Virus record (IMG/VR): IMGVR_UViG_3300025652_000043
Coordinates: 1 to 64,000 of that record
DNA from: a virus
Reading direction: 5' to 3' (one strand)
Length of the DNA: 64,000 nucleotides
In this document: positions 1 to 64,000 of the stretch, piece by piece
Layout of the letters: each line of letters opens with the position of its first letter
Position numbering within the stretch: the first letter of the stretch is position 1
The notes under the pieces: generated by a model
Database searches by the model: none
Seen by the model: the letters and a program-made list of their open reading frames with translations, nothing else
Told to the model about the DNA's origin: nothing
Program-made: the position numbers and the translations under genes

Positions 1-98
1 TGCATGAAGTATATAGCATTGGATTAGGTGAGCTTATTGTGGCTTTGATTATTGCTTTTAATATCTGGTGGCACAGAAATAAGATAAAACAAAACTAA
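1..98 (+). CDS. C-terminal end of a small membrane protein (holin-like candidate), truncated by window edge
   Basis: An open frame runs in from the left edge (codons from position 3) and ends with TAA at 96-98, sharing its last base with the next ATG (TAATG). The visible 31 residues end in a hydrophobic helix (LGELIVALIIAFNIWW) and a short basic tail (HRNKIKQN). That is one membrane segment with a positively charged end. The position just ahead of a DUF5675-like protein and a membrane-anchored coiled-coil protein suggests a lysis cassette, so a holin is a reasonable guess. Too little is visible to assign a family. Confidence 0.6.
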   Translation, partial: HEVYSIGLGELIVALIIAFNIWWHRNKIKQN

Positions 99-508
99 TG
101 GTAAAAGCATTTCTTTTAAGACTTGAAAAAGATTCTAAACAGACTTTGAGTGCTATGCATTTTTATCTTGGATTAAAATTACTGTTATCCGTAAAGGCTT
201 TAGAATTAACAGATAGAAATAACCAAACATCAATAAGTAGAATACCTGCTGGAAGATATAAATGTATTTTACGTTGGTCAACTAAATACAAATGGCATTT
301 TATAGTATTAGATGTTGAGGGTAGAGAGTGGATTCTTGTGCATTTTGGAAATTTCTACCGAGATACTAGAGGTTGTATTTTAGTTGGAAATGATTTTTAT
401 GACATTAATAAAGATGGTTACAAAGATGTTACAAGTTCAAAGAAAACAATAAAAAGGATTCTTAACTTACCAGGAGATGAATTTGAATTAATAATTATAG
501 ATGAATAG
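98..508 (+). CDS. DUF5675-like protein, putative lysis/peptidoglycan-related
   Basis: This 136-aa protein has the features I associate with DUF5675: RIPAGRYKCILRW (residues 48-60) and HFGNFYRDTRGCILVG (82-97), where the Gly-Cys-Ile-Leu-x-Gly stretch follows an aromatic region. The family is common in phages of Bacteroidetes and Proteobacteria and is often found near lysis genes. Its enzymatic activity is not settled, though a peptidoglycan-active fold has been proposed. The start overlaps the previous stop (TAATG) and the stop TAG is followed directly by the next ATG, so the three genes are tightly coupled. Assignment rests on motif recognition only. Confidence 0.65.
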   Translation: MVKAFLLRLEKDSKQTLSAMHFYLGLKLLLSVKALELTDRNNQTSISRIPAGRYKCILRWSTKYKWHFIVLDVEGREWILVHFGNFYRDTRGCILVGNDFYDINKDGYKDVTSSKKTIKRILNLPGDEFELIIIDE

Positions 509-1129
509 ATGTTAGCATTATTAAAAATAGAGAATTTAAAAGTATATGCTATTGTAGCAGGGATTCTTTTTGCAATATGGTTTTATAAAGATTGGCAGCA
601 TCAAAAAGCTGAGAATAAACGTCAAACTGAAAACATAGAACAGTTAAGATATTTTGACAGTCTTAAGTATGCTTCACAAACCTATAGTAAAAAAGAGCTT
701 AACGAATATTTAGAGTACAATAGACAGGACTTACAACAGTTTTTGAAAGACCAAAAAATTGCTACTCGTAAGATTGAAAGAATCATAACTCAAAAATTAA
801 CCTATCAAGACAATGTAGATAGGAGTGTTAATTTACAACCAATTTTAGATGCTATAAATAAAAGACAAGATATTAAGATACCTGTTGTAGACAGCACTGA
901 TTGTTTAATCATTAAAGGATATGTTGCATTTGAAAATGATACACTTAGCTTAAATATCACAGACCGTAAGTTTAAAAACAAATCTGATGTTGTTAGTTAT
1001 TGGCAAAGAAATCAATGGAAAATCTTAGGAATTAAAACTAGATTATTTGGGAGAAAAAAAGCAACAGTTATTATTAGAGATAATTGTGGAAACACAGAAA
1101 CATTTATAATAAATAAGAAGAAAAATTAA
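509..1129 (+). CDS. Membrane-anchored coiled-coil protein (spanin-like candidate)
   Basis: The 206-aa product has one N-terminal membrane helix (about residues 12-26, VYAIVAGILFAIWFY), then a charged helical stretch rich in Lys, Glu and Gln (about 27-110) and a mixed C-terminal region. An N-terminal anchor followed by a periplasmic coiled coil is the architecture of inner-membrane spanins. With a DUF5675-like gene directly upstream, a role in host lysis is plausible but inferred. No Cys-containing lipobox or other diagnostic motif is visible. The gene begins immediately after the TAG of its neighbour and is followed by a 69-bp gap holding a promoter-like box. Confidence 0.5.
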   Translation: MLALLKIENLKVYAIVAGILFAIWFYKDWQHQKAENKRQTENIEQLRYFDSLKYASQTYSKKELNEYLEYNRQDLQQFLKDQKIATRKIERIITQKLTYQDNVDRSVNLQPILDAINKRQDIKIPVVDSTDCLIIKGYVAFENDTLSLNITDRKFKNKSDVVSYWQRNQWKILGIKTRLFGRKKATVIIRDNCGNTETFIINKKKN

Positions 1130-1185
1130 GATTAATATGTAATATAGTTAAGAGAAATGATTAACTATTTTTAATTATTTTTTAT

Positions 1186-1193
1186 TAACTTTG
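1186..1193 (+). promoter_or_regulatory. TAACTTTG box, putative Bacteroidetes-type -7 element for the virion gene block
   Basis: TAACTTTG matches the Bacteroidetes -7 consensus TAnnTTTG. It lies in the only sizeable gap (1130-1198) of this + strand region, 5 bp before the ATG at 1199. No clear TTTG -33 element sits upstream. The same 8-mer lies 4 bp before the ATG at 63851. Initiation a few bases downstream would give an almost leaderless transcript. Confidence 0.45.
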
Positions 1194-1198
1194 TGTTC

Positions 1199-1981
1199 AT
1201 GGAACACAAGATACTTGGTAGAAGACTAATTAAACACTTTGATAAGATGGTTTTTGATGAACCATCTCATACTTATAAAGTAAGAGGAAATGGGTTAATG
1301 CCTGTTTCAACTTTTATTAAGAATTTTGTTAAACCTTTTGAGGCAAATAAAATTGCACCTTACACTGCAGCTAAAGAAGGAATAACTACACAACAAGTCC
1401 TAACTAATTGGGATACAATTAGAATTGAAGCATGTGCTAATGGAACAAGGGTACATGACTTTGGTGAAAGATATGTTATAGATAATTATAATGTATCATC
1501 TGATTTAAAGTTCAAGAGTGTCTTGCAACATTTAAAGAATGATGAAAAACTTCAACCTAAAGAACTAGCTTTAATAAAATTTTGGAAAAAGAAACCTGAA
1601 TATTATATTCCTGTAGCTTTAGAGCTTAGAATGTTTTGTGAGGAATTGGGTATAGCAGGTACAGCAGATATTATCTTACTTGATACAAGAGATAATACTT
1701 TGGTTATTGCTGATTATAAAACAAATAAAGATTTGTTTAAGCAATATAAAGACCAAAAATTATTAGGTATATTTAAGCATATGAATGACTGTCCTTATAG
1801 TAAGTACAAAATTCAATTGTCTATGTATCAAATTTTATTGGAATTGACAGGCTACAAAGTAAGTAGAAGATTCTTAGTATGGCTAAAAGAAGATGGAGAA
1901 TATGAAGTTTTTGATACAAAGAATATTACTGGAGAAATAATTAATTATTTTGCTTTAAGAAAGCAATATGCAAATTGGTAA
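1199..1981 (+). CDS. PD-(D/E)XK nuclease (RecB/Cas4-like)
   Basis: The protein, 260 aa from ATG 1199, has the layout of RecB-type exonuclease domains: His in GTRVHDFGE (about residue 86), Asp in AGTADIIL (about 157), the DYK core in VIADYKTNK (172-174) and the QxxxY motif in IQLSMYQILLE (Q206, Y210). It should cleave DNA with Mg2+. A nuclease of this superfamily is commonly found with the tail/ring genes in crAss-like phages, where it may act in packaging or at DNA entry; that role is inferred. A GTG start at 1193 is possible but would lie inside the TAACTTTG box, so ATG 1199 is preferred. The following gene starts 5 bp after the stop. Confidence 0.8.
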   Translation: MEHKILGRRLIKHFDKMVFDEPSHTYKVRGNGLMPVSTFIKNFVKPFEANKIAPYTAAKEGITTQQVLTNWDTIRIEACANGTRVHDFGERYVIDNYNVSSDLKFKSVLQHLKNDEKLQPKELALIKFWKKKPEYYIPVALELRMFCEELGIAGTADIILLDTRDNTLVIADYKTNKDLFKQYKDQKLLGIFKHMNDCPYSKYKIQLSMYQILLELTGYKVSRRFLVWLKEDGEYEVFDTKNITGEIINYFALRKQYANW

Positions 1982-1985
1982 GACA

Positions 1986-2729
1986 ATGAAAGTAGAAGAA
2001 CTTATACAAAGAGTACAATCTCTATATTCCAAAGGGGCACAGAGTAGAAGTACTAGATTGATGTCAAGACACATTTATAATAAGCTACTTAGTGTTAGGT
2101 CACTCTTAGTTTTTCAAAAAAGAAATAAGAAACAACTATTATCAAAATGGAATTATTCAGTAATACCATGTGTAGAACTAGAATTAGTTGATCCAAGTGA
2201 ATGTGATTGTTTTGTTTCTCCTGGATGTAATCTTCTTAGAAGTACATCCAAACTTCCAAAACCTATTAATGATATTGGTGGATATCTTATTGAATCTGTT
2301 ACCTCTGTAGATGGTGCAATACAAATTACTGAAACAACTTACTTAAAGAAAAATTGGCAAGTAGATGATAAGTACACTTCAAATAAACCTAAATGGTTTA
2401 TTAAAGATGACTATTTATATATAACTATAACTAGAAAATTAAAGGCAGTTACAATAGTAGGTATGTTTTCTGATTTTATGGAAGTAGAAAGTTTTGTTTC
2501 TGCATGTGCATCAGATTTAAATGAGACTTGTCCTATAAATCCATTTGAAGTAGAGTTCTCAATAGATGAAGAATTAATAGACCCTTTAATTGAATTAACA
2601 GCTAAAGAATTATCTGCAGGTTTCAGATTTGGTTATGAAGATAGAAGAAATGATTCTGTAGATAAAGTTGAAGGCAAAGGTGAACCACAACAACAACAGA
2701 GAGCACAACAACAGAGAAGAAGACAATGA
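1986..2729 (+). CDS. Probable tail ring/tubular structural protein (crAss-like)
   Basis: This 247-aa protein has no enzymatic motif. It has a basic N-terminal half, a short Cys cluster (ECDCFVSPGC) and a very polar Gln/Arg-rich C-terminal tail (EPQQQQRAQQQRRRQ). Its place, between the late nuclease and two other small structural genes ahead of the giant muzzle protein, matches the ring-protein genes of crAss-like phages that form the tail barrel below the portal. ATG 1986 is chosen over the in-frame ATG at 1968 because the latter lies inside the nuclease gene. The last 4 bases overlap the next gene. Function is by synteny only. Confidence 0.5.
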   Translation: MKVEELIQRVQSLYSKGAQSRSTRLMSRHIYNKLLSVRSLLVFQKRNKKQLLSKWNYSVIPCVELELVDPSECDCFVSPGCNLLRSTSKLPKPINDIGGYLIESVTSVDGAIQITETTYLKKNWQVDDKYTSNKPKWFIKDDYLYITITRKLKAVTIVGMFSDFMEVESFVSACASDLNETCPINPFEVEFSIDEELIDPLIELTAKELSAGFRFGYEDRRNDSVDKVEGKGEPQQQQRAQQQRRRQ

Positions 2730-3193
2730 GACAAGCCTATAAATATTATAGACAAGCAGGTGGAGGTGCAGAAGTAGACAGAAAAACTTTTTGTAAAATC
2801 ACTAACAAGTTTAATAAATTTATAATGAGCTTGGTTTTTGAAGGAGATGAAGTTAAGTTACCTGAAAAATTAGGTACTATTTCTGTGAAAGGGAAGAAAA
2901 TAAAAACTGAATTTGATGAGGAGTTAGGGAGAATAGTTAATCAAGCTCCTGATTATCAAGAGACTAAAAAACTTTGGGCTAAATGTCCAGAATGTGAAGC
3001 TAACAAGCAAATGGTGTATCATCTTAATGAACATTCTGATGGTAATAGATATAAGTTCTTTTGGAGTAAAGAAAGAATGATAGTGGAGAATAAAATGTTT
3101 TACACTATGATTTTTACAAGAACAAATAAAAGACATGTATCTCAATTAATTCAAGATGGAAAAGACTATTATGTAGAGCCAGTAAAATATTAA
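2726..3193 (+). CDS. Small structural protein, probable tail ring component (crAss-like)
   Basis: The product is 155 aa and basic, with a pattern (FCKITNKFNKFIMSLVFEGDEVKLPEKLGTISVKGKK) seen in small proteins that accompany crAss-like tail genes: a helix followed by beta strands around LPEKLG. A CPEC pair lies at about residues 91-94 without an obvious partner pair. It overlaps the preceding gene by 4 bases (ATGA) and is 4 bp ahead of the next, consistent with co-translation of ring proteins in fixed ratios. Assigned by position and general sequence look. Confidence 0.45.
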   Translation: MRQAYKYYRQAGGGAEVDRKTFCKITNKFNKFIMSLVFEGDEVKLPEKLGTISVKGKKIKTEFDEELGRIVNQAPDYQETKKLWAKCPECEANKQMVYHLNEHSDGNRYKFFWSKERMIVENKMFYTMIFTRTNKRHVSQLIQDGKDYYVEPVKY

Positions 3194-3197
3194 AATT

Positions 3198-4166
3198 ATG
3201 AGTAAAGAATTAACTTATACAACTGTAAACAGAGTATTTTCTAAACTAAGTAGAGACTTAGGTACTGATGAATTTTCTGAAGATGATGTTATTGAATGGA
3301 CAGGTGAAGCATTAGAAGCAATTGATGCTGTAACTATGTTAGAAGAATGTGTTGAATTTATTGAAGTAAAAAATCATGTAGCACAATTACCTAAATTCAC
3401 TAACTCAATTATTCAGATAGCTGCACATACTGGAGACTACAGTACATTCACTCCTGAAGAAGTTATAGAAAGTCTATGTGAAGTAGATAGTTCTACAGCT
3501 TATGATCCAGATTGTAAATGTGATACAACAAATAAGTATATTCCTGTAGATGCTTCTGGACATCCTATTTTTGATAGTGATGTTTATGAATGGCAACCTA
3601 CTATTAATGTACAAGCTGAATATGTAAACTGGACTTCATGTAGTGCTTATGCAGCTTCTTGGGCTGTTGTAAGACTAGCTAATCATACTTTTTTTAATAG
3701 TATAGTTTGTAAAGAAAAAGATTCAGATTTACTTTACTCTAATTCTAAAGATGAATATACTATTATAGGAGATAATACTTTAAGACTTTCTTTTCAAGAT
3801 GGTTTTATAGCAGTGTCTTATGCAAGACAAAAATTAGACAATAGAATGTTTCCTATGATTCCTGACCATTTTGCTTACTTGACTGCAATAACTAAGTATT
3901 GTACATTAAAAATAATGGAAAGACTTTGGTTGATGGGTAGAGAAGGTTATGAAAGAAAGGTTATGAAACTTGAAGCTGATTGGCAATGGTATTGTAAGCA
4001 AGCAGGTAATAGAGCATTAATGCCTAAAGGTATAGATGCTTATCAAAATCTTTTGGACCAATCTCAATACTTGCTTCCTAGAAACTTTAGATATGACCAA
4101 TTCTTTAGAGACTTATCAAGACCTGAAAATAGACAATTTAATGACCCTGATAATAGAAATAACTAA
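3198..4166 (+). CDS. Tail tubular/ring protein (crAss-like)
   Basis: This 322-aa protein starts with a helical acidic segment (VNRVFSKLSRDLGTDEFSEDDVIEWTGEALEAID) and continues with beta-rich sequence (LPKFTNSIIQIAA, DNTLRLSFQDGFIAVSYARQ), a pattern I associate with the adaptor or tubular proteins of short-tailed phages including crAss-like ones. It would sit in the tail barrel between portal and muzzle. Its final base is shared with the ATG of the muzzle-like gene (TAATG). The assignment is based on gene order and sequence character. Confidence 0.55.
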   Translation: MSKELTYTTVNRVFSKLSRDLGTDEFSEDDVIEWTGEALEAIDAVTMLEECVEFIEVKNHVAQLPKFTNSIIQIAAHTGDYSTFTPEEVIESLCEVDSSTAYDPDCKCDTTNKYIPVDASGHPIFDSDVYEWQPTINVQAEYVNWTSCSAYAASWAVVRLANHTFFNSIVCKEKDSDLLYSNSKDEYTIIGDNTLRLSFQDGFIAVSYARQKLDNRMFPMIPDHFAYLTAITKYCTLKIMERLWLMGREGYERKVMKLEADWQWYCKQAGNRALMPKGIDAYQNLLDQSQYLLPRNFRYDQFFRDLSRPENRQFNDPDNRNN

Positions 4167-7100
4167 TGGCTAAACAAGAGAAAACATCACCTAAAGTAAT
4201 TACTCCAATATCAGGCTTACACACTGACTCTTCTCCTATAAATCAACCTGTAGGAACTTATAGATTTGCTTTAAATGCAGTTAATCAAACTAAAAAAGGA
4301 AGTGAAAAGTTTAGATCAGCAGAAGAATCTAATGAAGAGTGTTATCAATTAACTACAGGATTTGTTCCAATAGGAGAAACTTATATAAGTAAAGGAAAAA
4401 CAATAATCTTTTCTACAGCTTTAGATAATTCTATATCTGAAATAGGGATTGTAGATGACCAATGTCAATATACTGTACATGTATCAGGAGATTTAGGATT
4501 TAAAGTTCAAAATCAAATTGATGCTACTTTTAGATTAAGAAGAGGATGTGAAGAAACTGTATATTGGGTAGATGGAGATAACAATAAACCTTTTTATTAT
4601 AATTTTAATAGTCCTGAGAGTTTCAAAGATAGCCTTGGAAATTTTGATAAAAAGAAATTTGAATTAGATAGAAGCTATACTGACATACCTTTATATGAAA
4701 GTGTTGAGGTTTTAGATTCTGGTGGTCAAATACTTCCAGGTTCAATTAATGTGGCTATACAATACTTAGATGAAGATTTAAATCCTACTGAATGGATTTC
4801 AACTTCTCCTACTATTAAAATTTATAATGACTTGTCTATCAAGGACTTTAGAGAGATTAGAGGAAGTATAACTTCAAATGAATCTTTTCTTAATTTTCCT
4901 CCTACAAGTAAGGCTATAAAAGTTAATATAGACCCTTCTAGTTTAGATAAAGATTTTGTCTACTACAGACTAGCATTTGTAGAAGCTACTGCAGGAACAG
5001 GTATAGTAAATAATGTAAATTTTACAAGTGTAATACCTACAAGCAAAGGTTTCTTTATTTATACGGGTCAAAATTTTGAGAGCCAAGGTACAGAAGCTGA
5101 AATAAGAGTTGTAGTAGATGCTATTGCTTCTGCAGGCTCTATTGAACAAATAGAAAATAGATTAATTTTAGCTAATACAAAAGGTGTAAAAGTTGATTTT
5201 TGTAAATTACAAGAGTATGCTTCAAGAATTAAAGCAGATTGTGAAACTAAAACAGTAATACTTACTGACTTAACTGACCCATCTAATCCTAAGAATCCTA
5301 CTCATGAGTTTGGTGGAAGAGGTTATATGCCAGGAGAACTATATTCCTTTGGAATAGTTTATGTTTTTGAAAATGGACTTTTATCTCCAGCATTTCATAT
5401 TCCAGGAAAATCTACTAAAGTTTTAGACACTTTAATATACTCTCCTGGTGTAGATATTTATCCTATGTACACTGATAATAAAGGTATTAGTACATATACA
5501 GAAAATGATGATTGTGGTAATTTACAGTATTGGGGATTAGATTCTGAAGGAGACTCTTTACTAGGTCAACCTATAAGACACCATAGATTTCCTTTAAGAA
5601 ATCAAATAAATTTACCTTTAATTACAGATGAAATACAGGAAGTTGCACAAGTTACTCCCTTCTATAATTTAATATTAAATATTGCAGGAGATTTAATAGT
5701 ACCTATAGATGATTTAGAAATAAATTATAAACCTCCTTTTGATATTAGAGTAAGCTATACAGTGAATGGACAAGATTTCTTTTTCTCAGAAAGTATTAAT
5801 CCTAATTATTTTATTAATGGAACAACTGAAACATATTTAGGAGCAACATTTTATGAAAAAAGTAAATTTCATAGTTCTAATGCTTTTACAGATATAATTA
5901 TTGAAATAATTGATGAAGATGGTAATACAATTGCAGATAATAGTGCAGTTACCACTGGTATTCCAGACATTAGTACTGTTTGGAGCACTTATTTCAGTAA
6001 TGCTTATGATTCTGCAGGTGCAGGTACATCAATATTTACAACTGATGAGACCTATAACTCTTCTGTACAAGGAAGAATAGTTGAAACACAAATATTAGGT
6101 ATTAAGTTTTCAGGTATAGACTTACCACCAGAGGATATTTTAAATGGTCAAAAAATAATAGGGTACTATATAGTTAGAAATGAAAGAACAGAGTTTGATA
6201 AGACTATTTTAGATTCTGCTGTAATGACACCAACCCTTGAAAATAGTAAATATATTTCACATGGATTATTACAACCTGAAGTAGGTGTTGTAGGCACATT
6301 AAATACTAGTGTCTATGGACTTATACATCCTGAAAATAAATTCAATAATAGAGAATATTTTCAATATGATGAACTCATACAAGAGGGAAACTTTAAGGTT
6401 GAACAAAGAAAATATGGTAAAGTAAATTATGATGATGTTTATGATGGTACTTCCTATAATTCAGATAAACAAAAAGATGGAAATGATGATGGACATTCTA
6501 AAGATGGTTCACCAACTTCAAGAGGATTAGATGGATGGAGTTTTAATTTAATAACAAGAGATACAATAGTCTCTTATGAAGATACAGAAGCTTTTACTTT
6601 AGATGTAGAAACTCAAGTTAAAGAAATTTTTTATTTAGAGGCTTTAGAAAGTAGAGCTATTAATGATAATGCTAATGATGTTTATAATATAAGTTCAGAT
6701 AACAAAGTGGGTATTTTACAACTGACTGATGGTTTAGTTTTACCTGCAGGAAACAACCTTCCTTATGTTGTATTTAAAAGAAAAAATCTTGATTCCTATT
6801 CTAATTTTAGAACACTTCCTTATTATAAAGAGACAGTAAACCCTTCTTTATTTCCTTTAGGAGTGACTACAGATGAAACAACTTGTTTTGGTGGAGACAC
6901 TTATGTATCTCCAATGAGATATGTAAATACTATGTTTTGGGATAATAGAATTGCAAAAAGAGCTGGACAAACTTCAGTTTTTAATATCATATTAGGTGCA
7001 GCTTTAATCATATTTGGTGGACTATTAGCAGGACTTACTTTAGGATTAGGTTCTATAGGCTCAACATTTGCTATTGGAGCAGGAGTAGCTTTACTTGGAG

Positions 7101-10100
7101 CTGGAGCTTTAATTGCTAATTCAGGAATTAAAATGGAAACCTACAATAAAGCTTATGGTCAAGAGTATGATAAAGGATTAAGGGAAACTGTTTTAGATGA
7201 TTGGGTAAGGGCTTTTTATAATTATAAAAATAATGCTTATACTCAATTATTTGATTTTGAAGGTAATGGAGAAACTGGACAAACTGGTCCATCTGATGAT
7301 ACAATACAATGGATAGGAGATTGTATTACAGACCTTTGGTTTGAATCTTCTGTCAATATGTCTTTAAGAACTAATATAACTTCTGATGTTTCTCCTTTCT
7401 TAAATTCTCCAGGAAAAATAGAATCTGGAAATGATACTAAAATTGGTACATGGGAGTATTTTGGTAAAAATTATACTAATAGTAATTCACAGAGATATCC
7501 AATATCTTCTTTAGAAAGACATATAGTTTCTAAACTATTAGCTTTTGATCCAGAAAGAGATGATGTTAGATATTATTTAGGATTAGCTTTAGGAGAATAT
7601 TATAATATTAATCCTGACTATACAAGACTTAATAATCAAAAAATATATTACTCCTTACCTTTAGAATATGATTGTTGTTCAGATTGTCAAGAAGAGTTTC
7701 CTAATAGATGGAGATGGTCAGAGCAATCTTTTCAAGAGGAGTTAACTGATAATTTTAGAGTTTTTCTTCCTTTAAATTATAGAGATGTTGAAGGACAAAA
7801 AGGTTCAATAACTAATCTTTATAGATGGCAAGGTGCATTGTATTTGCATACTGAGGAAGCTCTTTGGCATGCTCCACAAACTTTTCAAGAAAGAATTACT
7901 GGAGATATAGTGTCTTTTATAGGTACTGGTTCTTATTTTGAATTGCCTCCTAAAATTATATTAGATGAAGATAAATCATCTGCAGGTACTACTCATAAAT
8001 GGGGCTGTATTAAAACTAAACATGGTATTTTATTTCCTAGTCAAATAGAGAATAAAATTTATCTATTCAATGGAGAACTTAAACCTATAAGTGATATAGG
8101 TAATTCTCAATGGTTTAGAAAGCATATGGAATCTTTAGTGGCAAAACAATATTATCTATCTAATAATAGAGATTATCCTTATTTAGATAATCCTTCTAAT
8201 CTTTATGGAGAAGGTTTTGTATCAGTCTATGATACTGAAAAAGAAAGGCTTATAATTACTAAAAAAGATTTTACTTTAAATGATACTTTAGTTGCAACTA
8301 CAGACTATGAAATTTGTGAAAATGGAAGTAATGTAACAATCTTTGAAAATTTTGAACAGACTATTGCAGAGCAAGAAGATTTAGGTTGGAATTATATTGG
8401 AAATGTAAGTGCAGAAGATAGTACTATTGTTACAATAGATGACACTCCTATAGAAGTAAACACTTATATATTTAGTAATAATCCTTTTGGTACTGTTATT
8501 CTTAATCAAGTGAATAGTGCAGTTTCAAACTATTCAATTAAAGGTAAAAAGAATGGTGCTCCTGTCTTTAATCTTACTGCTCAAATTTATAGTTTAGCAG
8601 TAGGTACAAATTTTCCTGAAACTTTACTAGAGACTTCTTCAGATATATATGCTGTAGGAGATTTAACTACTGACTTTCAATGGTTAGATTTTAGTTTCTC
8701 TGGAATAGACTATGGCAATGTTGCTATTATAATAACAGAAATTGACAGTACAAATTCAACTAGTGGAGATTCTTTTGTAACTGCTTATGATACTGTAGGA
8801 TATAATCCTAATTTTATAGTAGTTAGCTCTTTTGACCAAGGAGTTACATGGAACAACCCTGCAGGTGCTTCTGTACAAACTAATATTACTTTTGCTCCTG
8901 TAGGAGTATGTAAGATGAAATTCAATAGAACTATTTTTACAGAGATAATTGAGCAAAGGGAAATCACTACAATTTTACCTAATAATGCAGATGTAGTTGT
9001 TCAATTAGATATGTCAGCATCTTTTGGTGACCCTGCTAGAACAAGTATAAGACTTGCAGCACTTCTTTGGGAACAAACTTTTATTGCTGATAATCCTACT
9101 TGGGAAGGGAATTTATATTTCCAAGAACATCAAGATGAAGGTATAAGTGAAAGATGGTTAAGAGGTTTAGAGTTTATTAGAAACAGAGTCCCTAATTACT
9201 TATTCTCAAGAGAATTAATAACTGCTGGTACTGAAGTAGGTCCTGCAACTCCTTTAGTAGGAGATGTAAGTGACAATATAGTTTTAGTTTCTTTTGTAAA
9301 TGAAAATGTAGGTACTTCTGCTTATCATGATGTGTCTATAGCTAATCCTATACCTGATGGTAATGCAGAATTTTATACTGATAAGGCTTCTTTTATAAGT
9401 GAATATGATTCTCTTATTGCTGCAGGAGGCTCTTTTTCAGGACTAATTTATCCTATAGTAATGACAGAAGACACATTACCATTACTTTCTGAACCTACTA
9501 GAGGATTTTTACAACATATTTTAGGTGCACTAAAAGATGGAGACTATACTACTGAAGAAATTGCTGTAATTAATGCACAACCAAACCCTTATATACAAGT
9601 TGCACCAGATGAGTGGGATTTATTAATGACTTCACTTGCAGGAGTTAATTCTTATACTTCTCCTGGATTAGAAACTTATGGATGGACAGGACTTTATAAT
9701 AGAGGATGGGGAGATACTAATTTACCTGTAATCACTCCTGAACAATTTCAATTAGATGTAGATACTTTTCTTCAAGGTATGACCTCAACAGAAATTATAG
9801 ATGTTACAATAAATGTGGCATCTACAGAATATCAAGAAATTTCAGGAGTGCCTTTAGTTGGGAACTTAAGAAATCTAGATAATAGTTGGACTATGAGTTT
9901 CTCTTTAAAAGATAAGTCTTGGACTTCTTGGCACTCTTATTTACCTAACTTTTATTTCTATACTTCTGATAAGTTTTATTCTTGGGGTGCAGGAAGTGCA
10001 TTTATGTATAAACATAATGTTGAAGGGTCTTATCAAAGATTCTATAAAGAAAGATTCCAATTTATTTTAGAATATGTTTCTTTATCTGATGGACTTCAAA

Positions 10101-10597
10101 CTCAAATTTGGGATAGTTTAGAACTTCATACTGAAGCCAGAAAATACTTTGAAGAATTTGATGAGTATGTAGACCAAAGATTTATTACATTCAATAGAGC
10201 TATTCTTTATAATACAAGACAATGTTCAGGAGAATTGATATTAGAGTGTAAAGACACTAAACTTAATCCTGAAGAATACTTAGAACAACAAATTACTAAT
10301 AGTAGTAACACTATTATAGTAGATAGAAATGAAAGAAACTGGACTCTTAATGACATTAGAGATATTAGAATAGACTATGAATTACCTATGTTTGATTCAA
10401 GTTTAGGTTCAGTTCAAACTGAATATTTTACAGATAAAGTACTTAATACTTCTACATTAGATACAGGTAAAAATTGGTATGAGTTAGAAAGTTTTAGAGA
10501 CAAATTTTTGATTGTGAGGTTAATTTTTGATAACTTTGAGGATGTTGAACTAATCATGCACCACTCAATTGAGAAAGATTACCCTTCTATGAGATAG
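4166..10597 (+). CDS. Giant tail stabilization/muzzle-like protein with vWA-like insert
   Basis: The product is 2,143 aa. The N-terminus (SGLHTDSSPINQPVGTYRFALNAV, residues about 17-40) and the middle (CSDCQEEFPNRWRWS; ITNLYRWQGALYLHTEEALW) match the pattern of crAss-like large tail proteins, called stabilization or muzzle protein, that form the distal tail assembly. A Gly/Ala-rich hydrophobic stretch lies at about 938-990, long enough for one or two membrane-spanning helices. At about 1,608-1,620 the sequence VVVQLDMSASFGD has the DxSxS arrangement of a von Willebrand factor A MIDAS site (D1615), suggesting an inserted adhesion domain of roughly 200 residues. The gene ends with tandem stops TAG TAA, which argues against TAG reassignment. 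It shares a base with the upstream stop. Confidence 0.7.
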   Translation: MAKQEKTSPKVITPISGLHTDSSPINQPVGTYRFALNAVNQTKKGSEKFRSAEESNEECYQLTTGFVPIGETYISKGKTIIFSTALDNSISEIGIVDDQCQYTVHVSGDLGFKVQNQIDATFRLRRGCEETVYWVDGDNNKPFYYNFNSPESFKDSLGNFDKKKFELDRSYTDIPLYESVEVLDSGGQILPGSINVAIQYLDEDLNPTEWISTSPTIKIYNDLSIKDFREIRGSITSNESFLNFPPTSKAIKVNIDPSSLDKDFVYYRLAFVEATAGTGIVNNVNFTSVIPTSKGFFIYTGQNFESQGTEAEIRVVVDAIASAGSIEQIENRLILANTKGVKVDFCKLQEYASRIKADCETKTVILTDLTDPSNPKNPTHEFGGRGYMPGELYSFGIVYVFENGLLSPAFHIPGKSTKVLDTLIYSPGVDIYPMYTDNKGISTYTENDDCGNLQYWGLDSEGDSLLGQPIRHHRFPLRNQINLPLITDEIQEVAQVTPFYNLILNIAGDLIVPIDDLEINYKPPFDIRVSYTVNGQDFFFSESINPNYFINGTTETYLGATFYEKSKFHSSNAFTDIIIEIIDEDGNTIADNSAVTTGIPDISTVWSTYFSNAYDSAGAGTSIFTTDETYNSSVQGRIVETQILGIKFSGIDLPPEDILNGQKIIGYYIVRNERTEFDKTILDSAVMTPTLENSKYISHGLLQPEVGVVGTLNTSVYGLIHPENKFNNREYFQYDELIQEGNFKVEQRKYGKVNYDDVYDGTSYNSDKQKDGNDDGHSKDGSPTSRGLDGWSFNLITRDTIVSYEDTEAFTLDVETQVKEIFYLEALESRAINDNANDVYNISSDNKVGILQLTDGLVLPAGNNLPYVVFKRKNLDSYSNFRTLPYYKETVNPSLFPLGVTTDETTCFGGDTYVSPMRYVNTMFWDNRIAKRAGQTSVFNIILGAALIIFGGLLAGLTLGLGSIGSTFAIGAGVALLGAGALIANSGIKMETYNKAYGQEYDKGLRETVLDDWVRAFYNYKNNAYTQLFDFEGNGETGQTGPSDDTIQWIGDCITDLWFESSVNMSLRTNITSDVSPFLNSPGKIESGNDTKIGTWEYFGKNYTNSNSQRYPISSLERHIVSKLLAFDPERDDVRYYLGLALGEYYNINPDYTRLNNQKIYYSLPLEYDCCSDCQEEFPNRWRWSEQSFQEELTDNFRVFLPLNYRDVEGQKGSITNLYRWQGALYLHTEEALWHAPQTFQERITGDIVSFIGTGSYFELPPKIILDEDKSSAGTTHKWGCIKTKHGILFPSQIENKIYLFNGELKPISDIGNSQWFRKHMESLVAKQYYLSNNRDYPYLDNPSNLYGEGFVSVYDTEKERLIITKKDFTLNDTLVATTDYEICENGSNVTIFENFEQTIAEQEDLGWNYIGNVSAEDSTIVTIDDTPIEVNTYIFSNNPFGTVILNQVNSAVSNYSIKGKKNGAPVFNLTAQIYSLAVGTNFPETLLETSSDIYAVGDLTTDFQWLDFSFSGIDYGNVAIIITEIDSTNSTSGDSFVTAYDTVGYNPNFIVVSSFDQGVTWNNPAGASVQTNITFAPVGVCKMKFNRTIFTEIIEQREITTILPNNADVVVQLDMSASFGDPARTSIRLAALLWEQTFIADNPTWEGNLYFQEHQDEGISERWLRGLEFIRNRVPNYLFSRELITAGTEVGPATPLVGDVSDNIVLVSFVNENVGTSAYHDVSIANPIPDGNAEFYTDKASFISEYDSLIAAGGSFSGLIYPIVMTEDTLPLLSEPTRGFLQHILGALKDGDYTTEEIAVINAQPNPYIQVAPDEWDLLMTSLAGVNSYTSPGLETYGWTGLYNRGWGDTNLPVITPEQFQLDVDTFLQGMTSTEIIDVTINVASTEYQEISGVPLVGNLRNLDNSWTMSFSLKDKSWTSWHSYLPNFYFYTSDKFYSWGAGSAFMYKHNVEGSYQRFYKERFQFILEYVSLSDGLQTQIWDSLELHTEARKYFEEFDEYVDQRFITFNRAILYNTRQCSGELILECKDTKLNPEEYLEQQITNSSNTIIVDRNERNWTLNDIRDIRIDYELPMFDSSLGSVQTEYFTDKVLNTSTLDTGKNWYELESFRDKFLIVRLIFDNFEDVELIMHHSIEKDYPSMR

Positions 10598-10629
10598 TAA
10601 GGTTCAACTTAAAAAACATTCATAATAAT

Positions 10630-12015
10630 ATGAAAAGAAAAAGAAAACAATATAGATTGGGTGGTACAATCAAAAGACATATAAAGTCTCCTGATGAGGC
10701 TATAAGAGAGAACCAAATTAGCATGGCTAAAGCTGATGAAAAGATTGCAAATAATCCTTTTATTCAAGGTATGGATATGTTTGGAGGGTTAGCTATGCAA
10801 GTAGGTATGAGTATGATGGGTGGAGCAGGAAAGGCTGAAATGATACCTGAAAATGAAATACAAGACCAATTGAATGAAGTTATAGGTGTTGATATAAATG
10901 CAATGAAAGCAGATGATTATGATACTGAATGGGTTGCTAAAGGTACAGGTGCTCAAGGTACTAAAGGTGTTCAAATCAATGCTGAAGATGGAGAGATGCT
11001 TGAGACACCTGATGGAGATGTTGCAGAAATAAAAGGTAAAAAGCATACTGAAGGTGGAGAAGACTTAACATTACAAGAAGGTACTTTAATATTTTCTGAC
11101 CAAATTAAAATTGCAGGTAAAACTCCTGCAGACAGAAAAAAAGATAGAGAGAGTAAAATGGACAAAGCTTTAAAGGCTTTAGAAAAAGACAGTACAGATG
11201 GGATAGCTAAAGAAACTTATGCAAGAATAAAAAAGATTAATGAGATTGAGCAAGAAGCTGATTTAAAAGTACAAGCCATGGCTAAAGGAATGGATGAAAT
11301 TTATAAAGCTACTTTTGGTACAGGAGGAGAAGGAATACAATCTTTTGCCAAAGGTACAGATGAAAAAGGTATTCTATGGGGAGGTATCAAAGATTTCTTT
11401 GGTGGCTTTACAGGTGGAGATGCTATGTCATTAGCAGGTAATCTTTATACTGGAATGTCTGCAGTAAAAAGTGCTAAAGCCAATGCAGCTACAAATCAAC
11501 TTAATGTTAATCACATGCAAAGTGTAGGAGATGAGTCAATAAGAACTATGGAAGATGCACAAGGAGCTTTAGCAGGACAACAAGAGATTGCAGGACAGAA
11601 GATAAAGAGAGCCAGAGACACCTCAGCAAAAGATGTTGCAGGAAGGTCTAGAAGTATAAGTACATATAATGCAAACATGTTTGGTGTAGATGAAAATGCT
11701 AATAAAGCTATGACAGATTTATATAGTAATTTTTCTAAAGTTATGATGGATAGTATGACGCAAAAAGCAGGTATGCAAGGTAAATATGATGCATTAGAAA
11801 GTCAAGGTGCAGAAAGAGCTGATATTGCAAATAGAATGGATAAAGATAATGCTCAAACTCAATTAGGTGTTGCAAAAGAAACTATGGGGAGAGCTATTCA
11901 AATGACAGGTAAAGACCTTAATCAGAACAAAGAGAGTAGATATTTAAATAACTTAGCACAACAACTATCTAAGTATGGTCTATCAATAGATAAGGATGGT
12001 AATATAAGCAGTTAA
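10630..12015 (+). CDS. Putative virion cargo protein (crAss-like)
   Basis: This 461-aa protein has a basic N-terminus (MKRKRKQYRLGGTIKRH), a Met/Gly-rich hydrophobic patch (GMDMFGGLAMQVGMSMMGG, about 47-65), a probable beta region around GVQINAEDGEMLETPDGD, and a long Ala-rich helical C-terminal half with many Asn, Gln and Ser. It follows the muzzle-like gene after a 32-bp gap. In crAss-like phages the genes directly after the muzzle encode cargo proteins stored in the tail and delivered with the DNA; that is the basis of the call. No enzymatic motif is seen. Confidence 0.5.
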   Translation: MKRKRKQYRLGGTIKRHIKSPDEAIRENQISMAKADEKIANNPFIQGMDMFGGLAMQVGMSMMGGAGKAEMIPENEIQDQLNEVIGVDINAMKADDYDTEWVAKGTGAQGTKGVQINAEDGEMLETPDGDVAEIKGKKHTEGGEDLTLQEGTLIFSDQIKIAGKTPADRKKDRESKMDKALKALEKDSTDGIAKETYARIKKINEIEQEADLKVQAMAKGMDEIYKATFGTGGEGIQSFAKGTDEKGILWGGIKDFFGGFTGGDAMSLAGNLYTGMSAVKSAKANAATNQLNVNHMQSVGDESIRTMEDAQGALAGQQEIAGQKIKRARDTSAKDVAGRSRSISTYNANMFGVDENANKAMTDLYSNFSKVMMDSMTQKAGMQGKYDALESQGAERADIANRMDKDNAQTQLGVAKETMGRAIQMTGKDLNQNKESRYLNNLAQQLSKYGLSIDKDGNISS

Positions 12016-12026
12016 TACAAAAACAA

Positions 12027-13835
12027 ATGGGAAGATTTTATAAAGCCACTCCTGGTCAATTCATAGAGGACAAGATGTTTCAAGTTCCTTTTAAAGAAAT
12101 TGCAGCAGTGATTGGCAATATTGACAAGAATATTGATGAAACTTATGATGAAGGTAGGGAGATTCAAAACAGTTTAGATTCAGAAAAATTAGACATTGAT
12201 GACCCTGCAGTTTCAGCTAGATACCAGCACTATGATAATTTAGCTGAACAGAGTGCTATTGCTATGGACAAAGACCCATTAAGTTTTAGAAAACAAATAG
12301 GCAAACTTAGAAGGACTTCAAGGGAGTTAGCTACAGAAATGAAAACAGGTGTTATAGGTAGAGCAGAAGAGCAACACACTGATTACTCTAAAATCACTGC
12401 AGATACTAAAGAGAGAAAAGACTTAAAACAAGAGACTAAAGACTTATATGATAAAGTTTTATTGGAAGACTATGGTGGATTGCAGTATAATTCAAAAACA
12501 GGAGATTATAGAAAAGTTAAAGATTATGAAAGAGATTTAATTCCTGAGATTGTTGATGAAAATGCATTTATTAATGAAGTAGCAAATGGTTTTGAATTTC
12601 ATTCTCAAGGTGGAGGAGGTTCATGGGTAAGTAAAATTAAAGGTATTGATAGTGATGTCATTAAAACTAGTACTACTAATAAAACTGTTAGGAGTGCAAC
12701 AAGAGTTAGAAACGTAATGAAATCTTCACTAGCTGCTGTTAACTATAGAGGCAGTAGAGAACAATTTTATGAAATGCAACAAGACCTTGGAGAGTTAGAA
12801 CCTACTTATAATGAAGAAGGTGTATTACAGACTCCAGAAGATTTAGCTATAAAAGATGAAACTTCTTTAATAGAAAGAGCTGTGGATAAAATTGAAGGTA
12901 AAAGAGGGCATACAAATGTATCTGTTAAAAGTGTATCAAGTGTACGAGGATCTGATGACCCAAGCAAAATATATGATATTGATAAGAAAGTAAATAATAT
13001 TGGTGATTCTAAAACACAAGCTGAAACTAAAGCAATAAATACTAAACTTAGTGGATTAATGAATCAAGGGTTTATAGAGGGTGGATATGGTTCATTACAA
13101 GATTTAATTTTAGGTGCACAAGGAGAGGGTACAACTGACCCTACTACTGGAGAAGCAAGGACTTATACAACAGTGTTTAATGATCTACAGAAGTCAGGAG
13201 AATTTACAGGTGCTGGTGGATTAAATGCGTACAACACATGGATGAATAATATACTTGCATCAGAAACAAACAGAAATTCTGCAGATGCTTTACCTTACAT
13301 AGCTGCTTATAACAGCTCTGAACAATCTCAAGATGAACAGATTTATACAAGGGATTCTAATAACAACAGAGTACTTACTCCATATAAGAATAGAGCACAA
13401 TTTATTGAAGAAAATAGTAAGGGAGATTATGTAGTAGTACCTATCTCTGCCACAGAAACTTCTAAAATACCTACTTATACTCAAGACTCAAGTGGTGCTT
13501 ATCTTGATAAAGAAGGTAATCAAATTATGGTTGGAGGTGTTCCAGCAAGAGGAGAGGTGACAGATTATATTAGAGGAGAAGCAGGTAAAACTTATAAAAC
13601 TTCAGTAGCTCATAATATAGATGGTAATTCTTTTAAAGTTAAAACCCCTGAAGAGTTTAGTTTACAAACACAAAGGTCAGTTGACAATATGGGTGGATTT
13701 TCTAGTAAACAAAATCTTGTACATAACCCACAATGGGTAAGATTGAATACAAAAACAGGTGTATATGAAACTCTCTCTGTTGATATAGTAGTTCCTGCAG
13801 ATAGATTTACAATAGCAAATAAAAAAACAGAATAA
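12027..13835 (+). CDS. Virion-associated protein of unknown function, probable cargo/ejected protein
   Basis: The 602-aa product is hydrophilic, with a helical charged N-terminal region (about 25-165, rich in Asp, Glu, Lys) and a more beta/coil-like second half rich in Thr, Ser, Asn and Gly. I recognise no domain. It lies 11 bp after the cargo-like gene and 1 bp ahead of the RNA polymerase-bearing giant gene, so it is very likely part of the virion and probably injected. The lack of membrane segments or Cys pairs fits an unfolded or refolding cargo. Confidence 0.45.
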   Translation: MGRFYKATPGQFIEDKMFQVPFKEIAAVIGNIDKNIDETYDEGREIQNSLDSEKLDIDDPAVSARYQHYDNLAEQSAIAMDKDPLSFRKQIGKLRRTSRELATEMKTGVIGRAEEQHTDYSKITADTKERKDLKQETKDLYDKVLLEDYGGLQYNSKTGDYRKVKDYERDLIPEIVDENAFINEVANGFEFHSQGGGGSWVSKIKGIDSDVIKTSTTNKTVRSATRVRNVMKSSLAAVNYRGSREQFYEMQQDLGELEPTYNEEGVLQTPEDLAIKDETSLIERAVDKIEGKRGHTNVSVKSVSSVRGSDDPSKIYDIDKKVNNIGDSKTQAETKAINTKLSGLMNQGFIEGGYGSLQDLILGAQGEGTTDPTTGEARTYTTVFNDLQKSGEFTGAGGLNAYNTWMNNILASETNRNSADALPYIAAYNSSEQSQDEQIYTRDSNNNRVLTPYKNRAQFIEENSKGDYVVVPISATETSKIPTYTQDSSGAYLDKEGNQIMVGGVPARGEVTDYIRGEAGKTYKTSVAHNIDGNSFKVKTPEEFSLQTQRSVDNMGGFSSKQNLVHNPQWVRLNTKTGVYETLSVDIVVPADRFTIANKKTE

Positions 13836-13836
13836 C

Positions 13837-16800
13837 ATGGATGATATTTTTGAAGAAGAAAACCTATTAAAACATGGTTACAAAATTTCACCTTTTGGTG
13901 CTGCTTATTCTGATTTACAAGGTAATTATCTTGAAAGTATCACTATAGATGGACAAACTAAAAGTTCACTCATAGATAAAAAAGAATATACAAGACTTTA
14001 TGATGAGCACTATAACTTACAAAATTCAGGATATAAATTTGACCCTTATAGTGGAGTTCCAGAAAGCAATCAAAAACAACAAGGTTTAGCTAAAATGTAT
14101 GCTGAAGAGTTTAGAAAAGATGCTGCAAATGCTGTTATACCTATTGAAGTAAAAGAAAGTGAAGAGTTTAAAGAAACTTTTAAAGAAGAAAGTAAATTAA
14201 AAGAGGAACAAGGTGAAAAAGTTTACCCAACTGTAGAAGCACAAGAGGAAGCAGCAGAAAAGGGAACTATGTATGAAAGTTTCACTGAGGAAGATATGTC
14301 AAAAGAAGACAAATCAGACCTCAAATCTTTAATGGCACAAAAAGAAAAATTACTAGAAGAAGACCCTGATTTTGATGCAGAATCTGCACAATCTATTGAA
14401 GATAGAAATAAAGAGGCAGAGCAATATGGTAAATATAATCCTATACAAGTATTTGCAGGTCTTCAAAATATTATTGATTCAGCTATTGCACAAGTAGTTC
14501 CTACAGGAACAGGAATGAAATCTGAAGAAAATAAATTAAAACTAGAAGAATTAAATAAAGAAATAGCAAGTAAAAAAAGAGGATTTGTAGCTAATAGTAA
14601 ACAAAGACTTAAGGGTTCAATAGCAGATATTGAACAAAGAAGAGAAGAACTTAATACTTTAGCACATCCACAAAAATCTACTAGATTAGACTATGCACAA
14701 AAAATTCTTGAAGAAACTTTATGGACATTAGAAGACCATGAAAATAATTCTTGGATGCCACAAACTGTATTTTCTATGTACAATGCTATTGACCAAGGTA
14801 CTAGAGGTATTGTTGGATTAGTTTCTGAAGTTCCTACAATATTACATTTGAAATATGATGCAACTAATGATAATGATATTGATGAAAGTCAATTTCTTGT
14901 AGCTGATGCATTAAGAATGAGACAAAAAGTTACTAATGCCAATTTAAATCAAAGTGATGCTCATAAATTTATTATAGGAATAAATGAGTCTCTTAAATTT
15001 GTTGGCTTTTCTAAAGTAGGTAGAAATGCAGGTACAACAGTAGCTAATAACTTGTTAGCTAAAGGTCTTCCAAAAGTTACAACTAAATTAGGTAAAAAAG
15101 CAGTTAAATGGGGGTCTGATCTTGCAGGATTTGGTACTCAGTTAGTTATGCATCCTAGTACTTATTATTCCTCAGCAGATAGATATGCAGGAGATATTAC
15201 TCTTGATGAAGAAGGTAATATTATTACTGATTTAAAAACAACTAGGACTCTTTTAAGAGAGTTAAATGAAAGTCTTGAATTAATTGCTGATGAGCAAAGT
15301 AAAGGTGAAAACTCTGTTTACGATAAAACACAATTAGATATAAATAAAGGTATCATAGAAGATGCTATAGAAAAAGCAAAAGCTAATGCTCCTGCAGGGT
15401 TAGTTGAAGCTTTTGCATATGGTTTAACTGAAACAGGAAAAGAATTATTTTTTGAAACTCAATTAACTAAAGGTTTAAACTTTTTAGGGTCTAAACTTAA
15501 AAAAATTCCTAGTTTAAGTAAATTAGGAAAAAATATAGATGATATTTCTGCAGTAAGTAAATCTAAAGGAGCAATGGATGCTCAAAGAAGATTTGCAGGA
15601 GTGTCTAATACTGGTACTAGAGTTATTGGGAATTTACTTGAAGAAGATTTAGAAGAAGTTGCTGTACAATTAACACCTACAATTGGAGAACTCAATTGGG
15701 AAGATTATAAAAGACAAGCTAGTGAAGTTCTTACGTTTGATTTTCATGCTAAAGTATTAGCTCAAACTTTTGTGATGAATAAGGGTTTCCAAGCTTTAGG
15801 TAAAACTAATGAATTTTTAGATGACCATTCTTGGAGAAATAATTTTACTGCAATGATAGCTGCTGGTAAAAAGGGGGTCACTAAATTTGATTATGTTGCT
15901 GAAAGAAAAGCAGCTTATGATAGAAAGGTATTTCTAAAAACATCTTTCACTAAACTTGGAGATGCTTCTAGTAGAGTAATTGCAGAAGATATCTTAATGA
16001 AAACAGGTGAAGGCACAATCACCATACAAGATTATCATAATAAAATTTCTGAACTTAATAGAGCTGGAGACCCTATAGGTGCTATGGAACTTAAGAGAGA
16101 TTTATTACGTAAACAAGCTATACATGCAGCTAATTCTGGAGCTACTAAAGAATTCTCATTAGCCTTAAAAAAACTTTCTCTAAACACAAAAGTAGATGGG
16201 CAAACAAGACAGCTTGCAAAAGATATGTTGGAAGAAGCTAATGACATTCAAAATGATGTAAGTACCTATCCAAATTCAGAAGAAATTTTAGATTATAAAT
16301 CTAAATTAAAATATTCCTCCAAAACTTTAGAAGAAGTGGAAATGGCACAACTTAAAGTGCAATTTGATGATATGTATGAGAATACTAGAAATCTTGAAGA
16401 GGAGTTAGCCAAAGAAGATTTGACTTTACAAGACTTTTCTTCAAATGAAAAAGTAGAAGATTTTGATGCAAAAGTAAATAGAGTTGTTGAAAATTTAAGT
16501 GAACATGAGATTCAATTTCTTAAATTAGAAACTGTAAAAACCACTCTTAAAAATTCTCAAAAACAAGTAAATAAATTACTTAAAGATGCCACTTCTCCTG
16601 AAACTCAAGCTATTATACATGAGAGAGGTAAATATTTTAAAACTATTGATGAGGTTAATAGAAGATATTTTAATGGAAAAATGACTGCAAGTGAGTTTAA
16701 AAAACTTGTAGCTCCTACATTAGAAAAAAGAGGAGTAAGCGGAATTTTAAAAGGTGGAAAATTAGTTGAGATAAATAATAATATTTATAAGGCTAAAAAG

Positions 16801-19800
16801 AAAGGTGAAATACAGGCTCAAGCTATAAAAAGTCAAAGAACTAAACTTAGAAAACAAGCTGAACAAGAGGCTAAAGACCTTGCACAACCAGTAGAAGAGA
16901 AAATTGAAATAGTAAATGATGTAATTGAAGAACAAAGGGAAAATTTAAAAAAAGCACAGGAAGAGAATGATGTAGAGGGTATTAAAAAAGCAACAGACTT
17001 GTTAGAATATTGGGCTATAGAAGTAGCTAAATTAGAGAAAGAGGGAAGTACACCTGCTGAAGTTGAAACTAAGAAAGCTAAAATAGAGGCTGAAAGACAA
17101 GCTGAGTTAAAAAGAATGACTTTTAATGAACTTTTTGAACTTTTTAAAGGGCATCAAGTGGGACTTATAGGTAATAAAAAAGAATTAGAGGGTGATACTT
17201 TTAGGATAATAGACACAGTTAAAGAAGGAAAAGAAGTTGTAATAGAGAGACAAAAACCTGATGGCACTATTAGTTCTTTTGGAATACCAGTTGGAAAAGA
17301 TTTTAAGAAATTTGAAGAAAAATATAAAGATGTTGAATTATCTATAGAAGATATAAATAAAAAATATGATGCTGAAGTAGCTACTTTAGAATCTCAACCA
17401 ACACAACAAACTAGTGAGGTTAAAGTTACACCTGCTGAATCTATTGTACAACCAGTAGAACAAAAAACAGATGAACAAAAGAAGTATGAAGCTTCTTTAA
17501 ATAAAACTGCTGAAGTTATAGATACTGTAATATCTCAAGAAGCAGACAGTAAAATTCAAGTTAATGATAAGGATGAGATAGATTTTAATGACATACAAGA
17601 TTTTGATTTACCTATTGAACAGGAACATGAAGAAACTGTTGAAGCTCTTAAATTATTTGCACAAGAGTATGAAGCTGTTTACAAAGTAAAACCAACATTT
17701 AAAGATTGGTGGGAAGCTACTATTGAAGCAGAAGATGGTAATATTTATGTATTTGATAAGAACTTACTTGAGTGGACTGCTGCACAGTGGAATTTTGCTA
17801 AACTAGGAAATAGTAATTGGCAAAAAGTATGGAAAGACAATTATACAAATAATTCTAAAATAAGAGTTAGATTTAAAAGTATAAGAGAGGCTTATAGAAG
17901 TAATGAAGAACTTGCAAAAGTTAATACTGAAATAGTAAAAACTCCTATAGTGACTTCTAATACTCCAAAGTCCCCTGCAACTGGAAATCCTATGGCTCTT
18001 GTTTCAGGAGATGTCACTCCAAATGTTGGCAAGACAATGACAACAAATGTTAAAGGAAATTTTAGTGCTATTAAATATCAAAATGAAAAAGAAGAATCTG
18101 GAGAAATCACTGTATACACTAAAGAGGATAAAAATAAAGAGATTCCTCAATTAAATGAAAATACACCTTTAGAAATTAAAGAACTTTTACACCCTGATAA
18201 TCTTAATCCAGGGGATAAAGTTAACATTAGAGTAATTGATGAAAGTGAATGGTCTACTATTCTTGTGAATATATATAATGATAAAGGTATAATAGACAAG
18301 AGAATCTCTTTTCAAGAGTGGTATGACACTAATTCTAAAGAATGGTTGAAGGATAATAAAGGTAGTACACTTGAAGATTTTCAAAATAGTGAACTTTTTA
18401 TTTCTAGGATACCTATGTTTTATACTAATCCTGCTACCAACAATGATGTTATGTTTGTTGCTGATACAGCTTGGTATAATCAGTACAGTATGGGAGACCC
18501 TGATACTGATAATAAAGTAATAGATTTAAATAATCCATCTAGCACAGTACAAGAATCTGTAAAATTAGGTAAAAAGAATGCTTTACAGTTAAGACAAGAT
18601 GTTATAATAGGGGAAGTTACAGAAGGTATTATAGAAACCAAAACAAGTGGTTTTGCTCAAAAAATTCCTGGTAATTTACCAGTTAAAACTTTATGGGAAG
18701 TAGCTAGAGATAATCAAATAGTATTATTTGATGGTTCAGATTTTGTAGATTTAGAAGGTAATACTATAAATACCAATACTCATGTTATACTTAACATGGA
18801 TAAAGTTTTAGAAAATTTCCAAAATGCAGGATTTAATAATGGAACTAAATCTACTATGCAATCTATGTATTTATCTCCTGATCACAAGACTACAGAAAAT
18901 GGAGAAGTAATACAACACTACAAAGCTTTTATGGTTCTTAGAACAGATGAAGGTGGTAGGGAAAAACAAGCTATGCGGGAAGATGTAGAAACTGCAAAGC
19001 TTATATTAAGTGCACATGAAGCTTTAACTACTAAAGAGACAGTAAATGGTATAACTTATGAAAAAGCCTTAGAGCTTAGAGATATGTTATTAGACAACAG
19101 TGATGTTGCATTAAACATAGCTGAAGCTGAAGATGCATATGGAATGGTTAGAGGATTAGTTGCCTTAGAAACTACTAATGGATTAATTGATTATCCAAGT
19201 TCAGGAGGAAATAAAAAATATAAAAGTTTTTTAACTAAACTTCTTGAAGACAAGTTAAAGGTTATTCAAAACACTTCTAAAGATGTCCCAACTGCCAGAG
19301 GAATTTCAATTAAAAATAATGATGGTACTTTTAAAGTTGAAGTTAAACCTTATGTAGACTTCTTAAAAACTAGACTTTCTACTAATATTATGAGTTATAA
19401 TATGGGTACAGAAGAAAATTGGGCTTCTACCCATAATATTCAACCTATTATTAAAATTAATCCTGTTAGGTCTGAAGAGGTAAAATCTATACAAGAGAAT
19501 CAACAAGTTGTAAATGAAACTCCTACAGAAACTAAAGTAGAGGACATTAAAGAGGATGTTGCAAAAGCAAGAGAACTAGAACAGCTTAAGGAATTAGACA
19601 AGGAAAAAGACTCTTTCTTAGCAAGTATCAATGCTTTAAATGAGACTACCCCAAGTACAGATGAACTTTCAGATGAAAGTTTACCTGAAATGGATGATGT
19701 TACTTTAATAAGAGACTCTCTTAAAACTATAGGGGATCTTGCTGCTAAAGACCAAAGAGATATTATACAGTTTCTTAGAGATTCTCTTTCATTAGTTGTA

Positions 19801-22800
19801 GGAGTGTCTAAAAAAGATTATAAAAGAGCTGCAAATAAGTTTTTTAAAGATACTTATGTTCCTACACTTGAAAAATGTAAAGAATATATTGAAAAGTATG
19901 AAGGTTTTCATAAAACTTTTCCTGATGATAAAGGTGTACAAGCTACTTTATCTACCTTAAGGTCTCAAGAAATAAATTTTGAAAATATTCTAAAGAATGA
20001 AGAGGCATTTTTTGATAAAGCTTATGAAGAAGGATTAAAAAAAGGTAATATTAAAGATTTAGAGGACACTGATGACACTATTAAAAAGGAAGACTTAGAC
20101 CATAATGAAGAGGAGTCTTTAACTAGAAATTTCTATAGAAGTTCTAATGAAGATATACATAAAGAAAAAATAGGAGCTAAATTAAAAAGAGTTTTTACAG
20201 GAATACCTACAGGTGAAAAAGGTTTTATGGGTACACCTTTATATGAAGATTTTGATATGATTTACAATTTCATAGCTACTTATATCTCTAGTCCATTGCC
20301 TACTGATCCATCTTTTAATGAAATGGTTAAAAGACTTAAACTTATTGAAGCAAAAGTGCCATGGATGAAAGAAGTTATAAAAAGGTTAGAAGAGTCTCCA
20401 CAAGATACTAAAGCTAGTTTTGTTAGTAATATGTATAAATACTCTGCTAATGCAAAATTTGTAATGTTCAATAAAAACAAAGAAAAAGGTATTGAGTCTT
20501 CTTTATGGTTTAGTAATAGAAACAATCATATAAGAAAAATCAAAGAAAGTTGGAATGAAAATTTTAAAAGAAGTAAAATAGTTAAAGGCAATGTACTTGA
20601 TAAGAAAATATTAAGGGGTTTAGCAGAGCAATATGAATCTTGGAATCCACAAAATAAACATTCTGAATCTGATGAGGTATTAAAAGATTGGTTAGCTGCA
20701 TTTGGATTAGAGTTTTCAGATGGTACATGGGAAGACATAAAGCTTGGAAAACTAGTGTTAACTCATAAATCAGGTAGTAAGCCAATTAGTTTTGAGAACC
20801 TATTTAAACCTACATCAAAAGGTAGAAATTATCAATTATTTGATTCTTTATATAAATATGCTAGAGATAATTCTAAAAAAGAAGGAGATTTAGATTTTAC
20901 TGAAAATGCAAAACTCTATCCTTTAGAAGACTTAAGCACAACAATAAAAGGATTACTAGATTTAGAAGTGCTTTATAATACTTCTACAAAAAGTATTACA
21001 AGAAGAGATGGTGGAAAAACTGTTAGTGAACTGGTATATCCTAGTTTTTTCTTAGATACTATGAGAAATCTAATTAGTTCTGCAAATGATACTGAAGGTG
21101 GACATCAATATATTAAGGATTTGATGAATATACCTTTTAGTGAGAATTCAATGATACTTGAATTATTGCTTAAAAATAAAAACTTTAAAGATATCTTTTC
21201 TTATGGTGAAGTTGGATTAATGTCACTTAGAAATCAATATGAAAAACCTAATGACTATGCTAAAATAGAAGACTTATCTCCAATTGACTATGTATTTCAT
21301 CAGATGGCTATGTTTCAAGACATGAAAAATGAAGAAATTTCAGCTACTAGAAAAGGTTTTAAAATGAGAGTGGGAACAGTATCTACTCCTACCAGTTCAG
21401 ATAAAGGTAGAATGATGTTACTTAAAACTGCTGTATATGATTTTTTCAAAACTGATTTAGCTTTTGAGGGAGATGATTTTAAGTTTACTAAAAGGCTTAA
21501 AGAAGTCTTATATGCAGATTTAATTGAACCAGAATTAAATAGAAAAGTTCAACATACTACTCAAGATGTTAAGAAATATAATATAGGTGCAATGAGGTTT
21601 AATAATATGCCTTCACTTAATTATATGGTTAATTCTGAAGGACTTACTGTAGAGAAATTTTTTGAAAACATTGAAGTTCGTACTGAAAAAGGAGAAAATT
21701 TAAGTTCTGAAGAAATTAAAGCAGAATTTAAACTTCAATTTTTTACAGAAGCTACCAATATTCTTGAACAATCTATAAACTCAGAGGTAAATAGTGAATT
21801 AAAAGACATACAAGAATTTGAAGCCAGCAATGACATTAATTCAAGTAAAGACGGAATTAATAGTACAACTTATTTAAATAGAAAAGACCCATTAAATGAG
21901 AGTGACTCTGCTATGCAGAAGAAAAGAAGAGCAATGTTGGATTATGTAATAAATTCTAACATAAGTAATATGAATATTATGCAAACTATTTCAGGTGACC
22001 CTGCAGTTTACTATAATTCTAAGGTTACACCTTCAATAAAAGAGACACATGATTTATCTTCTAAAGAATTAGGAGTGAATATGGGTAAGAGACTTGCACT
22101 TATGATTGCTCCTGGTGTTGCTTTATCTAATTCACATAATGAACAGTATATTCAAATAATGTTAAAAGATAATGATATAGTAGCTCCAAATATAGAGTTA
22201 ATTGCAGGCTACCATTATGGAAAAAGTATACTTAAAAAAACTTATGAGAAAGAAACTTATAAGGTAATTATGGATAAGATTGCTACTGGAGAATATAAAA
22301 ATGATAGCCCTCAATATGAAGAAATAAAGAAAAAATTACCTAAAATAGCACCTTTTTTAAGTATTGAAAATACTGATGCACAGGAATATACAACTCTTGC
22401 AGAGCATTTAAGAGTACTTAAAGGTTTGGGTAGAATAAATAAAGAACAAGAAAAAAATATTTTAGATAACAAGGATAATTTATCTGAAGCTGATATGTCT
22501 TTAATTCTACAACCTATGAAACCTGTTTATACAGGGGAGATTATAGAAAGAGATGAAAAAGGTAAAGTAATGTTTAAGAGAATGGTTTATATTAAATCAT
22601 CTTCATTTCCTTTAATACCTGAATTAATTAATGGTACTCCTCTTGAAGGATTGATGAATACCATGAATGAGATTGAGAAAAAACAAACAAAATTTAATGG
22701 TGGTAAATATGTTGGAGTTAGAGCTTCCTATGGTAGTGCAAATAAATTAGGCTCTACTGAAAGAGAAATAAATCCTACATCTGAAACTGATTTGGCTACA

Positions 22801-25800
22801 CTACTTCAATCTAGAGAAGATGGTAAAGCACCTAAAAGAAGTGCTTTATTATTAAATAGATCAGGTTTTAAAATTCAACAAGATGTACCTAATAAATCAG
22901 CTAAAAATGGTAGTGACCAAGTATCTATGGGTACACAAATTTTTAAACTATTATTTGGTGATGGTCTTGCACAACATAGTACTAAAGAGTTTGATGGACC
23001 ACAATTATTAGAAGACTTTCATAGAGCTTTTTCTAAGATGATTAATATTAATAAAGATGCTCTTGTTGAAGAATTAGGTTTAGATGAAAATTATCAACCT
23101 AAAGATAAAGAGCAATATATGGAAAAGGTAAAAGCTTTACTTCTTAGAGAAGCTAAAGAAAGAAACTTTTCTGAAAATGATATGAAATCTTTTGACATTG
23201 ACTCTAGAAAAAACTCTAAAACTGGAGAGACAATTTACTATTTCAAACAACCTTTATGGTTGTCAGGCAATAGTAATAAGATTGAGGCAATGTTTAATGC
23301 TATTATAAACAATAAAATTTTTAAGCAAAAATTGCCAGGAAATTCATTTGTAGTAGCATCTAATAATGGTATCACTTTACAAACTCAAGAAAATTTTGAT
23401 AAAAAGAATAATAGTATAGTATACTTAGGAGATTATAAAGGTGGAGAATTACAAGGTAATGAAGTACTTGCACCATCTAGAATTAAACTTAATGGTACAC
23501 TTATAGACCTTTTTGAGGTAAGTGAAAGTGGAAACTATAAATATGTTATAAAAGATAAAGATGGTAGTTTTACTATAAATGAGAAAGCTATAGACCCTGC
23601 TTTATTTGAAAATTTTGTATTTAGAACTCCAACATCTTCACATGGTTCAGGTTCAGGTATTAAAATAGTAGGATTTATTCCTGCAGTATTAGGAGATTTA
23701 ATGATTACTCCTAGTAATTTTGTAACTCAAATGGGTCAGGATTTTGATGTAGATAAGCTTACTGCTTATCAGTATCATCATGTCTATAATGAGAAAACTA
23801 AAAGAATAGAAATCTTTAATAAAGGACATAAAGAAGCAAGATTAAGAAGTTTTAGAAATAAGTTATCTGAAATTGATAATAAAATAAAAAAAGAAGATGA
23901 GCTTTCTAAAGAAGAAAAAGATTCTGTAAATAATTTTCTTAAAGCTTTACTTGCAGATTTTAAAAGTTTTGATAATGCTGAAGAAGCTATAACACAAGTA
24001 GATGAGGTAGTTGATAAAATATTAGAAGATGAAGAAATTACTTTAGCAAAGAAAAGGGATTCTCTCTTAGAAAAATTAAGAACTATGCCTGCTAAACTTG
24101 ATATGAAGTTAGCACAAAATATGTTTATAGGTATACATAATAAAATTTACAATAGTACAGATCCTTTTATACAAGCTAAAATTAATAAAGTGCTTTCAAT
24201 GGATACTGCAACTGAACAAGCAGAAAACATTGATAATAAAGTGAGTAGCTCTAAAATAGTTAACTTAACTTCTCCTAAATATCAAAGAGAAAAATTAATT
24301 TCAGGCTCTACTGGTAATTCTGCTATTGGAGTTTATGCTAAAGGAATGACTCTTAATTCTCTTATACAACAACAAAAAGAAGGAGATAAACTTGAAATTT
24401 TAAATGCAGAAGGAGAGAAAAAAGTAAGATTTATAGGAGACTTAAAAACAGAAGGTGAATTTGGTTTACTTCAAAATTTAACTATTTCTCCTAAAAAAGA
24501 AAATGGAGAAAGAATTGAAGCTACAGAAGTTGAAAAATATTTTACCAGACCTTTAGTTGAATCTTTAGATGAAAGGGTGAACACTGCTACTGATAATGAA
24601 AAAGCTCAAATCTTAGGTAGAGTAGGTATTACTAATATCAAAAATGTTGCAGTAGATAATTTCTTAGCTTTACAAGGTATTGATGTTGAAGTAAGAGAAT
24701 TAGATATAGATAAGGGTGAATATGAGGAAGCTAACCCTTTTCATAAAATAGGTTATTTGCCAGGCACTACTGAGCCTGTATATTATAGTGAACATTCTAT
24801 TCCTTACTTATTACACTCTCAACCTATTATAAAAGAGTATTTTAAAAGGTTAAAGAATGGTAGAGCACAAGCAGGAAACTTAACTAAAGATTTAGAAAAA
24901 ACTATACTTGCTGAATTAATGGGAGACTACAAGATTCAACCTAAATTCAGTGAAAATTTTACAGGTAAAAAACTTTTTAATAGTCTGTCTAATAATATAG
25001 ATTCTGAATTTCAAAAAGAAGTTTTATTTCTATATGCAGATTTAATGAAAGATGCAGATAAGGTTAAAGAAATTCAAAGTTCTATTGACTTATCTAACTT
25101 GGGTAAATCTATGTGGGAAGCTAAAGATAAAATAGAAAAATTTAAAGATTTAGCAACTAATAAGGACTTCAAAAACTTAAGTAATCTTATAGGTGATTTT
25201 AATTATAAGGGTGAAGGGGTTTATTTAGGAGATATAAATATAGGAGATGTTAAGAATACTAAAATAGAGGGTCTTTATTTTAAACCCACTACTAATCAAG
25301 GTATAATGGTTAGTACAGCAGTGTCTCTTGCCAGAAACTTATTTTTAAATAACTTTTTTCCTTATTATGACTCTGCTATTGAGATAGCAATGCAAGATAT
25401 TATTACTGTTTCTGGTAAAAAAGATACTCCTCAATTTAGAGAAGAAGTTTTTAATAATATAAAGCAATTTATAACCTCTTCAGATAGTAATGGAATATTC
25501 TTAGACACTACTAAAAATGTTAGAGAAGACTTATTATTTGAAAAAGATGGTCCATCTTTATCTACTTATGTAGCAGACACATTAGGAGTTACTGATAAAG
25601 AATATTCAAAAGGTATCAATTTACTTGGCAAAAATATTCTTATTACTTCTTTTAGTTATGAGAAAGGAGTAAATGGTAAGCCTAGTTTAATAAAGTATGA
25701 TAATACTGCTGCAGGTAATACTAATGAAGAAGATTTTCATGTAGCTATGAAAGAATTGCTAGTAAGTGATTCTCCTTTACCACCTAGAAATGGTAGACCT

Positions 25801-27336
25801 TATACTACTAGAATGTTAGCTCAAGATTTAGTGTCTTATTCTTATGTATCAGGTGGTATAATTAGTGAAGCTATACAATTTCATAAATTTATTCCTTTAG
25901 AGTATTTTGACCAAATTACTGTAAAACAAGTATATAAAGGTGGCAGAGTCATAGAAATGCCTGTAACTAAAAAAATGCAAGGTTATGATACTAGGATAAT
26001 GAATTGGAGTGATATGGGCATTTTAGGTAATTTCACAACACAATTTATCCAAAATAATCCTACTTTTTCAAGAGCATTATCTAAAGAAGATATAAAATCT
26101 TTAAACTATTTAGACAAGACTAAAAGAAGTTTTGAATATTTTGTTAAAGAGGGAGAAATTTTACCAGAATTTGTAAGGTTATCTGGTAACAGTAGAGCTA
26201 AAAACAAACAAGGAAAAACAAGTCTTTATAAATTAGTTTTTGGAAATACTTATGAGCAAATAGATGTATTAGGTGAATTTGGAATGACTGAATATAGTGC
26301 AAAAGAGTCTGATCTAAAAACATCAATAGGAGTGGCTACCCCTAGAAAAGTATTTACTAAAAAGAATGGAGGATTTACTTATACTCAACCTAAGACTGCA
26401 CCTTTTGAAGCAAATACAGGAGATAGTGTACTTACATTACTTAAAAAAGTAAAAGCAGATAATGCATCTTCTAATCCTAATTTATCTGAAATAGCCTCTA
26501 CTTTAATAGACTTATTTGGAGATAAGGCAATGGAACTTCAAATAAAAGTTGAGGAGGATTTAGGACCTGCAGGAGTTTATAGCCCATCTAATAATACTAT
26601 AACACTCAAAAAAGGTTCTAAAAACTTGGGAGAAACTTTTGTACATGAATTTATACATGGAGTAACTTCAAAATACCTTAATCCTTATATAAATCACACT
26701 ACAGGGCAATTAAAAACTGATATTGAAATTCCTAAAGATATTCAAGAGATAAATAGTGTTTTTCTTGAGACTAGAAATTATATTATAGATACCTATAAAG
26801 AGGAATATGATAATTTTATGTTCAAATGGGAGACTTATAAAGATGCAAAAAAGAATAAAGAAGCTTCTGGTGTTATTTTTACTCCGAGAGAGAGAAATTT
26901 ATTCTATTCTACTGTAAATTTAAAAGAGTATCTTGCAATATCATTAGGAAATAATCAACTTTTATTAGAGGAAACTTCAAAAGTACCTTATAAATCTACT
27001 AAGATTACATTGTCAGAGAAATTGATGAAAGTCTTAAATAGAATATTTGAAAGTATGGCAGGAAAAGAGAATAGTTTAGCTGAACAAATTATAGGTAAAA
27101 ATCTTGATTTTATTCAAAAAAGAGCTAATACTTTAGAAAAATCTTCTGAGAAACTTCCATCTGAATTAGATATACAAAGGGATTTAGGTTCTTCTCCAAA
27201 TTTAGATAACTATTATAATGGAAATGCTCCTCCTCTTGACCAATATGGAGACTTATTTGGTAATGACCAAGATATTTCTTTTGAAAAATTAGTAGAAACA
27301 GTAATGTTACCTCTAGGAACAAAACCTTGTAAATAA
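13837..27336 (+). CDS. Giant virion protein with crAss-type RNA polymerase and zinc metallopeptidase motifs
   Basis: The 4,499-aa product is one of the largest phage proteins I would expect to meet. The sequence TQMGQDFDVDKLTAY has the DFDxD signature (D3302, D3304, D3306) of YonO/crAss-family RNA polymerases, whose Asp triad binds the catalytic Mg2+ in a double-psi beta-barrel. In crAss-like phages this polymerase is packaged, injected and transcribes early genes. Near the C-terminus HEFIH (4270-4274) followed by NLKEYLAISL (E4364) fits a gluzincin-type zinc metallopeptidase of the kind carried by large phage polyvalent proteins. The first ~1,200 residues are helical with long coiled-coil Lys/Glu stretches. 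The gene ends in TAATG with the next gene. Exact domain borders cannot be drawn by eye. Confidence 0.8.
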   Translation: MDDIFEEENLLKHGYKISPFGAAYSDLQGNYLESITIDGQTKSSLIDKKEYTRLYDEHYNLQNSGYKFDPYSGVPESNQKQQGLAKMYAEEFRKDAANAVIPIEVKESEEFKETFKEESKLKEEQGEKVYPTVEAQEEAAEKGTMYESFTEEDMSKEDKSDLKSLMAQKEKLLEEDPDFDAESAQSIEDRNKEAEQYGKYNPIQVFAGLQNIIDSAIAQVVPTGTGMKSEENKLKLEELNKEIASKKRGFVANSKQRLKGSIADIEQRREELNTLAHPQKSTRLDYAQKILEETLWTLEDHENNSWMPQTVFSMYNAIDQGTRGIVGLVSEVPTILHLKYDATNDNDIDESQFLVADALRMRQKVTNANLNQSDAHKFIIGINESLKFVGFSKVGRNAGTTVANNLLAKGLPKVTTKLGKKAVKWGSDLAGFGTQLVMHPSTYYSSADRYAGDITLDEEGNIITDLKTTRTLLRELNESLELIADEQSKGENSVYDKTQLDINKGIIEDAIEKAKANAPAGLVEAFAYGLTETGKELFFETQLTKGLNFLGSKLKKIPSLSKLGKNIDDISAVSKSKGAMDAQRRFAGVSNTGTRVIGNLLEEDLEEVAVQLTPTIGELNWEDYKRQASEVLTFDFHAKVLAQTFVMNKGFQALGKTNEFLDDHSWRNNFTAMIAAGKKGVTKFDYVAERKAAYDRKVFLKTSFTKLGDASSRVIAEDILMKTGEGTITIQDYHNKISELNRAGDPIGAMELKRDLLRKQAIHAANSGATKEFSLALKKLSLNTKVDGQTRQLAKDMLEEANDIQNDVSTYPNSEEILDYKSKLKYSSKTLEEVEMAQLKVQFDDMYENTRNLEEELAKEDLTLQDFSSNEKVEDFDAKVNRVVENLSEHEIQFLKLETVKTTLKNSQKQVNKLLKDATSPETQAIIHERGKYFKTIDEVNRRYFNGKMTASEFKKLVAPTLEKRGVSGILKGGKLVEINNNIYKAKKKGEIQAQAIKSQRTKLRKQAEQEAKDLAQPVEEKIEIVNDVIEEQRENLKKAQEENDVEGIKKATDLLEYWAIEVAKLEKEGSTPAEVETKKAKIEAERQAELKRMTFNELFELFKGHQVGLIGNKKELEGDTFRIIDTVKEGKEVVIERQKPDGTISSFGIPVGKDFKKFEEKYKDVELSIEDINKKYDAEVATLESQPTQQTSEVKVTPAESIVQPVEQKTDEQKKYEASLNKTAEVIDTVISQEADSKIQVNDKDEIDFNDIQDFDLPIEQEHEETVEALKLFAQEYEAVYKVKPTFKDWWEATIEAEDGNIYVFDKNLLEWTAAQWNFAKLGNSNWQKVWKDNYTNNSKIRVRFKSIREAYRSNEELAKVNTEIVKTPIVTSNTPKSPATGNPMALVSGDVTPNVGKTMTTNVKGNFSAIKYQNEKEESGEITVYTKEDKNKEIPQLNENTPLEIKELLHPDNLNPGDKVNIRVIDESEWSTILVNIYNDKGIIDKRISFQEWYDTNSKEWLKDNKGSTLEDFQNSELFISRIPMFYTNPATNNDVMFVADTAWYNQYSMGDPDTDNKVIDLNNPSSTVQESVKLGKKNALQLRQDVIIGEVTEGIIETKTSGFAQKIPGNLPVKTLWEVARDNQIVLFDGSDFVDLEGNTINTNTHVILNMDKVLENFQNAGFNNGTKSTMQSMYLSPDHKTTENGEVIQHYKAFMVLRTDEGGREKQAMREDVETAKLILSAHEALTTKETVNGITYEKALELRDMLLDNSDVALNIAEAEDAYGMVRGLVALETTNGLIDYPSSGGNKKYKSFLTKLLEDKLKVIQNTSKDVPTARGISIKNNDGTFKVEVKPYVDFLKTRLSTNIMSYNMGTEENWASTHNIQPIIKINPVRSEEVKSIQENQQVVNETPTETKVEDIKEDVAKARELEQLKELDKEKDSFLASINALNETTPSTDELSDESLPEMDDVTLIRDSLKTIGDLAAKDQRDIIQFLRDSLSLVVGVSKKDYKRAANKFFKDTYVPTLEKCKEYIEKYEGFHKTFPDDKGVQATLSTLRSQEINFENILKNEEAFFDKAYEEGLKKGNIKDLEDTDDTIKKEDLDHNEEESLTRNFYRSSNEDIHKEKIGAKLKRVFTGIPTGEKGFMGTPLYEDFDMIYNFIATYISSPLPTDPSFNEMVKRLKLIEAKVPWMKEVIKRLEESPQDTKASFVSNMYKYSANAKFVMFNKNKEKGIESSLWFSNRNNHIRKIKESWNENFKRSKIVKGNVLDKKILRGLAEQYESWNPQNKHSESDEVLKDWLAAFGLEFSDGTWEDIKLGKLVLTHKSGSKPISFENLFKPTSKGRNYQLFDSLYKYARDNSKKEGDLDFTENAKLYPLEDLSTTIKGLLDLEVLYNTSTKSITRRDGGKTVSELVYPSFFLDTMRNLISSANDTEGGHQYIKDLMNIPFSENSMILELLLKNKNFKDIFSYGEVGLMSLRNQYEKPNDYAKIEDLSPIDYVFHQMAMFQDMKNEEISATRKGFKMRVGTVSTPTSSDKGRMMLLKTAVYDFFKTDLAFEGDDFKFTKRLKEVLYADLIEPELNRKVQHTTQDVKKYNIGAMRFNNMPSLNYMVNSEGLTVEKFFENIEVRTEKGENLSSEEIKAEFKLQFFTEATNILEQSINSEVNSELKDIQEFEASNDINSSKDGINSTTYLNRKDPLNESDSAMQKKRRAMLDYVINSNISNMNIMQTISGDPAVYYNSKVTPSIKETHDLSSKELGVNMGKRLALMIAPGVALSNSHNEQYIQIMLKDNDIVAPNIELIAGYHYGKSILKKTYEKETYKVIMDKIATGEYKNDSPQYEEIKKKLPKIAPFLSIENTDAQEYTTLAEHLRVLKGLGRINKEQEKNILDNKDNLSEADMSLILQPMKPVYTGEIIERDEKGKVMFKRMVYIKSSSFPLIPELINGTPLEGLMNTMNEIEKKQTKFNGGKYVGVRASYGSANKLGSTEREINPTSETDLATLLQSREDGKAPKRSALLLNRSGFKIQQDVPNKSAKNGSDQVSMGTQIFKLLFGDGLAQHSTKEFDGPQLLEDFHRAFSKMININKDALVEELGLDENYQPKDKEQYMEKVKALLLREAKERNFSENDMKSFDIDSRKNSKTGETIYYFKQPLWLSGNSNKIEAMFNAIINNKIFKQKLPGNSFVVASNNGITLQTQENFDKKNNSIVYLGDYKGGELQGNEVLAPSRIKLNGTLIDLFEVSESGNYKYVIKDKDGSFTINEKAIDPALFENFVFRTPTSSHGSGSGIKIVGFIPAVLGDLMITPSNFVTQMGQDFDVDKLTAYQYHHVYNEKTKRIEIFNKGHKEARLRSFRNKLSEIDNKIKKEDELSKEEKDSVNNFLKALLADFKSFDNAEEAITQVDEVVDKILEDEEITLAKKRDSLLEKLRTMPAKLDMKLAQNMFIGIHNKIYNSTDPFIQAKINKVLSMDTATEQAENIDNKVSSSKIVNLTSPKYQREKLISGSTGNSAIGVYAKGMTLNSLIQQQKEGDKLEILNAEGEKKVRFIGDLKTEGEFGLLQNLTISPKKENGERIEATEVEKYFTRPLVESLDERVNTATDNEKAQILGRVGITNIKNVAVDNFLALQGIDVEVRELDIDKGEYEEANPFHKIGYLPGTTEPVYYSEHSIPYLLHSQPIIKEYFKRLKNGRAQAGNLTKDLEKTILAELMGDYKIQPKFSENFTGKKLFNSLSNNIDSEFQKEVLFLYADLMKDADKVKEIQSSIDLSNLGKSMWEAKDKIEKFKDLATNKDFKNLSNLIGDFNYKGEGVYLGDINIGDVKNTKIEGLYFKPTTNQGIMVSTAVSLARNLFLNNFFPYYDSAIEIAMQDIITVSGKKDTPQFREEVFNNIKQFITSSDSNGIFLDTTKNVREDLLFEKDGPSLSTYVADTLGVTDKEYSKGINLLGKNILITSFSYEKGVNGKPSLIKYDNTAAGNTNEEDFHVAMKELLVSDSPLPPRNGRPYTTRMLAQDLVSYSYVSGGIISEAIQFHKFIPLEYFDQITVKQVYKGGRVIEMPVTKKMQGYDTRIMNWSDMGILGNFTTQFIQNNPTFSRALSKEDIKSLNYLDKTKRSFEYFVKEGEILPEFVRLSGNSRAKNKQGKTSLYKLVFGNTYEQIDVLGEFGMTEYSAKESDLKTSIGVATPRKVFTKKNGGFTYTQPKTAPFEANTGDSVLTLLKKVKADNASSNPNLSEIASTLIDLFGDKAMELQIKVEEDLGPAGVYSPSNNTITLKKGSKNLGETFVHEFIHGVTSKYLNPYINHTTGQLKTDIEIPKDIQEINSVFLETRNYIIDTYKEEYDNFMFKWETYKDAKKNKEASGVIFTPRERNLFYSTVNLKEYLAISLGNNQLLLEETSKVPYKSTKITLSEKLMKVLNRIFESMAGKENSLAEQIIGKNLDFIQKRANTLEKSSEKLPSELDIQRDLGSSPNLDNYYNGNAPPLDQYGDLFGNDQDISFEKLVETVMLPLGTKPCK

Positions 27337-30300
27337 TGGATTGTAAAATAAAATTTAGAAAAGAAGCAGAAAAAGAAGCCTTTGACATTGCAAAATCTAA
27401 TGGAAAAATAGGTAGTGCAAAAACAAAAGGTCTTCTTGTATTTTATCCTGTAAATAAGGAAGGAAAAGTAACTAAAGGTAAAAGTGCAGGGGAAATTGCT
27501 AAAAGAAAAGTAAAAGAAATTAATGCACATTTTCAATCTGCAAGATTTGGAGCTAGTGTAACACTTAATAATGGATTTAATGATGGTGTTGGAATAGATA
27601 TTAAAATTTCTGAAGCTTATTTAGACTATTTAGTAGCTCAAAACGAAAAGGCTATTGATATGACTCTTTCAAGAGAAATACAAATTGAAGATGCAAAAAG
27701 GGCTGGTATTGAATATGATAATAGATATTTATTTGATGAAAATTTACCTGGCAATCAACCTCCAAGTAATACCAATTCTCCTCTTACTCAAAAAGGTATG
27801 GAATTTGGAGAATACTATAATAGAAGATTAAAAGCTAAAAACTTTATTGAACAAAGAGCTAAAGTTCTTAAAGAGATGAAGGGAAGTCAAAGTCTTCAAA
27901 AGAAAAGAGAAATAAAATTTTTTAATGACTTAAAAGATAAAGAGGAAAATTTATTAAAAAGAATATCAGGAGATATAGCTTCACTTAATACTGGGTCTTA
28001 TGTCTTAGATAATTTTTTTACTTATTTTAATAGTGATATTAGTACTATTAATGATATGCTTAATCAAAATCCTAGCCTTGAAAATTTGATGGCTGCTGAA
28101 GAGTATATGAAAACTTTAAGATGGGTGTTTAGTGCAGACATATTAGATAGTCCTTTCTTTGCTTATGGTATTGATAAACTAGAAGGAAGTACATTACAAA
28201 AATTTAATACGGCATTAAATAGTTTTAAAAAACTTGATAATAAATATGTTCAGAAGACCAATAGTATGGCTATGAAAGTATTTAAAGAAGCAGATGAAAA
28301 TGCAACAGATTTATCTGAAAAAGAAGAGGTACAAAAATTAATAGACCTTGTACATAACAGTGAGATAAGTATATTAGAAGAGTATTTTTTACCTTTAGAT
28401 GGGGATGGCTCTAAAGAAGACACTATTAGAGCTTTAGTTAGAAAAATATTTGATGACTCTATTTCAAAACAAGAAATAAGCTATCTACAAGATAGGATAC
28501 TTAATCATAAAGAAAGTTTAGAAAGAGAACTCCCAGTTAAAAAAAGATCAGGTTTTGGTTTATTATCTACTACATTTGACTATTCAATTTTAAAAAAAAC
28601 AGCTAAAGATGGTGCTTCAAGACTAATAAGTAAATATTCTTCTGTTTGGAATGGAGTATTAAAGAATTATAACTATAAAATAAATAGTATAAATTTAAAA
28701 CTCTCTAAACCAAATAAGACTAGAACTGATTATATAACTATAGACAAAATTAGAAAATCTCTTTTTAGAGAATTAAAGAATAATGGAGCTGCATTTATAG
28801 CTATAGAATCTTTACCTGAAATGCAAGATTCTGACATGTTGGAGTCTTTTGAAAGAATAGAAACTTTATTTGCAATACCTAAAGATAACCTTAGAGGGAG
28901 ATTAGAAGACACTAAAAAAGCTGAAGAATATAAAGAGAGAGTTATAAAACAACTCCAAGGTAAACATGGTACAAGATTAGTTGCAGAAAGAGAGTATAAT
29001 AATCTTATAGCAGAGCAAAAAGATAAGATGCTTGATCTTGAGATTGATTTAGAAAAGGAACTCAATACTGCTCTTGAAAAGGAAGCTAAAAATGTATATT
29101 CTGAACTATCAATAGAGAAAAAACAAGAACTAGCAAATTCTTATCTAAGCAAATCACCATTCTTTCTTTCAAAAAACTTAAAAGAAAAAGGCAATTCTAC
29201 TATAACTATTCCTCAATATGACCAATCAACTTTAGAGGTATCACATTCCTTAGAATATACTACTTTTATACCCTCAAAAGACAATCATTTTGATAAAGAT
29301 TTCTCTGATAATATTGAATCTAATCCTGTAATTTTAGAAGCCTGGGAAAATTTTAGTTCTGCACTAAAATATATCAATTCTAATAGAAAGTATATGGACA
29401 ATAATAAGAATAGAGATACTCTTGATTATATTGATTCATTAATTGATACTGCAAAAGAACATAACTTAGAGATAATGGCAAATGCAAGTGCCATAAAAAG
29501 GGCACTTAGACCTACTAAAAAATTCTTATATGATGCTTCAAGTGCTATTACTGAAGCTTTAGGATTAAGAGCACATTTAACTGGTACAACTCAATCTTTA
29601 AGAACTGTTTTAACTTCTGTAGATGAGAGAATAAGAGAAATTGCACAAGGTTCATATTCATTATTAACTGCAAATGAGATTAAACTCATGAGCAAATATA
29701 AAAATGGAATTTTATCAGACAAGGCATTTGAAATACTTCAAGAACAATTAGGAGTGACTTCAAATAGAATAGACCCTAATACTACTTTAAAAAGACATAT
29801 TCAAGATATTATAAGAGAAAGAGTCTATAAAAGTCAAGACAGTAATATGACTAAAGACCTTATAGCTCAACTTGGTATAGTACAAGAGTTTAAAGCTAAA
29901 AAAGAAGTTGAGACTAAACTTAAATTTTTAAGGGGATTAATTCAAAAAATTAAAGTAGGGTCTAGTATAACTGAAAAATCAAATGTTGCTGAACTTGTTG
30001 AAAATTTTATAAATACCCATTTATATGGACATTCTAGAAGACCTACAGACAAACTAAAATTATATAAAAGCTATACTGGAGAAGACAAAATGTATATTGA
30101 AGCCACTAGAAAGGCTATAGAAGACTTAGAGGAAGTTTTAGAAATGACTCAAAATGAGTCAGCTAGAAGAAAAATTGAAGCTGATATTAAATCTCTTCAA
30201 AAAAATATTGACAATAAGGGACATTTAGTTACAGGACAAAGTGTAATAGAAGCTATGTTTGTTAAAACTGCAATTTATGCAGGTTTAGGGTATAATTTTA

Positions 30301-32306
30301 CTTCTCAAATAATCAATAATGCTATAGGTAATTTTGCAGGTAGACAAAATGATGGTCTACTTTATTCTAGAGGCAATTATCCAAAAGCTCACTCTTATAT
30401 GAGAACTTGGAAAAGAGCACATATAAAAGGTATGGGCTTTAGAGGTAAAAAAGCTATTGAAAACAGAAAACTAACTTTGACATTTTTAGATGGACTAGCT
30501 TTATATCAAAATTCAGCTAATGATATACAAAATATTGTTAATGAGAAGAAATTTGACAGTAAACAGAGGTGGATTTCTCCACTTAAAGCAGTATCAATAA
30601 CTGAAAGAGAAATACAAAGACCTCAAATATTAGCTATGTTAGGTGATATGAAAATTACAGATTCACAAGGTAATATACAGCCTATTTTTGATGTAAATAA
30701 TCATAATAACCCTCATCCTGCTTTTGAATTAATTAATGGTAATCTCAAATTAAAAACTGATAAAGATGCACAAGGAAAAAGCATTCCAGGAACAGGATTT
30801 GATACTCAAGAAAATAGAGACACTTGGATAAACAAAGTTTCTAAAGAATATTTAGAATCCTTTAGTGAGTCAGGTACAGTACCTAAAAAAATAGCTGTAA
30901 TGAATGGTGATTATAGAGACACTTCTACAATCAAATTTAAAAGACACTTATTAGGTGCAATGGCTATGGTTTTTAAGACTTGGTATTCAGCATATATTTT
31001 AAGAAGATATGGAAACGCTTATGGGGTGTATACTAATATGGCTGATAATCATTCAATAAGGGTTTATACTAATTTAGCAATGAAAGGTGCATTGGCAGGT
31101 GCTTTATTAGGTACTGCAACAGCTTTTAGTCCTATTATAGGTGCAGGAATTGGAATATCAGTAGTGATGTTTAATAAAGCCCAAATGAAAACTAGGATAG
31201 AGGTTTTAATCACTAAGATTAAAAAAATGAATAGGACTCTTGAAGAAGATGTTCAAAAAGATATAGCTAAAATAGCTTTACTTAGTGATAAACTAGCTGA
31301 AATAAGTCTTTTATCTGGATTTAGATTGGGTGTCTTATCAGAAGTAGTTAAATCAACAGTGGGAACTGTTGCAGGAACAGGACTTAAATTAGCTCAATCA
31401 ACTGTTCAAACACTCACTCCTGGAGGAAAAGCTATACTCACTAATGAAATGATTGATAAGGCTCTGTGGATGAGTAAGAAGAAAGGAGAGACAGATGAAG
31501 AGTATGAGAAAAATTTAAATAGAGCACATTTCTTATTAGTTGAGTTGTCTACTACTTTAAAAATGTTAGGTATGAAAAGTTTAGCTCTTGTTTTTTTAAG
31601 TGATTTTGGAGATGATGAAGAAGATGAATTTGGGTCTGAAACTAATTTTATTAAAAGAATTTGGAATCATCCTAAAATGGCTGCTTATTATGCTGTTACT
31701 AATCTTGCTACAAGATTTTCACAAGATATAAATTTAGATGTAGACCTTGTGTCTAATATAGGACTTATTAATCCTGATATTTTTAAAACTTTAAAAGAGA
31801 ATTTAACAGCCGTTGGTAAAACAATGATAGGAGATACTAAAGTAAAAGGAGGTAAAAATGAAGGTAGATATAGAATGGCAGTTGAGTTTAATAAATATGT
31901 TCCTATGGGCATAAGAGAAATCACTACTGGTAATGTACCTTCTCTTGGATTTAAAGGTCTTACTGAAGAGAAAAAATACAATGAAAATTGGATGTCAGAA
32001 AGAAGGGATTCTGATGAAGAGCATTTTGATAATATTAAAAAGAAAACTAGAGCAAAGGAAAAACAAATATTCTTGGAGGATAAAATTGAAGAACATATAA
32101 AGAAATTTAAAAAAGAACCTGAAAAAGAAGATATAGAAACTTATGAAAAAAAGGCATTAAAATATATAAATGCAACATATCCCCCTCTTACTAACTATTT
32201 TAAAGAGGATGGGTCTGTTAAAACAGGTTTTGAAAATAAGTTAGTAAAATATGACACTGACAGAGTAGATGAAATTATAGAAAACAGAAAAAAGAAAAAA
32301 GAGTAA
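27336..32306 (+). CDS. Large ejected virion protein with a hydrophobic membrane-type segment
   Basis: This 1,656-aa protein is mostly helical and highly charged. About residues 1249-1280 form a Gly/Ala-rich hydrophobic stretch (GALAGALLGTATAFSPIIG and following) that could span the inner membrane. The C-terminal 120 residues are extremely rich in Lys and Glu. It is co-translated with the polymerase-bearing protein (TAATG overlap) and ends the virion block; its stop codon lies inside the bidirectional terminator. A role in forming the DNA or protein delivery channel across the cell envelope is inferred from composition and position. No catalytic motif is recognised. Confidence 0.55.
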   Translation: MDCKIKFRKEAEKEAFDIAKSNGKIGSAKTKGLLVFYPVNKEGKVTKGKSAGEIAKRKVKEINAHFQSARFGASVTLNNGFNDGVGIDIKISEAYLDYLVAQNEKAIDMTLSREIQIEDAKRAGIEYDNRYLFDENLPGNQPPSNTNSPLTQKGMEFGEYYNRRLKAKNFIEQRAKVLKEMKGSQSLQKKREIKFFNDLKDKEENLLKRISGDIASLNTGSYVLDNFFTYFNSDISTINDMLNQNPSLENLMAAEEYMKTLRWVFSADILDSPFFAYGIDKLEGSTLQKFNTALNSFKKLDNKYVQKTNSMAMKVFKEADENATDLSEKEEVQKLIDLVHNSEISILEEYFLPLDGDGSKEDTIRALVRKIFDDSISKQEISYLQDRILNHKESLERELPVKKRSGFGLLSTTFDYSILKKTAKDGASRLISKYSSVWNGVLKNYNYKINSINLKLSKPNKTRTDYITIDKIRKSLFRELKNNGAAFIAIESLPEMQDSDMLESFERIETLFAIPKDNLRGRLEDTKKAEEYKERVIKQLQGKHGTRLVAEREYNNLIAEQKDKMLDLEIDLEKELNTALEKEAKNVYSELSIEKKQELANSYLSKSPFFLSKNLKEKGNSTITIPQYDQSTLEVSHSLEYTTFIPSKDNHFDKDFSDNIESNPVILEAWENFSSALKYINSNRKYMDNNKNRDTLDYIDSLIDTAKEHNLEIMANASAIKRALRPTKKFLYDASSAITEALGLRAHLTGTTQSLRTVLTSVDERIREIAQGSYSLLTANEIKLMSKYKNGILSDKAFEILQEQLGVTSNRIDPNTTLKRHIQDIIRERVYKSQDSNMTKDLIAQLGIVQEFKAKKEVETKLKFLRGLIQKIKVGSSITEKSNVAELVENFINTHLYGHSRRPTDKLKLYKSYTGEDKMYIEATRKAIEDLEEVLEMTQNESARRKIEADIKSLQKNIDNKGHLVTGQSVIEAMFVKTAIYAGLGYNFTSQIINNAIGNFAGRQNDGLLYSRGNYPKAHSYMRTWKRAHIKGMGFRGKKAIENRKLTLTFLDGLALYQNSANDIQNIVNEKKFDSKQRWISPLKAVSITEREIQRPQILAMLGDMKITDSQGNIQPIFDVNNHNNPHPAFELINGNLKLKTDKDAQGKSIPGTGFDTQENRDTWINKVSKEYLESFSESGTVPKKIAVMNGDYRDTSTIKFKRHLLGAMAMVFKTWYSAYILRRYGNAYGVYTNMADNHSIRVYTNLAMKGALAGALLGTATAFSPIIGAGIGISVVMFNKAQMKTRIEVLITKIKKMNRTLEEDVQKDIAKIALLSDKLAEISLLSGFRLGVLSEVVKSTVGTVAGTGLKLAQSTVQTLTPGGKAILTNEMIDKALWMSKKKGETDEEYEKNLNRAHFLLVELSTTLKMLGMKSLALVFLSDFGDDEEDEFGSETNFIKRIWNHPKMAAYYAVTNLATRFSQDINLDVDLVSNIGLINPDIFKTLKENLTAVGKTMIGDTKVKGGKNEGRYRMAVEFNKYVPMGIREITTGNVPSLGFKGLTEEKKYNENWMSERRDSDEEHFDNIKKKTRAKEKQIFLEDKIEEHIKKFKKEPEKEDIETYEKKALKYINATYPPLTNYFKEDGSVKTGFENKLVKYDTDRVDEIIENRKKKKE

Positions 32307-32322
32307 GGTTTTACCCTTACTC
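32301..32322. terminator. Bidirectional intrinsic terminator between converging blocks
   Basis: GAGTAAGG and CCTTACTC form an 8-bp stem with a 6-base loop. A T-rich run follows on the + strand (TTTATTTTT) and another on the - strand, so the hairpin can end both the virion transcript and the leftward transcript. The stop codon of the large ejected protein is inside the stem. Confidence 0.75.
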
Positions 32323-32329
32323 TTTATTT

Positions 32330-32587
32330 TTATGCCATATATCCATAAGTACTAAGATTCATTTCTAACATATTAAATAATTCTTTTAATATGATATTTA
32401 GTCCAATTTCTCCTTCAATGTCTAATAATTCATCTGCATAAGTGGCTTCTTGTCTATATAATTGACCATTAGTAGTTATAGATAATACTACTAAAGTTGC
32501 AAAGATGTTTTCTTGTTCAGCTTTTGCTATAGTTACATCTACTCCTCTTTCTTTTATTCTTAAAATAGTTTTAATTAAGTCTGACAT
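32330..32587 (-). CDS. Conserved hypothetical protein, last gene of the leftward block
   Basis: This 85-aa acidic protein consists of mixed helix and strand (IFATLVVLSITTNGQLYRQ) with no Cys or membrane segment. It is separated from the dUTPase unit by a strong terminator, and the shared bidirectional terminator lies just after its stop. It may therefore be made from its own promoter or by read-through. I do not recognise the family. Confidence 0.5.
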   Translation of the reverse strand: MSDLIKTILRIKERGVDVTIAKAEQENIFATLVVLSITTNGQLYRQEATYADELLDIEGEIGLNIILKELFNMLEMNLSTYGYMA

Positions 32588-32665
32588 TTATTGTAAGTAT
32601 TAGAAATTAATTTTATATTTGAGTCTTGTTTATTTTTCTATAAATAATCTGCTATTATTCAATTC

Positions 32666-32698
32666 AAAAGCCCAAAAATTTGTCTTTTTTGGGCTTTT
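32666..32698 (-). terminator. Intrinsic terminator after the dUTPase unit
   Basis: AAAAGCCCAAAAA pairs perfectly with TTTTTGGGCTTTT (13 bp, 7-base loop). It lies right after the stop of the 56-aa gene at 32701. The A-tract/stem arrangement is typical of a factor-independent terminator on either strand. Confidence 0.75.
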
Positions 32699-32700
32699 AC

Positions 32701-32871
32701 TTATATACTAATTTCTAATTTTACACCTATCATATAATGAAAATTATTAGGTTTTAAATTGTAGGTCAATAAAATATAATCTATATAGTCAAAAGACTCT
32801 TCATCTCCTTTAGGATCTGGTGTACAAATAGTTCTACCTTCTATGTAGTCTAGTATTGTTAAGTATTTCAT
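32701..32871 (-). CDS. Small hypothetical protein coupled to dUTPase
   Basis: A 56-aa frame (MKYLTILDYIEGRTICTPDP...) starts within the dUTPase stop as an ATGA overlap and ends immediately before a strong terminator. The coupling and the tidy fit between the two elements support it as a gene. It has an acidic/aromatic middle (DEESFDYIDYILL) and no recognisable family. Confidence 0.6.
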   Translation of the reverse strand: MKYLTILDYIEGRTICTPDPKGDEESFDYIDYILLTYNLKPNNFHYMIGVKLEISI

Positions 32872-33371
32872 TCTTCTCCTGTGCTACCAAATCCACCATC
32901 ACCTCTCTCAGTTATATCCAAGTTCTCCTGAACATTCCATAAAGCATGCTGAAATTTTGTTAATACTCCTTGAGCTAATCTGTCTCCTAAATTAATTTTA
33001 CAAAGAAAAGGACTATTATTAATAAGAATAAGTCCTATTTCTCCTCTGTAATCTGAATCAATTATTCCTGGAGCATTAGCAACTATTAATCCCCTTTTTA
33101 ATGTTAAGCCACTCCTAGAAACAATATTAAGGACATATCCTTCAGGGATTGCCATAGTAATGCCTGTTCCTATTAAAACTCTTTCAAACCCTCTTAAAGT
33201 GATATATCCCTCACTTGTAGATTGCTTTAATTTCTTATCTAAAGGAACTTCTTTATTTCCTTTAAATAATTTCTTAAAAGATTTAGCTCTCAAATCAAAT
33301 CCTGCTGAACCTTCACTTTCATATTGAGGAGGAAATACTCCTTCCTCACATTTAATTTTTACTTTTAACAT
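32868..33371 (-). CDS. dut: dUTP diphosphatase (dUTPase)
   Basis: The 167-aa protein hydrolyses dUTP to dUMP and pyrophosphate, keeping uracil out of phage DNA and supplying dUMP for dTTP synthesis. All five family motifs are visible: AGFDLRA (1), SRSGLTLKRGL (2, with the RSG core), PGIIDSDYRGEIGLILIN (3, catalytic Asp region), GDRLAQGVL (4) and the C-terminal RGDGGFGSTG (5), which closes over the active site of the trimer. The length is normal for trimeric dUTPases. It is coupled by ATGA to the small downstream gene. Confidence 0.95.
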   Translation of the reverse strand: MLKVKIKCEEGVFPPQYESEGSAGFDLRAKSFKKLFKGNKEVPLDKKLKQSTSEGYITLRGFERVLIGTGITMAIPEGYVLNIVSRSGLTLKRGLIVANAPGIIDSDYRGEIGLILINNSPFLCKINLGDRLAQGVLTKFQHALWNVQENLDITERGDGGFGSTGEE

Positions 33372-33427
33372 ACTTTTGTTCTTTTAGTTTAATTTTACTT
33401 ATTCTGTAGGTATAAAAATACTATTTC

Positions 33428-33787
33428 CTATCCATTTAAATAAGGTTTAATTAGATTAGTTAGTTTTTGAATAGTGTCAAAAAGATGATTTAACACTTTA
33501 ATATTAGCTTCTGACTGTGGTTTCCATTCATATTTATACATATGATATCCCTCTTTACCATAAGTGTTTATGGACTTTTCTAGTGGAATTGTATCTGGAG
33601 TTATAATCATTATTGCATACACATTCTTTACAGTAAGGATTAAAGGTTTATTAATCTCTTTCATGTTTTTTATACTGTTTCCTCTAATAGATATGTATGT
33701 CTTATTAAAAGTATTATGTATTTCTAATCCTTTAGTTATTTCAGGATAAAAGAGGAATACACCCTCTTTAAAATCTGCTATCTTCAT
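33428..33787 (-). CDS. Hypothetical protein
   Basis: The product is 119 aa, with beta-rich sequence (TYISIRGNSI, LILTVKNVYAIMII) followed by a helical C-terminus (SEANIKVLNHLFDTIQKLTNLI). No motif is recognised. Its first 20 bases overlap the end of the coiled-coil gene upstream, so it is probably translated from the same message. Confidence 0.55.
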   Translation of the reverse strand: MKIADFKEGVFLFYPEITKGLEIHNTFNKTYISIRGNSIKNMKEINKPLILTVKNVYAIMIITPDTIPLEKSINTYGKEGYHMYKYEWKPQSEANIKVLNHLFDTIQKLTNLIKPYLNG

Positions 33788-34451
33788 TTTCTAAAATTTT
33801 AATTAATCTTTTTCTAAACCATAAACCTTTAGGTACATTGTGAACAATATTTAAGATATATTTTTTATATCTTGTTGAACTCTCTTCAAGTTTAACTATT
33901 TTTTTTCTAAGAAGTTTTATCTGATCTAAGTGTCCTGTAATTTCTTTATCTCTAATAACTAAAATTTTATTTGCTTTTTGAAGTTCTTCATTTCTAATTT
34001 GAAGCTCCTTTTTAATATCACTAAGAGTGTCTAAATCTCTTTTAGTATCTTCAGATAAAGATTTTTTAAGTTCCTTTTTAATGTCTCTGGTAACTTCATC
34101 TAAACCCTTTCTAGTTACAGTTCTATCTGTAGTAAATTCATGAGTTTTAGTTTCAAAGAAAGTGTCCAAAAAAGTATAAAAACTTTCTTTATTGTAAACA
34201 TGTTTTTCATTAGCCCTTAATCTTTGTAAAATTATATCAGGATTATGATAAGTTAATTTGGTTTCTGAAGTTCTTTTTAAAACTTCTATAGTTACCATTT
34301 TATCGTTACCTCTTAAGAGCTTTATTTTTTCATCTTTTAAAGCTAATATTTCTAAATTATAAGCTTCATTTCTTGATACTGCCTTTTCAAGTAATGAAGC
34401 TTTTTGCTCCATTAATTTATACTCAGTCATATCCATTTCTATTTTTGCCAT
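33768..34451 (-). CDS. Coiled-coil protein of unknown function
   Basis: This 227-aa protein is nearly all predicted helix with heptad-like runs (ELQKANKILVIRDKEITGHLDQIKLLRKKIVKLEES) after a short N-terminal helix. A basic C-terminus follows (WFRKRLIKILENEDSRF). There is no membrane segment. It may be a scaffold or regulator; nothing specific can be said. It lies downstream of a 38-aa membrane peptide gene and overlaps the following gene. Confidence 0.55.
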   Translation of the reverse strand: MAKIEMDMTEYKLMEQKASLLEKAVSRNEAYNLEILALKDEKIKLLRGNDKMVTIEVLKRTSETKLTYHNPDIILQRLRANEKHVYNKESFYTFLDTFFETKTHEFTTDRTVTRKGLDEVTRDIKKELKKSLSEDTKRDLDTLSDIKKELQIRNEELQKANKILVIRDKEITGHLDQIKLLRKKIVKLEESSTRYKKYILNIVHNVPKGLWFRKRLIKILENEDSRF

Positions 34452-34477
34452 TCTGTTATTCTTTTAAAATGTTATTT

Positions 34478-34594
34478 TTATTTTATAAAGTGTTCATTTA
34501 TTACTACTAACAGAATAATACCTATTAATATTAGTATAATATAAAATGAAACTTTAGCTTTTTGTTCGTACCTTTTTTCTTCTTTTGAGGTCAC
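34478..34594 (-). CDS. 38-aa single-span membrane peptide, GTG start
   Basis: The frame begins with GTG overlapping the TGA of the upstream gene (GTGA) and encodes a polar N-terminus (TSKEEKRYEQKAKVS) followed by one membrane helix (FYIILILIGIILLVVI). The coupling, the clean topology and the otherwise empty gap support it. Function unknown; small phage membrane proteins of this type often affect host entry exclusion or lysis, but nothing here decides. Confidence 0.5.
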   Translation of the reverse strand: MTSKEEKRYEQKAKVSFYIILILIGIILLVVINEHFIK

Positions 34595-34815
34595 AATTTC
34601 TCTATTTCTTGTTTAACTTCTTCTAATTCTTCCATTCTATCAATTATAAATGACAGTTGAACTCTATCAGATTTTAATTCATCCCAAAATTTATATTCTC
34701 TATCCACACAAATCAATGCACATTTTTTAGTTCTATCAAATCTAATAATAGTTCCATCTACTTTTCTAAATGTAAACCTATCAATTAACTCTTTTGCTTC
34801 TTCTTTTGGTGTCAT
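34591..34815 (-). CDS. Small hypothetical protein
   Basis: From ATG 34815 the product is 74 aa (MTPKEEAKELIDRF...), with an N-terminal helix, beta strands around IRFDRTKKCALICVD and a charged helical C-terminus. A longer in-frame start at 34851 is rejected because it would lie in the stem of the groEL terminator. It is the first gene after that terminator, coupled by GTGA to the membrane peptide. Confidence 0.6.
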   Translation of the reverse strand: MTPKEEAKELIDRFTFRKVDGTIIRFDRTKKCALICVDREYKFWDELKSDRVQLSFIIDRMEELEEVKQEIEKL

Positions 34816-34835
34816 AATTTCTATTATATTAAAAA

Positions 34836-34859
34836 AGGGGTAGCTTTTCAACTACCCCT
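34836..34859 (-). terminator. Intrinsic terminator after groEL
   Basis: On the - strand AGGGGTAG, an 8-base loop and CTACCCCT are followed by six T residues, a textbook factor-independent terminator. It closes the operon that ends in groEL. Confidence 0.85.
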
Positions 34860-34900
34860 AAAAACATTATCTAAAATTGAAGAGTTCCTAAATCAACCAT

Positions 34901-36526
34901 TTAGAATAATGAACCACCTTGACCTTGTGGCATAGGTGGATTTTTCTCCATGAGTGTAGTAATAGTGCACTCTGTAGTTAACAGCATACCTGCTGCTGAA
35001 GCTGCATTTTCCAATGCAATTCTAGTTACCTTTACAGGGTCTATAATTCCAGCCTCTATCATATCAGCTTCATAAGAATTATTCCTTGCATTAAAACCAG
35101 AATTTTTCTTTCTTGATTTTAATACATTAGCAATAACTACAGAACCTTCTGCTCCTGCATTCTCTGCTATACATCTAATAGGGCTTTCAACAGCTTTTAG
35201 CACTAACTGTGCTCCAAGCAATAGAGTGCCTGTTAGAGGACTTAAATCAACTTTGGCTCTAGCTTGTAAATAAGCTACACCACCACCAGAAACAATACCC
35301 TCTTCTAAAGCAGCCTTAGTTGCATTTTTAGAATCTTCTACTCTGTCCATTTTCTCTTTCATTTCAGTCTCAGTAGGTGCTCCTACATAAATTACTCCTA
35401 CACCACCTTTAAGAGAAGCTATTCTTTTTTTAAAGTCATTGGTTTCATAGTCATTTTCTGCACTTACCATTAAAGATTCAATTTCTTCTACTCTAAAGTT
35501 AATAATTTCAGGTTCACCTTTACCTCCTATTAAAATAGTGTCATGAAAATCAATCCTAACAGAGTCACATTTTCCAAAATCATCAGAAGTTACTTTATTC
35601 AAGTATTTACCTCTTTCTTTTGATACAATTTTACCTCCTAAAACAGTTTGAATATCTTCTAAATAGGCTTTTCTTCTTTCTCCAAATGCAGGTGGCTTTA
35701 CTATAGCTACTTTCATTTGTCCTTCATAAGCATTAACCACTAAAGTTTCTAATGCTTGTCCTTCTACATCTCCTATAATCAACAAGGATTTTCCTTGTCC
35801 TATAGACTTATCTAAAATGTTTTTTAAAGGTGTACCAAAACTATTAAGTTTATCTTCACACATAAGTACATATACATCTTCAAGGTGTACTTCACCTTTC
35901 TTTTTGTCATTGACAAAATAAGGAGAGATGTATCCTGAACCAAATTTCATACCTTCAGCAAGGTCTACATGAGTTGTAGTATCTTTAGATTGTTCTACAG
36001 ATATAACACCTTCTTTACCTACTTTGGCATAAGCCATACCAACTAATTCTCCTATTTCTTCATCATTATTAGAAGAAATAAAAGCAATTTGATTTAGTTC
36101 TTCATCTTCATTTCCTATTTCTACTGATAGTTTTTTAAGCTCATCAATAAGAAGTTCAGCTCCAATTTTAATACCTCTCTGTACTGCTACAGGGTTATGT
36201 CCATTAGAAATTAACCTCATACCTAGCTTAATAAGGGATTGAGTAAGTACTGAAGCAGTAGTAGTTCCATCTCCTGCTTTTTCATTAGTTTTAGATGCTG
36301 CAGCTTTTACAAATTGTGCACCCATATTTTGTAATCTATTAGGGAGTACAACCTCTCTAGCTACAGAAATACCATCTTTAGTAATTCCTGGATCACCAAA
36401 AGCTCTTTCAATCATTACATTTCTACCTTGTGGTCCTAAAGTCACTTTTACTGCATTTGCTAGGGCATCAACCCCTTTTTTCAATTGCTTCTTGGCTTTT
36501 TGTCCATGTACAATTTTTTTACTCAT
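34901..36526 (-). CDS. groEL: GroEL chaperonin (group I, full length)
   Basis: The 541-aa protein is a complete group I chaperonin: VKVTLGPQGRNV (27-37), the ATPase loop GDGTTTA (85-91), ENMG-like LQNMGAQFV, and C-terminal EAGIIDPVKVTRIALENAAS. It should form the 14-mer that folds proteins with ATP and a GroES cap. The tail ends in MPQGQGGSLF rather than the usual GGM repeats. Equatorial, intermediate and apical regions are all present with no frameshift. It overlaps groES by 8 bases, as the last gene of a coupled run that begins at the E2-like gene. Phage GroEL is rare. Substrates are unknown; the giant virion proteins or the capsid are plausible clients (inference). Confidence 0.95.
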   Translation of the reverse strand: MSKKIVHGQKAKKQLKKGVDALANAVKVTLGPQGRNVMIERAFGDPGITKDGISVAREVVLPNRLQNMGAQFVKAAASKTNEKAGDGTTTASVLTQSLIKLGMRLISNGHNPVAVQRGIKIGAELLIDELKKLSVEIGNEDEELNQIAFISSNNDEEIGELVGMAYAKVGKEGVISVEQSKDTTTHVDLAEGMKFGSGYISPYFVNDKKKGEVHLEDVYVLMCEDKLNSFGTPLKNILDKSIGQGKSLLIIGDVEGQALETLVVNAYEGQMKVAIVKPPAFGERRKAYLEDIQTVLGGKIVSKERGKYLNKVTSDDFGKCDSVRIDFHDTILIGGKGEPEIINFRVEEIESLMVSAENDYETNDFKKRIASLKGGVGVIYVGAPTETEMKEKMDRVEDSKNATKAALEEGIVSGGGVAYLQARAKVDLSPLTGTLLLGAQLVLKAVESPIRCIAENAGAEGSVVIANVLKSRKKNSGFNARNNSYEADMIEAGIIDPVKVTRIALENAASAAGMLLTTECTITTLMEKNPPMPQGQGGSLF

Positions 36527-36791
36527 CTTCTTTTAGTTTACAAATTAAATTATCTTCTGTTGTATGGATGTATTCTACACCCTCAATTGATACTTTAGAA
36601 AAGTCATACTGACCATATACTACTATATCTCCTATAGAGGTATTTATAACCTCTTCACCTATTCCTACTACTTTACCTGCTAACTTTACAGTATCAGGTT
36701 CAACAGTATCAGGAATGATGTAGTCCTCATTTTCAGAGGACTCATCTTCCATTTCTATGAGAATTCTTTTCCCATAAATACTTTCAATCAT
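36519..36791 (-). CDS. groES: GroES-like co-chaperonin
   Basis: The 90-aa protein fits the Cpn10 fold: GKRILIEMED near the N-terminus, GKVVGIGEEV (about 39-48), GDIVVYGQYD (54-63) and VEYIHTTEDNLICKL at the end, matching the family's closing strands. The mobile-loop region (about 18-35) is acidic and unlike that of host GroES, with DYIIPDTVEPDT in place of the usual GGI-L loop. It overlaps both neighbours (201-aa gene by 8 bases, groEL by 8), so the pair is co-translated. It would cap the phage GroEL or compete for the host ring. Confidence 0.85.
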   Translation of the reverse strand: MIESIYGKRILIEMEDESSENEDYIIPDTVEPDTVKLAGKVVGIGEEVINTSIGDIVVYGQYDFSKVSIEGVEYIHTTEDNLICKLKEDE

Positions 36792-37389
36792 ATTTTGTTT
36801 TCTTTTTAGAATTAATAAATAATTTCAAATTAAAATACTCTTCTTCATCTTTCAAAGGAAGGTCTAATTCTCCAGTCCAATCATTATGTCCAACATTAGT
36901 TTTAAACATTTTGTTAATTTTTTCAACAAAAGGTTCAACAAGATTTGGATTTTTTAATAAAACATTTAACTCTTCTGGTCTGCTACTGAAAAGTTCAGAT
37001 GCAACTTCAGAATCATACATTTTACTATAACTACTGATTTGGAAAAATTCATAAGTTTCTTTAAATTTTTCAGGTACTTTAATGACTATCATATGTAAAT
37101 GTCCTTTGTGAATATCATCAAAAGGATAATCAAACTCATAATAAGGTTGATGTCTCATCCACTGAATAGTAGCATTAAAATTTCTTCTTGAAAATTTAGT
37201 ATCAATTAAAATGAAAATACTGTGTTCTATGAGTATGCCCATATCTATAAGGGCAAAATCTCCTATACCTAAAGCTAACTTAAATAGATTGGTGAACTTC
37301 TTTTCAAAAGTTTCACCATAATCTATCAAAGTTGAAAGTAAATATTTCTTAGTTTTATTGGTATAGATACTTCCTAACTGTATTTTCAT
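36784..37389 (-). CDS. Unknown protein between nuclease and groES
   Basis: This 201-aa protein has no recognised domain. It has mixed helix and strand, a patch FILIDTKFSRRNFN (strand followed by basic residues) and HKGHLHMIVIKVPE, which could be a core beta hairpin. No Cys and no membrane span. It lies 6 bp after the RecB-like gene and overlaps groES by 8 bases. As a fixed part of the UBL/nuclease/chaperonin run it is a candidate client or partner of the chaperonin, but that is only a guess. Confidence 0.5.
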   Translation of the reverse strand: MKIQLGSIYTNKTKKYLLSTLIDYGETFEKKFTNLFKLALGIGDFALIDMGILIEHSIFILIDTKFSRRNFNATIQWMRHQPYYEFDYPFDDIHKGHLHMIVIKVPEKFKETYEFFQISSYSKMYDSEVASELFSSRPEELNVLLKNPNLVEPFVEKINKMFKTNVGHNDWTGELDLPLKDEEEYFNLKLFINSKKKTKYD

Positions 37390-37395
37390 TTCTAT

Positions 37396-38565
37396 TTAAA
37401 TGATTAGGTCTCCATTATTTTCCATGACTACCTTATCCACTTCATATCCATTTTCCTCATGCCATTTATATAGCTCAAGAGCATATTCAAAACCTATAAT
37501 AGGTTTATACTTAATAGGATGAAAAGGAGAATGAATTTGTCCTTTTTCTAAATCTGCTCTACTATGTGAAATTAAATATATTTCTGGTCTTCCATATTTA
37601 CCTAAATCTAATTGTTCTTCAGATAGTGTAAACATTAGAGGTGACCCTTGAAAATATTGTGTTTCACCTGTCAACTTATTAGTTTTATACTTAGTAGTTT
37701 CAACCATAAACTTAAAAGGTAGTATTTCAAATTCTTCATTTACTATTTCTTTTAATTCTATGAGTGTTTCCACATTTTCAGGGTTACTTAACAATGCATT
37801 AAGACCTTCTGTATAAAAAGAACCTTGGAAATTATATCCAAATTTCTTAACTGCATCAGGGAATTCAACTGGAAATCCTGATGTTGTTTTAAGGTCAATT
37901 GGTAATATAGTTTCATTTAGAGTATCAACAATAACTATATCCAATAAAACTTTACATTCTACATCATCGTAGGTAAAGTATATTGGAACTTGAAAGAAGA
38001 AATTAACACCTAATGTACCTACTGTTTTAAGGTATTTACTGGTATACTTATTAGTTTCTAAAGACATAATAATATTACTTATGATATTTGATTCTACATC
38101 AGACAAAATCTGCTTTCCAAAAGCTAATTTTAAATCTTCAAAATAATCAAATCCCATTTCTGCAATTTTATTAATCCTAGTTTCTTCTTTCCATCTTGTC
38201 TGGTATTTATGGTCATCTGCAGAAGCTAGTATTGCATCAGACCAACTATGTAGAGTTCCCACATCAATTGAACCTGAAACTTCAACAGCATGATCAAATA
38301 CTTGATTAATCATACTCATAACTGTATCAGAGGGTTTTATAATTCTAGACACATGATATTGCTCATTAAAAGCTTCCTTTCCTTGAGTTATCTGATAATC
38401 CACTGCTGAACCTATTACTAGATGTCCTTTTTCTTCATAGTACATCTCTTGTTCAGTCTTTGCTAGAAAAGCTATTCCTCTTCTTAAATTCTTTAAATAA
38501 GAATTAGATGCTGCTTTTCTTTCAAAATAATCTATTACTTCTTCTTGTTTTCCTAATCTATACAT
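37396..38565 (-). CDS. PD-(D/E)XK exonuclease (RecB/Cas4-like)
   Basis: The 389-aa protein has an ordered RecB-type active site: G-x-x-V-D near the N-terminus (HLVIGSAVDYQI, 48-59), Asp in KVLLDIVIVD (about 209), the core IDLKTTSG (D224, K226) and the QxxxY motif in FQGSFYTEGL (Q247, Y251). It should be a Mg2+-dependent DNA exonuclease, likely acting in recombination or end processing during replication. It overlaps the upstream small nuclease by 13 bases and lies 6 bp from the next gene, in the same run as the ubiquitin-like genes. Confidence 0.8.
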   Translation of the reverse strand: MYRLGKQEEVIDYFERKAASNSYLKNLRRGIAFLAKTEQEMYYEEKGHLVIGSAVDYQITQGKEAFNEQYHVSRIIKPSDTVMSMINQVFDHAVEVSGSIDVGTLHSWSDAILASADDHKYQTRWKEETRINKIAEMGFDYFEDLKLAFGKQILSDVESNIISNIIMSLETNKYTSKYLKTVGTLGVNFFFQVPIYFTYDDVECKVLLDIVIVDTLNETILPIDLKTTSGFPVEFPDAVKKFGYNFQGSFYTEGLNALLSNPENVETLIELKEIVNEEFEILPFKFMVETTKYKTNKLTGETQYFQGSPLMFTLSEEQLDLGKYGRPEIYLISHSRADLEKGQIHSPFHPIKYKPIIGFEYALELYKWHEENGYEVDKVVMENNGDLII

Positions 38566-38993
38566 AAATCTGCTAGTTTTAAAAGTTCTTTAAAATCATT
38601 TAAAGTCATACTGACTATTTCATCAAATTCATTTCTTTTTCTTCCTCTACCAGTATCCTTTTTATGAATTAGAATATTCATATTCTTTAATTCAGGATAA
38701 TGTGATGGAAAATTCTTCTTTACTTCTTCTTTAATTTTAGCCAACTCTTTGCTAACTATAAGACCTCTCTGTTTTCCAGCTTTAATCTGAATATTAAATG
38801 GTTCAGTAAAACATAAATCTATGCCTGAATCATCATGCAGCCTACTAGCTGCTCTTGAGGTTTTACATTTTTCAAATGCTGGTCCTAGTGCCCGAAACAA
38901 AGCAGCATAGTGCCTTTCAGCATCATGCCCCTTTGTTCTATTCCTACTGCCTTGTGATCTAACTTTTCTCACAGGCTTATTCTCTTCTGCCAT
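38553..38993 (-). CDS. Small PD-(D/E)XK nuclease (Holliday-junction resolvase-like)
   Basis: The 146-aa protein has E26 in GHDAERHYAAL, GIDL (D59) and the core FNIQIKAGK (Q69, K71), the E...D...(Q/E)xK arrangement of small PD-(D/E)XK enzymes such as VRR-NUC or archaeal resolvases. It is very basic at the N-terminus (RKVRSQGSRNRTKGHD), which suits DNA binding. A role in resolving branched replication intermediates is likely but not proven by sequence. It starts 1 bp after the stop of the 221-aa gene. Confidence 0.7.
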   Translation of the reverse strand: MAEENKPVRKVRSQGSRNRTKGHDAERHYAALFRALGPAFEKCKTSRAASRLHDDSGIDLCFTEPFNIQIKAGKQRGLIVSKELAKIKEEVKKNFPSHYPELKNMNILIHKKDTGRGRKRNEFDEIVSMTLNDFKELLKLADLCID

Positions 38994-39659
38994 TTATATT
39001 GCCTTATTAAAAGCAAATAAATACTCTTTCATTTCTGTAATAGACTTAAATTTAAGCCTTTTCAAGTTACTCTTAAAGCACCTATTCACTATATTATTAG
39101 TAATAATAACATCTACACCTTTATTAGAGTGAGGTAAAATTATCTCTCTATAAAATTTATTGTAAATGGTTTTGTATTGTGCAGAGGTACAAAATTTATT
39201 TGACACAAGAATTGCAAATTTAGAATAGTCTAAGGGTCTACCTTCCCTATCTTCTTCATGCATTTGCTTTGTATATTCAGTCTTAACAACAACAGAAAAT
39301 AATATTTCTATATCTTCTTCAATTTTTCTAAAAAGAATACCTTTCATTGCAAACAATGGCTCTTCCATTGATTTAGTTTTGAAAGCATTAGGAACAGAAT
39401 TTAAGTCTAAAAATTTATAAAGTAATTTATAACCTTTAGCTACATTCTGTCCAGGAAGATAGTTTGGAACTCCATAATGAATTATTTTACCACTGTAGAT
39501 ACCCATATTTATAGTGGATGCCGTAATAGGTATATATTCATTATCAGAGGAAATTCCAACAGCATTGCTATAAAACTCCACTGCTTCTCCTGCTCTTTCT
39601 TGTCTTTTTTTTAAATTAGAAAAATATTTGTCTCTTTTTAATGTTATTAAGTCTATCAT
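38994..39659 (-). CDS. Unknown protein coupled to the E1-like enzyme
   Basis: This 221-aa protein starts inside the stop codon of the E1-like gene (ATGA). No family is recognised. It has a charged helical N-terminus (LKRDKYFSNLKKRQERAGEAVEFY), then beta-rich sequence (YIPITASTINMGIYSGKIIHYG; ILFSVVVKTEY) and a basic C-terminal region. Its strict coupling suggests it belongs to the ubiquitin-like system, as a substrate, adaptor or E3-like factor. That role is inferred from position alone. Confidence 0.55.
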   Translation of the reverse strand: MIDLITLKRDKYFSNLKKRQERAGEAVEFYSNAVGISSDNEYIPITASTINMGIYSGKIIHYGVPNYLPGQNVAKGYKLLYKFLDLNSVPNAFKTKSMEEPLFAMKGILFRKIEEDIEILFSVVVKTEYTKQMHEEDREGRPLDYSKFAILVSNKFCTSAQYKTIYNKFYREIILPHSNKGVDVIITNNIVNRCFKSNLKRLKFKSITEMKEYLFAFNKAI

Positions 39660-40330
39660 GATGTCAAATTTATTGGTATAAAATACTCATGATAAAATGG
39701 AACTTGTCTTACTACACTACCTACTTTAATATTAGTCATATGATTGGTAAAAAATCCAACCATTAGACTAGCTATCATAGTAGCTGAGTGAGAAGTCTGT
39801 TTCATAGTACAATTTTCTTCTTCTACCTCTGAATCATCAAATAAATGTTCATCAAAATATTCTCTAGCATTAGTAGGAGTGACACAAAAAATCTGCATTT
39901 GCTCCATTAATAGTCTACCGTCTATTAATATTGCATTAGGATTTTCACTGTTATCTCTCCACCATACCTCAAACATTTCTTTTCTAGCTTTCATATTATC
40001 AAAAGCTGCAAACATGTATTCATGTCCCATTGACTCTAAAGTGAATGGTTCATTAAATATTGTGATATAGCTGTCAGAGTACTCTAACACAATATTTTTC
40101 AAAGCCTCAACTTTGTCTAGTCCTATATGTTTTTTTCCAAATAATTGTCCACCTAAATTGTGCTGTTCAATTATATCAAAATCATATACAACAGGACTAA
40201 ACCCTGCTCTGGCTAATAAGAAAGTTAACCAACTTCCTATTCCTCCTGCACCACCAATTAAGGTATTAATTTCCTCTTCAGGAAACCATGGTGCATCTTT
40301 AAATCTACTTCTTATTTCTGTCTTATTCAT
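39656..40330 (-). CDS. ThiF/E1-like ubiquitin-activating enzyme
   Basis: The 224-aa protein is a compact E1-type adenylating enzyme. It shows the nucleotide-binding loop LIGGAGGIGSWL (24-35), acidic residues D50 and D52 ending strand 2, the NLGGQLF motif (N58, Q62, equivalent to NxxRQ), K73, the Mg-binding D111 in AAFDNMKARK and a candidate catalytic Cys in EENCTMKQTSHSATMIASLMV (C174). It lacks the CxxC zinc pairs of MoeB/ThiF. It should adenylate the C-terminus of a ubiquitin-like protein and pass it to a Cys. It overlaps the JAB gene by 8 bases and the 221-aa gene by 4. Confidence 0.85.
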   Translation of the reverse strand: MNKTEIRSRFKDAPWFPEEEINTLIGGAGGIGSWLTFLLARAGFSPVVYDFDIIEQHNLGGQLFGKKHIGLDKVEALKNIVLEYSDSYITIFNEPFTLESMGHEYMFAAFDNMKARKEMFEVWWRDNSENPNAILIDGRLLMEQMQIFCVTPTNAREYFDEHLFDDSEVEEENCTMKQTSHSATMIASLMVGFFTNHMTNIKVGSVVRQVPFYHEYFIPINLTS

Positions 40331-41498
40331 GTACTGCTAATTTTGTAAGCATTGCTTCTAAAGACATTTTAAGTGGTGCACATATTGGATACACACCCTC
40401 AAAATCCTCTAATATTGCCATTACTCCTATTGTTGTATCAATAAAAACTTCTGTGTTAATCTCTCCAAATACATCCCAAAACTTTTCAAATAGTGCTGGA
40501 TACATTATTAGAACTTTATTAATATATTCTTCTGAATGTACCATGCCTAAAGTATTTTCAAGTGTATCCTCTAAATCTTCTCTATCATTTATAGGAAGAT
40601 TACCTAGATTTATTACATTTTGTAAAAAACTTTCCATTCTTTTTTCTTTAATTTGTACATCAGGTGTCATGGAAAAAGAGTTGTTCCACATATCAGCATC
40701 TAAATCTTCCATTTCTTTATCCATCATAGCATCATTAGATCTAAACCCATTAAAATTACCTGGACTTACATAAGGATTTACTTTTGAAAATGGATTTAAA
40801 AGCTTTTGACTTTCAAATTGTTTTACATTTTTTTTAAAAACTTTTTGCTTTAAATTAGAAGCATTAATAATCTCTAAAGTTCTATCAGCAAAATCTTTAG
40901 GAACTTTAACAAATGTCTTAGGTTCACTAATTTTACAATCAAAATGAAACATAACTTGTCTTTCTTTTTTCAAAGTTAAATCCCATGGTTGTCCTGCTTC
41001 ATCTTTACATTCATAAGCTTTTATAGTACCTCTAAAAGCAACTTTTGCTACTTTCTCTCCTCTATTATTCACTACTAATGATAGATAATAATTGTGAAAT
41101 TCAGTATTATCATCTAATTCATCCATATCAGTTCCAGAAAAATAACTTTTCATATTATGATGGGAGTGAATCATTCCAATTTTCCAAGCTAAAGTTTCAG
41201 GATTATCCATTCTATATGAAATAAAATTTTCTCCTAATTCATATCCTGTTGCACCTGTAGTACCTTTATCCATAGGGTATACATCTTGTACAACAAGTTT
41301 CATCTTACTAAAATTGGTTATACTACCCTCTACAGTATAAAATAAAACTCCTGACCATTCTACTTTATTAATTTTCTGGCATAAATAGTCTATTTTTTCT
41401 TGTACTTTCTTTGGTATTTTCAATGGTATCAAGTTGTTCAATAATATATCTTCTAATTCTACTTTTTTGAATTTTTGATTCAATTCTTTTTGTGACAT
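40323..41498 (-). CDS. JAMM/JAB-domain metallopeptidase (deubiquitinase-like)
   Basis: The 391-aa protein carries a perfect JAMM motif: E48 (VEWSGVLFY) and HSHHNMKSYFSGTD, i.e. HxH(7x)SxxD at 111-124 (H111, H113, S121, D124), which binds zinc. JAMM enzymes cleave isopeptide or peptide bonds after ubiquitin-like tails. After the catalytic domain (about 25-185) comes a long helical extension with a Pro/Asn-rich linker (NPYVSPGNFNGFRS) and an acidic segment. The start at 41498 gives a 131-base overlap with the E2-like gene in another frame; the next Met (66) would remove part of the fold. It may mature or remove the ubiquitin-like protein. Confidence 0.88.
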   Translation of the reverse strand: MSQKELNQKFKKVELEDILLNNLIPLKIPKKVQEKIDYLCQKINKVEWSGVLFYTVEGSITNFSKMKLVVQDVYPMDKGTTGATGYELGENFISYRMDNPETLAWKIGMIHSHHNMKSYFSGTDMDELDDNTEFHNYYLSLVVNNRGEKVAKVAFRGTIKAYECKDEAGQPWDLTLKKERQVMFHFDCKISEPKTFVKVPKDFADRTLEIINASNLKQKVFKKNVKQFESQKLLNPFSKVNPYVSPGNFNGFRSNDAMMDKEMEDLDADMWNNSFSMTPDVQIKEKRMESFLQNVINLGNLPINDREDLEDTLENTLGMVHSEEYINKVLIMYPALFEKFWDVFGEINTEVFIDTTIGVMAILEDFEGVYPICAPLKMSLEAMLTKLAVHE

Positions 41499-42540
41499 AA
41501 TCTTTTATTGTTTTAGTTATGAAGAAAGGTTTAACTGTTTCTTCATTTGGAATTACTTTAAATTTTTTTATTTCTCCTTTAAATATGAAATCAAAATTTC
41601 TATATTCTTCTTCTTCAGACATGTAATAAGAAAGGTCTTTAGGTATATTTCTATAAGTATAGTAATTACCTTTACTGTCTTTTTGTGCAATATGATCAGG
41701 TGGATAATCACCATTATGGTCATATATTTTAAGATACTCTTCAAAAGCAGTATCTTGAGCTATTTTAACATTATCTCTTGTGATTATAAAGTTAATATTA
41801 GATGTTCCTTTCTTTTCAATAAGGTCTATATAATATTTTCTTATATGTTGTGGAGAAACATTTCTACATTCTCCTCCACCTATTACATTAGCAATTTTTA
41901 TATGTGGTGTACCTTCTAAAGATTCCCAATTTAAATACTCTTCTAATTGCATTAGAAATAATTTAAATATGTCTGGTTTAAAACCAGAAGACAACATTGT
42001 TAATACTTGTCTAATTTCACTTGTACCTAAACAAAATGAATTAAATGTTAATCCACTCTTACCTTCTAAAGGAAAGTAACTTTTATAGTTTCTTGATGGT
42101 AAATGGCTGTGCTGATAAGAAGAAAATATTTCTCCTTCTGTAGCTGTCATTCTTTTACCTTGAAAACTATGAAAAGTAAATCCGTTATTATGACTATAAG
42201 GTAAAAGCTTAATATATAAATCAACAATTTTATGTCTCATTCCAGGAGAATTAGTAATATTAATCTCAGGAAAATATAAAATAAAATCTAAAGTAAAATA
42301 CCTTTCTTTGTCAACTATTAAACCCTCATTTGCATTGACTTTTTTATTGTACCTTAACAAGATATCCCATTTTTCAGGATATACAGCATCTAAACAAGAT
42401 GCTATTGAGTCAATTTTCTCATTGACTCCTTTATAATTTAAACTAAGTTTACCATATTTCTCTATGGCTTTAACAGACCTAATCTTTTTCTCAATAGAAG
42501 ACCTGTTAAATGCTTCTATATAAATATCTTTTCTGTTCAT
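41368..42540 (-). CDS. E2-like ubiquitin-conjugating protein (PRTRC-B/Prok-E2-type)
   Basis: The 390-aa protein resembles bacterial E2-like families associated with JAB and E1 genes. Core signs are FILYFPEINITNS followed by HKIVDLYIKL (86-112, the E2 beta-sheet with its YP...I.N..H.I.D pattern), GKRMTATEGEIFSSYQHSHLP (128-148, conserved HSHL) and FNSFCLGTSEI (C170 as candidate catalytic Cys), with a helical region after. The last ~170 residues are an extra domain of unknown role. It would take the activated ubiquitin-like protein from E1. It is preceded by a terminator that separates it from the UBL gene, yet overlaps the JAB gene by 131 bases. The family call rests on pattern recognition. 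Confidence 0.7.
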   Translation of the reverse strand: MNRKDIYIEAFNRSSIEKKIRSVKAIEKYGKLSLNYKGVNEKIDSIASCLDAVYPEKWDILLRYNKKVNANEGLIVDKERYFTLDFILYFPEINITNSPGMRHKIVDLYIKLLPYSHNNGFTFHSFQGKRMTATEGEIFSSYQHSHLPSRNYKSYFPLEGKSGLTFNSFCLGTSEIRQVLTMLSSGFKPDIFKLFLMQLEEYLNWESLEGTPHIKIANVIGGGECRNVSPQHIRKYYIDLIEKKGTSNINFIITRDNVKIAQDTAFEEYLKIYDHNGDYPPDHIAQKDSKGNYYTYRNIPKDLSYYMSEEEEYRNFDFIFKGEIKKFKVIPNEETVKPFFITKTIKDYVTKRIESKIQKSRIRRYIIEQLDTIENTKESTRKNRLFMPEN

Positions 42541-42556
42541 TTTTTTATTTTAAATA

Positions 42557-42587
42557 AAAAGCCAAAGACACTATATCTTTGGCTTTT
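42557..42587 (-). terminator. Intrinsic terminator between UBL and E2-like genes
   Basis: AAAAGCCAAAGA pairs perfectly with TCTTTGGCTTTT (12 bp, 7-base loop), followed by a T-rich run on the - strand. It should limit transcription from the UBL gene into the E2-like gene, making UBL more abundant than its enzymes. Confidence 0.8.
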
Positions 42588-42604
42588 ATGAGTTATAAAT
42601 ATTT

Positions 42605-43585
42605 CTATCTAACATCATTAAATTGACTTCTCATGTCTTGCAACTTTTGATTCAATTCATTTTGTTTTTTCTCTTCAGCTTCAGCTTTTTTTCTTTCTTC
42701 TTTTTCAGCTTTAGCTTTTAATTCAGCCTCCTCTTTAGCTAAAGCTTCTTTTAAAGCTATTGCAGCTTTTTCTTTAATCTTTTTAGCTTTCTTAGCTTCT
42801 TTTGCTAACTGTTTGGTCCAAATTTTAGTAGCCTTATTAAGCTTTTTTTCTAGTCTTTTAGTAATAGCTTCTATATCTTCATGTAAGTCTTCATCTAACT
42901 CACTAAAATTAACTACTCTAAGTAAAGAAATTGCATCAACTAAAGAGTCTAAACTAATATGAGAATTATCTTTAAAATGAGCTAAATTAACCTCCTTCTC
43001 TTCAGTTGTAGAAATTTTTTGAGCATTTTCCTTTACAGACTTAACAATATTAACAACTTTTTGAGCTTTTTCAATAATATTATTAATCCTAGTTTCTTCA
43101 ATATCATCTTTTTTAGGCTTTTCAGCTTTCACCTTTTTAACAGGTGTTTTCTTTACTTTTGGTGTAACTGATGTCATACCTAAATCTTCTAAAGCTGGTA
43201 TTGTACCAGTATAGTTGCTTAATAATGCTCTTAAGATTTCTGTACCTTTAATGGTGTAATTTTTACCACCTCCATTAAAGTAGTCTTTAGCAGTTCCATC
43301 ACCAGCCACAAGCTCTTTAATTGTAGCCCTAAGTTGCTTATAACTATAAGCTGATACATCTGCACCAGCTTTAGTTTTTTTGTTCATTAGAAATAAGGTA
43401 AAACCTTCAGTAGGTAATACAGCTCCATCAGCTTCTAATGTTAACTTATTCTCTCCAATAACAGCTTTCATCTTGTTATAAGAAACATTATTTGCATCTA
43501 AATCATTTTGTAACTCACCCCAATTTTTGGCATCAGTGGTCACTTCTTTTTCACCCATTTGGGTGGAGAAAACTTTTACTATCAT
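42605..43585 (-). CDS. Ubiquitin-like beta-grasp protein with long charged C-terminal extension
   Basis: The first ~75 residues fit a beta-grasp/MoaD-ThiS-like fold: MIVKVFSTQMGEKEV (strands 1-2), a helix, then a Gly/Leu-rich middle, and FTLFLMNKKTKAG (final strand). There is no GG at the real C-terminus. Instead a helical domain follows, with GGG at 105-107, then a Lys/Glu-rich coiled coil (about 145-326) ending in FNDVR. The genetic link to JAB, E1 and E2-like genes is the strongest reason for the call. The tail could be removed by the JAB peptidase, or the protein could act as a fixed substrate or adaptor. It lies 21 bp from the primase gene and 17 bp before a terminator. Confidence 0.65.
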   Translation of the reverse strand: MIVKVFSTQMGEKEVTTDAKNWGELQNDLDANNVSYNKMKAVIGENKLTLEADGAVLPTEGFTLFLMNKKTKAGADVSAYSYKQLRATIKELVAGDGTAKDYFNGGGKNYTIKGTEILRALLSNYTGTIPALEDLGMTSVTPKVKKTPVKKVKAEKPKKDDIEETRINNIIEKAQKVVNIVKSVKENAQKISTTEEKEVNLAHFKDNSHISLDSLVDAISLLRVVNFSELDEDLHEDIEAITKRLEKKLNKATKIWTKQLAKEAKKAKKIKEKAAIALKEALAKEEAELKAKAEKEERKKAEAEEKKQNELNQKLQDMRSQFNDVR

Positions 43586-43606
43586 CTATAAAATTTTTGT
43601 TTGTTA

Positions 43607-44665
43607 TTATTTTATTAATTTATTCTCTAACAAGAAGTTTGTTAGAGGTACTTTACCTTTATTTTTTATAAGGTCTGCAGGATCAGAAATTTTATCTCTT
43701 AATAGACTTGTTTTAAGATGAATACCCCTTGATTTTTTAGGGTAAACACTATTAATTTTATCTACTAATTTTTCTGAAGCAATTATTCCTGCTCTATCAT
43801 TATCAAAAAATACTATAATCTCCTTAAATCTCTCTAGGAGTGGATACAATATTTCATCATTTGGGTACATTCCTTCATTTTGAAAAGCTATAACATTTAA
43901 TCCTTGATTTTTAAGAATTCTCCAATCCTTATAAGATTTAGTTATTATTAATTGCTTTCCTTTTAAGGGTAAATTATTTAGTCCCCAAATATCATTTGCA
44001 CAACAATTTGTAGCCCATTTACCTTTTCCTTTTTTATCAGGTGTATATATTTTAACTCTAGGATTAAAATTACCCACTAGATAAGACCTAGTTTGAGGTC
44101 TTATTACTACATGAGACCTTAATCTTTTAGAAAAAACTTTATACCAAATTATAGGGAAGACATTATCTTCTATAAGGTCACTCCTACTAATTTCTAAAGG
44201 AGACCAGAAATCCTTATCTCCAAGAGAGTTAAACATTCTGACTTTAAATGGCATTTCATGTGAGATTTTCTTTTTACTTTTTACTTGAATAATCTCTTTC
44301 TTTTTATTGGCAACATAATCAGAGTCATCATGATGACCTGCTAATAAATTTAGTTTAAAATGGTCATTAACTATTTCTAAAGATTTATAAAAAGATACTT
44401 CAAAATGGTCTTGTACCATATTAAAACAATCTCTATGTTTTCTTTTTTGAATAGGTTCTGCCCAATCTATAAACCAAAAAGTATTTTTATACCATTCAAA
44501 ATAGCAATCAGGTAGGTTATCTTTTCTAAAAGGAGAATGAACATATTGATGTTCTGTAGGCATATAACCTAATATCATTTTAAAAATGTCTTGTTGTGAA
44601 ATTTTAGCTAATATATCCTCTTTAGATATATAAACTCTTGCTTCTCTATAACCATATCCACCCAT
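43607..44665 (-). CDS. DnaG-like primase (Toprim domain)
   Basis: The 352-aa protein has the phage DnaG-like layout. An N-terminal module (YVHSPFRKDNLPDCYFEW...FIDWAEP, about 40-75) corresponds to the region before the catalytic core. The Toprim part contains LIITKSYKDWRIL (in place of the usual acidic motif, as in several phage primases) and VFFDNDRAG (the DxD metal site). It should make RNA primers for the replisome. It has the SSB gene upstream, separated by a terminator, and the UBL gene 21 bp downstream. Confidence 0.85.
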   Translation of the reverse strand: MGGYGYREARVYISKEDILAKISQQDIFKMILGYMPTEHQYVHSPFRKDNLPDCYFEWYKNTFWFIDWAEPIQKRKHRDCFNMVQDHFEVSFYKSLEIVNDHFKLNLLAGHHDDSDYVANKKKEIIQVKSKKKISHEMPFKVRMFNSLGDKDFWSPLEISRSDLIEDNVFPIIWYKVFSKRLRSHVVIRPQTRSYLVGNFNPRVKIYTPDKKGKGKWATNCCANDIWGLNNLPLKGKQLIITKSYKDWRILKNQGLNVIAFQNEGMYPNDEILYPLLERFKEIIVFFDNDRAGIIASEKLVDKINSVYPKKSRGIHLKTSLLRDKISDPADLIKNKGKVPLTNFLLENKLIK

Positions 44666-44694
44666 TATTGTCTTTGCTATTTATGTTAATATAA

Positions 44695-44724
44695 AAAGAG
44701 GTCAAGTATTAACTCAACCTCTTT
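44695..44724 (-). terminator. Intrinsic terminator after the SSB gene
   Basis: AAAGAGGT pairs with ACCTCTTT (8 bp; the loop region can add a few pairs), followed by TTTTTATATT on the - strand. It lies 13 bp after the SSB stop and before the primase start. Confidence 0.7.
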
Positions 44725-44736
44725 CTACTTATTTTA

Positions 44737-45516
44737 TTACCAATCTCCACCATCAGAAGCTGATGCAGAACTTTGCATAGCAGCACCACCTGCTGATTGA
44801 GCTTCTTTTTGCTGATGAGCAAAATTAGATTCCATAAACCATCCATTTCTAGTGAAAGGATGCTTATTTCCATCTGTGTCAACATACCTCAATGCAACTT
44901 CATTTAAAGCTGCTGCTGGGTTTTGTTGTTTCTCCCATTTACCTACAGGAGCAATAGATGCTTGTAACCATCTACCATGCTTCATGTTCTTTGGAAACTC
45001 TAAATAAGTGTTCTTAGCTTCTCCACCAATTTGCCATTGCCATACTCCAAAGCCATCAAGAGGCTTTGTAGCAAAGTCTTCAGGTAAAAGATTAGCTAAA
45101 ATGTCACAAAAGTGTTTGAATCCACTTATTTGTGTTTGCAAAGCAGCTTGAATATCTGCTTTAGGTACAAAACAACCAACAATGTGAGTCAAAATTTGAC
45201 TTAACAATTGTTTCTCTGCTGCAATAGCAGGATGATTAGGGTCAGTAACTTCTACTTGTCCCCCTGTAGCTTCATCTTTCACATAAGCTCTTGTGATAGG
45301 AAACTTTCTGTATCCTCTATCATTTCCATCAATAGTGAACATGATGTCCATTGCTTCTAAATCTGCTCCATCTTTTCCACCATGCATAGTGTGTTGAAAC
45401 TTGGTAAGTCTTACATTACCTGCATTTAAACCAAAGACAAATGAACTCTCTTTAGCTTTATGCTCTGAAAAGCCATACCCTGACTGTGCAGGAGCTTTTG
45501 CGTTTGTATTATCCAT
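44737..45516 (-). CDS. Probable single-stranded DNA-binding protein
   Basis: The 259-aa protein is rich in aromatic residues and beta strands (RLTKFQHTMHGGKDGADLEAMDIMFTI) and ends in a flexible Ala/Ser/Gln-rich tail with an acidic-aromatic tip (SASDGGDW), comparable to the protein-interaction tips of SSBs. Its position among helicase, RecA-like ATPase and primase genes fits the crAss-like SSB. It would coat single strands and recruit replication partners. The strong terminator behind it suggests high expression of this gene alone. Confidence 0.65.
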   Translation of the reverse strand: MDNTNAKAPAQSGYGFSEHKAKESSFVFGLNAGNVRLTKFQHTMHGGKDGADLEAMDIMFTIDGNDRGYRKFPITRAYVKDEATGGQVEVTDPNHPAIAAEKQLLSQILTHIVGCFVPKADIQAALQTQISGFKHFCDILANLLPEDFATKPLDGFGVWQWQIGGEAKNTYLEFPKNMKHGRWLQASIAPVGKWEKQQNPAAALNEVALRYVDTDGNKHPFTRNGWFMESNFAHQQKEAQSAGGAAMQSSASASDGGDW

Positions 45517-45572
45517 AAATTTTATTGAATTTATAAAGTTATAAAATTATTTTTTACCAGTCTAATAGATGA

Positions 45573-45890
45573 TTAAAATTCATCTGAAATTTCTGGATCT
45601 TGAGCTATAAGTTCTGGTATTTCCATTACCTCTTCCATTATTGGTTGTGGGTCTGTAAGCTCTGCTGTTCCAACTTCTTCAGTATCATCTATTAAGACAA
45701 ATCCTGGGGCAGGAGTAGTTTTTCTTCCTTTCAATTTTTCATGAGAAAATAAAGCTTTCATATCTTTTCCTGAAAGCTTGTACTTTGCTTGAATCATTGC
45801 TCTTGTTAGCCCATTTCCTAAATCAGCTAATACTCCACTTACTGTTAACTGCACTGTTGTTGGTGCAGTATTTTCACTTAAATCTGACAT
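45573..45890 (-). CDS. Small acidic protein, replication cluster
   Basis: The 105-aa protein has a short helical N-terminal domain with a possible helix-turn-helix (LADLGNGLTRAMIQAKYKLSGKDMKALF, about 20-47) and a disordered acidic Pro/Glu-rich tail. In form it resembles a small DNA-binding or adaptor protein. It lies between the RecA-like ATPase and SSB genes. No family is recognised. Confidence 0.5.
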   Translation of the reverse strand: MSDLSENTAPTTVQLTVSGVLADLGNGLTRAMIQAKYKLSGKDMKALFSHEKLKGRKTTPAPGFVLIDDTEEVGTAELTDPQPIMEEVMEIPELIAQDPEISDEF

Positions 45891-45920
45891 ATCTGTCTAT
45901 TTTTAATATTAATTAATAAA

Positions 45921-46670
45921 TTATTGTTTTACTACTTCCTTTTTTGTTTCAACTCCATGGTTGTAGTTATGTAGAGCTTTTGCCACTGCACCTAAATCAT
46001 TAAGAATATAAACATCCTCAAACATTCCAACAGGGGACTTTGCAGGGAATTGTCCATCAAAGTTGGTTACAAATGATTTTGTAACTTTCTTTTCTTTATC
46101 ATCCCATTCTTGTTTCCCATAAAGAACTATTGTAAACAGTCCTTCTAAGGTCACTTTACTATCTAGCATTTTACCAATAGTTTTCATTTTATAGCTAGTT
46201 TGAAAACTATTCTCAATCACTTCTGAATGAGTAAGTACAAAGAAGTTTAAATCTTCTCTTCCCATAATTCCAGCATTGATTACATCATAAGCATTTTTGG
46301 CAAGTTTATTAAACTTATCAAAACCTGCTTTTAATGCATTAGCCATAAATTCTTCAGACATTAAATATTGATAATCATCAATAACAATGTTTTGAATATC
46401 AGGTCTATTTGCATTAACAAAGTTTATTACTTTGATAATGTCATAAGGATTAGAACTTCCTAAATAGTTTCCTATTTTAGGTGGTCCTTTACTTATGTCT
46501 ACTGGTGTGTACTTATTTTTCCATCCTCTAAATGGAAGTGGTTTACTCTTTACATTAATTAGAAAAGTCTCTTCAGGCTTTAGACCCATAATACCTAGTT
46601 CAGGTATATGTCCTAAAGATGTGGTTTTTCCAAATCCACTCTCTGTTACTACTGCTACTGCATTTGACAT
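45921..46670 (-). CDS. RecA-like P-loop ATPase (phage nucleotide-binding/Sak4-type)
   Basis: The 249-aa protein has a Walker A loop VTESGFGKTTSL (about 8-19), a Walker B strand NIVIDDYQYLM (about 94-104) and a sensor-like FFVLTHSEV. This is the pattern of the small phage AAA/RecA-like ATPases (AAA_24, Sak4) used in recombination or helicase loading. It is preceded by the DnaB-like helicase (14-bp gap) and followed by a small acidic gene and SSB. Confidence 0.75.
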   Translation of the reverse strand: MSNAVAVVTESGFGKTTSLGHIPELGIMGLKPEETFLINVKSKPLPFRGWKNKYTPVDISKGPPKIGNYLGSSNPYDIIKVINFVNANRPDIQNIVIDDYQYLMSEEFMANALKAGFDKFNKLAKNAYDVINAGIMGREDLNFFVLTHSEVIENSFQTSYKMKTIGKMLDSKVTLEGLFTIVLYGKQEWDDKEKKVTKSFVTNFDGQFPAKSPVGMFEDVYILNDLGAVAKALHNYNHGVETKKEVVKQ

Positions 46671-46684
46671 AAAATTTGTCTCTT

Positions 46685-47863
46685 TTAATAATCTCCATAT
46701 CCATCTCTCTCTACCAATTCTTCAAACATATTAATGTTTCCTTTCATGATAGTTCTAAAGTGTATAGGACATTCAGTATCTCTACTTTCTACAAGGTGTA
46801 TTGAGATATAATTTGGATATAATTCATCATTAGCTGTATTCTTAATCTGCAAACCAAAGTGCTTAGTAAGACCATATTTATCATCATTAGGATTCATCAT
46901 TGTAAAGATATAATCTGCCTCCTCTGAAAGGTTTCCTGTCTCTTTAATGTCATCTCCTGTTGGATAAATAAACTCACTATTATACTTTAATCTTTGCACA
47001 TCACTCATACCTCTGTTAAGGTGAATAATATCAATAAATGTGAAACCACACCAATTCCTAAATTCCACTTGATATTCAATCATTTTATCTACAGTCTGCT
47101 TCTTGTGAAAATTTCTTTCAGCTTTGAGCTTCCTTAAATGGTCTGTAATAATAATGGTGAATTTATTGGGGTTATTAGGTATCCAGGATTCTCTTTTCTC
47201 TTTCATCTCATAGAGTGGAGAGCCATCATGGTCTTTACCAACTTCAATTTTGTAATGGGTTTTATTCCATGTACCATGTTGAGATGAGTATCTTCCTAGA
47301 TAGTTTCTGATTCCTGTTGGATTATCTCTGACTTCTACAAATTCAATTAAACCTTTTTCTAGTTGTTTGCCTTTTTGATCGTACTTACCAAAAAGAGGGA
47401 TAATTTTATTATTGTATATTTCAAGGACAATTCTTTGATGCTCTTCTGATGGTATAATAACTTTATCTTCATTATCTCTCATTTTACCCTCAAGGTAATT
47501 TGGAGTTAAATCATATACTTCATTTTTCCAATCAAAAGTTGTAATTCCATAATCTCTTGCCATGAAGAAAGTTACATACTTAAACTCCTTCTTAACTCTA
47601 CTTATTTCAAATGAAAAATATATCCATTCTACTTCTAAGTTTTTAGGGTTCCCCCTGTTCAATTCTTCTAGATAATATTCTGATGGACTTATAACAAAAC
47701 CAAAATCAGTAAAGGTAGTTTTACCTACTTTTGGACCTGCTGCAATTCCATAGATTGCTTCTCTTTGAATACCTCCAACTAATCTATCTATTTTAGATAT
47801 TCCTGTAGGTAAACCAAAGTTTAGACCTTTCAGTCCTTGTTGAAATCTATATTCAAAGTTCAT
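46685..47863 (-). CDS. DnaB-like replicative helicase (RecA fold)
   Basis: The 392-aa protein starts with LPTGISKIDRLVGGIQREAIYGIAAGPKVGKTTF, combining the GxxxID linker with a Walker A loop (GPKVGKTT). Further on FTIIITDHLRKLK is the Walker B strand and FTFIDIIHLNRG resembles the H-loop/motif 3 of DnaB-type helicases, followed by EEADYIFTM. The N-terminal DnaB domain is absent, so it is the compact phage form. It should unwind the fork 5' to 3'. The 184-aa gene just upstream may encode its loader. Confidence 0.8.
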   Translation of the reverse strand: MNFEYRFQQGLKGLNFGLPTGISKIDRLVGGIQREAIYGIAAGPKVGKTTFTDFGFVISPSEYYLEELNRGNPKNLEVEWIYFSFEISRVKKEFKYVTFFMARDYGITTFDWKNEVYDLTPNYLEGKMRDNEDKVIIPSEEHQRIVLEIYNNKIIPLFGKYDQKGKQLEKGLIEFVEVRDNPTGIRNYLGRYSSQHGTWNKTHYKIEVGKDHDGSPLYEMKEKRESWIPNNPNKFTIIITDHLRKLKAERNFHKKQTVDKMIEYQVEFRNWCGFTFIDIIHLNRGMSDVQRLKYNSEFIYPTGDDIKETGNLSEEADYIFTMMNPNDDKYGLTKHFGLQIKNTANDELYPNYISIHLVESRDTECPIHFRTIMKGNINMFEELVERDGYGDY

Positions 47864-47864
47864 A

Positions 47865-48419
47865 TTATCTCATTTTACTACTTCTACCATCCACTGTACC
47901 TGAAACTTTAACTAGCTCAACATACTGTTCCAATAAACTCACTCTACTAACTCCTGTACCCTCATAAATAAATTTATGAGCAGATTTTAAATATTGTGGG
48001 TCTGAAACAGTTTTGATATAGGCTTCAGTTGCAGCTTTTACATCTTGCATCCTTATTTCAGGGTTTTCTGCAAAAAACTTTTTCATTCTACTTACTACAG
48101 CAGATTTAGTTCCTTTTCTATCAGGATTTATCCTTCCAAAAGTTTCTCTAAATCCCTCAGTCCAAGCAAATGCTTCTTCTTTCTCTTCATTAAACAATGG
48201 AACTTTCCATTTTAAGGTATGTGGCTGTGAAGAGTTATCTTTATAAATTCTTTCCACTATACCTAAAGCATTAACTTGCTTTCTAGTTACTTCTGATATA
48301 CTCTCTGTGTCTATGCCAAAATAAATGCCTAATAGATAAAGCTTTGCTTCACCTTTGTTGACTTTATATGAGCTTAAACTAGCAAGTATATCAGAGTTAA
48401 TTGTTACTATTTTTGCCAT
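47865..48419 (-). CDS. Replication-associated protein, possible initiator or helicase loader
   Basis: The 184-aa helical protein has no catalytic motif. The second half (GTKSAVVSRMKKFFAENPEIRMQDVKAATEAYI...YLKSAHKFIYEGTGVSRVSLLEQYVE) resembles the C-terminal part of phage replisome organisers, in which a conserved aromatic/Gly patch precedes a terminal helix. It lies 1 bp ahead of the DnaB-like helicase gene, the usual place of a loader. The role is inferred. Confidence 0.5.
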   Translation of the reverse strand: MAKIVTINSDILASLSSYKVNKGEAKLYLLGIYFGIDTESISEVTRKQVNALGIVERIYKDNSSQPHTLKWKVPLFNEEKEEAFAWTEGFRETFGRINPDRKGTKSAVVSRMKKFFAENPEIRMQDVKAATEAYIKTVSDPQYLKSAHKFIYEGTGVSRVSLLEQYVELVKVSGTVDGRSSKMR

Positions 48420-48864
48420 TTATTATTTTTATTAAAGGTTCAGGACTACAAATTCCATATCCTGCAGACATTACATCATTAATAGATAAACAAGGTTTAT
48501 CCATTAAAACATATTCTTTAGCTTTTTCTACTGTTGAAAATGCTTTATAAACACCAGGTTTCCTTTTTATCAAGTTAACATGACTTTTAGAAAAAGGTAT
48601 ACAATATTGATATTTAGCATTAATAACCCATGCAATCTTATCACCTTCAAACACATCAACACCATCTTCTGTTATAAGTAATGGTTTTTCAGATATTTTA
48701 TCATCGTCTTCTGAGCCTAAATGTAATTCAACTTCTGTTATTTTTCCTTTCTTGTTAGTGTATGTCCAAGTATTCCAGAGTCCTTGTTCTTTATAAAAGG
48801 ACTCTTTCATATCTTCTAAATCCTCTTCTGAAAAATATATTTTAACTTTCATCCTCTTCATCAT
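48397..48864 (-). CDS. Conserved phage protein of unknown function
   Basis: The 155-aa protein contains ITEDGVDVFEGDKIAWV and FSTVEKAKEYVLMDKPCLSINDVMS, a combination I have seen in many small Bacteroidetes phage proteins; their function is not known. Several in-frame Met codons lie at the N-terminus (48864, 48861, 48852), so the start is uncertain by up to four residues. It overlaps both the zinc-ribbon gene upstream and the 184-aa gene downstream. Confidence 0.65.
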   Translation of the reverse strand: MMKRMKVKIYFSEEDLEDMKESFYKEQGLWNTWTYTNKKGKITEVELHLGSEDDDKISEKPLLITEDGVDVFEGDKIAWVINAKYQYCIPFSKSHVNLIKRKPGVYKAFSTVEKAKEYVLMDKPCLSINDVMSAGYGICSPEPLIKIINGKNSNN

Positions 48865-48976
48865 ATCCTACTGGATTTTTAATTATTTCTCCACATTCAC
48901 ATTCTACTCTTGTTGGATTTTCTTTGTCTTTACCAAAATTATCTCCACATGTGGGACATCTTAAATCTACTGCCAT
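48842..48976 (-). CDS. Small zinc-ribbon protein
   Basis: A 44-aa frame (MAVDLRCPTCGDNFGKDK...) has CPTC and CEC (Cys 7, 10, 26, 28), enough for one zinc site, then a short acidic tail (YDEEDES). It overlaps the following gene by 23 bases and follows a 59-aa gene after 11 bp. The zinc motif makes it likely to be real; the target is unknown. Confidence 0.65.
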   Translation of the reverse strand: MAVDLRCPTCGDNFGKDKENPTRVECECGEIIKNPVGYDEEDES

Positions 48977-48987
48977 ATCTCTTGTTT

Positions 48988-49167
48988 TTAATTGGTTATA
49001 ATATAAGCCCTGTCATTAGGCTCAATTGTTATTGATAAATTTAATGGAATACCTTCAGCTCTTACCCTAACTCTATTTTTCCTGTCTATTCCATCTTCTA
49101 CAACTACAGCTTTTCTTATAAGACCGTTGTCATTTACTTCTACTAAATCTCCTTTTTTAAACTCCAT
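48988..49167 (-). CDS. Small beta-rich hypothetical protein (SH3-like candidate)
   Basis: A 59-aa frame (MEFKKGDLVEVNDNGLIRKAVVVED...) consists mostly of short strands with Gly/Asp turns; KGDLVEV and RVRVRAEGIPL look like an SH3-type barrel. It fits neatly between the 97-aa gene (2-bp gap) and the zinc-ribbon gene. No family assigned. Confidence 0.6.
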   Translation of the reverse strand: MEFKKGDLVEVNDNGLIRKAVVVEDGIDRKNRVRVRAEGIPLNLSITIEPNDRAYIITN

Positions 49168-49169
49168 GT

Positions 49170-49463
49170 TTATTTTTTCTTTTTTAATTTTGGTTTGTCC
49201 ATTAAACTATTATACCACTTAACATATCTTACTAAGACTTCATAAGTGTTTTTTAACATGCTATTTTCAGTGTCTACACACCATATCATGTCATTTTTCC
49301 TAATTTGTGATTCAAGGGAATTAACTGTCAGTTCACAATTGATTTTTTCAACTATTAACATTAGATACTCCCATGATTCATCAAATTGCATGTAATTCTT
49401 AGAATCAACATATTTCTTAGTCTGAATATCTCCTAAGTAGTCCATTAATAAGACATTGCTCAT
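49170..49463 (-). CDS. Conserved phage protein of unknown function
   Basis: The 97-aa protein has FDESWEYLMLIVEKI near residue 27 and YEVLVRYVKWYNS near the C-terminus. This arrangement (a SWxxLMxVVEKI block, then a terminal helix ending in KWYN) recurs in many Bacteroidetes phages and prophages with no known function. It is coupled by ATGA to the SF2 helicase gene upstream. Confidence 0.65.
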   Translation of the reverse strand: MSNVLLMDYLGDIQTKKYVDSKNYMQFDESWEYLMLIVEKINCELTVNSLESQIRKNDMIWCVDTENSMLKNTYEVLVRYVKWYNSLMDKPKLKKKK

Positions 49464-50587
49464 ACTTCAGATTGATTTAACATATTCTTAAATCTTAGAT
49501 ATTCAATTTTAGCTTTATCAAAATTCTCTAAAGTAGATTTTATCCAACTTTCATCTTGAGTGCCAATTAATGAAACAATCCAAATGGTTGCTTGATAATC
49601 TTTTTGATCTAAGAGTGTTCTAGCTATCTTTTGAGATGTTAACCCATTTTTATCTGAATCACATTGAGTTAAAATAAGGTGGTCTATTGCTCTATAAGTA
49701 AAGCCTGTTCCACCAGCATTAACCATGGCTATTTCATCAATCTCTCCTGCCTGAAACTTCTTTAAATCTATATTATCAGTTTTACTATGATAAGTATGTT
49801 CACATAAAAGTTCTGCTTGTGCAATTGTAGCTGAAAAAATCAATTTTCTACCTATTAAATGTTCTTTAATCAACCACTGTGCAGCTTCAGTTTTAGCAGG
49901 AGAGTTCTTAATTGCCCTCATCCTAGCTAAAATTCTAAATGTCATATCTGACCTTCTTTGAAAAATAGATTGTTGAGCCATATTATGTAAATAAGTATAT
50001 TGTTTCTGTTCAGAGGTCAAAAACTTTTTATCCTTATTACCTGCTTCAATCTCCTTCTTAGTGCCCATATCAACTTCTACAACTTTAATACTATAGTTAG
50101 CTAAAAGCTTAAGATTCACTGCATTAGTGATACTTATGTTAACTAATACTTCAAGGTTTAACTTCTTATAAAGTTCTTTCTTATGGTCATGCTTACTAGC
50201 TGTACCTGTCATAGAGATAATATTGACATAATCAATACTTCTATTTAACAGGTTTTCAAGATTATTTTCAGTTGCAAATTGCTCCTCATCAAGAATAATC
50301 ATATCAAAAAATCCTACTATTTTATTAAGTGACATCCAAGTCACAGTAGTAAGTTTTTTCAAATATCTTTTAGCTCCCCAATTTTCAAATTCTGCAGGTA
50401 TATCTTTCTCAGCTAATTCTGAGGAAGGTGTTACCCATAAAATAGATTCTGGTTTTTCTCTCTTAATAATATCAATTCCTATTTTAGTTTTACCTACTCT
50501 AGGAGCTAATATTAATCTTCCATGTGGCTTGTGTTCAAGACCATCCACAATTTCTTTCTGTATTCTACTTTTTTCTTTGTTGTTCAT
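49460..50587 (-). CDS. Superfamily 2 helicase/ATPase
   Basis: The 375-aa protein has Walker A LAPRVGKTKIGIDII (27-41), Walker B MIILDEEQF (a DEEQ variant), motif III-like SMTGTAS, and in domain 2 LIFSATIAQAELLCEHTY and MVNAGGTGFTYRAIDHLIL...QKIARTLL, the motif V and VI regions. It is a small helicase of the UvsW/DEAD type, probably used for fork remodelling or recombination. It overlaps the 62-aa gene upstream by 4 bases and the 97-aa gene downstream by 4. Confidence 0.82.
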   Translation of the reverse strand: MNNKEKSRIQKEIVDGLEHKPHGRLILAPRVGKTKIGIDIIKREKPESILWVTPSSELAEKDIPAEFENWGAKRYLKKLTTVTWMSLNKIVGFFDMIILDEEQFATENNLENLLNRSIDYVNIISMTGTASKHDHKKELYKKLNLEVLVNISITNAVNLKLLANYSIKVVEVDMGTKKEIEAGNKDKKFLTSEQKQYTYLHNMAQQSIFQRRSDMTFRILARMRAIKNSPAKTEAAQWLIKEHLIGRKLIFSATIAQAELLCEHTYHSKTDNIDLKKFQAGEIDEIAMVNAGGTGFTYRAIDHLILTQCDSDKNGLTSQKIARTLLDQKDYQATIWIVSLIGTQDESWIKSTLENFDKAKIEYLRFKNMLNQSEV

Positions 50588-50772
50588 GATTCTTTTAATT
50601 CTAATTCTCTATGTTTATCTGATTTATGTGCTACCATTAGTGTAGCCAAACTAGAATCATCAAAAATCTTAATGTGATTTACAATAAGATTCATACAAAT
50701 TTTTGTTTGCTCATGAGTTTTACAACTAGATATTATTCTAAGTATCCATTGAGCCACTTTATATTTATTCAT
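50584..50772 (-). CDS. Small hypothetical protein between polymerase and SF2 helicase
   Basis: From ATG 50772 the product is 62 aa, helical (MNKYKVAQWILRIISSCKTHEQ...). Longer in-frame starts (up to 50820) would lie inside the polymerase gene; the ATG at 50772 is 10 bp after the polymerase stop. Coupled by ATGA to the helicase. No family recognised. Confidence 0.55.
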   Translation of the reverse strand: MNKYKVAQWILRIISSCKTHEQTKICMNLIVNHIKIFDDSSLATLMVAHKSDKHRELELKES

Positions 50773-50782
50773 AATTTTAAGG

Positions 50783-52723
50783 TTAGTGAACATCTGCATA
50801 TGAATGTCCAAATTGGACATCTATATCTAGTGCTCTGTTTAATTTTAATTCTTCATTTACTTTTGCTACTGCATTTTTTAAGATATTGGTTGTTACAGTT
50901 CTATGTAATATATCATCTACAACAGGGGCAACCACTTCATCATGAAATTGTCCACACATCTTAACTCCTTCATCTCTACAGTTTTTAACCCATCTATCAA
51001 AGGCATACACTCCTGTTCCTTGATTAAGAGTAGAAAACCTATCCTTATAGAACCTTAGTGAATACCAAAATTTAGATACTGGATTATATAGCCACATTTG
51101 AGTGCCAACTTCTTTAGTTATACAAGCTTTTGCTATTTCTTTTACAGACCAATTCTTTTTCCAATAAATCTTTAATAAAGTAGCACACTGTCTAACTGGC
51201 ATACCTGTTGTTCTAGACATAGTAAGCTCTCCAACACCATAAACTGCTCCATAATTAACAGTTTTAAAATTTGACCTTTCTTTATTTATGATAGTATGTT
51301 TAGTAATATCATGCTCAGAATATTCTGCATCATGATTCCAAAGCTTAAACCATTCTATATTCTCAATTGAAAGTCCCATTTCTCCATTAGTCACTTCATA
51401 ACCAAGTTCTGCTAAATCTAAATGGGGATCAAATCCAGGAACATTCATCACTTCAACATATTCAGGGTCAAAGAAATATATATAGTGTTGTTTAGTTCTA
51501 TCTTCTAATGAAGACATATCTGAACCACATAATACATAACCTTCTTCAGCTACCAAGCACCCTCTAATATGTACACCATCTCTCCAATCATTTTTACCTG
51601 TTGGTTTTGGTAAGTTTACAATTATAGAATGTTTAAATCTTAAAGTATTTGTTATTCCTGCTATTTTAGCTTGTAAAAAACCTTCTTCATCTACATCTCT
51701 TAGAAAACCTTTTAAAAGTCCTATTCTATGTTTAATGACATAGTACATATCTAACTGTTCTAAAGTTGGTTCTACCTCATATAATAGCTTAATTGAAGGA
51801 CATAATCCCTCTCCTCTAGGTAAAGACATTTGTTCTATCTTCCTAATGCTACCATCATCTTCTTTTTCATATTTAAAAGTTACAGGAATCCAACCTAAAC
51901 TATAGAACCAATTTTTAAGTTGTAAAGGAGAATTAGGATTACCAGGCTCTCTATTTTTCTCTATTTTTAGAGGTCCTTCAAAGTCTTCATCTAACCCTAA
52001 TTCATCTAATAAAGATAACCAATTCTCTCCTAATTTACTAACAGTATTATCTCTCTTTAGAAACTTTTTTGGCTTGTGAATAGATTTATAATTGATTTTT
52101 TCAGGCATAATATCTACTAGAATTTCTTTTCTAGTTTCAAATTCTGTTTCAAATAAATTTAAGTTACTATTACACAATGGAATATCAAGTTTCCATCTCA
52201 TTTCTTCTTGCTCTCTTGCACAGTCCATTTTATACATCAAGTATCCAATAAACCTTTTAATTTGCTTATCATCATTGTCATAAATAACTCTAAGATGAGT
52301 TATTTGCATATTAAACAGTGAAAGATTAATTTTTACATCTTCTCTTACTCTATTAATATAAACTTCAATAGGTTGTGTAGTCCAATCTGTTACCTTTGGC
52401 TTGGGGATGCCAAACATAGCACCATAATTATCAAGACCATGGCTGTTTCTTTCAGGCTCTAAGTACCAAGACAAAATAAGAGTATCAATTAATCTAATGT
52501 CTTTGTTCACTCCTAAAATCTTTTTCCACACAACACTATCAAATCTTGAAATGTTATGACAAATTAAAGTTAAATCATCTTGTAAAAGAAATCTCTTCAT
52601 TTGCTCATAATCAGTAATTTCACCTGATTTTCCTGTATCTAAATTATGCCAACCTAATACATGAATTTTAGTAATAGTATCTAATAAACCATCAGTTTCT
52701 AAATCAATTATATATTTTCCCAT
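50783..52723 (-). CDS. DNA polymerase, family A, with 3'-5' exonuclease
   Basis: The 646-aa protein has an N-terminal DnaQ-like exonuclease (IIDLETDG, D7 and E9; LICHNISRFD as motif II) and a polymerase domain with motif A GSDMSSLEDR (about residue 400), motif B RSNFKTVNYGAVYG (finger helix with R, K and Y) and motif C GQFHDEVVAPV (HDE, about 594). It is the phage's replicative polymerase. The length is on the short side but all metal-binding residues are present. It is followed by a 93-aa coiled-coil gene upstream in the same operon. Confidence 0.92.
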   Translation of the reverse strand: MGKYIIDLETDGLLDTITKIHVLGWHNLDTGKSGEITDYEQMKRFLLQDDLTLICHNISRFDSVVWKKILGVNKDIRLIDTLILSWYLEPERNSHGLDNYGAMFGIPKPKVTDWTTQPIEVYINRVREDVKINLSLFNMQITHLRVIYDNDDKQIKRFIGYLMYKMDCAREQEEMRWKLDIPLCNSNLNLFETEFETRKEILVDIMPEKINYKSIHKPKKFLKRDNTVSKLGENWLSLLDELGLDEDFEGPLKIEKNREPGNPNSPLQLKNWFYSLGWIPVTFKYEKEDDGSIRKIEQMSLPRGEGLCPSIKLLYEVEPTLEQLDMYYVIKHRIGLLKGFLRDVDEEGFLQAKIAGITNTLRFKHSIIVNLPKPTGKNDWRDGVHIRGCLVAEEGYVLCGSDMSSLEDRTKQHYIYFFDPEYVEVMNVPGFDPHLDLAELGYEVTNGEMGLSIENIEWFKLWNHDAEYSEHDITKHTIINKERSNFKTVNYGAVYGVGELTMSRTTGMPVRQCATLLKIYWKKNWSVKEIAKACITKEVGTQMWLYNPVSKFWYSLRFYKDRFSTLNQGTGVYAFDRWVKNCRDEGVKMCGQFHDEVVAPVVDDILHRTVTTNILKNAVAKVNEELKLNRALDIDVQFGHSYADVH

Positions 52724-53005
52724 TTATTTTTCTTGATTAAGTTTAAAAATTTTCTCTAATAGTTTATTGTTCTCTGCTTGAAGCATCTTATTCTTTTTGT
52801 GTGCTCCTATCATTTCTTGTCTATAAGAAACTAACCTAGAAAATCTTGAACTATATGTTTTGAAATCTTTTATGAATTTTAATTTATTATCATTTATGAT
52901 TTTAACATTTTGTTCTTGTCTTCTAAGTTGTTTCTTGAGTTCTTTTATATAAGAGTTAGCTATTATTAGCTTCTCATAGTCTGTAAGTCTATTATACTTA
53001 AACAT
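52724..53005 (-). CDS. Coiled-coil protein in replication operon
   Basis: The 93-aa protein is helical and basic, with heptad repeats (YIKELKKQLRRQEQNVKIINDNK; LQAENNKLLEKIFKL). It overlaps the SF1 helicase gene by 8 bases and abuts the polymerase gene (no gap). It may be a polymerase or helicase accessory factor. No family recognised. Confidence 0.5.
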   Translation of the reverse strand: MFKYNRLTDYEKLIIANSYIKELKKQLRRQEQNVKIINDNKLKFIKDFKTYSSRFSRLVSYRQEMIGAHKKNKMLQAENNKLLEKIFKLNQEK

Positions 53006-54275
53006 TATACAAAATCACTAAATTAGATGCTCTAGTCACTGCAGTGTATAAAAGTCTATTTCTTTCTTCTAATACTCTGTTTCTCATAACATCTTTAATA
53101 TTAATCACAACATCTTTATAAGTTGAACCTTGACTCTTATGCACTGTAATTGCATGGTTGTATTTATAACTTAAAAACTGTTCTGAAAATTCATAATACT
53201 GTCTCCAATCAATAGCTCTACTAATCGCCATAGCTTTTAGTTTTCTTACATTATTATGGTGAAGTCCTATAAAATTTTCATGTATAGCATAAATATTACC
53301 ATTCACAACATAAACTTCATATTCAAAAGCCTCTTGAGCACAATAGAAATTTCTAATAGTAGTCTCTAGTGTCTCCACTTTAATCTCTTGATTATTGTGT
53401 AAAATATCATCTTCAGATATAATATAAGGTGCATTAAGTACAAGAGTCTCTCCCCTTTCAATTAAAGCAGGAGTGCCATATATAGTAGCCCTTACTGAAA
53501 AGTTAATAGAATCAACTTCAGCATTAGTCCAAGCTAAATATTTAAGATTGTCAGTACCATTTTCTTCAGCAAGTTTATAAATAATTTTTTGCCTATCATT
53601 GGAGTATAAATATCCTCTTCTTTGGTCTGCTTCCCCCACTACATCCTCTTTTTTACTTTGAATAAGAGGTAAATTTCTACTCAAATCAATAATAGAATTT
53701 CCTTCTGCTTGTCTAATTATTTCAGTAAGTTCAATAGTAAACCAGTTTTGATGAAATACAGGTGAATGTACTTCCTTAACAGGATTAACTTGTTTCTCAT
53801 CTCCAATAAAAATAACAGGAAAATTATATTGTTCTAGTAACCCCAATTGATAGTCATTAAGCATAGAAGCTTCATCAATAACTAATAAACTACATCTAGC
53901 AAAAGGTGGATCACTTTTTCTAAAACTCTGTACAAATCTTTTGACTCCTGTTCTCTTATCAATTTGAGGTTTAAGCTTTAAACCTGCATGAACAGTACAA
54001 AAAACTACAGGGTCTTTATCCTCTTCCATAGCAATTTTAGTCTTTAAAACTGATAATGCTTTATGAGTAGGTGCTGAAATATAAACATAACCCCTATTTT
54101 GTGGGCTTTTCATAAACTCATCTAATAGAAAGTTTACTAAAGTAGTTTTACCTACTCCTGCAGAACCAGTAAGAACTATTCTTTTTCTCTGGTCTGATAA
54201 TTCAAATAGTACTTTTTCTAACCTTTCTTTTTGATGGTCAGTTAAAGTAATATTAATTAGTTTTCTTGTCTCCAT
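52998..54275 (-). CDS. Superfamily 1 helicase (Dda/RecD/Pif1-like)
   Basis: The 425-aa protein has Walker A VLTGSAGVGKTTLVNFL (34-50), Walker B CSLLVIDEASML (DEAS), motif III VIFIGDEKQVNPV (GDxxQ), motif IV region TEIIRQ, and the C-terminal YKYNHAITVHKSQGSTYKDVVI (motif V) and RLLYTAVTRASNLVIL (motif VI). This is the T4 Dda pattern. It should unwind 5' to 3' and help start or restart forks. A terminator lies between it and the 126-aa gene upstream. Confidence 0.9.
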   Translation of the reverse strand: METRKLINITLTDHQKERLEKVLFELSDQRKRIVLTGSAGVGKTTLVNFLLDEFMKSPQNRGYVYISAPTHKALSVLKTKIAMEEDKDPVVFCTVHAGLKLKPQIDKRTGVKRFVQSFRKSDPPFARCSLLVIDEASMLNDYQLGLLEQYNFPVIFIGDEKQVNPVKEVHSPVFHQNWFTIELTEIIRQAEGNSIIDLSRNLPLIQSKKEDVVGEADQRRGYLYSNDRQKIIYKLAEENGTDNLKYLAWTNAEVDSINFSVRATIYGTPALIERGETLVLNAPYIISEDDILHNNQEIKVETLETTIRNFYCAQEAFEYEVYVVNGNIYAIHENFIGLHHNNVRKLKAMAISRAIDWRQYYEFSEQFLSYKYNHAITVHKSQGSTYKDVVINIKDVMRNRVLEERNRLLYTAVTRASNLVILYNV

Positions 54276-54288
54276 GTTTTAAGTGTTA

Positions 54289-54320
54289 AAAACCCTAAAC
54301 TAGACACAGTTTAGGGTTTT
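54289..54320 (-). terminator. Intrinsic terminator upstream of the SF1 helicase gene
   Basis: AAAACCCTAAACT pairs perfectly with AGTTTAGGGTTTT (13 bp, 6-base loop). It lies 20 bp after the stop of the 126-aa gene and just before the helicase start, so helicase expression needs read-through or its own promoter. Confidence 0.8.
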
Positions 54321-54340
54321 ATTTATAATAAAAGAGACAA

Positions 54341-54721
54341 TTATTCCTCTTCTTCTGTTGGCTTATTGAGAGCACTATCACCTGAAGCAATAGCATCTCT
54401 AGTTAATAGCATAAGAGTTTCTACTTGAATTTCTTTTTTCTTTAAGTCTTCAATAAGTTTTTCAATATGGTTTTGATACATATTACTTCTGCTTTTAGCA
54501 TTAATAGCTAAAAACATTAATTGATAAGCACTAAGGGCATGTGAATTATAAAATTCAATAGCTTCCACTATGTTAGTGATTTTTGATGCGGGATTAGCTG
54601 AGGTTTTTTCTACTCTTATTGCTTGATCTAAATCTTTTTTCAATAATCCAAACTTACTCTCTAATTGTTCTAGTACAAAAGCCTCTTTTGGGTCTAGTGT
54701 ATCTTCTTCTACTTTTTTCAT
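54341..54721 (-). CDS. Helical hypothetical protein
   Basis: The 126-aa protein is almost entirely helical, with acidic ends (MKKVEEDTLDPKEAF; LNKPTEEEE). It has no Cys and no membrane span. It lies 14 bp after the 177-aa gene and 20 bp before a strong terminator. No family recognised. Confidence 0.5.
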   Translation of the reverse strand: MKKVEEDTLDPKEAFVLEQLESKFGLLKKDLDQAIRVEKTSANPASKITNIVEAIEFYNSHALSAYQLMFLAINAKSRSNMYQNHIEKLIEDLKKKEIQVETLMLLTRDAIASGDSALNKPTEEEE

Positions 54722-54735
54722 TAATTACTTTAAAT

Positions 54736-55269
54736 TTATATGGTTTTTACTAGTTTACTATGGATATGGTATCTTTTTTCTACTGAAGGAAAATATACTA
54801 CTAAATTAGAGTGGTGGTCATGTTCACAATGTCCACAATTAAAAGTAAAATCTTCTTTTGCAACTACAATTCCTGGTACTTCTAAAAAAGACTTTTCAGG
54901 TAAGTCATGATTCTTACTTAACTGATTTTTACTTAGATATTCATGCATGTAACATCCTGCAAATTCATCTATCAAAATTACAGAATCTCCAATTTCTTTA
55001 TCTTCTCTATTAAATTGTGTTTCTGTTGCTATAGAATTTTTAAGTGCTTTTAAAATTCTCTGCATTTCTTTTTGAGTATTTTCTTTACTAAAACCTATAT
55101 GATTTACTTCAACACCAATGCCTACTTTAGCTAGAGCATCTTTAAATACTTCCATAAATCCATCAATCTTGAATTTTTTCTGTTCTTTTGACAAATAATC
55201 TTTTAATTGATTATCAAGAAAGTTTTTTAATTTCTTCTTACTCTCTTCAAATTCTTCTGTGCTTTCCAT
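54736..55269 (-). CDS. Hypothetical protein with a Cys/His metal-site candidate
   Basis: The 177-aa protein has a Lys/Glu helical N-terminus and, near the C-terminus, NCGHCEHDHHSN (about residues 144-155), a CxxCxxxHH cluster that could bind zinc. A second candidate is CYMHEY about 40 residues earlier. It would suit a small nucleic-acid or protein-binding role; nothing more can be said. Confidence 0.5.
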   Translation of the reverse strand: MESTEEFEESKKKLKNFLDNQLKDYLSKEQKKFKIDGFMEVFKDALAKVGIGVEVNHIGFSKENTQKEMQRILKALKNSIATETQFNREDKEIGDSVILIDEFAGCYMHEYLSKNQLSKNHDLPEKSFLEVPGIVVAKEDFTFNCGHCEHDHHSNLVVYFPSVEKRYHIHSKLVKTI

Positions 55270-55270
55270 A

Positions 55271-55459
55271 TCAATTAAAATGATTAATATCCTCTTGGAT
55301 AGATTCTAAGTCTTTTTGAAGCTGAATTTCTCTTTCAGTTTTTTGTCTCTTCTCTTTCTTTTTTAGCTTTATTTGTAGAATAAAAACTACTAAAGCCACT
55401 ATTATACCACATAAAAGTGCTATAATATTTATACTAGTTATTAGTAAGTCTGTTTTCAT
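55271..55459 (-). CDS. Single-span membrane protein with coiled-coil tail
   Basis: The 62-aa protein begins with one membrane helix (ITSINIIALLCGIIVALVVFIL) followed by a charged coiled coil (KLKKKEKRQKTEREIQLQKDLE). The topology resembles small i-spanin or holin-antiholin proteins, but its position among early accessory genes argues against a lysis role. Its start overlaps the 42-aa gene by 26 bases. Confidence 0.55.
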   Translation of the reverse strand: MKTDLLITSINIIALLCGIIVALVVFILQIKLKKKEKRQKTEREIQLQKDLESIQEDINHFN

Positions 55460-55562
55460 TGTTTTCTGTTTTAAAATATTTGCTTTTAACTATAATTCTT
55501 CTACCTTTTCTTTTTAGATTGGTAGTAAACTGTTGTACTAGTACTGGAACTCTTTTTCTCAT
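55434..55562 (-). CDS. Small basic protein
   Basis: A 42-aa frame (MRKRVPVLVQQFTTNLKRKGRR...) starts as an ATGA overlap with the 55-aa gene and ends within the start of the 62-aa gene. It is strongly basic, consistent with nucleic-acid binding. Support comes from coupling only. Confidence 0.4.
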   Translation of the reverse strand: MRKRVPVLVQQFTTNLKRKGRRIIVKSKYFKTENNENRLTNN

Positions 55563-55726
55563 GGTCTTTTATATGTTAGTATTTGCATTGTAAAAACTAA
55601 AAAGGATATATTTAATACCCACTTTAGTCTAGGATTGAAATTGTATTTAACTGCTGATATTGATGGTGTAAAATAGAAAGCTTGTATTCTATAATTATAC
55701 ATTGTATATTTAAATGATATTTTCAT
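55559..55726 (-). CDS. Small hypothetical protein with a hydrophobic C-terminal half
   Basis: A 55-aa frame (MKISFKYTMYNYRIQAFY...) is joined to both neighbours by ATGA overlaps (upstream 223-aa gene, downstream 42-aa gene). Residues 36-50 (WVLNISFLVFTMQIL) could form a membrane helix. The double coupling is the main evidence. Confidence 0.5.
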   Translation of the reverse strand: MKISFKYTMYNYRIQAFYFTPSISAVKYNFNPRLKWVLNISFLVFTMQILTYKRP

Positions 55727-56394
55727 AATAAGTTTTCTTTAATCCAATCTATGTTATCAATAGAGGCTTGAATACTACGAGTATTTGGAACCCATCTGTC
55801 ATCTTCTAACATTTCAAAATCTTCTTTTAAGTTAGATAACCTTCTCAATATTTCTTCTCTATCGTACACCTTCTCTTCAATTGCACTAAGTATAATACAG
55901 TTGTTTGAGTCTAGTTTAAGTATATCATTTCCTTCAAAGTATCCTAAACAATTAGATGATGTATTAATACAGTCCTCTTCAAGCTTACCACATTTATAAC
56001 ATTTAATTATTTCTTCACACTCAACTTCCCAATCTTCCTTACCACCTGATTCAACAAATGCTTTAAGAAATGATTGTGATACATTAGATAATGATGTATA
56101 AGGGATAATATCTTCTTTAGTAAATAAATTATCATCACTAGTTGCTATGATTTTTAACCAATCTACCCAACTATTAGTAAGTACACACTTGACTTTTTTA
56201 ACTTTGTTTAGATGATATTTATGTACCATCCAATCCCCCTCTTCAATATTTTCATCTGATGTGATGTAGATATGTTGATATTTTAAACCAAATCCTATTA
56301 AATTATTACTGTAATGTAAATGTTGAAAATTAGTTTGAAATATATGTGTCTTATCTTTTGTTGGCAATAATATTGCCTTTACTTGTTTTTTCAT
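55723..56394 (-). CDS. Conserved phage protein of unknown function with Cys pair
   Basis: The 223-aa protein contains KIIATSDDNL and IPYTSLSNVSQSFLKAFVESGG, then VECEE, a combination common in Bacteroidetes phage proteins whose function is unknown. CYKCGKLEEDC follows (about residues 133-143) and may bind zinc. The C-terminus is helical. Four ATCGT repeats lie 42-77 bp upstream of its start and may be an operator. Confidence 0.6.
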   Translation of the reverse strand: MKKQVKAILLPTKDKTHIFQTNFQHLHYSNNLIGFGLKYQHIYITSDENIEEGDWMVHKYHLNKVKKVKCVLTNSWVDWLKIIATSDDNLFTKEDIIPYTSLSNVSQSFLKAFVESGGKEDWEVECEEIIKCYKCGKLEEDCINTSSNCLGYFEGNDILKLDSNNCIILSAIEEKVYDREEILRRLSNLKEDFEMLEDDRWVPNTRSIQASIDNIDWIKENLL

Positions 56395-56435
56395 TCTATT
56401 AGTTTTTCTATACTTTTGGATATATATGTATCATA

Positions 56436-56471
56436 ATCGTATCACTATCGTATATTATCGTGTCTTATCGT
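56436..56471. repeat. Four helically phased ATCGT repeats upstream of the 223-aa gene
   Basis: ATCGT starts at 56436, 56447, 56457 and 56467, spacings of 11, 10 and 10 bp, i.e. one per helical turn, embedded in ATCGTATC/ATCGTGTC units. CG dinucleotides are rare in this AT-rich window, so the cluster stands out. It lies just upstream of the start at 56394 on the - strand and could be a set of binding sites for a cooperative regulator. Confidence 0.5.
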
Positions 56472-56477
56472 ATCTCG

Positions 56478-56582
56478 TTACCAAGCACGAAACCCATATA
56501 AGTTAATCATAATAGCAAACAACGTTATAATTATAATTGTTGCTACTATTAATACTTTTACTTGTAAGCTCATATTTTTCAT
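56478..56582 (-). CDS. 34-aa membrane peptide
   Basis: The frame (MKNMSLQVKVLIVATIIIITLFAIMINLYGFRAW) is one membrane helix with short polar ends. The start may be ATG 56582 or 56573. It ends 7 bp before the ATCGT repeats. Frames this hydrophobic are uncommon by chance, and it fills the gap between two genes, but there is no direct proof. Confidence 0.4.
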   Translation of the reverse strand: MKNMSLQVKVLIVATIIIITLFAIMINLYGFRAW

Positions 56583-56584
56583 AA

Positions 56585-57304
56585 TCAAGGTATTTTAAAT
56601 AAATAAATTCTAACTCCTACTCTAACATCCCATCGTAATGCTTTCATTTCATTACCAAAGTTATCAAATTTTTCTGCTGTAAATACATTAGTATTTGCTA
56701 TAAGAGTGGCATAACTATTTAAATGATATCCAAATGTAAGATTAGTACCAATAGATAAATTTGTCTCTGGTCCAAAATAACTATTATCTCTACTATATGG
56801 TCTTGAATCTACTCTGTTAATAACAGATAATTCTATACCAATAGAAGTTTCAAATAAATGGTTAATAATATTAGGTTTATAATCTATACCTAAATATGTA
56901 TATTTTTGATATTCAATTTCTTTTAGGTATTCATATCCAGCCCATATATTTACATCTAAATTAGGAATTGTAACACCAAATATAAATTCAGGATTAAATA
57001 CTCCTCCTTCTCCATGTGGTCCTTCAATTACCATTTTCATATCTACTGCTCCAGATACAAAGAATGTTGGTACTCTTTCATGTTTTAACTGTGCTTGTAC
57101 ATTAAAAGAGAATGCAAGAAATAAAATTAGTAATTTAATTATTTTAGCTCTTTTGGCATATCTTATAAGATTCTTTATCTCATTTTCTTCCATATAAATT
57201 ACTTTATTTTCATGGTGATTTACTGCTAGACATATTCTGTACCCTTCATCATGAATGTACACACCATCTCCAAGGTGTTCAGGTTTTAATAATTCTTCTG
57301 CCAT
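56585..57304 (-). CDS. Fusion of small phage domain with signal peptide and outer-membrane beta-barrel-like domain
   Basis: The 239-aa protein has two unlike parts. Residues 10-50 (HLGDGVYIHDEGYRICLAVNHHENKVIYMEENEIKNLIRYAKR) match a small widespread phage protein ('LGDGVY...' family, unknown function). Then IIKLLILFLAFSFNVQAQ (about 54-71) is a typical signal peptide with a VQA-Q cleavage site, followed by alternating amphipathic strands (FFVSGAVDMKMVIEG; LSIGTNLTFGYHLNSYATLIA; ALRWDVRVGVRIYLF) ending in an aromatic beta-signal. An internal start near ATG 57184 could give the exported form. A phage-encoded outer-membrane protein could mask receptors or exclude other phages (inference). Confidence 0.6.
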   Translation of the reverse strand: MAEELLKPEHLGDGVYIHDEGYRICLAVNHHENKVIYMEENEIKNLIRYAKRAKIIKLLILFLAFSFNVQAQLKHERVPTFFVSGAVDMKMVIEGPHGEGGVFNPEFIFGVTIPNLDVNIWAGYEYLKEIEYQKYTYLGIDYKPNIINHLFETSIGIELSVINRVDSRPYSRDNSYFGPETNLSIGTNLTFGYHLNSYATLIANTNVFTAEKFDNFGNEMKALRWDVRVGVRIYLFKIP

Positions 57305-57332
57305 TGTTTTTTGTTTTTAATTAATTAATATA

Positions 57333-57395
57333 ACCCTCTTTCTTATTAGCTGTATCCCTTTTAAGTTCAACATTAAAGGCTAATAAGAGTAGGGT
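57333..57395 (-). ncRNA. Structured RNA element A (paralog of element B)
   Basis: ACCCT plus TCTTATTAGC (57333-57350) pairs with GCTAATAAGA plus AGGGT (57379-57395): 10 + 5 base pairs with a small internal loop. Element B at 58123-58222 has the same closing stem with different sequence at several pairs. On the - strand it lies in the leader of the barrel-fusion gene and is followed by T-rich sequence, so it could act as a terminator or attenuator. Confidence 0.5.
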
Positions 57396-57679
57396 CACGT
57401 AGTTGCTATTCATTACTAGTTCATTTGTATGAACCTTAACTACTTAACATACTACTAGGATTCCTCCAAACTTTGTTTATAGGTTGCATTCAACCACCAG
57501 GAATATTATTGAGAGCTTCCTGAAGTTTTTTCTCTCTAGTTTACCCTGTCAATTCAGGATTAGTATCTTTATGTGAATATTACTCAGGTTCCAACCACTT
57601 AGGTAACCAATCAATAGATTGATAGCCCTACTGAGCTAGTAAGTGTCATGTCTATTCTAAATTCACAAAGGTTCAATGT
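57396..57679. other. Gene-free stretch rich in nested hairpins
   Basis: No credible frame is seen. Nested inverted repeats include GTAGTT/AACTAC (57399-57404 with 57438-57443) enclosing GTTCAT-TTGT-ATGAAC (57419-57434), and ATTCCT/AGGAAT (57460-57465 with 57499-57504) enclosing GGTTG-CATT-CAACC (57482-57495). Further short ones lie to 57640 (CCTG-6-CAGG; ATCAAT-AG-ATTGAT). This suggests a folded RNA of about 280 nt; the strand is not certain. I found no tRNA that closes properly. Confidence 0.4.
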
Positions 57680-57922
57680 TTAGCCATTATTTTTAATTCC
57701 TTTTAATAAAGTAGCACCTGTAATATTTAATTTATATCTTCTAATATCACTAGGATAACCTTTGAATGTTATATCAACCAAAGGTGTCCATCTACTACTC
57801 CAGACACAACCATCTTTATCAGTATCTTTTATCCAATTATATATTTCTATACACTCTTCAGCATCTTGTTGGTGCTCAGGGTCTTTTAATTGTCTGGTTA
57901 AGTGGTTCATTAATTTTCCCAT
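57680..57922 (-). CDS. Small hypothetical protein
   Basis: From ATG 57922 the product is 80 aa (MGKLMNHLTRQLKDPEHQQDAEECIEIYNW...), with a helical acidic N-terminal half and a beta-like C-terminal half (PLVDITFKGYPSDIRRYKLNI). An upstream in-frame start at 58033 would add 37 residues; I prefer 57922 because A-rich sequence typical of starts in this window lies in front. No family recognised. Confidence 0.45.
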   Translation of the reverse strand: MGKLMNHLTRQLKDPEHQQDAEECIEIYNWIKDTDKDGCVWSSRWTPLVDITFKGYPSDIRRYKLNITGATLLKGIKNNG

Positions 57923-58122
57923 ATTTTCTATTTTATTAAAAACTCTTTGCCCAAATTTCAGTAGGATATTGATTTGGCAAGGATGAAAGTCCTCTCTTGT
58001 ACCCATAAGCACCAACACATCTACAATAAACACAACTGCTGATACAGTTTGTATAATATTGTAAGAGCATTTATAGTCTTACATTATATCGTTTATCTTC
58101 AAATCAAAGAGTTTAATTATTG

Positions 58123-58222
58123 GACCCTTGTATCTCATTAGTTTAGTGCACAAAATAATTGGCTATTGCTATTTCAAAAGCTTAGTGCAAAAGTTGAGGC
58201 TATCACTAATGAGAGTAGGGTC
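58123..58222 (-). ncRNA. Structured RNA element B (paralog of element A)
   Basis: GACCC plus TCTCATTAGT (58123-58142) pairs with ACTAATGAGA plus GGGTC (58205-58222): 10 + 5 base pairs around a 62-nt apical region. Element A (57333-57395) has the same closing stem, sharing CTAATrAGAGTAGGGTCAC at the 3' side on the + strand. Inside B, TTAGTGCACAAAA and TTAGTGCAAAA form a near-direct repeat. Paired differences between A and B argue for RNA structure. Confidence 0.5.
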
Positions 58223-58248
58223 ACTATTATTGAAGTAATTATACTAAA

Positions 58249-58292
58249 AATCTAAAAGGCTTTGTGTCTCGTTTCACTCTACCTTTTAGATT
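58249..58292. terminator. Long-loop hairpin, possible terminator
   Basis: AATCTAAAAGG (58249-58259) pairs perfectly with CCTTTTAGATT (58282-58292), 11 bp with a 22-base loop. It lies 67 bp after the stop of the 86-aa gene at 58359 on the - strand and may end that transcript. Confidence 0.5.
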
Positions 58293-58358
58293 TAATACTC
58301 ATGACTAATAAACTAACCAAACCAAATTTAAACATGAGCATATAACAAATATAATTAA

Positions 58359-58619
58359 TTAATCAATATAATTTGATGCATTCTCTAAAACATACCATTG
58401 TTTAGGTCTACCATCATCATATTTAAAAGCTTTCCATTCTCTTTCATCAAATGCATATCCTGCTGCTGCAAAATGTCCATTATCTACTACTACTACCATT
58501 CCAGGTAGGAATTTCTCATCTGTCACTTTTACTGCTCCTGCAGCTTCTAAATTGTGACATTTTGATGCAAATGAAGCACCAATATGTACTCCATTAATAA
58601 CATTAATATACTTTCCCAT
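58359..58619 (-). CDS. Small hypothetical protein
   Basis: The 86-aa protein (MGKYINVINGVHIGASFASKCHNLEAAG...) is compact and beta-rich, with FLPGMVVVVDNGHFAAAGYAFDEREWKAF in the middle. It has one Cys and no membrane span. It follows the 104-aa membrane protein after 2 bp, so the two are co-transcribed. No family recognised. Confidence 0.55.
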   Translation of the reverse strand: MGKYINVINGVHIGASFASKCHNLEAAGAVKVTDEKFLPGMVVVVDNGHFAAAGYAFDEREWKAFKYDDGRPKQWYVLENASNYID

Positions 58620-58621
58620 TT

Positions 58622-58936
58622 TTATTTGGTTTTAAGCTTAAACTTTTGATGAAATTCATGAGACTCTCTCACAAACATTAGTCCGTTTCTTTTATATGCC
58701 ACCATGGTGCTATCATCTTCACATCCATTTGTTGCATTAATTACTTGAAGATTAACAAGAGTGTATTCATCTCCTGTCTTCTCATGTATATATTTTACCA
58801 TTTCTTTTTGGTTTTGCAATAAGGATATTTTATTCTTTTTATTAATATTTCTCCTTACTTGTGCTTTAAACATTAATAATATTAATATGACTACTAATGT
58901 TGACATCACAATGTTTACTATTTTACTTGTATCCAT
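58622..58936 (-). CDS. Membrane-anchored small protein
   Basis: The 104-aa protein begins with one membrane helix (IVNIVMSTLVVILILLMFKA, about 6-25), then a basic stretch (QVRRNINKKNK) and a soluble domain with two-strand/helix character (YTLVNLQVINATNG...TMVAYKRNGLMFV). The basic residues after the helix suggest a cytoplasmic soluble part. It lies 2 bp after the stop of a 30-aa membrane peptide gene on the - strand. Confidence 0.55.
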   Translation of the reverse strand: MDTSKIVNIVMSTLVVILILLMFKAQVRRNINKKNKISLLQNQKEMVKYIHEKTGDEYTLVNLQVINATNGCEDDSTMVAYKRNGLMFVRESHEFHQKFKLKTK

Positions 58937-58938
58937 TA

Positions 58939-59031
58939 CTATTTGGTTTTATTATTAAAGAACAATATGATTATTAAAATCCATATCATCATAAGATAAT
59001 CCCATATATTAAAAAAACTATCTGCATGCAT
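58939..59031 (-). CDS. 30-aa membrane peptide
   Basis: The frame MHADSFFNIWDYLMMIWILI... is a single hydrophobic helix with a polar end (NNKTK). It sits 13 bp after the 75-aa gene and 2 bp before the 104-aa gene, the spacing of a real gene in this tight cluster, but is too short for certainty. Confidence 0.4.
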   Translation of the reverse strand: MHADSFFNIWDYLMMIWILIIILFFNNKTK

Positions 59032-59044
59032 AATTTAGCTATAT

Positions 59045-59272
59045 TTAATTGTTATCAAAATCATCTTCTAAGGCAGATTCAGGGAACATTTTATCCCAAT
59101 CTTCTTTGGTATTTCCTGTCATTATGAACTCCCTTTGTTCTGCATTTAAATTAGGGAATACATCTTGAATACATTTGACTCCTTTAGCATACTCATATAA
59201 TTGAGCTTGAGTTACTGGTAAGTCCATTACATTGGCTTTCCCCGTTATAGGGGATACTTTACTTACTTTCAT
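59045..59272 (-). CDS. Conserved small phage protein (PVTxxQ / QREFIMTG family)
   Basis: The 75-aa protein has SPITGKANVMDLPVTQAQLYEYAKG and VFPNLNAEQREFIMTGNTKEDWDKMF. I recognise this pattern (DLPVT..Q, then IQD..PNL..DQREFIMTG.T..EWD) as a very widespread small protein of tailed phages and some plasmids, of unknown function. Upstream (59446-59463) a partial copy of the early promoter motif and a 9-bp hairpin (59365-59387) lie in its leader. Confidence 0.7.
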   Translation of the reverse strand: MKVSKVSPITGKANVMDLPVTQAQLYEYAKGVKCIQDVFPNLNAEQREFIMTGNTKEDWDKMFPESALEDDFDNN

Positions 59273-59364
59273 TTGATTAAAATTTAACAGTTATTATTTG
59301 GATTTGTGCTTGAGAACTTGTAATATTGATATCTCAATATCACTTTGTTGGGCTACTAACTATG

Positions 59365-59387
59365 TTTTAGACCACAAGGGTCTAAAA
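59365..59387 (-). other. Leader hairpin of the 75-aa gene
   Basis: TTTTAGACC (59365-59373) pairs perfectly with GGTCTAAAA (59379-59387), with a 5-base loop. It lies in the leader between a partial early-promoter motif and the gene start, so regulation by attenuation is possible. Confidence 0.5.
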
Positions 59388-59469
59388 GTCTTTTGAAGGT
59401 GCAGGAAACTTTGCTTTATAAAAGCTAAATTTAGAGTAAAAAAAAAGAATTAGTTAGGGTAAAATAATA

Positions 59470-59505
59470 ATAAGAGTAAGTACAGTTATTTGTACTTACT
59501 CTTAT
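59470..59505 (-). terminator. Intrinsic terminator after the 205-aa gene
   Basis: ATAAGAGTAAGTACA pairs perfectly with TGTACTTACTCTTAT (15 bp, 6-base loop), followed by T-rich sequence on the - strand. It starts 16 bp after the stop at 59521. Confidence 0.85.
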
Positions 59506-59520
59506 GTATTATAGAGGAAA

Positions 59521-60138
59521 CTAGTTTCCTACTAATGCTTGACCTGCAACTACATTTTCTCCTGTCATTTCTGATTGGATAACTTGTGAAGCATAGAAAT
59601 CATCTGCTACAGAGTTTCTATTGTCAACATCTTCTTTTGCAACCATTGAAAAGAATACTGATCTATACTGAGGCTTATTGTTATCATCTAAGATAAGCTG
59701 ACCTTCCTTTGCATGATTTTCACCATATCTCACAACTTGTGAGTCTGCAAATTCATCCATTGTTCTTAGTCCTTCTTGTATAGCATAAGCTTGGTTAGAA
59801 GTTAAGATTGGATGATTAGACATTATTCTATATAAACATGAAGTAGAAGGAATTTTCCCTATTACGTCATCTATTGATGCTACTGCAAAAGGAACATCAA
59901 TCCAACATACTCTGTTTTCTTCATTTGTGAACTCTTGTTCAGCAAATCCGAAATCAGCAAGTGCAAATGGGTTATCTTGCAAATCATTCTTGATTTGTTT
60001 AGATGGGTAATAACTGACAGTTTTAATAACTTGTCTCAATTGGGCAGTTTTAGTGCCTTCTTTTTGGTACTCTCCTACATAAAGTTTGTCAACACTAATA
60101 GGTGTTGCATTTGTAGTTTTTCTAATTGAATTTTCCAT
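59521..60138 (-). CDS. Hypothetical early protein, own transcription unit
   Basis: The 205-aa soluble protein has mixed alpha/beta sequence (QLRQVIKTVSYYPSKQIKNDLQDNPF; YRIMSNHPILTSNQAYAIQEGL) and no recognised domain. It has an early promoter motif at 60371-60398, an unusually long leader (about 230 nt) and a strong terminator behind it, which suggests a strongly expressed early product with leader-based control. Confidence 0.6.
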   Translation of the reverse strand: MENSIRKTTNATPISVDKLYVGEYQKEGTKTAQLRQVIKTVSYYPSKQIKNDLQDNPFALADFGFAEQEFTNEENRVCWIDVPFAVASIDDVIGKIPSTSCLYRIMSNHPILTSNQAYAIQEGLRTMDEFADSQVVRYGENHAKEGQLILDDNNKPQYRSVFFSMVAKEDVDNRNSVADDFYASQVIQSEMTGENVVAGQALVGN

Positions 60139-60370
60139 GGTCTTTGTTTTAGATGGAATTAATAAAAATGTGTTTTGGTCTCTAGTTTTACAAGTGAGAA
60201 GCTTGGCATATTAGGCTATGTTACAAAATGTATTTGAATTTTGGTATTGCTAAATATAGTGGTTATTTGGTGACTGTGTTCTATTGCACACATTATCAGC
60301 CTGTTAGCCTTAATACTTGAAGTAATACTTTAACCAATTACATTCTACTTAACAGCTTAACTTTTACTGC
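60139..60370 (-). promoter_or_regulatory. Long leader of the 205-aa gene
   Basis: No credible frame of useful length is present (the best is 25 codons). On the - strand it shares CTGAT-ATGTGTG-AATAGAA-like sequence with the orphan unit at 60418-60640, suggesting that the two are related. Likely an untranslated regulatory leader. Confidence 0.4.
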
Positions 60371-60398
60371 TTGAATTAGTGAGGGTATTGCATTGGGA
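60371..60398 (-). promoter_or_regulatory. Early promoter motif, copy 9
   Basis: On the - strand it reads TGCAATACCCTCACTAATTC, very close to the consensus TTCAATACCCTCACTAGTTT, with TCCCA in front. It directs leftward transcription of the 205-aa gene. Confidence 0.6.
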
Positions 60399-60417
60399 AA
60401 AACAAATTGATTAAAAA

Positions 60418-60456
60418 ACCACTCCTATTTAGTTATTCAACTAATATAAGAGTGGT
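60418..60456 (-). terminator. Intrinsic terminator of the orphan early unit
   Basis: ACCACTC/GAGTGGT (7 bp) plus inner pairs including TTAGTT-GAAT-AACTAA form a long stem followed by TTTTTTAA on the - strand. It ends the unit driven by motif copy 8. Confidence 0.75.
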
Positions 60457-60479
60457 CTGAGTCATTTTTCCATTTTTAT

Positions 60480-60602
60480 TTAATAGGTACAAAGAAAGCT
60501 ACCAATAAACTCAATTCTATTTACACACATCAGGATGTTAAATAGTATGGTAGTAAACCAAATCCCTAACAAGCTATGTAGCCTGATCTGAATTAAATAC
60601 AT
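60480..60602 (-). CDS. 40-aa hydrophobic peptide in an orphan early unit (or an ncRNA)
   Basis: The frame MYLIQIRLHSLLGIWFTTIL... begins 5 bases after a leader hairpin (60607-60640), the same arrangement as at the other early genes, and ends 24 bp before a strong terminator. The middle is hydrophobic enough for one membrane helix. The leader lacks the AAATACAT sequence seen at other early starts, and parts of the same sequence recur in an apparently untranslated leader nearby, so the unit may instead make a noncoding RNA. Confidence 0.35.
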   Translation of the reverse strand: MYLIQIRLHSLLGIWFTTILFNILMCVNRIEFIGSFLCTY

Positions 60603-60606
60603 ATAT

Positions 60607-60640
60607 GCAAGGACTACATTAAGTTAGTACTTTGCCTTGC
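60607..60640 (-). other. Leader hairpin of the orphan early unit
   Basis: GCAAGG (60607-60612) pairs with CCTTGC (60635-60640). It lies directly downstream of motif copy 8, as in other early leaders. Confidence 0.5.
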
Positions 60641-60669
60641 TTAAATTAGTGAGGGTTTTGAACTGGGAG
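60641..60669 (-). promoter_or_regulatory. Early promoter motif, copy 8
   Basis: On the - strand: TTCAAAACCCTCACTAATTT with TCCCAG in front. It precedes a unit with a hairpin, a 40-aa frame and a terminator. Confidence 0.65.
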
Positions 60670-60744
60670 TTAATAAATAAATAATCCTTTATACCTTTAA
60701 TAGAGTATAAGTTGGGGTATTGAATAAAAAATAAAATAGAAAAG

Positions 60745-60776
60745 AAACAAGATGTCTAATTAAAGACACCTTGTTT
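60745..60776 (-). terminator. Intrinsic terminator after the 102-aa gene
   Basis: AAACAAGATGTCT pairs with AGACACCTTGTTT (13 positions, one mismatch, 6-base loop), then a T-rich run on the - strand. Confidence 0.8.
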
Positions 60777-60779
60777 ATT

Positions 60780-61088
60780 TTAAAGCTCTTGTTCATACTT
60801 AGCAAGAGCTACTTTATCTATTGATTCTTCTGATGCAAATAAAACATTATGTACTTGCATAGATGATTTAATATCTTTAGTAATCTTGTTTATTAATACT
60901 TCAAATGTATTAATATGGTTTTCCAAAAGAATAACTCTTGACTTTTTGTGTGATGGTGTGTTTACCTCCATCTCCACAAATGCCATAGTTAATTCATCCC
61001 ATTGGTCTCTGATTGCTATTAATTCTTGAGTTGACAAGTCAACTGTTTTGCCTACAATGGCATCTGCTCTTCTAAGTTTTAAGTCCAT
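60780..61088 (-). CDS. Helical early protein of unknown function
   Basis: The 102-aa protein is largely helical (LSTQELIAIRDQWDELTMAFVEMEV; LLENHINTFEVLINKITKDIKSSM). It has no Cys and no membrane span. It is a single-gene unit with a promoter motif (copy 7), a leader hairpin, AAATACATATAAATATG at the start and a terminator. No family recognised. Confidence 0.6.
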   Translation of the reverse strand: MDLKLRRADAIVGKTVDLSTQELIAIRDQWDELTMAFVEMEVNTPSHKKSRVILLENHINTFEVLINKITKDIKSSMQVHNVLFASEESIDKVALAKYEQEL

Positions 61089-61108
61089 ATTTATATGTAT
61101 TTATGAAT

Positions 61109-61148
61109 GACAATGTTGTCTATAATTAGTGGGGGTCTTGAATTGAGA
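61109..61148 (-). promoter_or_regulatory. Early promoter motif, copy 7, with leader hairpin
   Basis: The motif (61121-61148) reads TTCAAGACCCCCACTAATTA on the - strand. Immediately after it GACAA/TTGTC (61109-61120) forms a small hairpin in the leader. Confidence 0.6.
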
Positions 61149-61160
61149 TTAAAAGAAAAA

Positions 61161-61190
61161 GAATCCAGGTACATTGCTGTACCCAGATTC
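61161..61190 (-). terminator. Intrinsic terminator after the 84-aa gene
   Basis: GAATC...GGTAC pairs with GTACC...GATTC around ATTGCT, with TTTTTCTTTT after it on the - strand. Confidence 0.75.
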
Positions 61191-61197
61191 TAACATG

Positions 61198-61452
61198 CTA
61201 AAACTCTGCTACTGTATTAGAGTCTTTGATGTTTATCATACATGCTTCCATGTAATCCCCATCCTCTACTAGAAATGCTATTTCAGCATTTATATCAAGG
61301 TCTCCTTGAGCTTTGTAGGTTTTCCCACTTGCTCCTACTACGAAGAACTTACCATTTTTAGGGTTTTTCTTCAACTTCATGCTTGGCTCATTAGCCAATG
61401 ATTTGAACTCACTAATTGTTAGGAATTCAATGTTACCTGATGTATTTTCCAT
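61198..61452 (-). CDS. Small early protein of unknown function
   Basis: The 84-aa protein has a helix (LTISEFKSLANEPSM) and then beta strands (GKFFVVGASGKTYKAQGDL; EIAFLVEDGDYMEACMINI). It may form a small beta barrel. It is a single-gene unit with promoter copy 6, a leader hairpin, AAATACATATATTATG at the start codon and a terminator. No family recognised. Confidence 0.6.
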   Translation of the reverse strand: MENTSGNIEFLTISEFKSLANEPSMKLKKNPKNGKFFVVGASGKTYKAQGDLDINAEIAFLVEDGDYMEACMINIKDSNTVAEF

Positions 61453-61466
61453 AATATATGTATTTA

Positions 61467-61513
61467 GACGACTTTTAGTTTATATCGTCATAAACTAGTA
61501 AGGGTTTTGAATT
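61467..61513 (-). promoter_or_regulatory. Early promoter motif, copy 6, with leader hairpin
   Basis: The motif (61490-61513) reads TTCAAAACCCTTACTAGTTT on the - strand, with TCCCAA in front. GACGA/TCGTC (61467-61489) forms the leader hairpin, followed by AAATACATATATTATG. Confidence 0.65.
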
Positions 61514-61595
61514 GGGAAATGAAGAAAAAATAAACAATATACCTCCACTACTACACTATATTATTATCAACTAATAACCTTATAAAGGTTTAAAA

Positions 61596-61629
61596 AATAA
61601 CCCAAGTGTATCTCTACACTCAGGTTATT
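61596..61629 (-). terminator. Intrinsic terminator after the 138-aa gene
   Basis: AATAACC.AAGTGTA pairs with TACACT.AGGTTATT around TCTC. It is nearly the same as the terminator at 62130-62163, including the flanking TATTAGTTACTAC, so the two gene ends are duplicates. Confidence 0.75.
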
Positions 61630-61634
61630 AGTTA

Positions 61635-62051
61635 CTACATTTTGTCTATGACCTTAGAGGCTTTATGAGATATAGCTTTGTCCTTGAACATCTCTCTCTT
61701 CTCATCAACAGACAACAAGTCTTCACACTCATAGTACAGTTCTCTTTCCTTAGCAAGGTCATTCATTAAGTTTATAATGACAGACTGATGCTTATAAGCT
61801 TTGATAAACTCTGCCAAGTCTTTATCACAAGACTCTATAAGGTCTTCACTTTCCAATAGTTTAGCACCTACTAATCTAGATTGTAAGATACTAATAAGGA
61901 AAACAGATTGACTATCACTAACTGTTTGACCAAAGTCAAGTCTAGTGTTACCAACATTGAATACTGTTCTGAGTTCAACAGCTCTAGCTTCTTGTAGATT
62001 AACATTGATAGTGTCTACACTCAATTTCAACTCAATAAATAATTCTAACAT
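61635..62051 (-). CDS. Helical early protein of unknown function
   Basis: The 138-aa protein starts with a beta-like segment (MLELFIELKLSVDTINVNLQEARAVELRTVF) and continues as acidic helices (LLESEDLIESCDKDLAEFIKAYKHQ; KERELYYECEDLLSVDEKREM). It is a single-gene unit with promoter copy 5, a 9-bp leader hairpin, AAATACATGTATTATG and a terminator. No family recognised. Confidence 0.6.
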   Translation of the reverse strand: MLELFIELKLSVDTINVNLQEARAVELRTVFNVGNTRLDFGQTVSDSQSVFLISILQSRLVGAKLLESEDLIESCDKDLAEFIKAYKHQSVIINLMNDLAKERELYYECEDLLSVDEKREMFKDKAISHKASKVIDKM

Positions 62052-62065
62052 AATACATGTATTTA

Positions 62066-62113
62066 AGATAGTAAATTCAGCTTACTATCTCAAACTAGTC
62101 TGGGTATTGAAAT
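62066..62113 (-). promoter_or_regulatory. Early promoter motif, copy 5, with leader hairpin
   Basis: The motif (62091-62113) reads TTCAATACCCAGACTAGTTT on the - strand. AGATAGTAA/TTACTATCT (62066-62090) is the strongest of the leader hairpins (9 bp), followed by AAATACATGTATTATG. Confidence 0.65.
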
Positions 62114-62129
62114 ATGTAAAAAACATAAA

Positions 62130-62163
62130 AATAACCTAAGTATATCTCTATACTTAGGTTATT
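62130..62163 (-). terminator. Intrinsic terminator after the 119-aa gene
   Basis: AATAACCTAAGTATA pairs perfectly with TATACTTAGGTTATT (15 bp, TCTC loop), followed by T-rich sequence on the - strand. Confidence 0.85.
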
Positions 62164-62168
62164 AGTTA

Positions 62169-62528
62169 CTACTTTTCAATATCAAAGCTCTTATGAACTT
62201 TGTTTAAAGTCTTCTTCATACCTATAGTAGGTATAATTGCAAAGACAACACCTGAAGAGTAGAATGTCAACATGTCTTTTTCAGGTGTACCATGCATACA
62301 CTTAGGATAGAGACCAATACCTGAAGTAGAAGTATGTCCATCTTTCTCTTCAAGATGTACTACCATAGAATATCCTTCCTGATTCTCCATCCACTCTATG
62401 TCAGTAGATATGCCAACTACAGTTTCACCATAGTTATCTCCTCCAAATAGGAAAGCAGAGATGACTAGTTTCTCTAAATCAGAATAGTAAGTTGCTGTTT
62501 CCTTGTTAATGTCAATAAGATTCTTCAT
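62169..62528 (-). CDS. Small early protein of unknown function
   Basis: The 119-aa protein has an N-terminal helix and a beta-rich middle (VGISTDIEWMENQEGYSMVVHLEEK; MLTFYSSGVVFAIIPTIG), with a basic helical end. It is a single-gene unit with promoter copy 4, a leader hairpin, AAATACATATATTATG and a terminator. No family recognised. Confidence 0.6.
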   Translation of the reverse strand: MKNLIDINKETATYYSDLEKLVISAFLFGGDNYGETVVGISTDIEWMENQEGYSMVVHLEEKDGHTSTSGIGLYPKCMHGTPEKDMLTFYSSGVVFAIIPTIGMKKTLNKVHKSFDIEK

Positions 62529-62543
62529 AATATATGTATTTAA

Positions 62544-62590
62544 GATAGCTTTTAGATTATACTATCATAAACTAGTGAAGGTATTGAAAT
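62544..62590 (-). promoter_or_regulatory. Early promoter motif, copy 4, with leader hairpin
   Basis: The motif (62567-62590) reads TTCAATACCTTCACTAGTTT on the - strand. GATAG/CTATC (62544-62566) forms the leader hairpin, followed by AAATACATATATTATG. Confidence 0.65.
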
Positions 62591-62603
62591 ATGTAAAAAA
62601 GAA

Positions 62604-62628
62604 AAGAGTAAGCCAGAAGCCTACTCTT
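62604..62628 (-). terminator. Intrinsic terminator after the 107-aa gene
   Basis: AAGAGTA-GC and GC-TACTCTT pair around a short loop, then TTTCTTTTTT on the - strand. It lies 7 bp after the stop at 62635. Confidence 0.75.
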
Positions 62629-62634
62629 GTTCTC

Positions 62635-62958
62635 TTAGATACCATGTGTTGTGTAACATGTATCCATCATCTCATTTAATGTCCACTCTACTTCATGTTG
62701 AAGTTCTTCTTCAGGTGTATAGTCTTCATCAGGATATTCCACTTCTGCTAGAGTTTCATAAGACTCTCCAGTTTCATGGTCTTTCCAAGTTAAGACATAC
62801 TGGTCTTCACTTATTCTATTAACAGTGATAGAACAACATCCTCTCTTACTTTGTAAGATGTAATGGTCATTTGATGGTTTGCTTAGGAGAGTCAGTCCAA
62901 CTAGGACTGCAACAACTAAGACTAGTACGGGCAATATATATTTGTCTTTCATATTCAT
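62635..62958 (-). CDS. Membrane-anchored acidic early protein
   Basis: The 107-aa protein starts with one membrane helix (YILPVLVLVVAVLVGLTLL, about 7-25), then SKRGCCSITVNRIS, beta strands and a very acidic C-terminal half (EVEYPDEDYTPEEELQHEVEW). The first ATG (62958) is inside the downstream edge of promoter copy 3, so translation from it would need an essentially leaderless message; the in-frame ATG at 62952 is an alternative. No family recognised. Confidence 0.6.
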   Translation of the reverse strand: MNMKDKYILPVLVLVVAVLVGLTLLSKPSNDHYILQSKRGCCSITVNRISEDQYVLTWKDHETGESYETLAEVEYPDEDYTPEEELQHEVEWTLNEMMDTCYTTHGI

Positions 62959-62978
62959 AAATTAGTTAAGGTATTGAG
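62957..62978 (-). promoter_or_regulatory. Early promoter motif, copy 3
   Basis: On the - strand: CTCAATACCTTAACTAATTT, running directly into the ATG of the 107-aa gene. Unlike copies 4-8 it has no leader hairpin. Confidence 0.55.
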
Positions 62979-62989
62979 TGATAGTTAAA

Positions 62990-63014
62990 GGGAGGTGATA
63001 CTATACCACCCCCC
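62990..63014 (-). terminator. Intrinsic terminator after the 100-aa gene
   Basis: GGG-GGTG and CACC-CCC pair around a 9-base loop, followed by TTTAACTAT on the - strand. GC content is high for this window. It begins 9 bp after the stop at 63023. Confidence 0.65.
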
Positions 63015-63022
63015 TATTGGTA

Positions 63023-63325
63023 TTATGTACAGTTATGTACCCAATACTTATGTCCACATATAGGACATTGATGATACTCCAACCAAGCATAGTATGGAGT
63101 GCTATCTAAACCAAGTAGTACTGTCTCAGTTCTATGAATAGCTTCCATCATCTCAGGTACAGGAGCATCACATTGTACACAATGAGTATGAGCATTCACC
63201 TCAATGTTTTCTATCTTGTCTGTACTACAGTCAACAAGATCTCTCCAATCTCTACTGATATGGTCTATAGCATGTATAGTACCATCTATACTCCATATAA
63301 GAGTATAACTTCTTCTTGTGTTCAT
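63023..63325 (-). CDS. Small early protein with zinc-ribbon-like Cys pairs
   Basis: The 100-aa protein has two CxxC pairs: CVQC (about residues 48-51) and CPIC (about 87-90), with extra His and Cys (HTHCVQC; YHQCPICGHKYWVHNC). That is enough for a zinc ribbon. The N-terminal 30 residues (LIWSIDGTIHAIDHISRDW) are beta-like. It has promoter copy 2, a GC-rich leader hairpin and AAATACATATGTGTAATG at the start. Possible target: host transcription or nucleic acid, inferred from the fold type. Confidence 0.6.
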   Translation of the reverse strand: MNTRRSYTLIWSIDGTIHAIDHISRDWRDLVDCSTDKIENIEVNAHTHCVQCDAPVPEMMEAIHRTETVLLGLDSTPYYAWLEYHQCPICGHKYWVHNCT

Positions 63326-63345
63326 TACACATATGTATTTAATAT

Positions 63346-63398
63346 GGCTCTCACTTGTGGGCAGAGAGCCTACTCCCTTACTTAGTCAAGGTGTTGTC
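63346..63398 (-). promoter_or_regulatory. Early promoter motif, copy 2, with leader hairpin
   Basis: The motif (63378-63398) reads GACAACACCTTGACTAAGTA on the - strand, the most divergent of the nine. GGCTCTC/GAGAGCC (63346-63370) is the leader hairpin (7 bp, 11-base loop), then AAATACATATG. Confidence 0.5.
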
Positions 63399-63400
63399 AC

Positions 63401-63628
63401 CTAGAATGGCAGGTCATCATACAATTCCCTGTCATCTAGATTACAATCATCCTCTACATCATACCAGTCCTCACATTCAATGTCTTCTGGTATATCATTC
63501 CCTATGTAGTAATAGTCTACATAGTGATACACATCAGATAGACACTCTCCTGTTGAGAAAGTCTGACCATGATAAGTGTCACACTCCTTGGTGTCACACA
63601 TAGATTGATAGATAAATACTAGATCCAT
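63401..63628 (-). CDS. Very acidic small early protein (DNA-mimic candidate)
   Basis: The 75-aa protein has about 22 Asp/Glu against one Lys and one Arg, plus many Tyr and Cys (HYVDYYYIGNDIPEDIECED; DVEDDCNLDDRELYDDLPF). This is the composition of phage proteins that imitate DNA to block restriction enzymes or host DNA-binding proteins. It is the outermost gene of the early block, next to the reverse-oriented unit at 63851, where immediate-early anti-host genes usually lie. The function is inferred from charge and position. Confidence 0.6.
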   Translation of the reverse strand: MDLVFIYQSMCDTKECDTYHGQTFSTGECLSDVYHYVDYYYIGNDIPEDIECEDWYDVEDDCNLDDRELYDDLPF

Positions 63629-63721
63629 GTCTCTATAGGTTAATACTCTCCACCATAATATATATTCATGGCTGAGAATACTTGGTTATCTCCCAATTCA
63701 AGGGGGGAGTTTCCCTTTCCT

Positions 63722-63742
63722 AAAACTAGTGGGGGTGTTGTT
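63722..63742 (-). promoter_or_regulatory. Early promoter motif, copy 1
   Basis: On the - strand: AACAACACCCCCACTAGTTT. It lies about 94 bp upstream of the acidic protein gene; a GGGA-AAC-TCCC hairpin follows in the leader. Confidence 0.55.
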
Positions 63743-63838
63743 ATAATAGGCATACATATTCCATAACCCTACAAAAATTTTTTTCTAAATAATTTTTAGA
63801 TATTTCACTTAATACTTAAATTGTATTAATATTTTTCT

Positions 63839-63846
63839 TAACTTTG
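63839..63846 (+). promoter_or_regulatory. TAACTTTG box before the rightmost + strand gene
   Basis: It is the same 8-mer as at 1186-1193 and lies 4 bp before ATG 63851. TTG at 63821-63823 could be a -33 element, though the spacing (15 bp) is short. It is probably a host-type or late promoter. Confidence 0.45.
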
Positions 63847-63850
63847 ATTT

Positions 63851-64000
63851 ATGATGACACCAGAAAAACAAAAAAGAGAATTAGACCGTTGTAAAAATGG
63901 TCATAAGGATATGACAGGAGAAGAGTACTTTTTCTATAATTATTTTAAGATAGGTGGACAGTTGCCTAATCCTAGAACATATACCAAAGAAAGGTTCAAA
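63851..64000 (+). CDS. N-terminal fragment, possible terminase large subunit
   Basis: The open frame runs off the right edge; 50 residues are visible (MMTPEKQKRELDRCKNGHKD then MTGEEYFFYNYFKIGGQLPN...). The 'NGH.DMTGEEYFFYNYF' pattern resembles the N-terminus of phage large terminases (NG...ITG.HYFYLNY). As the first gene of a new rightward unit with a promoter-like box in front, a packaging or head gene fits the crAss-like order. The ATPase motifs lie outside the window, so this is tentative. Confidence 0.4.
   Translation, partial: MMTPEKQKRELDRCKNGHKDMTGEEYFFYNYFKIGGQLPNPRTYTKERFK

Follow-up and report, generated by a model that had tools for sequence, protein, structure and literature searches.

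The window analyzed, bases 1-64,000 of a virus record that is 83,041 bases long (IMGVR_UViG_3300025652_000043), encodes a 4,499-residue protein in which a crAss-type RNA polymerase is joined to a predicted gluzincin-type metallopeptidase at the C-terminal end. The polymerase-zincin fusion is not peculiar to the window virus; in a tree of polymerase sequences it marks a clade that includes the Flavobacterium phage Fpv3. We propose, with moderate confidence, that the protein is a packaged polymerase bearing a predicted protease that would act in trans after entry, cutting of its own chain not being its main role.

Packaged RNA polymerases let phages begin infection without the host enzyme. We know of no settled role for the giant parts that are fused to them.

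The 4,499-residue protein and its gene neighborhood

The open reading frame was free of internal stops. The initial annotation had placed DFDVD, HEFIH and E4364 on this one chain, and all three were borne out; HEFIH was the sole HExxH in the protein, and residue 4364 was the Glu within NLKEYLA. The predicted features, in window coordinates, were the following.

4166-10597, plus strand: crAss muzzle (tail tip) protein (Pfam crAss_MUZ, E 6.3e-44; phrog_15100)
10630-12015, plus strand: 461-residue protein, probably a cargo or virion gene to judge from gene order (phrog_15413)
12027-13835, plus strand: preceding 602-residue protein, related to Fpv3 gp31 (phrog_14670)
13837-27336, plus strand: coding sequence of the 4,499-residue virion protein with N-terminal part, RNA polymerase and zincin (phrog_16227, E 1.1e-288)
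13837-19416, plus strand: N-terminal part, residues ~1-1860 (putative boundary), in the positional place of phi14:2 g067
19417-26325, plus strand: crAss-type RNA polymerase, residues ~1861-4163 (putative limits), from the phi14:2 gp66 BLASTP match, the 6VR4 profile match and the model
22516-23361, plus strand: first (beta-like) double-psi barrel region, residues ~2894-3175, with invariant K2895 and K2920 (putative limits from predicted strands)
23608-23814, plus strand: second (beta-prime-like) double-psi barrel, residues ~3258-3326 (putative limits from predicted strands)
23740-23754, plus strand: catalytic DFDVD, residues 3302-3306
26329-26418, plus strand: residues 4165-4194, a variable hinge (mean top-residue fraction 0.22-0.23) that joins polymerase to zincin and was modeled at low pLDDT
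26419-27126, plus strand: gluzincin-type metallopeptidase domain, residues ~4195-4430, from alignment, profile and model
26644-26658, plus strand: HEFIH, predicted zinc-binding and catalytic motif, residues 4270-4274
26926-26928, plus strand: E4364, predicted third zinc ligand of the gluzincin, in helix 423-431 of the model
27336-32306, plus strand: following 1,656-residue protein, Fpv3 gp33 homolog, corresponding in position to the third polymerase-associated protein

The family matched by the whole protein, phrog_16227, is one of virion structural proteins, and Fpv3 gp33, the homolog of the following gene product, matched crAss001 gp49 (E 5e-5). The muzzle protein is a Crassvirales-like trait; the terminase (TerL), portal and major head PHROGs found in the rest of the record carry labels that are not crAss-specific. 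Elsewhere in the window, on the minus strand at 34901-36791, a GroEL gene (phrog_5725, 4.6e-150) adjoins a GroES-like gene (phrog_3188, 5e-7), and this chaperonin pair may serve the folding of giant virion proteins. At or near the C-terminal end of the 4,499-residue chain, C4498 (27328-27330) was kept in all six sequences of one alignment, while the tail preceding it was variable.

The RNA polymerase

The assignment to the crAss-type polymerases made in the initial annotation was confirmed by profile and model, and the polymerase is, on this evidence, a true relative of the phi14:2 crAss-like RNA polymerase, of the two-barrel type. BLASTP aligned phi14:2 gp66 with the 4,499-residue protein (E 2.7e-19) with the DxDxD sites in register, tblastn with residues 2501-3499 recovered 118 phage records at E <= 0.01, and a profile of 34 polymerase sequences (alignment A7) found PDB 6VR4 with an E value of 6.8e-58. 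The AlphaFold2 model of residues 2662-3682 (mean pLDDT 78, pTM 0.79) likewise had 6VR4 as its top fold match (Foldseek E 2.7e-25), with a VIA Z of 20.1 and an rmsd of 4.5 over 711 residues for 6VR4 812-1677. The next fold matches were plant RDR2 (Z 9.7) and QDE-1 (residues 647-1141, Z 9.6, rmsd 5.7, 429 residues). The second double-psi barrel was looked for and found, in that the 6VR4 and QDE-1 matches, with the model superposed as a whole, covered both barrel regions. K2895 and K2920, both in the first barrel region, were invariant among the aligned relatives, and QDE-1 presumably has two active-site lysines with a similar spacing. The polymerase matched the two-barrel type and not the T7-like single-subunit type.

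The limits of the polymerase are approximate. Offsets of the matches to cr111_1 gp33, L057, L061 and L065 put its start near residues 1864-1929, and the polymerase may reach to ~4163, because a second model covering window residues 3950-4173 gave a weak match to gp66/6VR4 1904-2126 (Z 4.8, rmsd 7.3). A Pfam scan of the whole protein returned no zincin and no polymerase family, and a PDB search with the single sequence returned no match to either, because single-sequence searches are too weak here.

The zincin domain

The C-terminal zincin appears to be real, as judged from alignment and model together, and its predicted metal-site residues are under strong constraint. Alignment A6 consisted of the last 560 residues of the window protein and 32 relatives (33 sequences, mean column identity 26%); the relatives had been selected for having HExxH, the downstream Glu not being a criterion. 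The only invariant columns were Y4001, H4270, E4271, H4274 and E4364. In the zincin model (block means of 74-96 pLDDT over model residues 251-470), HExxH lay in helix 325-345 and the Glu in a second helix, 423-431, the arrangement expected of a gluzincin, the type named in the initial annotation. The top fold matches were zincins, at modest scores (lethal factor, VIA Z 8.3, rmsd 4.6 over 151 residues; Pro-Pro endopeptidase, Z 6.5), and the best Foldseek E value was only 0.055. Pfam SprT-like matched 19 of the 33 members at E <= 0.5 (best 8.8e-5), the window's own copy having no match.

A motif-free profile scan covered 49 distinct IMG/VR contigs (56 loci minus seven same-contig repeats). The zincin domain, with its motif not required, was found on a DxDxD-bearing ORF in 44 of these, and the other five (L011, L019, L020, L048 and L051) end or are interrupted before it. 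The H-E-H-E set was intact in 40 of the 44 domain-bearing contigs, and Lys replaced the first His in the remaining four (L032 and L040-L042); since several contigs are near-identical, these contig counts should not be read as numbers of independent events. With both barrel regions covered and HEFIH conserved, the reading of the chain as polymerase plus gluzincin survived the two sequence-based tests set out in the initial annotation, one for the second barrel and one for conservation of the motif. Relatives were found by alignment-based scans; the last 299 residues alone gave no tblastn match in the phage collection at E 0.1, and a single-sequence scan of IMG/VR confirmed no relative.

Long proteins hold such motifs by chance, and several other HExxH occur in the crassvirus ORFs examined, so HExxH and DxDxD might be coincidental in a protein of this length. 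That explanation is refuted by the conservation of both sites across the group, together with the alignment and the fold, and its probability is negligible.

The contigs with Lys for the first His represent a sub-lineage (L032:7088-15673 and L040:1775-17215) that retains the zincin domain and the third-ligand Glu; the L032 chain extends beyond the domain. A non-catalytic role must be possible in L032 and L040-L042, because the domain is kept there without the first His. In L040 the ORF after the polymerase has an HExxH, which was considered as a displaced zincin. That reading was rejected, because this HExxH is not a match and because the L040 polymerase chain has itself retained the domain, in which Lys replaces the first His. 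Separately, two contigs have two zincins: besides that on the polymerase chain, the ORF that follows the polymerase bears one toward its N-terminal end (L036:16222-22020 and L045:16039-21762).

The clade that carries the fusion

The tree of the polymerase core had 47 rows and 531 columns. All 35 rows with a C-terminal zincin, two degenerate ones included, formed one clade (100/99), from which 12 other crassviruses were separate. The window grouped with five IMG/VR contigs (100/99), the nearest row having 49% identity; L021, which stood outside the tree, was 51% identical to the window over part of the core. L053 and L054, in which the N-terminal part is a separate ORF, branched first in the zincin-fusion clade, and split and fused forms were intermingled, with the split L065 beside the fused L059. 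Because split forms are mixed within the clade and the zincin fusion runs throughout it, the polymerase-zincin junction looks steadier than the junction with the N-terminal part, as far as these sequences indicate. The clade is in part a product of sampling, since the IMG/VR rows had been collected for their similarity to the group.

Phi14:2 was a long branch of unsure place. Near-repeats (L010, L014, L041, L042 and L052) and incomplete sequences (L011, L048 and L021) were left out, L019, L020, L050, L051, L057, L061 and L063 were missed by the strict motif filter and stood outside the tree, and cr116_1 was not among its rows.

The annotated homologs belong to Flavobacterium phages. Fpv3, Fpv20 and their relatives (Fipvunavirus) have a protein of 4,287-4,419 residues (Fpv3 gp32, 4,287; Fpv20 gp33, 4,419) with the same DxDxD, HExxH and Glu at matching places. 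Identity was about 30% over residues 1399-4444 (Fpv3) or 1399-4456 (Fpv20), while the N-terminal region of the group matched the window weakly (22-23%) and in part of its length. The annotation of these homologs is that of a virion structural protein only. Fpv3 is listed under Caudoviricetes and Fipvunavirus, without an order, and a contig grouping with Fpv3 was placed outside the five crAss groups, as reported in PMC7886860.

Zincins and polymerases in other crassviruses

Phi14:2 gp66 (6VR4) shares the polymerase core and fold with the window protein and is a virion protein by MS/MS annotation, an annotation carried by three proteins of the phi14:2 block. It differs in extent, having 2,180 residues: another gene, g067, occupies the position of the N-terminal part, and a related zincin lies not on the polymerase but on the following gene, g065, close to its N-terminal end.

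A related zincin was detected in the polymerase block of seven of the 13 other crassviruses examined, six times on a non-polymerase chain. In phi14:2 (g065, 97% in profile comparison) and cr55_1 it was on the gene that follows the polymerase. In crAss002 (gp32, 95% in profile comparison), cr110_1, cr8_1 and LMMB (weak) the gene preceding the polymerase had it close to its end. In cr116_1 one ORF held the zincin and, after it, the first part of the polymerase core. The zincin profile gave no detection in crAss001, cr111_1, cr50_1, Dulem virus 41, Rudgehvirus or ctcc615, where the scan of ctcc615 excluded the preceding gene, which is outside the stretch examined; in Rudgehvirus the preceding gene, which the profile missed, carries a ZnMc_tr note and an HExxH in the corresponding position. 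Two of the proteins, cr110_1 QOR59077 and LMMB QIN93287, are annotated as 'RNAP associated protein fused to zincin protease', and their zincins appear related to that of the window by profile (4.6e-8 and 0.0055, respectively). In the p-crAssphage group the zincin is on the protein before the polymerase, whereas in the window it is on the polymerase chain.

A single module shared by phi14:2, crAss002 and crAss001 was considered and rejected, the HExxH of crAss001 gp47 not being supported by profile comparison. Another kind of HExxH, YHEAFH, is present in crAss001 gp47, cr55_1, cr50_1 and Dulem virus 41 (L008:17588-17602, also L071, L073 and L074). It precedes the polymerase core, lying ahead of the polymerase block or inside it, and shares a chain with DxDxD in cr55_1 and cr50_1. 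Two near-identical contigs (L011:3-4739 and L014:3-4739) have HEAIH, probably by chance, in the ORF at the place of the muzzle gene.

The initial annotation also described the virion polymerase of several crAss-like phages as spread over two or three genes. That description holds for crAss001 and phi14:2, but of the 12 other crassvirus DxDxD ORFs examined eight are as long as 4.1-4.8 thousand residues. Giant crAss polymerase genes of up to ~6,000 residues are reported (PMC10136315), and three polymerase-block proteins are reported to be present in crAss001 virions (PMC10172136, PMC6235969).

Coliphage N4 and other virion proteins with zincins

The best non-self PHROG of the zincin was phrog_2206, virion RNA polymerase (profile positions 2079-2249 for the window), with an E value of 2.3e-4 for the window and 1e-8 for the best member, and with six of the 33 members at E <= 0.01. 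Comparison of the zincin profile with N4 gp50 gave 80% by hhalign, and hmmsearch in a small ORF set gave 1.5e-5 around HELVH near residue ~2240 of gp50. Coliphage N4 gp50 thus appears, as in the window, to have a packaged polymerase followed by a related zincin, although the N4 polymerase is described as T7-like, of another fold than the window's (PMC5512222, PMC12633501). A further likeness is reported for gp96 of Thermus phage P23-45, which has a two-barrel virion polymerase and a metallopeptidase on one chain of 5,002 residues (PMC10770324). However, gp96 is described as the tape measure of a long-tailed phage, with the polymerase in its N-terminal portion (PMC10770324), and the likeness of its metallopeptidase to that of the window is drawn from presence on the chain.

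Polyvalent proteins with a zincin-like MPTase are portrayed as large, multidomain and delivered with the DNA, as is proposed for the window protein, and the N4-type MPTase has been linked to lethal-factor-type zincins (PMC5512222). Zincins of the lethal-factor type also head the list of folds matched by the window's zincin model. Of the polyvalent-protein domain set, the window has the zincin; its N-terminal part had no Pfam family at E 0.01, and LPD14 was found in two of 17 N-terminal parts.

The zincin profile also matched two further proteins. One, an internal virion protein (9sfn_G, E 1e-5), has both HExxH and the Glu; the other, a tetrameric ejection protein (8vb2_A, 6e-4), was matched only along the Glu helix. 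These similarities would suit a structural or packaging module, a zincin fold retained mainly for docking or ejection of the cargo, its catalysis secondary or lost. The zincin-containing region of the N4 protein is reported to be required for encapsidation (PMC5512222), and the retention of the domain in L032 and L040-L042 with the first His changed points the same way. A purely structural role, however, fails to explain why the four predicted metal-site and catalytic residues are among only five invariant columns of 560, and we consider this explanation quite improbable.

The N-terminal part, the hinge and possible cutting of the chain

The N-terminal part of the window protein corresponds to phi14:2 g067 by position, there being no direct sequence match between the two, and its only PDB matches were two ribosomal proteins (E 0.62 and 0.79). 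It was a separate ORF in six relatives (L032, L053, L054, L057, L061 and L065). Four of these separate ORFs matched phi14:2 g067, crAss002 gp32 or Fpv3, and those of L053 and L054 matched none of the six sequences tested. The equivalence of the separate ORFs and the N-terminal part rests on position, because none of the six matched the window's own N-terminal part. In all six contigs the zincin stayed on the polymerase chain, and the metal site was intact in five.

In L021:11701-17614, ~5.9 kb interrupts the polymerase gene, between a 3,262-residue ORF and an ORF with DxDxD and HEFVH; the same 3,262-residue ORF occurs in L019 and L020. The interruption is likely an intron or other insert.

The initial annotation had suggested a polyprotein cut by its own protease. 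In such a scheme cleavage by the zincin, either inside the head or once the chain has been ejected, would free the polymerase from the N-terminal part, or the zincin itself at the hinge. Zincins are described as the most frequent polyvalent-protein domain, with a proposed role in the processing of multidomain chains (PMC5512222). The zincin domain of the window protein is directly preceded by a flexible hinge, and passage of so large a chain through a narrow tail would favor its refolding piece by piece. However, the zincin is kept where the N-terminal part is already separate, and it is on other chains in other crassviruses. The hinge, residues 4165-4194, the only stretch examined in this respect, had no conserved sequence and was among the least conserved, and a fused relative of 5,146 residues lacks the first His. 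Moreover, the N4 virion polymerase is reported to be packaged unprocessed, while DdrB of phage P1 is reported to be cleaved before encapsidation, which was read as autoproteolysis (PMC5512222), so cut and uncut outcomes both have precedent. In crAss001, gel bands of 150, 270 and >300 kDa were analyzed and gp47, gp49 and gp50 identified (PMC6235969), for which 262.5, 154.5 and 276.9 kDa, respectively, are predicted (PMC10172136), which also speaks against processing; the three proteins are identified for the bands as a set, and crAss001 has no zincin of this profile. On balance, the sequence evidence on self-cleavage as the main role leans negative, and we regard it as unlikely.

A proposed protease delivered with the polymerase

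In the reading that we prefer, action in trans, the 4,499-residue protein, to judge from relatives, would travel in the phage head, leave through the tail together with the DNA and transcribe the first phage genes. The zincin, being tied to the polymerase, would arrive together with it and act on host proteins or co-ejected cargo, not mainly on its own chain, and the single chain would result from gene fusion, by which the parts are packaged together and in equal copy number. A virion location is supported by the annotation of the homologous family as virion structural and by the MS/MS annotation of the phi14:2 block proteins.

Several observations favor action in trans, 1) the zincin stays on the polymerase chain in the split-N contigs, in five of the six with the full metal site, 2) it is on neighboring genes in phi14:2, cr55_1, crAss002, cr110_1, cr8_1 and LMMB, and 3) the N4 polymerase, of another fold, has a related zincin and is reported to be packaged unprocessed (PMC5512222). 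Other observations count against it, 1) the module is not universal, as far as profile detection among the other crassviruses indicates, 2) the sharing of one block is equally expected of a cis-processing enzyme, 3) L032 and L040-L042 keep the domain without the first His and 4) the reported cleavage of P1 DdrB is, by analogy, a precedent for action in cis (PMC5512222).

That a zincin occurs in the crAss transcription block was already known, because database records name it. No paper on a zincin or metallopeptidase in that block was among the matches listed, and 'protease' was absent as a term from PMC7886860, PMC10136315, PMC11054128 and PMC12386605. The combination of polymerase and metallopeptidase on one virion chain is likewise known, from N4 (PMC5512222, PMC12633501) and, as reported, P23-45 (PMC10770324). 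In the variant described here, that of the Fpv3 group, the polymerase chain itself has the predicted zincin toward its C-terminus. What goes beyond the records examined is the domain reading of the Fpv3-group protein, its near-invariant predicted metal site and the kinship of its zincin with that of N4, all as read from sequence comparison.

More tentatively, and as a proposal that we consider doubtful, one kind of zincin may have been joined to packaged polymerases of two unrelated folds, the T7-like polymerase of N4 and the two-barrel polymerase of the crAss type, and in many crassviruses may change chain but stay in the polymerase block, as might be expected of a delivery protease needed on arrival. 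If this is true, such a protease could, for example, remove a host inhibitor or open a way at the membrane. The conserved protease-like site of the polymerase chain offers a definite hypothesis, open to test, about one of the giant parts that packaged polymerases carry. The site is common to cultured Flavobacterium phages and appears related to the N4 module, which raises the question of why a similar protease domain is found on two unrelated virion polymerases.

Follow-up and report, generated by a model that had tools for sequence, protein, structure and literature searches.

Five consecutive genes inside the replication operon of a phage look like the parts of a ubiquitin-type modification system, and the question they raise is whether together they form one. 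They lie in the window, the 64,000-nucleotide stretch of DNA analysed here, which comes from an 83-kb phage genome record related to the Flavobacterium phages Fpv1 and Fpv3. Our answer is that the cassette is probably a phage-encoded ubiquitin-like conjugation pathway.

A five-gene cassette in phage replication operons

The original prediction placed a beta-grasp-like protein (UBL), an E2-like protein, a JAMM peptidase, a ThiF-like E1 and an uncharacterized protein (here X) at 38994-43585, and examination of the open reading frames (ORFs) confirmed this set in full: all five are consecutive on the minus strand, and the motifs of the first four were verified codon by codon (Table 1). The genes are tightly packed, with overlaps of 131 nt (E2-like/JAMM), 8 nt (JAMM/E1) and 4 nt (E1/X) and a gap of 64 nt between the UBL and E2-like genes. 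The predicted location within the phage replication operon is likewise supported by the flanking primase, resolvase and exonuclease genes.

Table 1. Positions in the window of the cassette genes, their diagnostic motifs and the adjacent replication genes
Feature	Positions	Strand	Evidence or conservation
DnaG-like primase (context)	43607..44665	-	phrog_12622 DNA primase, 8.1e-61
UBL precursor, 326 aa	42605..43585	-	beta-grasp residues 1-74, then 252-aa extension
KTKAG, UBL residues 70-74, end of ubiquitin-like domain	43364..43378	-	G74, predicted processing and activation glycine
E2-like protein, 390 aa	41368..42540	-	AF2 pLDDT 86; holds the slot of PRTRC_B
HSHL, H144-L147, may correspond to the HPN region of E2	42100..42111	-	S145, H146 69/69
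C170-L-G172, candidate E2 catalytic cysteine	42025..42033	-	C170, G172 70/70
JAMM/JAB metallopeptidase, 391 aa	40323..41498	-	Prok-JAB E = 4.6e-4; C-terminal half without assigned domain
JAMM catalytic E47	41358-41360	-	71/71
HSHHNMKSYFSGTD, HxH-x7-SxxD zinc motif, JAMM 111-124	41127..41168	-	conserved residues
E1-like ThiF-fold adenylyltransferase, 224 aa, single domain	39656..40330	-	PF00899 E = 9.9e-15; phrog_15670 2.2e-85
GGAGGIGS nucleotide-binding motif, E1 26-33	40232..40255	-	G27, G29, I31 70/70; G30, S33 69/70
E1 C174, candidate catalytic cysteine	39809..39811	-	69/69; aligned with the PRTRC_ThiF cysteine in PSCS
X221, accessory protein, 221 aa	38994..39659	-	coupled to E1 by 4-nt overlap
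RusA-like resolvase and PD-(D/E)XK exonuclease genes (context)	37396..38993	-	phrog_244 1.9e-10, phrog_412 5.1e-18

Another line of evidence comes from related loci, for which gene content, order and co-occurrence were computed directly. The order UBL-E2-JAMM-E1 is kept in all non-truncated loci, that is, in every sufficiently long one examined, including those of cultured Steigviridae phages such as crAss001. The carriers are viruses of Bacteroidota bacteria, among them crAss001 and DAC15, both cultured gut phages, and the cultured Fpv1; this wide spread of the family and its presence in cultured phages had escaped the original prediction. The site is constant: the cassette occupies the replication operon, with the primase on one side and genes for resolvase/exonuclease or uracil-DNA glycosylase on the other. 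Among named phage records, E1 and JAMM occur in equal counts, and their tallies by name are also identical after four E1 matches from giant phages are left out. The catalytic residues show little or no variation despite median identities of 20-45%; this conservation, the recurrent four-gene order and the E-values of the ThiF (PF00899) and Prok-JAB matches together argue against a chance assembly.

The accessory protein X follows the same pattern, with HMM matches in 74 ORFs of related loci, each directly after E1. A Pfam scan of all family members assigned X to no family and yielded no consistent family for the E2-like protein or the UBL. No earlier description of the phage cassette was found in the open-access literature; in GenBank, the E1 of crAss001 is named “thiamine biosynthesis protein.”

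Folds and active sites of the cassette proteins

The beta-grasp assignment of the UBL was borne out by structure modelling, in which alignment rows from annotated records were left out. The AF2 model has a pLDDT of 91-98 across residues 1-70, and in a Foldseek search of the PDB, ubiquitin, NEDD8 and SUMO came out on top with a probability of about 1.00 (0.95-1.00 when ISG15 is included; best E-value, 3.6e-3); for most single-domain matches from the ubiquitin family, the TM-score by target was 0.55-0.69. Thus, the ubiquitin fold, the absence of which the original prediction had named as evidence against itself, was found. The domain also has a directly computed, invariant glycine boundary: K-[SA]-G closes the beta-grasp in 65/65 sequences and is followed by 1 to 267 residues, G74 (65/65) is the sole fully invariant residue of the family, and K72 is conserved in 64/65. 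The terminal motif consists of a single Gly, not Gly-Gly.

In the protein encoded in the window, the extension comprises SAP/HeH-like helices and a long coiled coil; the original prediction had not noticed that the UBL is a putative precursor extended at its C-terminus. The extension is nearly absent from natural forms of 79-91 aa: two minimal ones end in KTKSG-E (locus L051) and KTKSG-LINQ (L088). At a third locus (L091), where the HMM missed the UBL, an 81-aa ORF in the predicted slot ends in RTKAG-N and is the best UBL-profile match of that locus (E-value of 8.7e-4 when the locus alone is searched and 0.075 for the full set of ORFs). One-residue tails after the glycine, as in KTKSG-E and RTKAG-N, are as expected for a ubiquitin-type precursor.

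For the two enzymes with recognizable families, the predicted motifs hold up. The PF00899 match of E1 exceeds the Pfam cut-off, and D50, D52, K73 and D111 are invariant in addition to G27 and G29, covering the ribose Asp, the Lys and the catalytic Asp of the family. In every aligned phage E1, the canonical NxxRQ motif has Gly in place of Arg (N58-x-x-G61-Q62), so that ATP-dependent activation may proceed differently; the protein nevertheless belongs to the ThiF family on the strength of its Pfam match and remaining residues. Of the cassette proteins, only E1 had relatives in profile searches against PDB sequences. The Prok-JAB match of the JAMM protein falls below the curated cut-off, and the zinc-site residues are near-invariant (H111 and H113 71/72 each, S121 and D124 71/71 each), as is the catalytic Glu, so that the complete HxH(7x)SxxD signature stands. 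These invariant catalytic residues and the kinship of both enzymes to PRTRC proteins were computed directly: hhalign gave 4.5e-18 over 198 columns for E1 against PRTRC_ThiF and 7.2e-8 for JAMM against PRTRC_A (6e-7 with a larger PRTRC_A set), compared with 0.05 or worse for reversed and unrelated controls. In the E1 tree, the split that separates the PRTRC side from the MoeB/ThiF-type E1s has a support of 95, and the phage proteins fall on its PRTRC side as a single clade (97). One related locus (L067) carries a group I intron exactly within the E1 motif (GGAGGIG^S), and in Fpv1 and locus L093 inserts interrupt or adjoin the HSH motif of JAMM, the same pattern as that of introns in indispensable genes.

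The E2-like protein is a probable candidate for the transfer enzyme of the UBL pathway. Of the original prediction, the HSHL motif and C170 were confirmed, but the E2 fold was not established by either Foldseek or profiles. The AF2 model runs in the order helix, four strands, HSH, Cys and helices, which fits the UBC fold; the distance from HSHx to the Cys varies between 10 and 35 residues in the family, and the asparagine of HPN was not identified. No E2 was among the listed Foldseek matches in the PDB or in BFVD, where phage homologues alone stood out. Comparison with PRTRC_B by hhalign, controlled with reversed, unrelated and shuffled profiles, was not above controls for the whole protein (P = 0.086) and marginal for the trimmed one, with a score reached by 0/60 shuffles and a margin of only 0.1; the score of the trimmed Steigviridae set was reached by 6/60 shuffles. 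A search with the E2-like profile through 148 genomes of the phylum to which a Bacteroidales genome (G004) belongs gave no match.

A predicted conjugation pathway and competing interpretations

In the pathway that we consider likely, the UBL would be produced as a precursor, and JAMM would cut behind the K-[SA]-G glycine and so remove the C-terminal extension. E1, with its intact motifs, would adenylate the exposed glycine using ATP, and C174 may then carry the UBL as a thioester; C170 of the E2-like protein would accept the UBL and join it to a target lysine, with or without X. JAMM may also take the UBL off its targets. Given the constant place of the cassette in the replication operon, DNA-replication proteins of the phage or the host are the likeliest targets, a speculative suggestion to which we give somewhat less than even weight. 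Going further, one could propose that Bacteroidota phages, including the cultured gut Steigviridae, reversibly modify the replisome with a UBL of their own as a replication switch, and that the minimal E1-E2-JAMM-UBL set shares ancestry with plasmid PRTRC; we regard this combined proposal as doubtful.

Several other interpretations were weighed. One is that the cassette is directed at host defence of the ubiquitin-like or nucleotide-signalling type (Bil, CBASS Cap2/Cap3), through modification or mimicry, instead of acting in replication: a defence protein could be conjugated by the phage or a defence E1 sequestered, and E1/E2/JAB chemistry indeed serves Bil and CBASS against phages (PMC11354881, PMC12355090). 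However, anti-defence genes are expected to be patchy and accessory, whereas the cassette is kept at a fixed site of the replication operon across very diverse phages, and the full set of active sites speaks against a simple decoy, so we consider this unlikely. Alternatively, the UBL could be ThiS/MoaD-like, with E1 forming a thiocarboxylate and JAMM releasing the product, for thiolation of nucleotides, tRNA or DNA. Such a sulfur-carrier role would agree with the single-domain, ThiF-type E1 and its GenBank name, and JAB peptidases are tied to prokaryotic sulfur-carrier UBL neighbourhoods (PMC1779556). Yet searches of the phage record for rhodanese and PAPS reductase gave no match, the E2 slot is occupied by a protein with an invariant Cys, E1 clusters apart from MoeB/ThiF, and UBL extensions reach 267 aa, all of which makes this role quite improbable. 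The long extensions, with SAP/HeH-like helices and a coiled coil in most members, could also mean that the UBL stays uncleaved as the fixed N-terminal domain of a DNA-binding/coiled-coil replication protein, a scaffold that docks on E1 and JAMM; the natural forms nearly devoid of an extension and the singular invariance of G74 render this very improbable.

Should the conjugation pathway be real, ubiquitin-like tagging would be part of the core replication operon in a large group of phages that includes cultured gut phages, and would be more than a bacterial defence. The phage may tag proteins while infecting, which is testable in lab-grown phages; PRTRC-type cassettes, long annotated without a function, would gain culturable, testable relatives, and the “thiamine biosynthesis protein” and “metalloprotease” genes of crAss001 and its relatives would receive a new annotation.

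Comparison with known ubiquitin-like systems

Phage-encoded UBLs have a precedent in lambda and T1, where the tail-assembly protein TAPI is a UBL in which an extra domain comes after the C-terminal glycine, and its partner TAPK is a JAB peptidase (PMC1779556). The present UBL shares the glycine, the extra domain and the pairing with a JAB protein, but the tail genes lack E1 and E2, whereas the cassette lies in a replication operon and includes E1 and an E2-like protein. CBASS, with Cap2 (an E1-E2 fusion) and Cap3 (JAB), similarly deploys E1/E2/JAB conjugation chemistry in the conflict between bacteria and phages and shows weak E1 similarity; unlike CBASS, the cassette has no CD-NTase, its modifier is a UBL, its E1 and E2 are separate, and it is on the phage side.

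The original prediction likened the cassette to both the Bil and PRTRC sets, and only the latter likeness persisted. BilABCD also combines UBL, E2, JAMM and E1 in one operon, and its JAMM enzyme trims the UBL, exposing the C-terminal glycine (PMC11354881). By its described features the phage cassette is not Bil, however: BilA carries a tandem pair of Ubl domains, BilD couples adenylation domains, inactive and active, to a Cys domain, and BilB contains a CEHH motif (PMC11354881), whereas the phage UBL has one Ubl domain of 74 aa, the phage E1 is a single domain of 224 aa, no E/H/H follows C170 of the E2-like protein at CEHH spacing, and the genes belong to the phage itself.

The PRTRC cassette of plasmids and ICEs (ParB-E-C-F-B-A-ThiF) differs in that no ParB, E or F genes adjoin the phage cassette, which has primase, resolvase and exonuclease genes at its flanks, and in that PRTRC lacks X. 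The phage proteins are far under the NCBIfam cut-offs (ThiF, 22.7 vs 144.75 bits; PRTRC_A, 18.9 vs 101.8 bits), and PRTRC_C ends at the glycine itself or a few residues further, whereas most phage UBLs have long extensions. The profile comparison splits: PRTRC_C gave no signal with the UBL by hhalign and PRTRC_B remained near control level, so that neither kinship is detectable, but ThiF and PRTRC_A match the phage E1 and JAMM. Furthermore, a TKG-like glycine terminates the UBL, genes for replication such as dnaG and dnaN lie next to some PRTRC loci, and the PRTRC order C(UBL)-(F)-B(E2)-A(JAB)-ThiF(E1) is that of the phage cassette, UBL-E2-JAMM-E1.

Genomic setting of the cassette

The window belongs to a virus record of 83,041 bases, the nearest named relatives of which, judged by a 2143-aa virion protein (43% identity), are the Flavobacterium phages FpV4 and Fpv3. 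An ORF and codon check confirmed the originally assigned coordinates and minus-strand orientation of the five ORFs (UBL, E2-like, JAMM, E1, and X). The replication operon setting proposed in the original prediction was borne out as well: primase, resolvase, and exonuclease genes flank the cassette, and genes for DNA polymerase, a Dda-like helicase, a Sak4-like annealing protein, and a protein resembling DnaB-type helicases are located close by. Outside the replication operon, the window encodes GroEL (541 aa) and GroES (90 aa, Cpn10 E 1.2e-7), both present also in the near-identical loci L002-L004 (L005 stops short of that position), and a block of very large proteins on the opposite strand.

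Coordinates of features in the window and of inserts in related loci
Feature	Position	Strand	Remark
DnaG-like primase	window 43607-44665		flanks the five-ORF cassette
RusA-like resolvase	window 38553-38993		flanks the cassette on the other side from the primase
PD-(D/E)XK exonuclease	window 37396-38565		same side as the RusA-like resolvase
GroEL and GroES	window 34901-36791	minus	directly downstream of the replication operon
4499-aa ORF	window 13837-27336	plus	a single ORF; the surrounding plus-strand block encodes very large proteins
Group I intron, E1 gene	L067:6045-7058		RF00028, 89 bits; LAGLIDADG endonuclease
Insert, JAMM gene of Fpv1	L013:7048-8070		endonuclease encoded on the opposite strand
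Insert, JAMM gene of L093	L093:4502-5682		LAGLIDADG endonuclease

Components of the predicted conjugation pathway

The ubiquitin fold originally suggested for the 326-aa protein is upheld: the AlphaFold2 confidence is 91-98 for residues 1-70, and the PDB matches of the model (Foldseek) are ubiquitin-family proteins, namely, ubiquitin, NEDD8, SUMO, ISG15, and TtuB (probability as high as 1.00; lowest E 3.6e-3). Across 65 sequences with a median identity of 26%, G74 is the sole fully invariant column; K72 is kept in 64 of these, and position 73 is S or A. The tail behind the glycine comprises 1 to 267 residues, often with a SAP/HeH-like helical segment (the SAP matches are weak) and a long coiled coil. 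The shortest UBLs end almost at the glycine (KTKSG-E, RTKAG-N, KTKSG-LINQ); among the 4051 ORFs of related loci, only 7 end in such a motif, and these UBL genes account for 4 of the 7. Because the conserved core stops at a single glycine and the tail that follows is replaceable, the UBL looks like a ubiquitin-type precursor.

No residue of the JAMM motif is missing, and all are essentially invariant (E47, H111, H113, S121, D124). The E1 retains GxGGIGS, D50, D52, N58, K73, D111, and C174; the classical NxxRQ arginine is missing, with NxxGQ instead. In profile comparison, E1 matched PRTRC_ThiF over 198 columns (P = 4.5e-18) and JAMM matched PRTRC_A (P = 6e-7), with reversed and unrelated control profiles at 0.05 or worse. 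E1 also strongly matches MoeB/ThiF-type E1s (9.7e-23, N-terminal 107 columns), as expected from the common superfamily. In a maximum-likelihood tree, obtained by a quick method, with long branches and a midpoint root, the phage E1s form a single clade (support 97), with the E1 of a giant Xanthomonas phage as its sister (89); a split with support 95 places them with PRTRC, apart from the MoeB/ThiF-type proteins.

In the E2-like protein, S145, H146, C170, G172, E206, S207, and G210 are invariant, and the gene occupies the slot equivalent to PRTRC_B. The order of elements in the predicted structure (helix, four strands, HSH, Cys, helices; pLDDT 86) resembles that of an E2. No E2 is among the PDB matches listed by Foldseek for this model, and hhalign comparison with PRTRC_B stays at or near the control level, although the best local match lands on the cysteine; we therefore use "E2-like" rather than "E2," a label chosen for position, motif, and topology rather than for demonstrated homology.

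The E1 gene of locus L067 is interrupted exactly inside the nucleotide-binding motif (GGAGGIG^S). The JAMM gene is split at GH^IHSH in Fpv1 and right after HSHNTM in L093, and is uninterrupted in Fpv3. No Rfam intron match was found for these two JAMM inserts, which could be introns or free-standing insertions. Insertion sites in the E1 nucleotide-binding motif and at or beside the JAMM HSH motif fit strongly constrained genes.

The gene set, its co-occurrence, the UBL fold, the glycine boundary, and the intact E1 and JAMM sites were established computationally. In the pathway that we infer, JAMM would trim the UBL precursor behind G74, E1 would activate the UBL, transfer would proceed via C170 of the E2-like protein, and JAMM might also deconjugate the UBL. 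Replication proteins as the targets are a speculative suggestion from gene location alone.

Conservation among phages

Searches with the E1 protein and the E1 alignment yielded 80 further viral loci, and the crAss001, Fpv1, and cr111_1 loci were added from annotated records; the comparison set comprises 94 loci, near-duplicates included, and each core family is represented by 65-73 distinct sequences. All along this set, the genes keep the order primase-UBL-E2-JAMM-E1-(X). The E2-like protein and JAMM are present in every locus with sufficient upstream sequence, being absent only from L089 and L094, which both start just ahead of E1. The UBL was undetected only in upstream-cut loci and in L091, where the slot holds an 81-aa ORF ending RTKAGN, the top UBL-profile match of that locus. 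X has HMM matches in 74 ORFs of related loci; in Steigviridae, a different gene (crAss001 gp75) fills its slot.

Named-phage records with E1 number 78, including 4 from giant Xanthomonas/Erwinia phages, and those with JAMM number 74; compared by phage name, the tallies are identical for the remaining 74 records. The lineage-checked named Crassvirales that carry the set are Steigviridae (crAss001, cr111_1, and DAC15). For crAss001 and its relatives, GenBank annotates E1 as "thiamine biosynthesis protein," JAMM as "metalloprotease domain containing protein," and both UBL and E2-like as "hypothetical protein."

Relation to known systems

Published work describes UBL-JAB pairs in the tail operons of phages (PMC1779556) and, in bacteria, the E1/E2 systems of Bil and CBASS (PMC11354881, PMC12355090). 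We found no published account of a phage E1-E2-JAMM-UBL cassette in the open-access literature; the main text of a 2021 survey of crAss-like phage genomes is without ThiF, JAB, PRTRC, or ubiquitin (PMC7886860).

The ThiF-family E1 of Xanthomonas phage PhiXhv-15 (228 kb; PF00899 E 9e-21), the sister of the phage E1 clade, adjoins an 892-aa protein with no Pfam match and two topoisomerase genes, with no recognizable JAB or UBL neighbor among the proteins scanned. A further E1/JAB pair set among replication genes is on the Chroococcidiopsis thermalis plasmid pCHRO.01, flanked by a DEAD/DEAH helicase gene on one side and PD-(D/E)XK nuclease and dnaN genes on the other. In genome G033, a 433-aa ORF, preceded by a 144-aa ORF, joins an apparent JAB-like N-terminal part to a ThiF-like domain, possibly a Bil-like or CBASS-like system.

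Among nine PRTRC loci from plasmids, those with B and A both annotated have the gene order C-(F)-B-A-ThiF, equivalent to the phage UBL-E2-JAMM-E1. The phage cassette scores below the PRTRC-specific model cut-offs and, unlike PRTRC, has no adjacent ParB gene; hence, it is a relative or analogue of PRTRC rather than a member under current definitions.

Follow-up and report, generated by a model that had tools for sequence, protein, structure and literature searches.

The minus strand of this virus genome repeats a short promoter-like motif, and behind many of the copies stands an inverted repeat whose stem has a different sequence in each unit. The question is whether this repeat acts as DNA, in or beside the promoter, or as a hairpin in the transcribed RNA, and what it would do there. 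We analyzed a 64-kb window out of an 83-kb virus record. The window encodes a crAss-type muzzle protein (PF25731 match) and a giant virion protein, of which a 901-residue piece matched a 2,184-residue open frame of Cellulophaga phage phi14:2 (E = 4e-13). Judging by its length, by the DFDxD motif that both proteins have, and by the general background on this phage, we take that frame to be the virion RNA polymerase of phi14:2. The phage that carries the hairpins therefore has both a muzzle protein and a giant virion RNA polymerase with DFDxD, the combination used here to recognize Crassvirales, and its host is probably a member of the Bacteroidota. At the sequence level, the polymerase fragment had no match in the PDB. 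A megablast search with the window as query found no match among phage records, and Rfam gave nothing at gathering level, with weak chance-level matches only at a permissive threshold.

Late structural genes occupy the plus strand from 63.85 kb, and the block with the motif units diverges from them on the minus strand, starting at 63.74 kb and reaching to about 59.5 kb. The early regions of crAss001 and phi14:2 have a comparable place and orientation (PMC8375218, PMC10136315), and on these grounds we infer that the minus-strand block holds the early genes of a crAss-like phage. Its units are small, each made up of a 17-nucleotide motif, a leader, and a single gene, with a terminator-like hairpin after most of them (Table 1).

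Table 1. Early-block features and the candidate polymerase gene, in window coordinates (feature, positions, strand, remark)
Motif, unit 1 (CAACACCCCCACTAGTT)	63724..63740	-	early promoter-like
CTCCC/GGGAG stem, C-rich unit 1 leader (class I)	63690..63709	-	competing folds possible
Motif (CAACACCTTGACTAAGT)	63380..63396	-	early promoter-like
Hairpin GGCTCTC/GAGAGCC	63346..63370	-	z -2.1
Motif without hairpin	62960..62976	-	ATG of 107-aa gene one base downstream
Terminator-like hairpin (intrinsic), between units	62604..62628	-	
Motif (CAATACCTTCACTAGTT)	62570..62586	-	early promoter-like
Hairpin GATAG/CTATC	62544..62566	-	after motif 62570..62586
Terminator-like hairpin (intrinsic), between units	62130..62163	-	
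Motif (CAATACCCAGACTAGTT)	62093..62109	-	early promoter-like
Hairpin AGATAGTAA/TTACTATCT	62066..62090	-	z -3.0
Motif (CAAAACCCTTACTAGTT)	61493..61509	-	early promoter-like
Hairpin GACGA/TCGTC	61467..61489	-	three pairs doubly changed vs. 62544-62566 stem
84-aa early protein (phrog_15744)	61198..61452	-	hairpins in orthologous leaders of relatives
Terminator-like hairpin (intrinsic), between units	61160..61191	-	
Motif (CAAGACCCCCACTAATT)	61124..61140	-	early promoter-like
Hairpin GACA/TGTC	61109..61120	-	4-nt loop; after motif 61124..61140
Terminator-like hairpin (intrinsic), between units	60745..60776	-	
Divergent motif (CAATACCCCAACTTATA)	60706..60722	-	next motif 62 nt downstream
Possible stem TATAC/GTATA, starts inside motif	60690..60709	-	z +1.8, not better than shuffles
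Motif (CAAAACCCTCACTAATT)	60644..60660	-	early promoter-like
Hairpin GCAAGG/CCTTGC	60607..60640	-	22-nt loop; after motif 60644..60660
Motif (CAATACCCTCACTAATT)	60374..60390	-	class II unit, upstream of 205-aa gene
Hairpin AGCAGT/GCTGTT	60351..60371	-	p 0.057; class II
205-aa early protein (phrog_16309)	59521..60138	-	class II unit upstream, in relatives also
4499-aa virion protein	13837..27336	+	motif QDFDVDK; phi14:2 virion RNA polymerase homolog; candidate motif user

The motif has the consensus CAAaACCctcACTwATT, and the pattern CAAnACCynnACTnnTT occurs in ten minus-strand copies within 60.37 to 63.74 kb. Scanning the rest of the 83-kb record gave no copy of similar quality. The same motif marks the early units of Fipvunavirus (Flavobacterium phages) and of related virus contigs; an exact-pattern scan of IMG/VR found about 20 further contigs with two to seven copies each, and in many relatives the motif extends into nnnAGyATTAA. 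The crAss muzzle family was present in 11 of 13 motif records tested, the two without it being the shortest contigs, and each of the 11 motif-bearing genomes examined for it encoded a virion RNA polymerase region matching phi14:2. In bacterial genomes, the 48 matches were single, scattered over many phyla, and at about the number expected by chance. The host sigma-factor promoter of Bacteroidota (-33/-7) consists of a TAnnTTTG -7 box and an upstream TTTG. We rejected it as the identity of the motif, since in the aligned sites, inspected by eye, the conserved block is contiguous and without these boxes. The motif is probably used by the phage virion RNA polymerase.

The first-pass annotation had described six hairpins after the motif, and read from the minus strand, all of their arms lie exactly where it placed them. 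Its list of units was incomplete, as four more units carry the motif (those at 63740, 62976, 60722, and 60390), two of them with further plausible stems. One pairing was also misdrawn: the position 61109 to 61120 is right, but GACAA/TTGTC as written would leave a 2-nucleotide loop, and the actual stem is GACA/TGTC. Across units, the loops range from 4 to 22 nucleotides and the stem bases are not conserved; several stems are short (4 to 6 bp) and nonsignificant when taken alone, and several contain G-U pairs. The C-rich leader of unit 1 (63740) appears to fold into something more complex than a simple hairpin. We also considered whether the leader hairpins were terminators and rejected this, since the terminators precede the motifs and carry T-runs, whereas the leader hairpins have none.

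To place the stems relative to the motif, we scored the best uninterrupted stem whose 5' arm begins in a given interval after it. For stems beginning 0 to 6 nucleotides after the motif, the ten window leaders had a Fisher P of 6e-5 against dinucleotide shuffles, and a set of 25 leaders drawn from four lineages had 1.6e-6. With sliding windows of the same strand as the control, terminators included, the values were 0.014 and 6e-4, respectively. Because the 0-to-6 range had been picked after the leaders were seen, we place the weight on an offset scan of the 25 leaders from four phage lineages. There, the 0-to-6-nucleotide bin reached a Z of -10.1, the neighboring bins -2.7 and -3.7, and one upstream bin -2.8, with the remaining bins between -1 and +1.6. 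Stem position is tied to the end of the motif. Folding of the whole leader was weaker (mean z of about -0.7 over 40 nucleotides). Applied to 65 further leaders from other phages, the 0-to-6-nucleotide test was nonsignificant (Fisher P = 0.20; P < 0.05 in 8 of 65) because one leader class among them is without the hairpin.

Sorting the leaders by unit separated structured from unstructured classes; this was done after the data were seen, so the class labels carry some hindsight. Membership of the strict 84-aa set, and for the most part of class II, was decided by tblastn to the downstream gene and not by folding. Leaders of the 84-aa gene from different phages were structured (Z = -6.1 over 30 nucleotides; Z = -4.7 for the strictly homology-defined set), and the same held for class II leaders, which precede the 205-aa gene, again from different phages (Z = -5.5 over 45 nucleotides). 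Class I leaders, from the first unit of each block, were structured over 80 nucleotides (Z = -5.6) with a conserved C-run, and RNAalifold predicted no common structure for them. Another 22 short leaders in relatives followed a good motif and had no structure (Z = +0.5), consisting mostly of the motif, AGTATTAA, and about 20 nucleotides to the ATG. Leaders with the ATG within 33 nucleotides were unstructured on average (mean z of +0.1), and those with the ATG at 34 to 70 nucleotides had a mean z of -1.0; over all units, hairpin strength was uncorrelated with ATG distance (Spearman 0.01). The hairpin thus follows the motif in many early units, as had been proposed, but it is not a constant companion. 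Given the 22 motif leaders without structure, the promoter probably does not require it, and an optional RNA stem-loop at the 5' terminus is the better reading.

We then turned to compensatory change. An alignment of the leaders at 62586, 62109, and 61509 spans 61 columns, and their mean identity is 86%. Each of these leaders retains the six pairs of the stem, three of them through double changes, and sliding the partner lowers pairing to 24 to 61%. Of the seven substitutions that separate 62586 from 61509 beyond the motif, six are located in the stem, where they make up three adjacent compensated pairs. Among orthologous leaders of the 84-aa gene, one pair is A-U or G-C and another G-U or A-U; one leader in this alignment, G004 4708, precedes a gene that the homology search did not pick up. 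In unit B, TTACAT/ATGTAA in Fpv3 corresponds to TTGCAC/GTGTAA in G008, with one compensated and one wobble-preserving pair, changes that are within chance for only two sequences. A search with the motif plus TAAATACATA found only a 100% identical contig and so added zero covariation. As expected if pairing matters and sequence does not, compensatory changes occur in near-duplicates within the window and in orthologs, in small numbers. The compensatory evidence is real yet limited: the proposal that pairing is kept while sequence changes holds in both settings but for few pairs, with no large covariation signal. The first-pass annotation had further argued for selection on structure at the 5' end from six different leaders, a weaker comparison because these are not real homologs. 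That selection is now better supported by the lock to the motif end, the compensatory pairs, and two leader sets that exceed their shuffles.

Whether the repeat acts as RNA or DNA can be addressed by comparing strands. Leaders of the 84-aa gene folded better in the sense (Z = -4.7) than in the antisense direction (Z = -2.2). The window leaders folded almost equally (Z = -3.5 versus -3.3), and RNA is therefore favored over DNA mainly through the 84-aa leaders. At 62976, the ATG one base after the motif fits a transcription start at or near the motif end and not downstream of a hairpin. Given the sense bias of the 84-aa leaders, this ATG, and the hairpin-free motif leaders, we prefer the RNA reading; a hairpin acting as transcribed RNA is the better interpretation. 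With the start site predicted from sequence, a few nucleotides at most would separate the stem from the 5' end of the RNA.

Our main reading, to which we assign a probability of about one half, is that the hairpin sits at the 5' end of early RNA made by the virion polymerase, shields it from 5'-end decay, and has been gained or lost gene by gene. In this model, the virion RNA polymerase would transcribe the early units, starting within a few bases of the motif end, such that the RNA would open with the hairpin. In gene leaders, about 14 to 25 nucleotides of putatively unpaired, A/U-rich sequence would follow before the start codon. If pairing alone is kept, the stem sequences would be left to drift. 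The hairpin would most likely protect the 5' end against 5'-end-dependent decay and could be added or lost one gene at a time. Pairing at the 5' end controls decay in model bacteria by impeding the enzymes that attack RNA from that end, and RppH of B. subtilis needs at least two unpaired 5' nucleotides (PMC3997798). A stabilizing role is favored because the anatomy of motif, stem, unpaired stretch, and AUG is that of a 5'-terminal stabilizing stem-loop, and on this anatomy, mRNA stabilization appears the most likely role, ahead of regulation of translation. Protection from host RNases, suggested in the first-pass annotation, is likewise no more than the most likely role.

Regulation of translation is a doubtful alternative. 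The leader hairpin might control translation or bind a phage or host protein, serving as a standby site, an insulator, or a site of autoregulation. Most start codons in the window lie 14 to 20 nucleotides downstream of a hairpin with a conserved TAAATACATAT between, and hairpin presence differs from gene to gene, as regulation would predict. However, stem and loop sequences vary between units, which leaves little for a sequence-specific protein to recognize, and the related hairpin-free leaders are ordinary short leaders to the same gene type. A functionless origin, in which most stems would be palindromes that arose by chance in A/T-rich leaders, together with the shared ancestry of duplicated leaders, seems improbable to us. 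It would account for the short stems that are nonsignificant alone and for the negative out-of-sample test on all new leaders, but hardly for the offset-locked enrichment, for three compensatory pairs side by side in leaders that otherwise hardly differ, or for two separately defined leader classes far from their shuffles.

Two readings give the fold a part in initiation itself, and a third makes it a DNA site. The early promoters of phage N4 are hairpins in which nonconserved stem bases are free provided that the hairpin forms (PMC4496689), and the present phage is like N4 in its packaged RNA polymerase, inverted repeats at early promoters, and variable stem bases. That the repeats are DNA hairpins recognized by the virion RNA polymerase in the style of N4 is nonetheless unlikely, even with a relative of this polymerase encoded and with antisense folding nearly equal to sense in the window. 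In N4, the hairpin is required and lies upstream of the start. Here, the repeat lies downstream of a conserved 17-nucleotide motif, is often absent where such a promoter would have it every time (the 22 unstructured leaders; the ATG directly after the motif at 62976), and has a variable loop and no conserved stem bases, where an N4-type hairpin would have a short stem, a small loop of fixed geometry, and conserved bases in both. Slightly less credible still is a structure-specific element of initiation, as extruded DNA or nascent RNA at +1, with the promoter made up of the 17-nucleotide block plus a sequence-free fold. We strongly disfavor dyad operators for a DNA-binding repressor: the repeats directly adjoin the promoter-like motif, as operators might, but each stem has a different sequence and so offers no common site, and several contain G-U pairs.

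Read as a stabilizing stem-loop of early RNA, the leader hairpin is a known type of element in a new setting. The leaders of ompA, papA, and aprE are 5'-terminal stabilizing stem-loops of bacterial mRNAs. The phage hairpin resembles them in its place, at or very close to the predicted 5' terminus and before an unpaired stretch for ribosome binding. It differs in recurring gene by gene behind one motif with unrelated stems. Should it stabilize the message, the phage would have its own stand-in for a 5' cap, one whose sequence is free to evolve. The promoter family may be the more useful result. A promoter for the virion RNA polymerase of this motif-bearing crAss-like clade was absent from the open-access papers searched, a set that did not include the phi14:2 polymerase paper. 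With the motif in about 20 contigs and natural variants with and without the hairpin, polymerase recognition and the contribution of the hairpin can be tested directly.

Among known phages, phi14:2 and crAss001 have, as does this one, an early block that points away from the late structural genes and a homologous giant virion RNA polymerase, but scanning for repeats in the early parts examined revealed no comparable motif in either. Fipvunavirus (Flavobacterium phages Fpv1-Fpv21 and FpV4) has the same motif (CAAAACCCTCACTTATT), shared early genes, and, as here, hairpins after most motifs. The shared early genes have only 42 to 46% protein identity to those of the present phage, and the two also differ in the genes that lie between units, a tmRNA being one such difference.

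Across several phages that carry the early motif, including the Flavobacterium phage FpV4, the class II early promoter (that of the unit upstream of the 205-aa gene) is followed by a tmRNA gene and then by the 205-aa gene itself. In the early region of another motif-bearing record, L016, a hammerhead ribozyme match was found directly upstream of the unit at 776. A noncoding stretch of the comparison phage crAss001, near its TROVE gene, contains tRNA-like pieces with repeats between them, and these repeats include TTACTTCAA.

In the leader of the first early unit (class I), the CCCCC run is kept in the window and related phages, and a downstream segment is also conserved. Over 80 nt, this leader was more stable than its shuffled sequences when folded. 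RNAalifold predicted no common fold of the class I leaders. The leader is possibly a separate structured RNA.

Coordinates of noncoding features and the GroEL gene
Feature	Record	Position	Strand	Detail
C-rich leader of first early unit	window	63624-63723	-	counterparts in related phages (alignment A3)
Weaker early-motif copy	window	59448-59464	-	TTTTACCCTAACTAATT
GroEL gene	window	34901-36791	-	phrog_5725
tmRNA gene	L067	5709-6083	-	RF00023
tmRNA gene	L090	2549-2952	-	RF00023
tmRNA gene	L095	7970-8379	-	RF00023
tmRNA gene	L012	3948-4362	-	RF00023
RAGATH-1 hammerhead ribozyme match	L016	682-750		RF03152, 63.9 bits
Noncoding stretch near TROVE gene	crAss001 (L140)	5965-6871	-	

The weaker motif copy, TTTTACCCTAACTAATT, comes after the terminator of the 205-aa gene; it may serve the genes that come next. 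Elsewhere in the window, the GroEL gene is adjoined by a 90-aa open frame that looks GroES-like.
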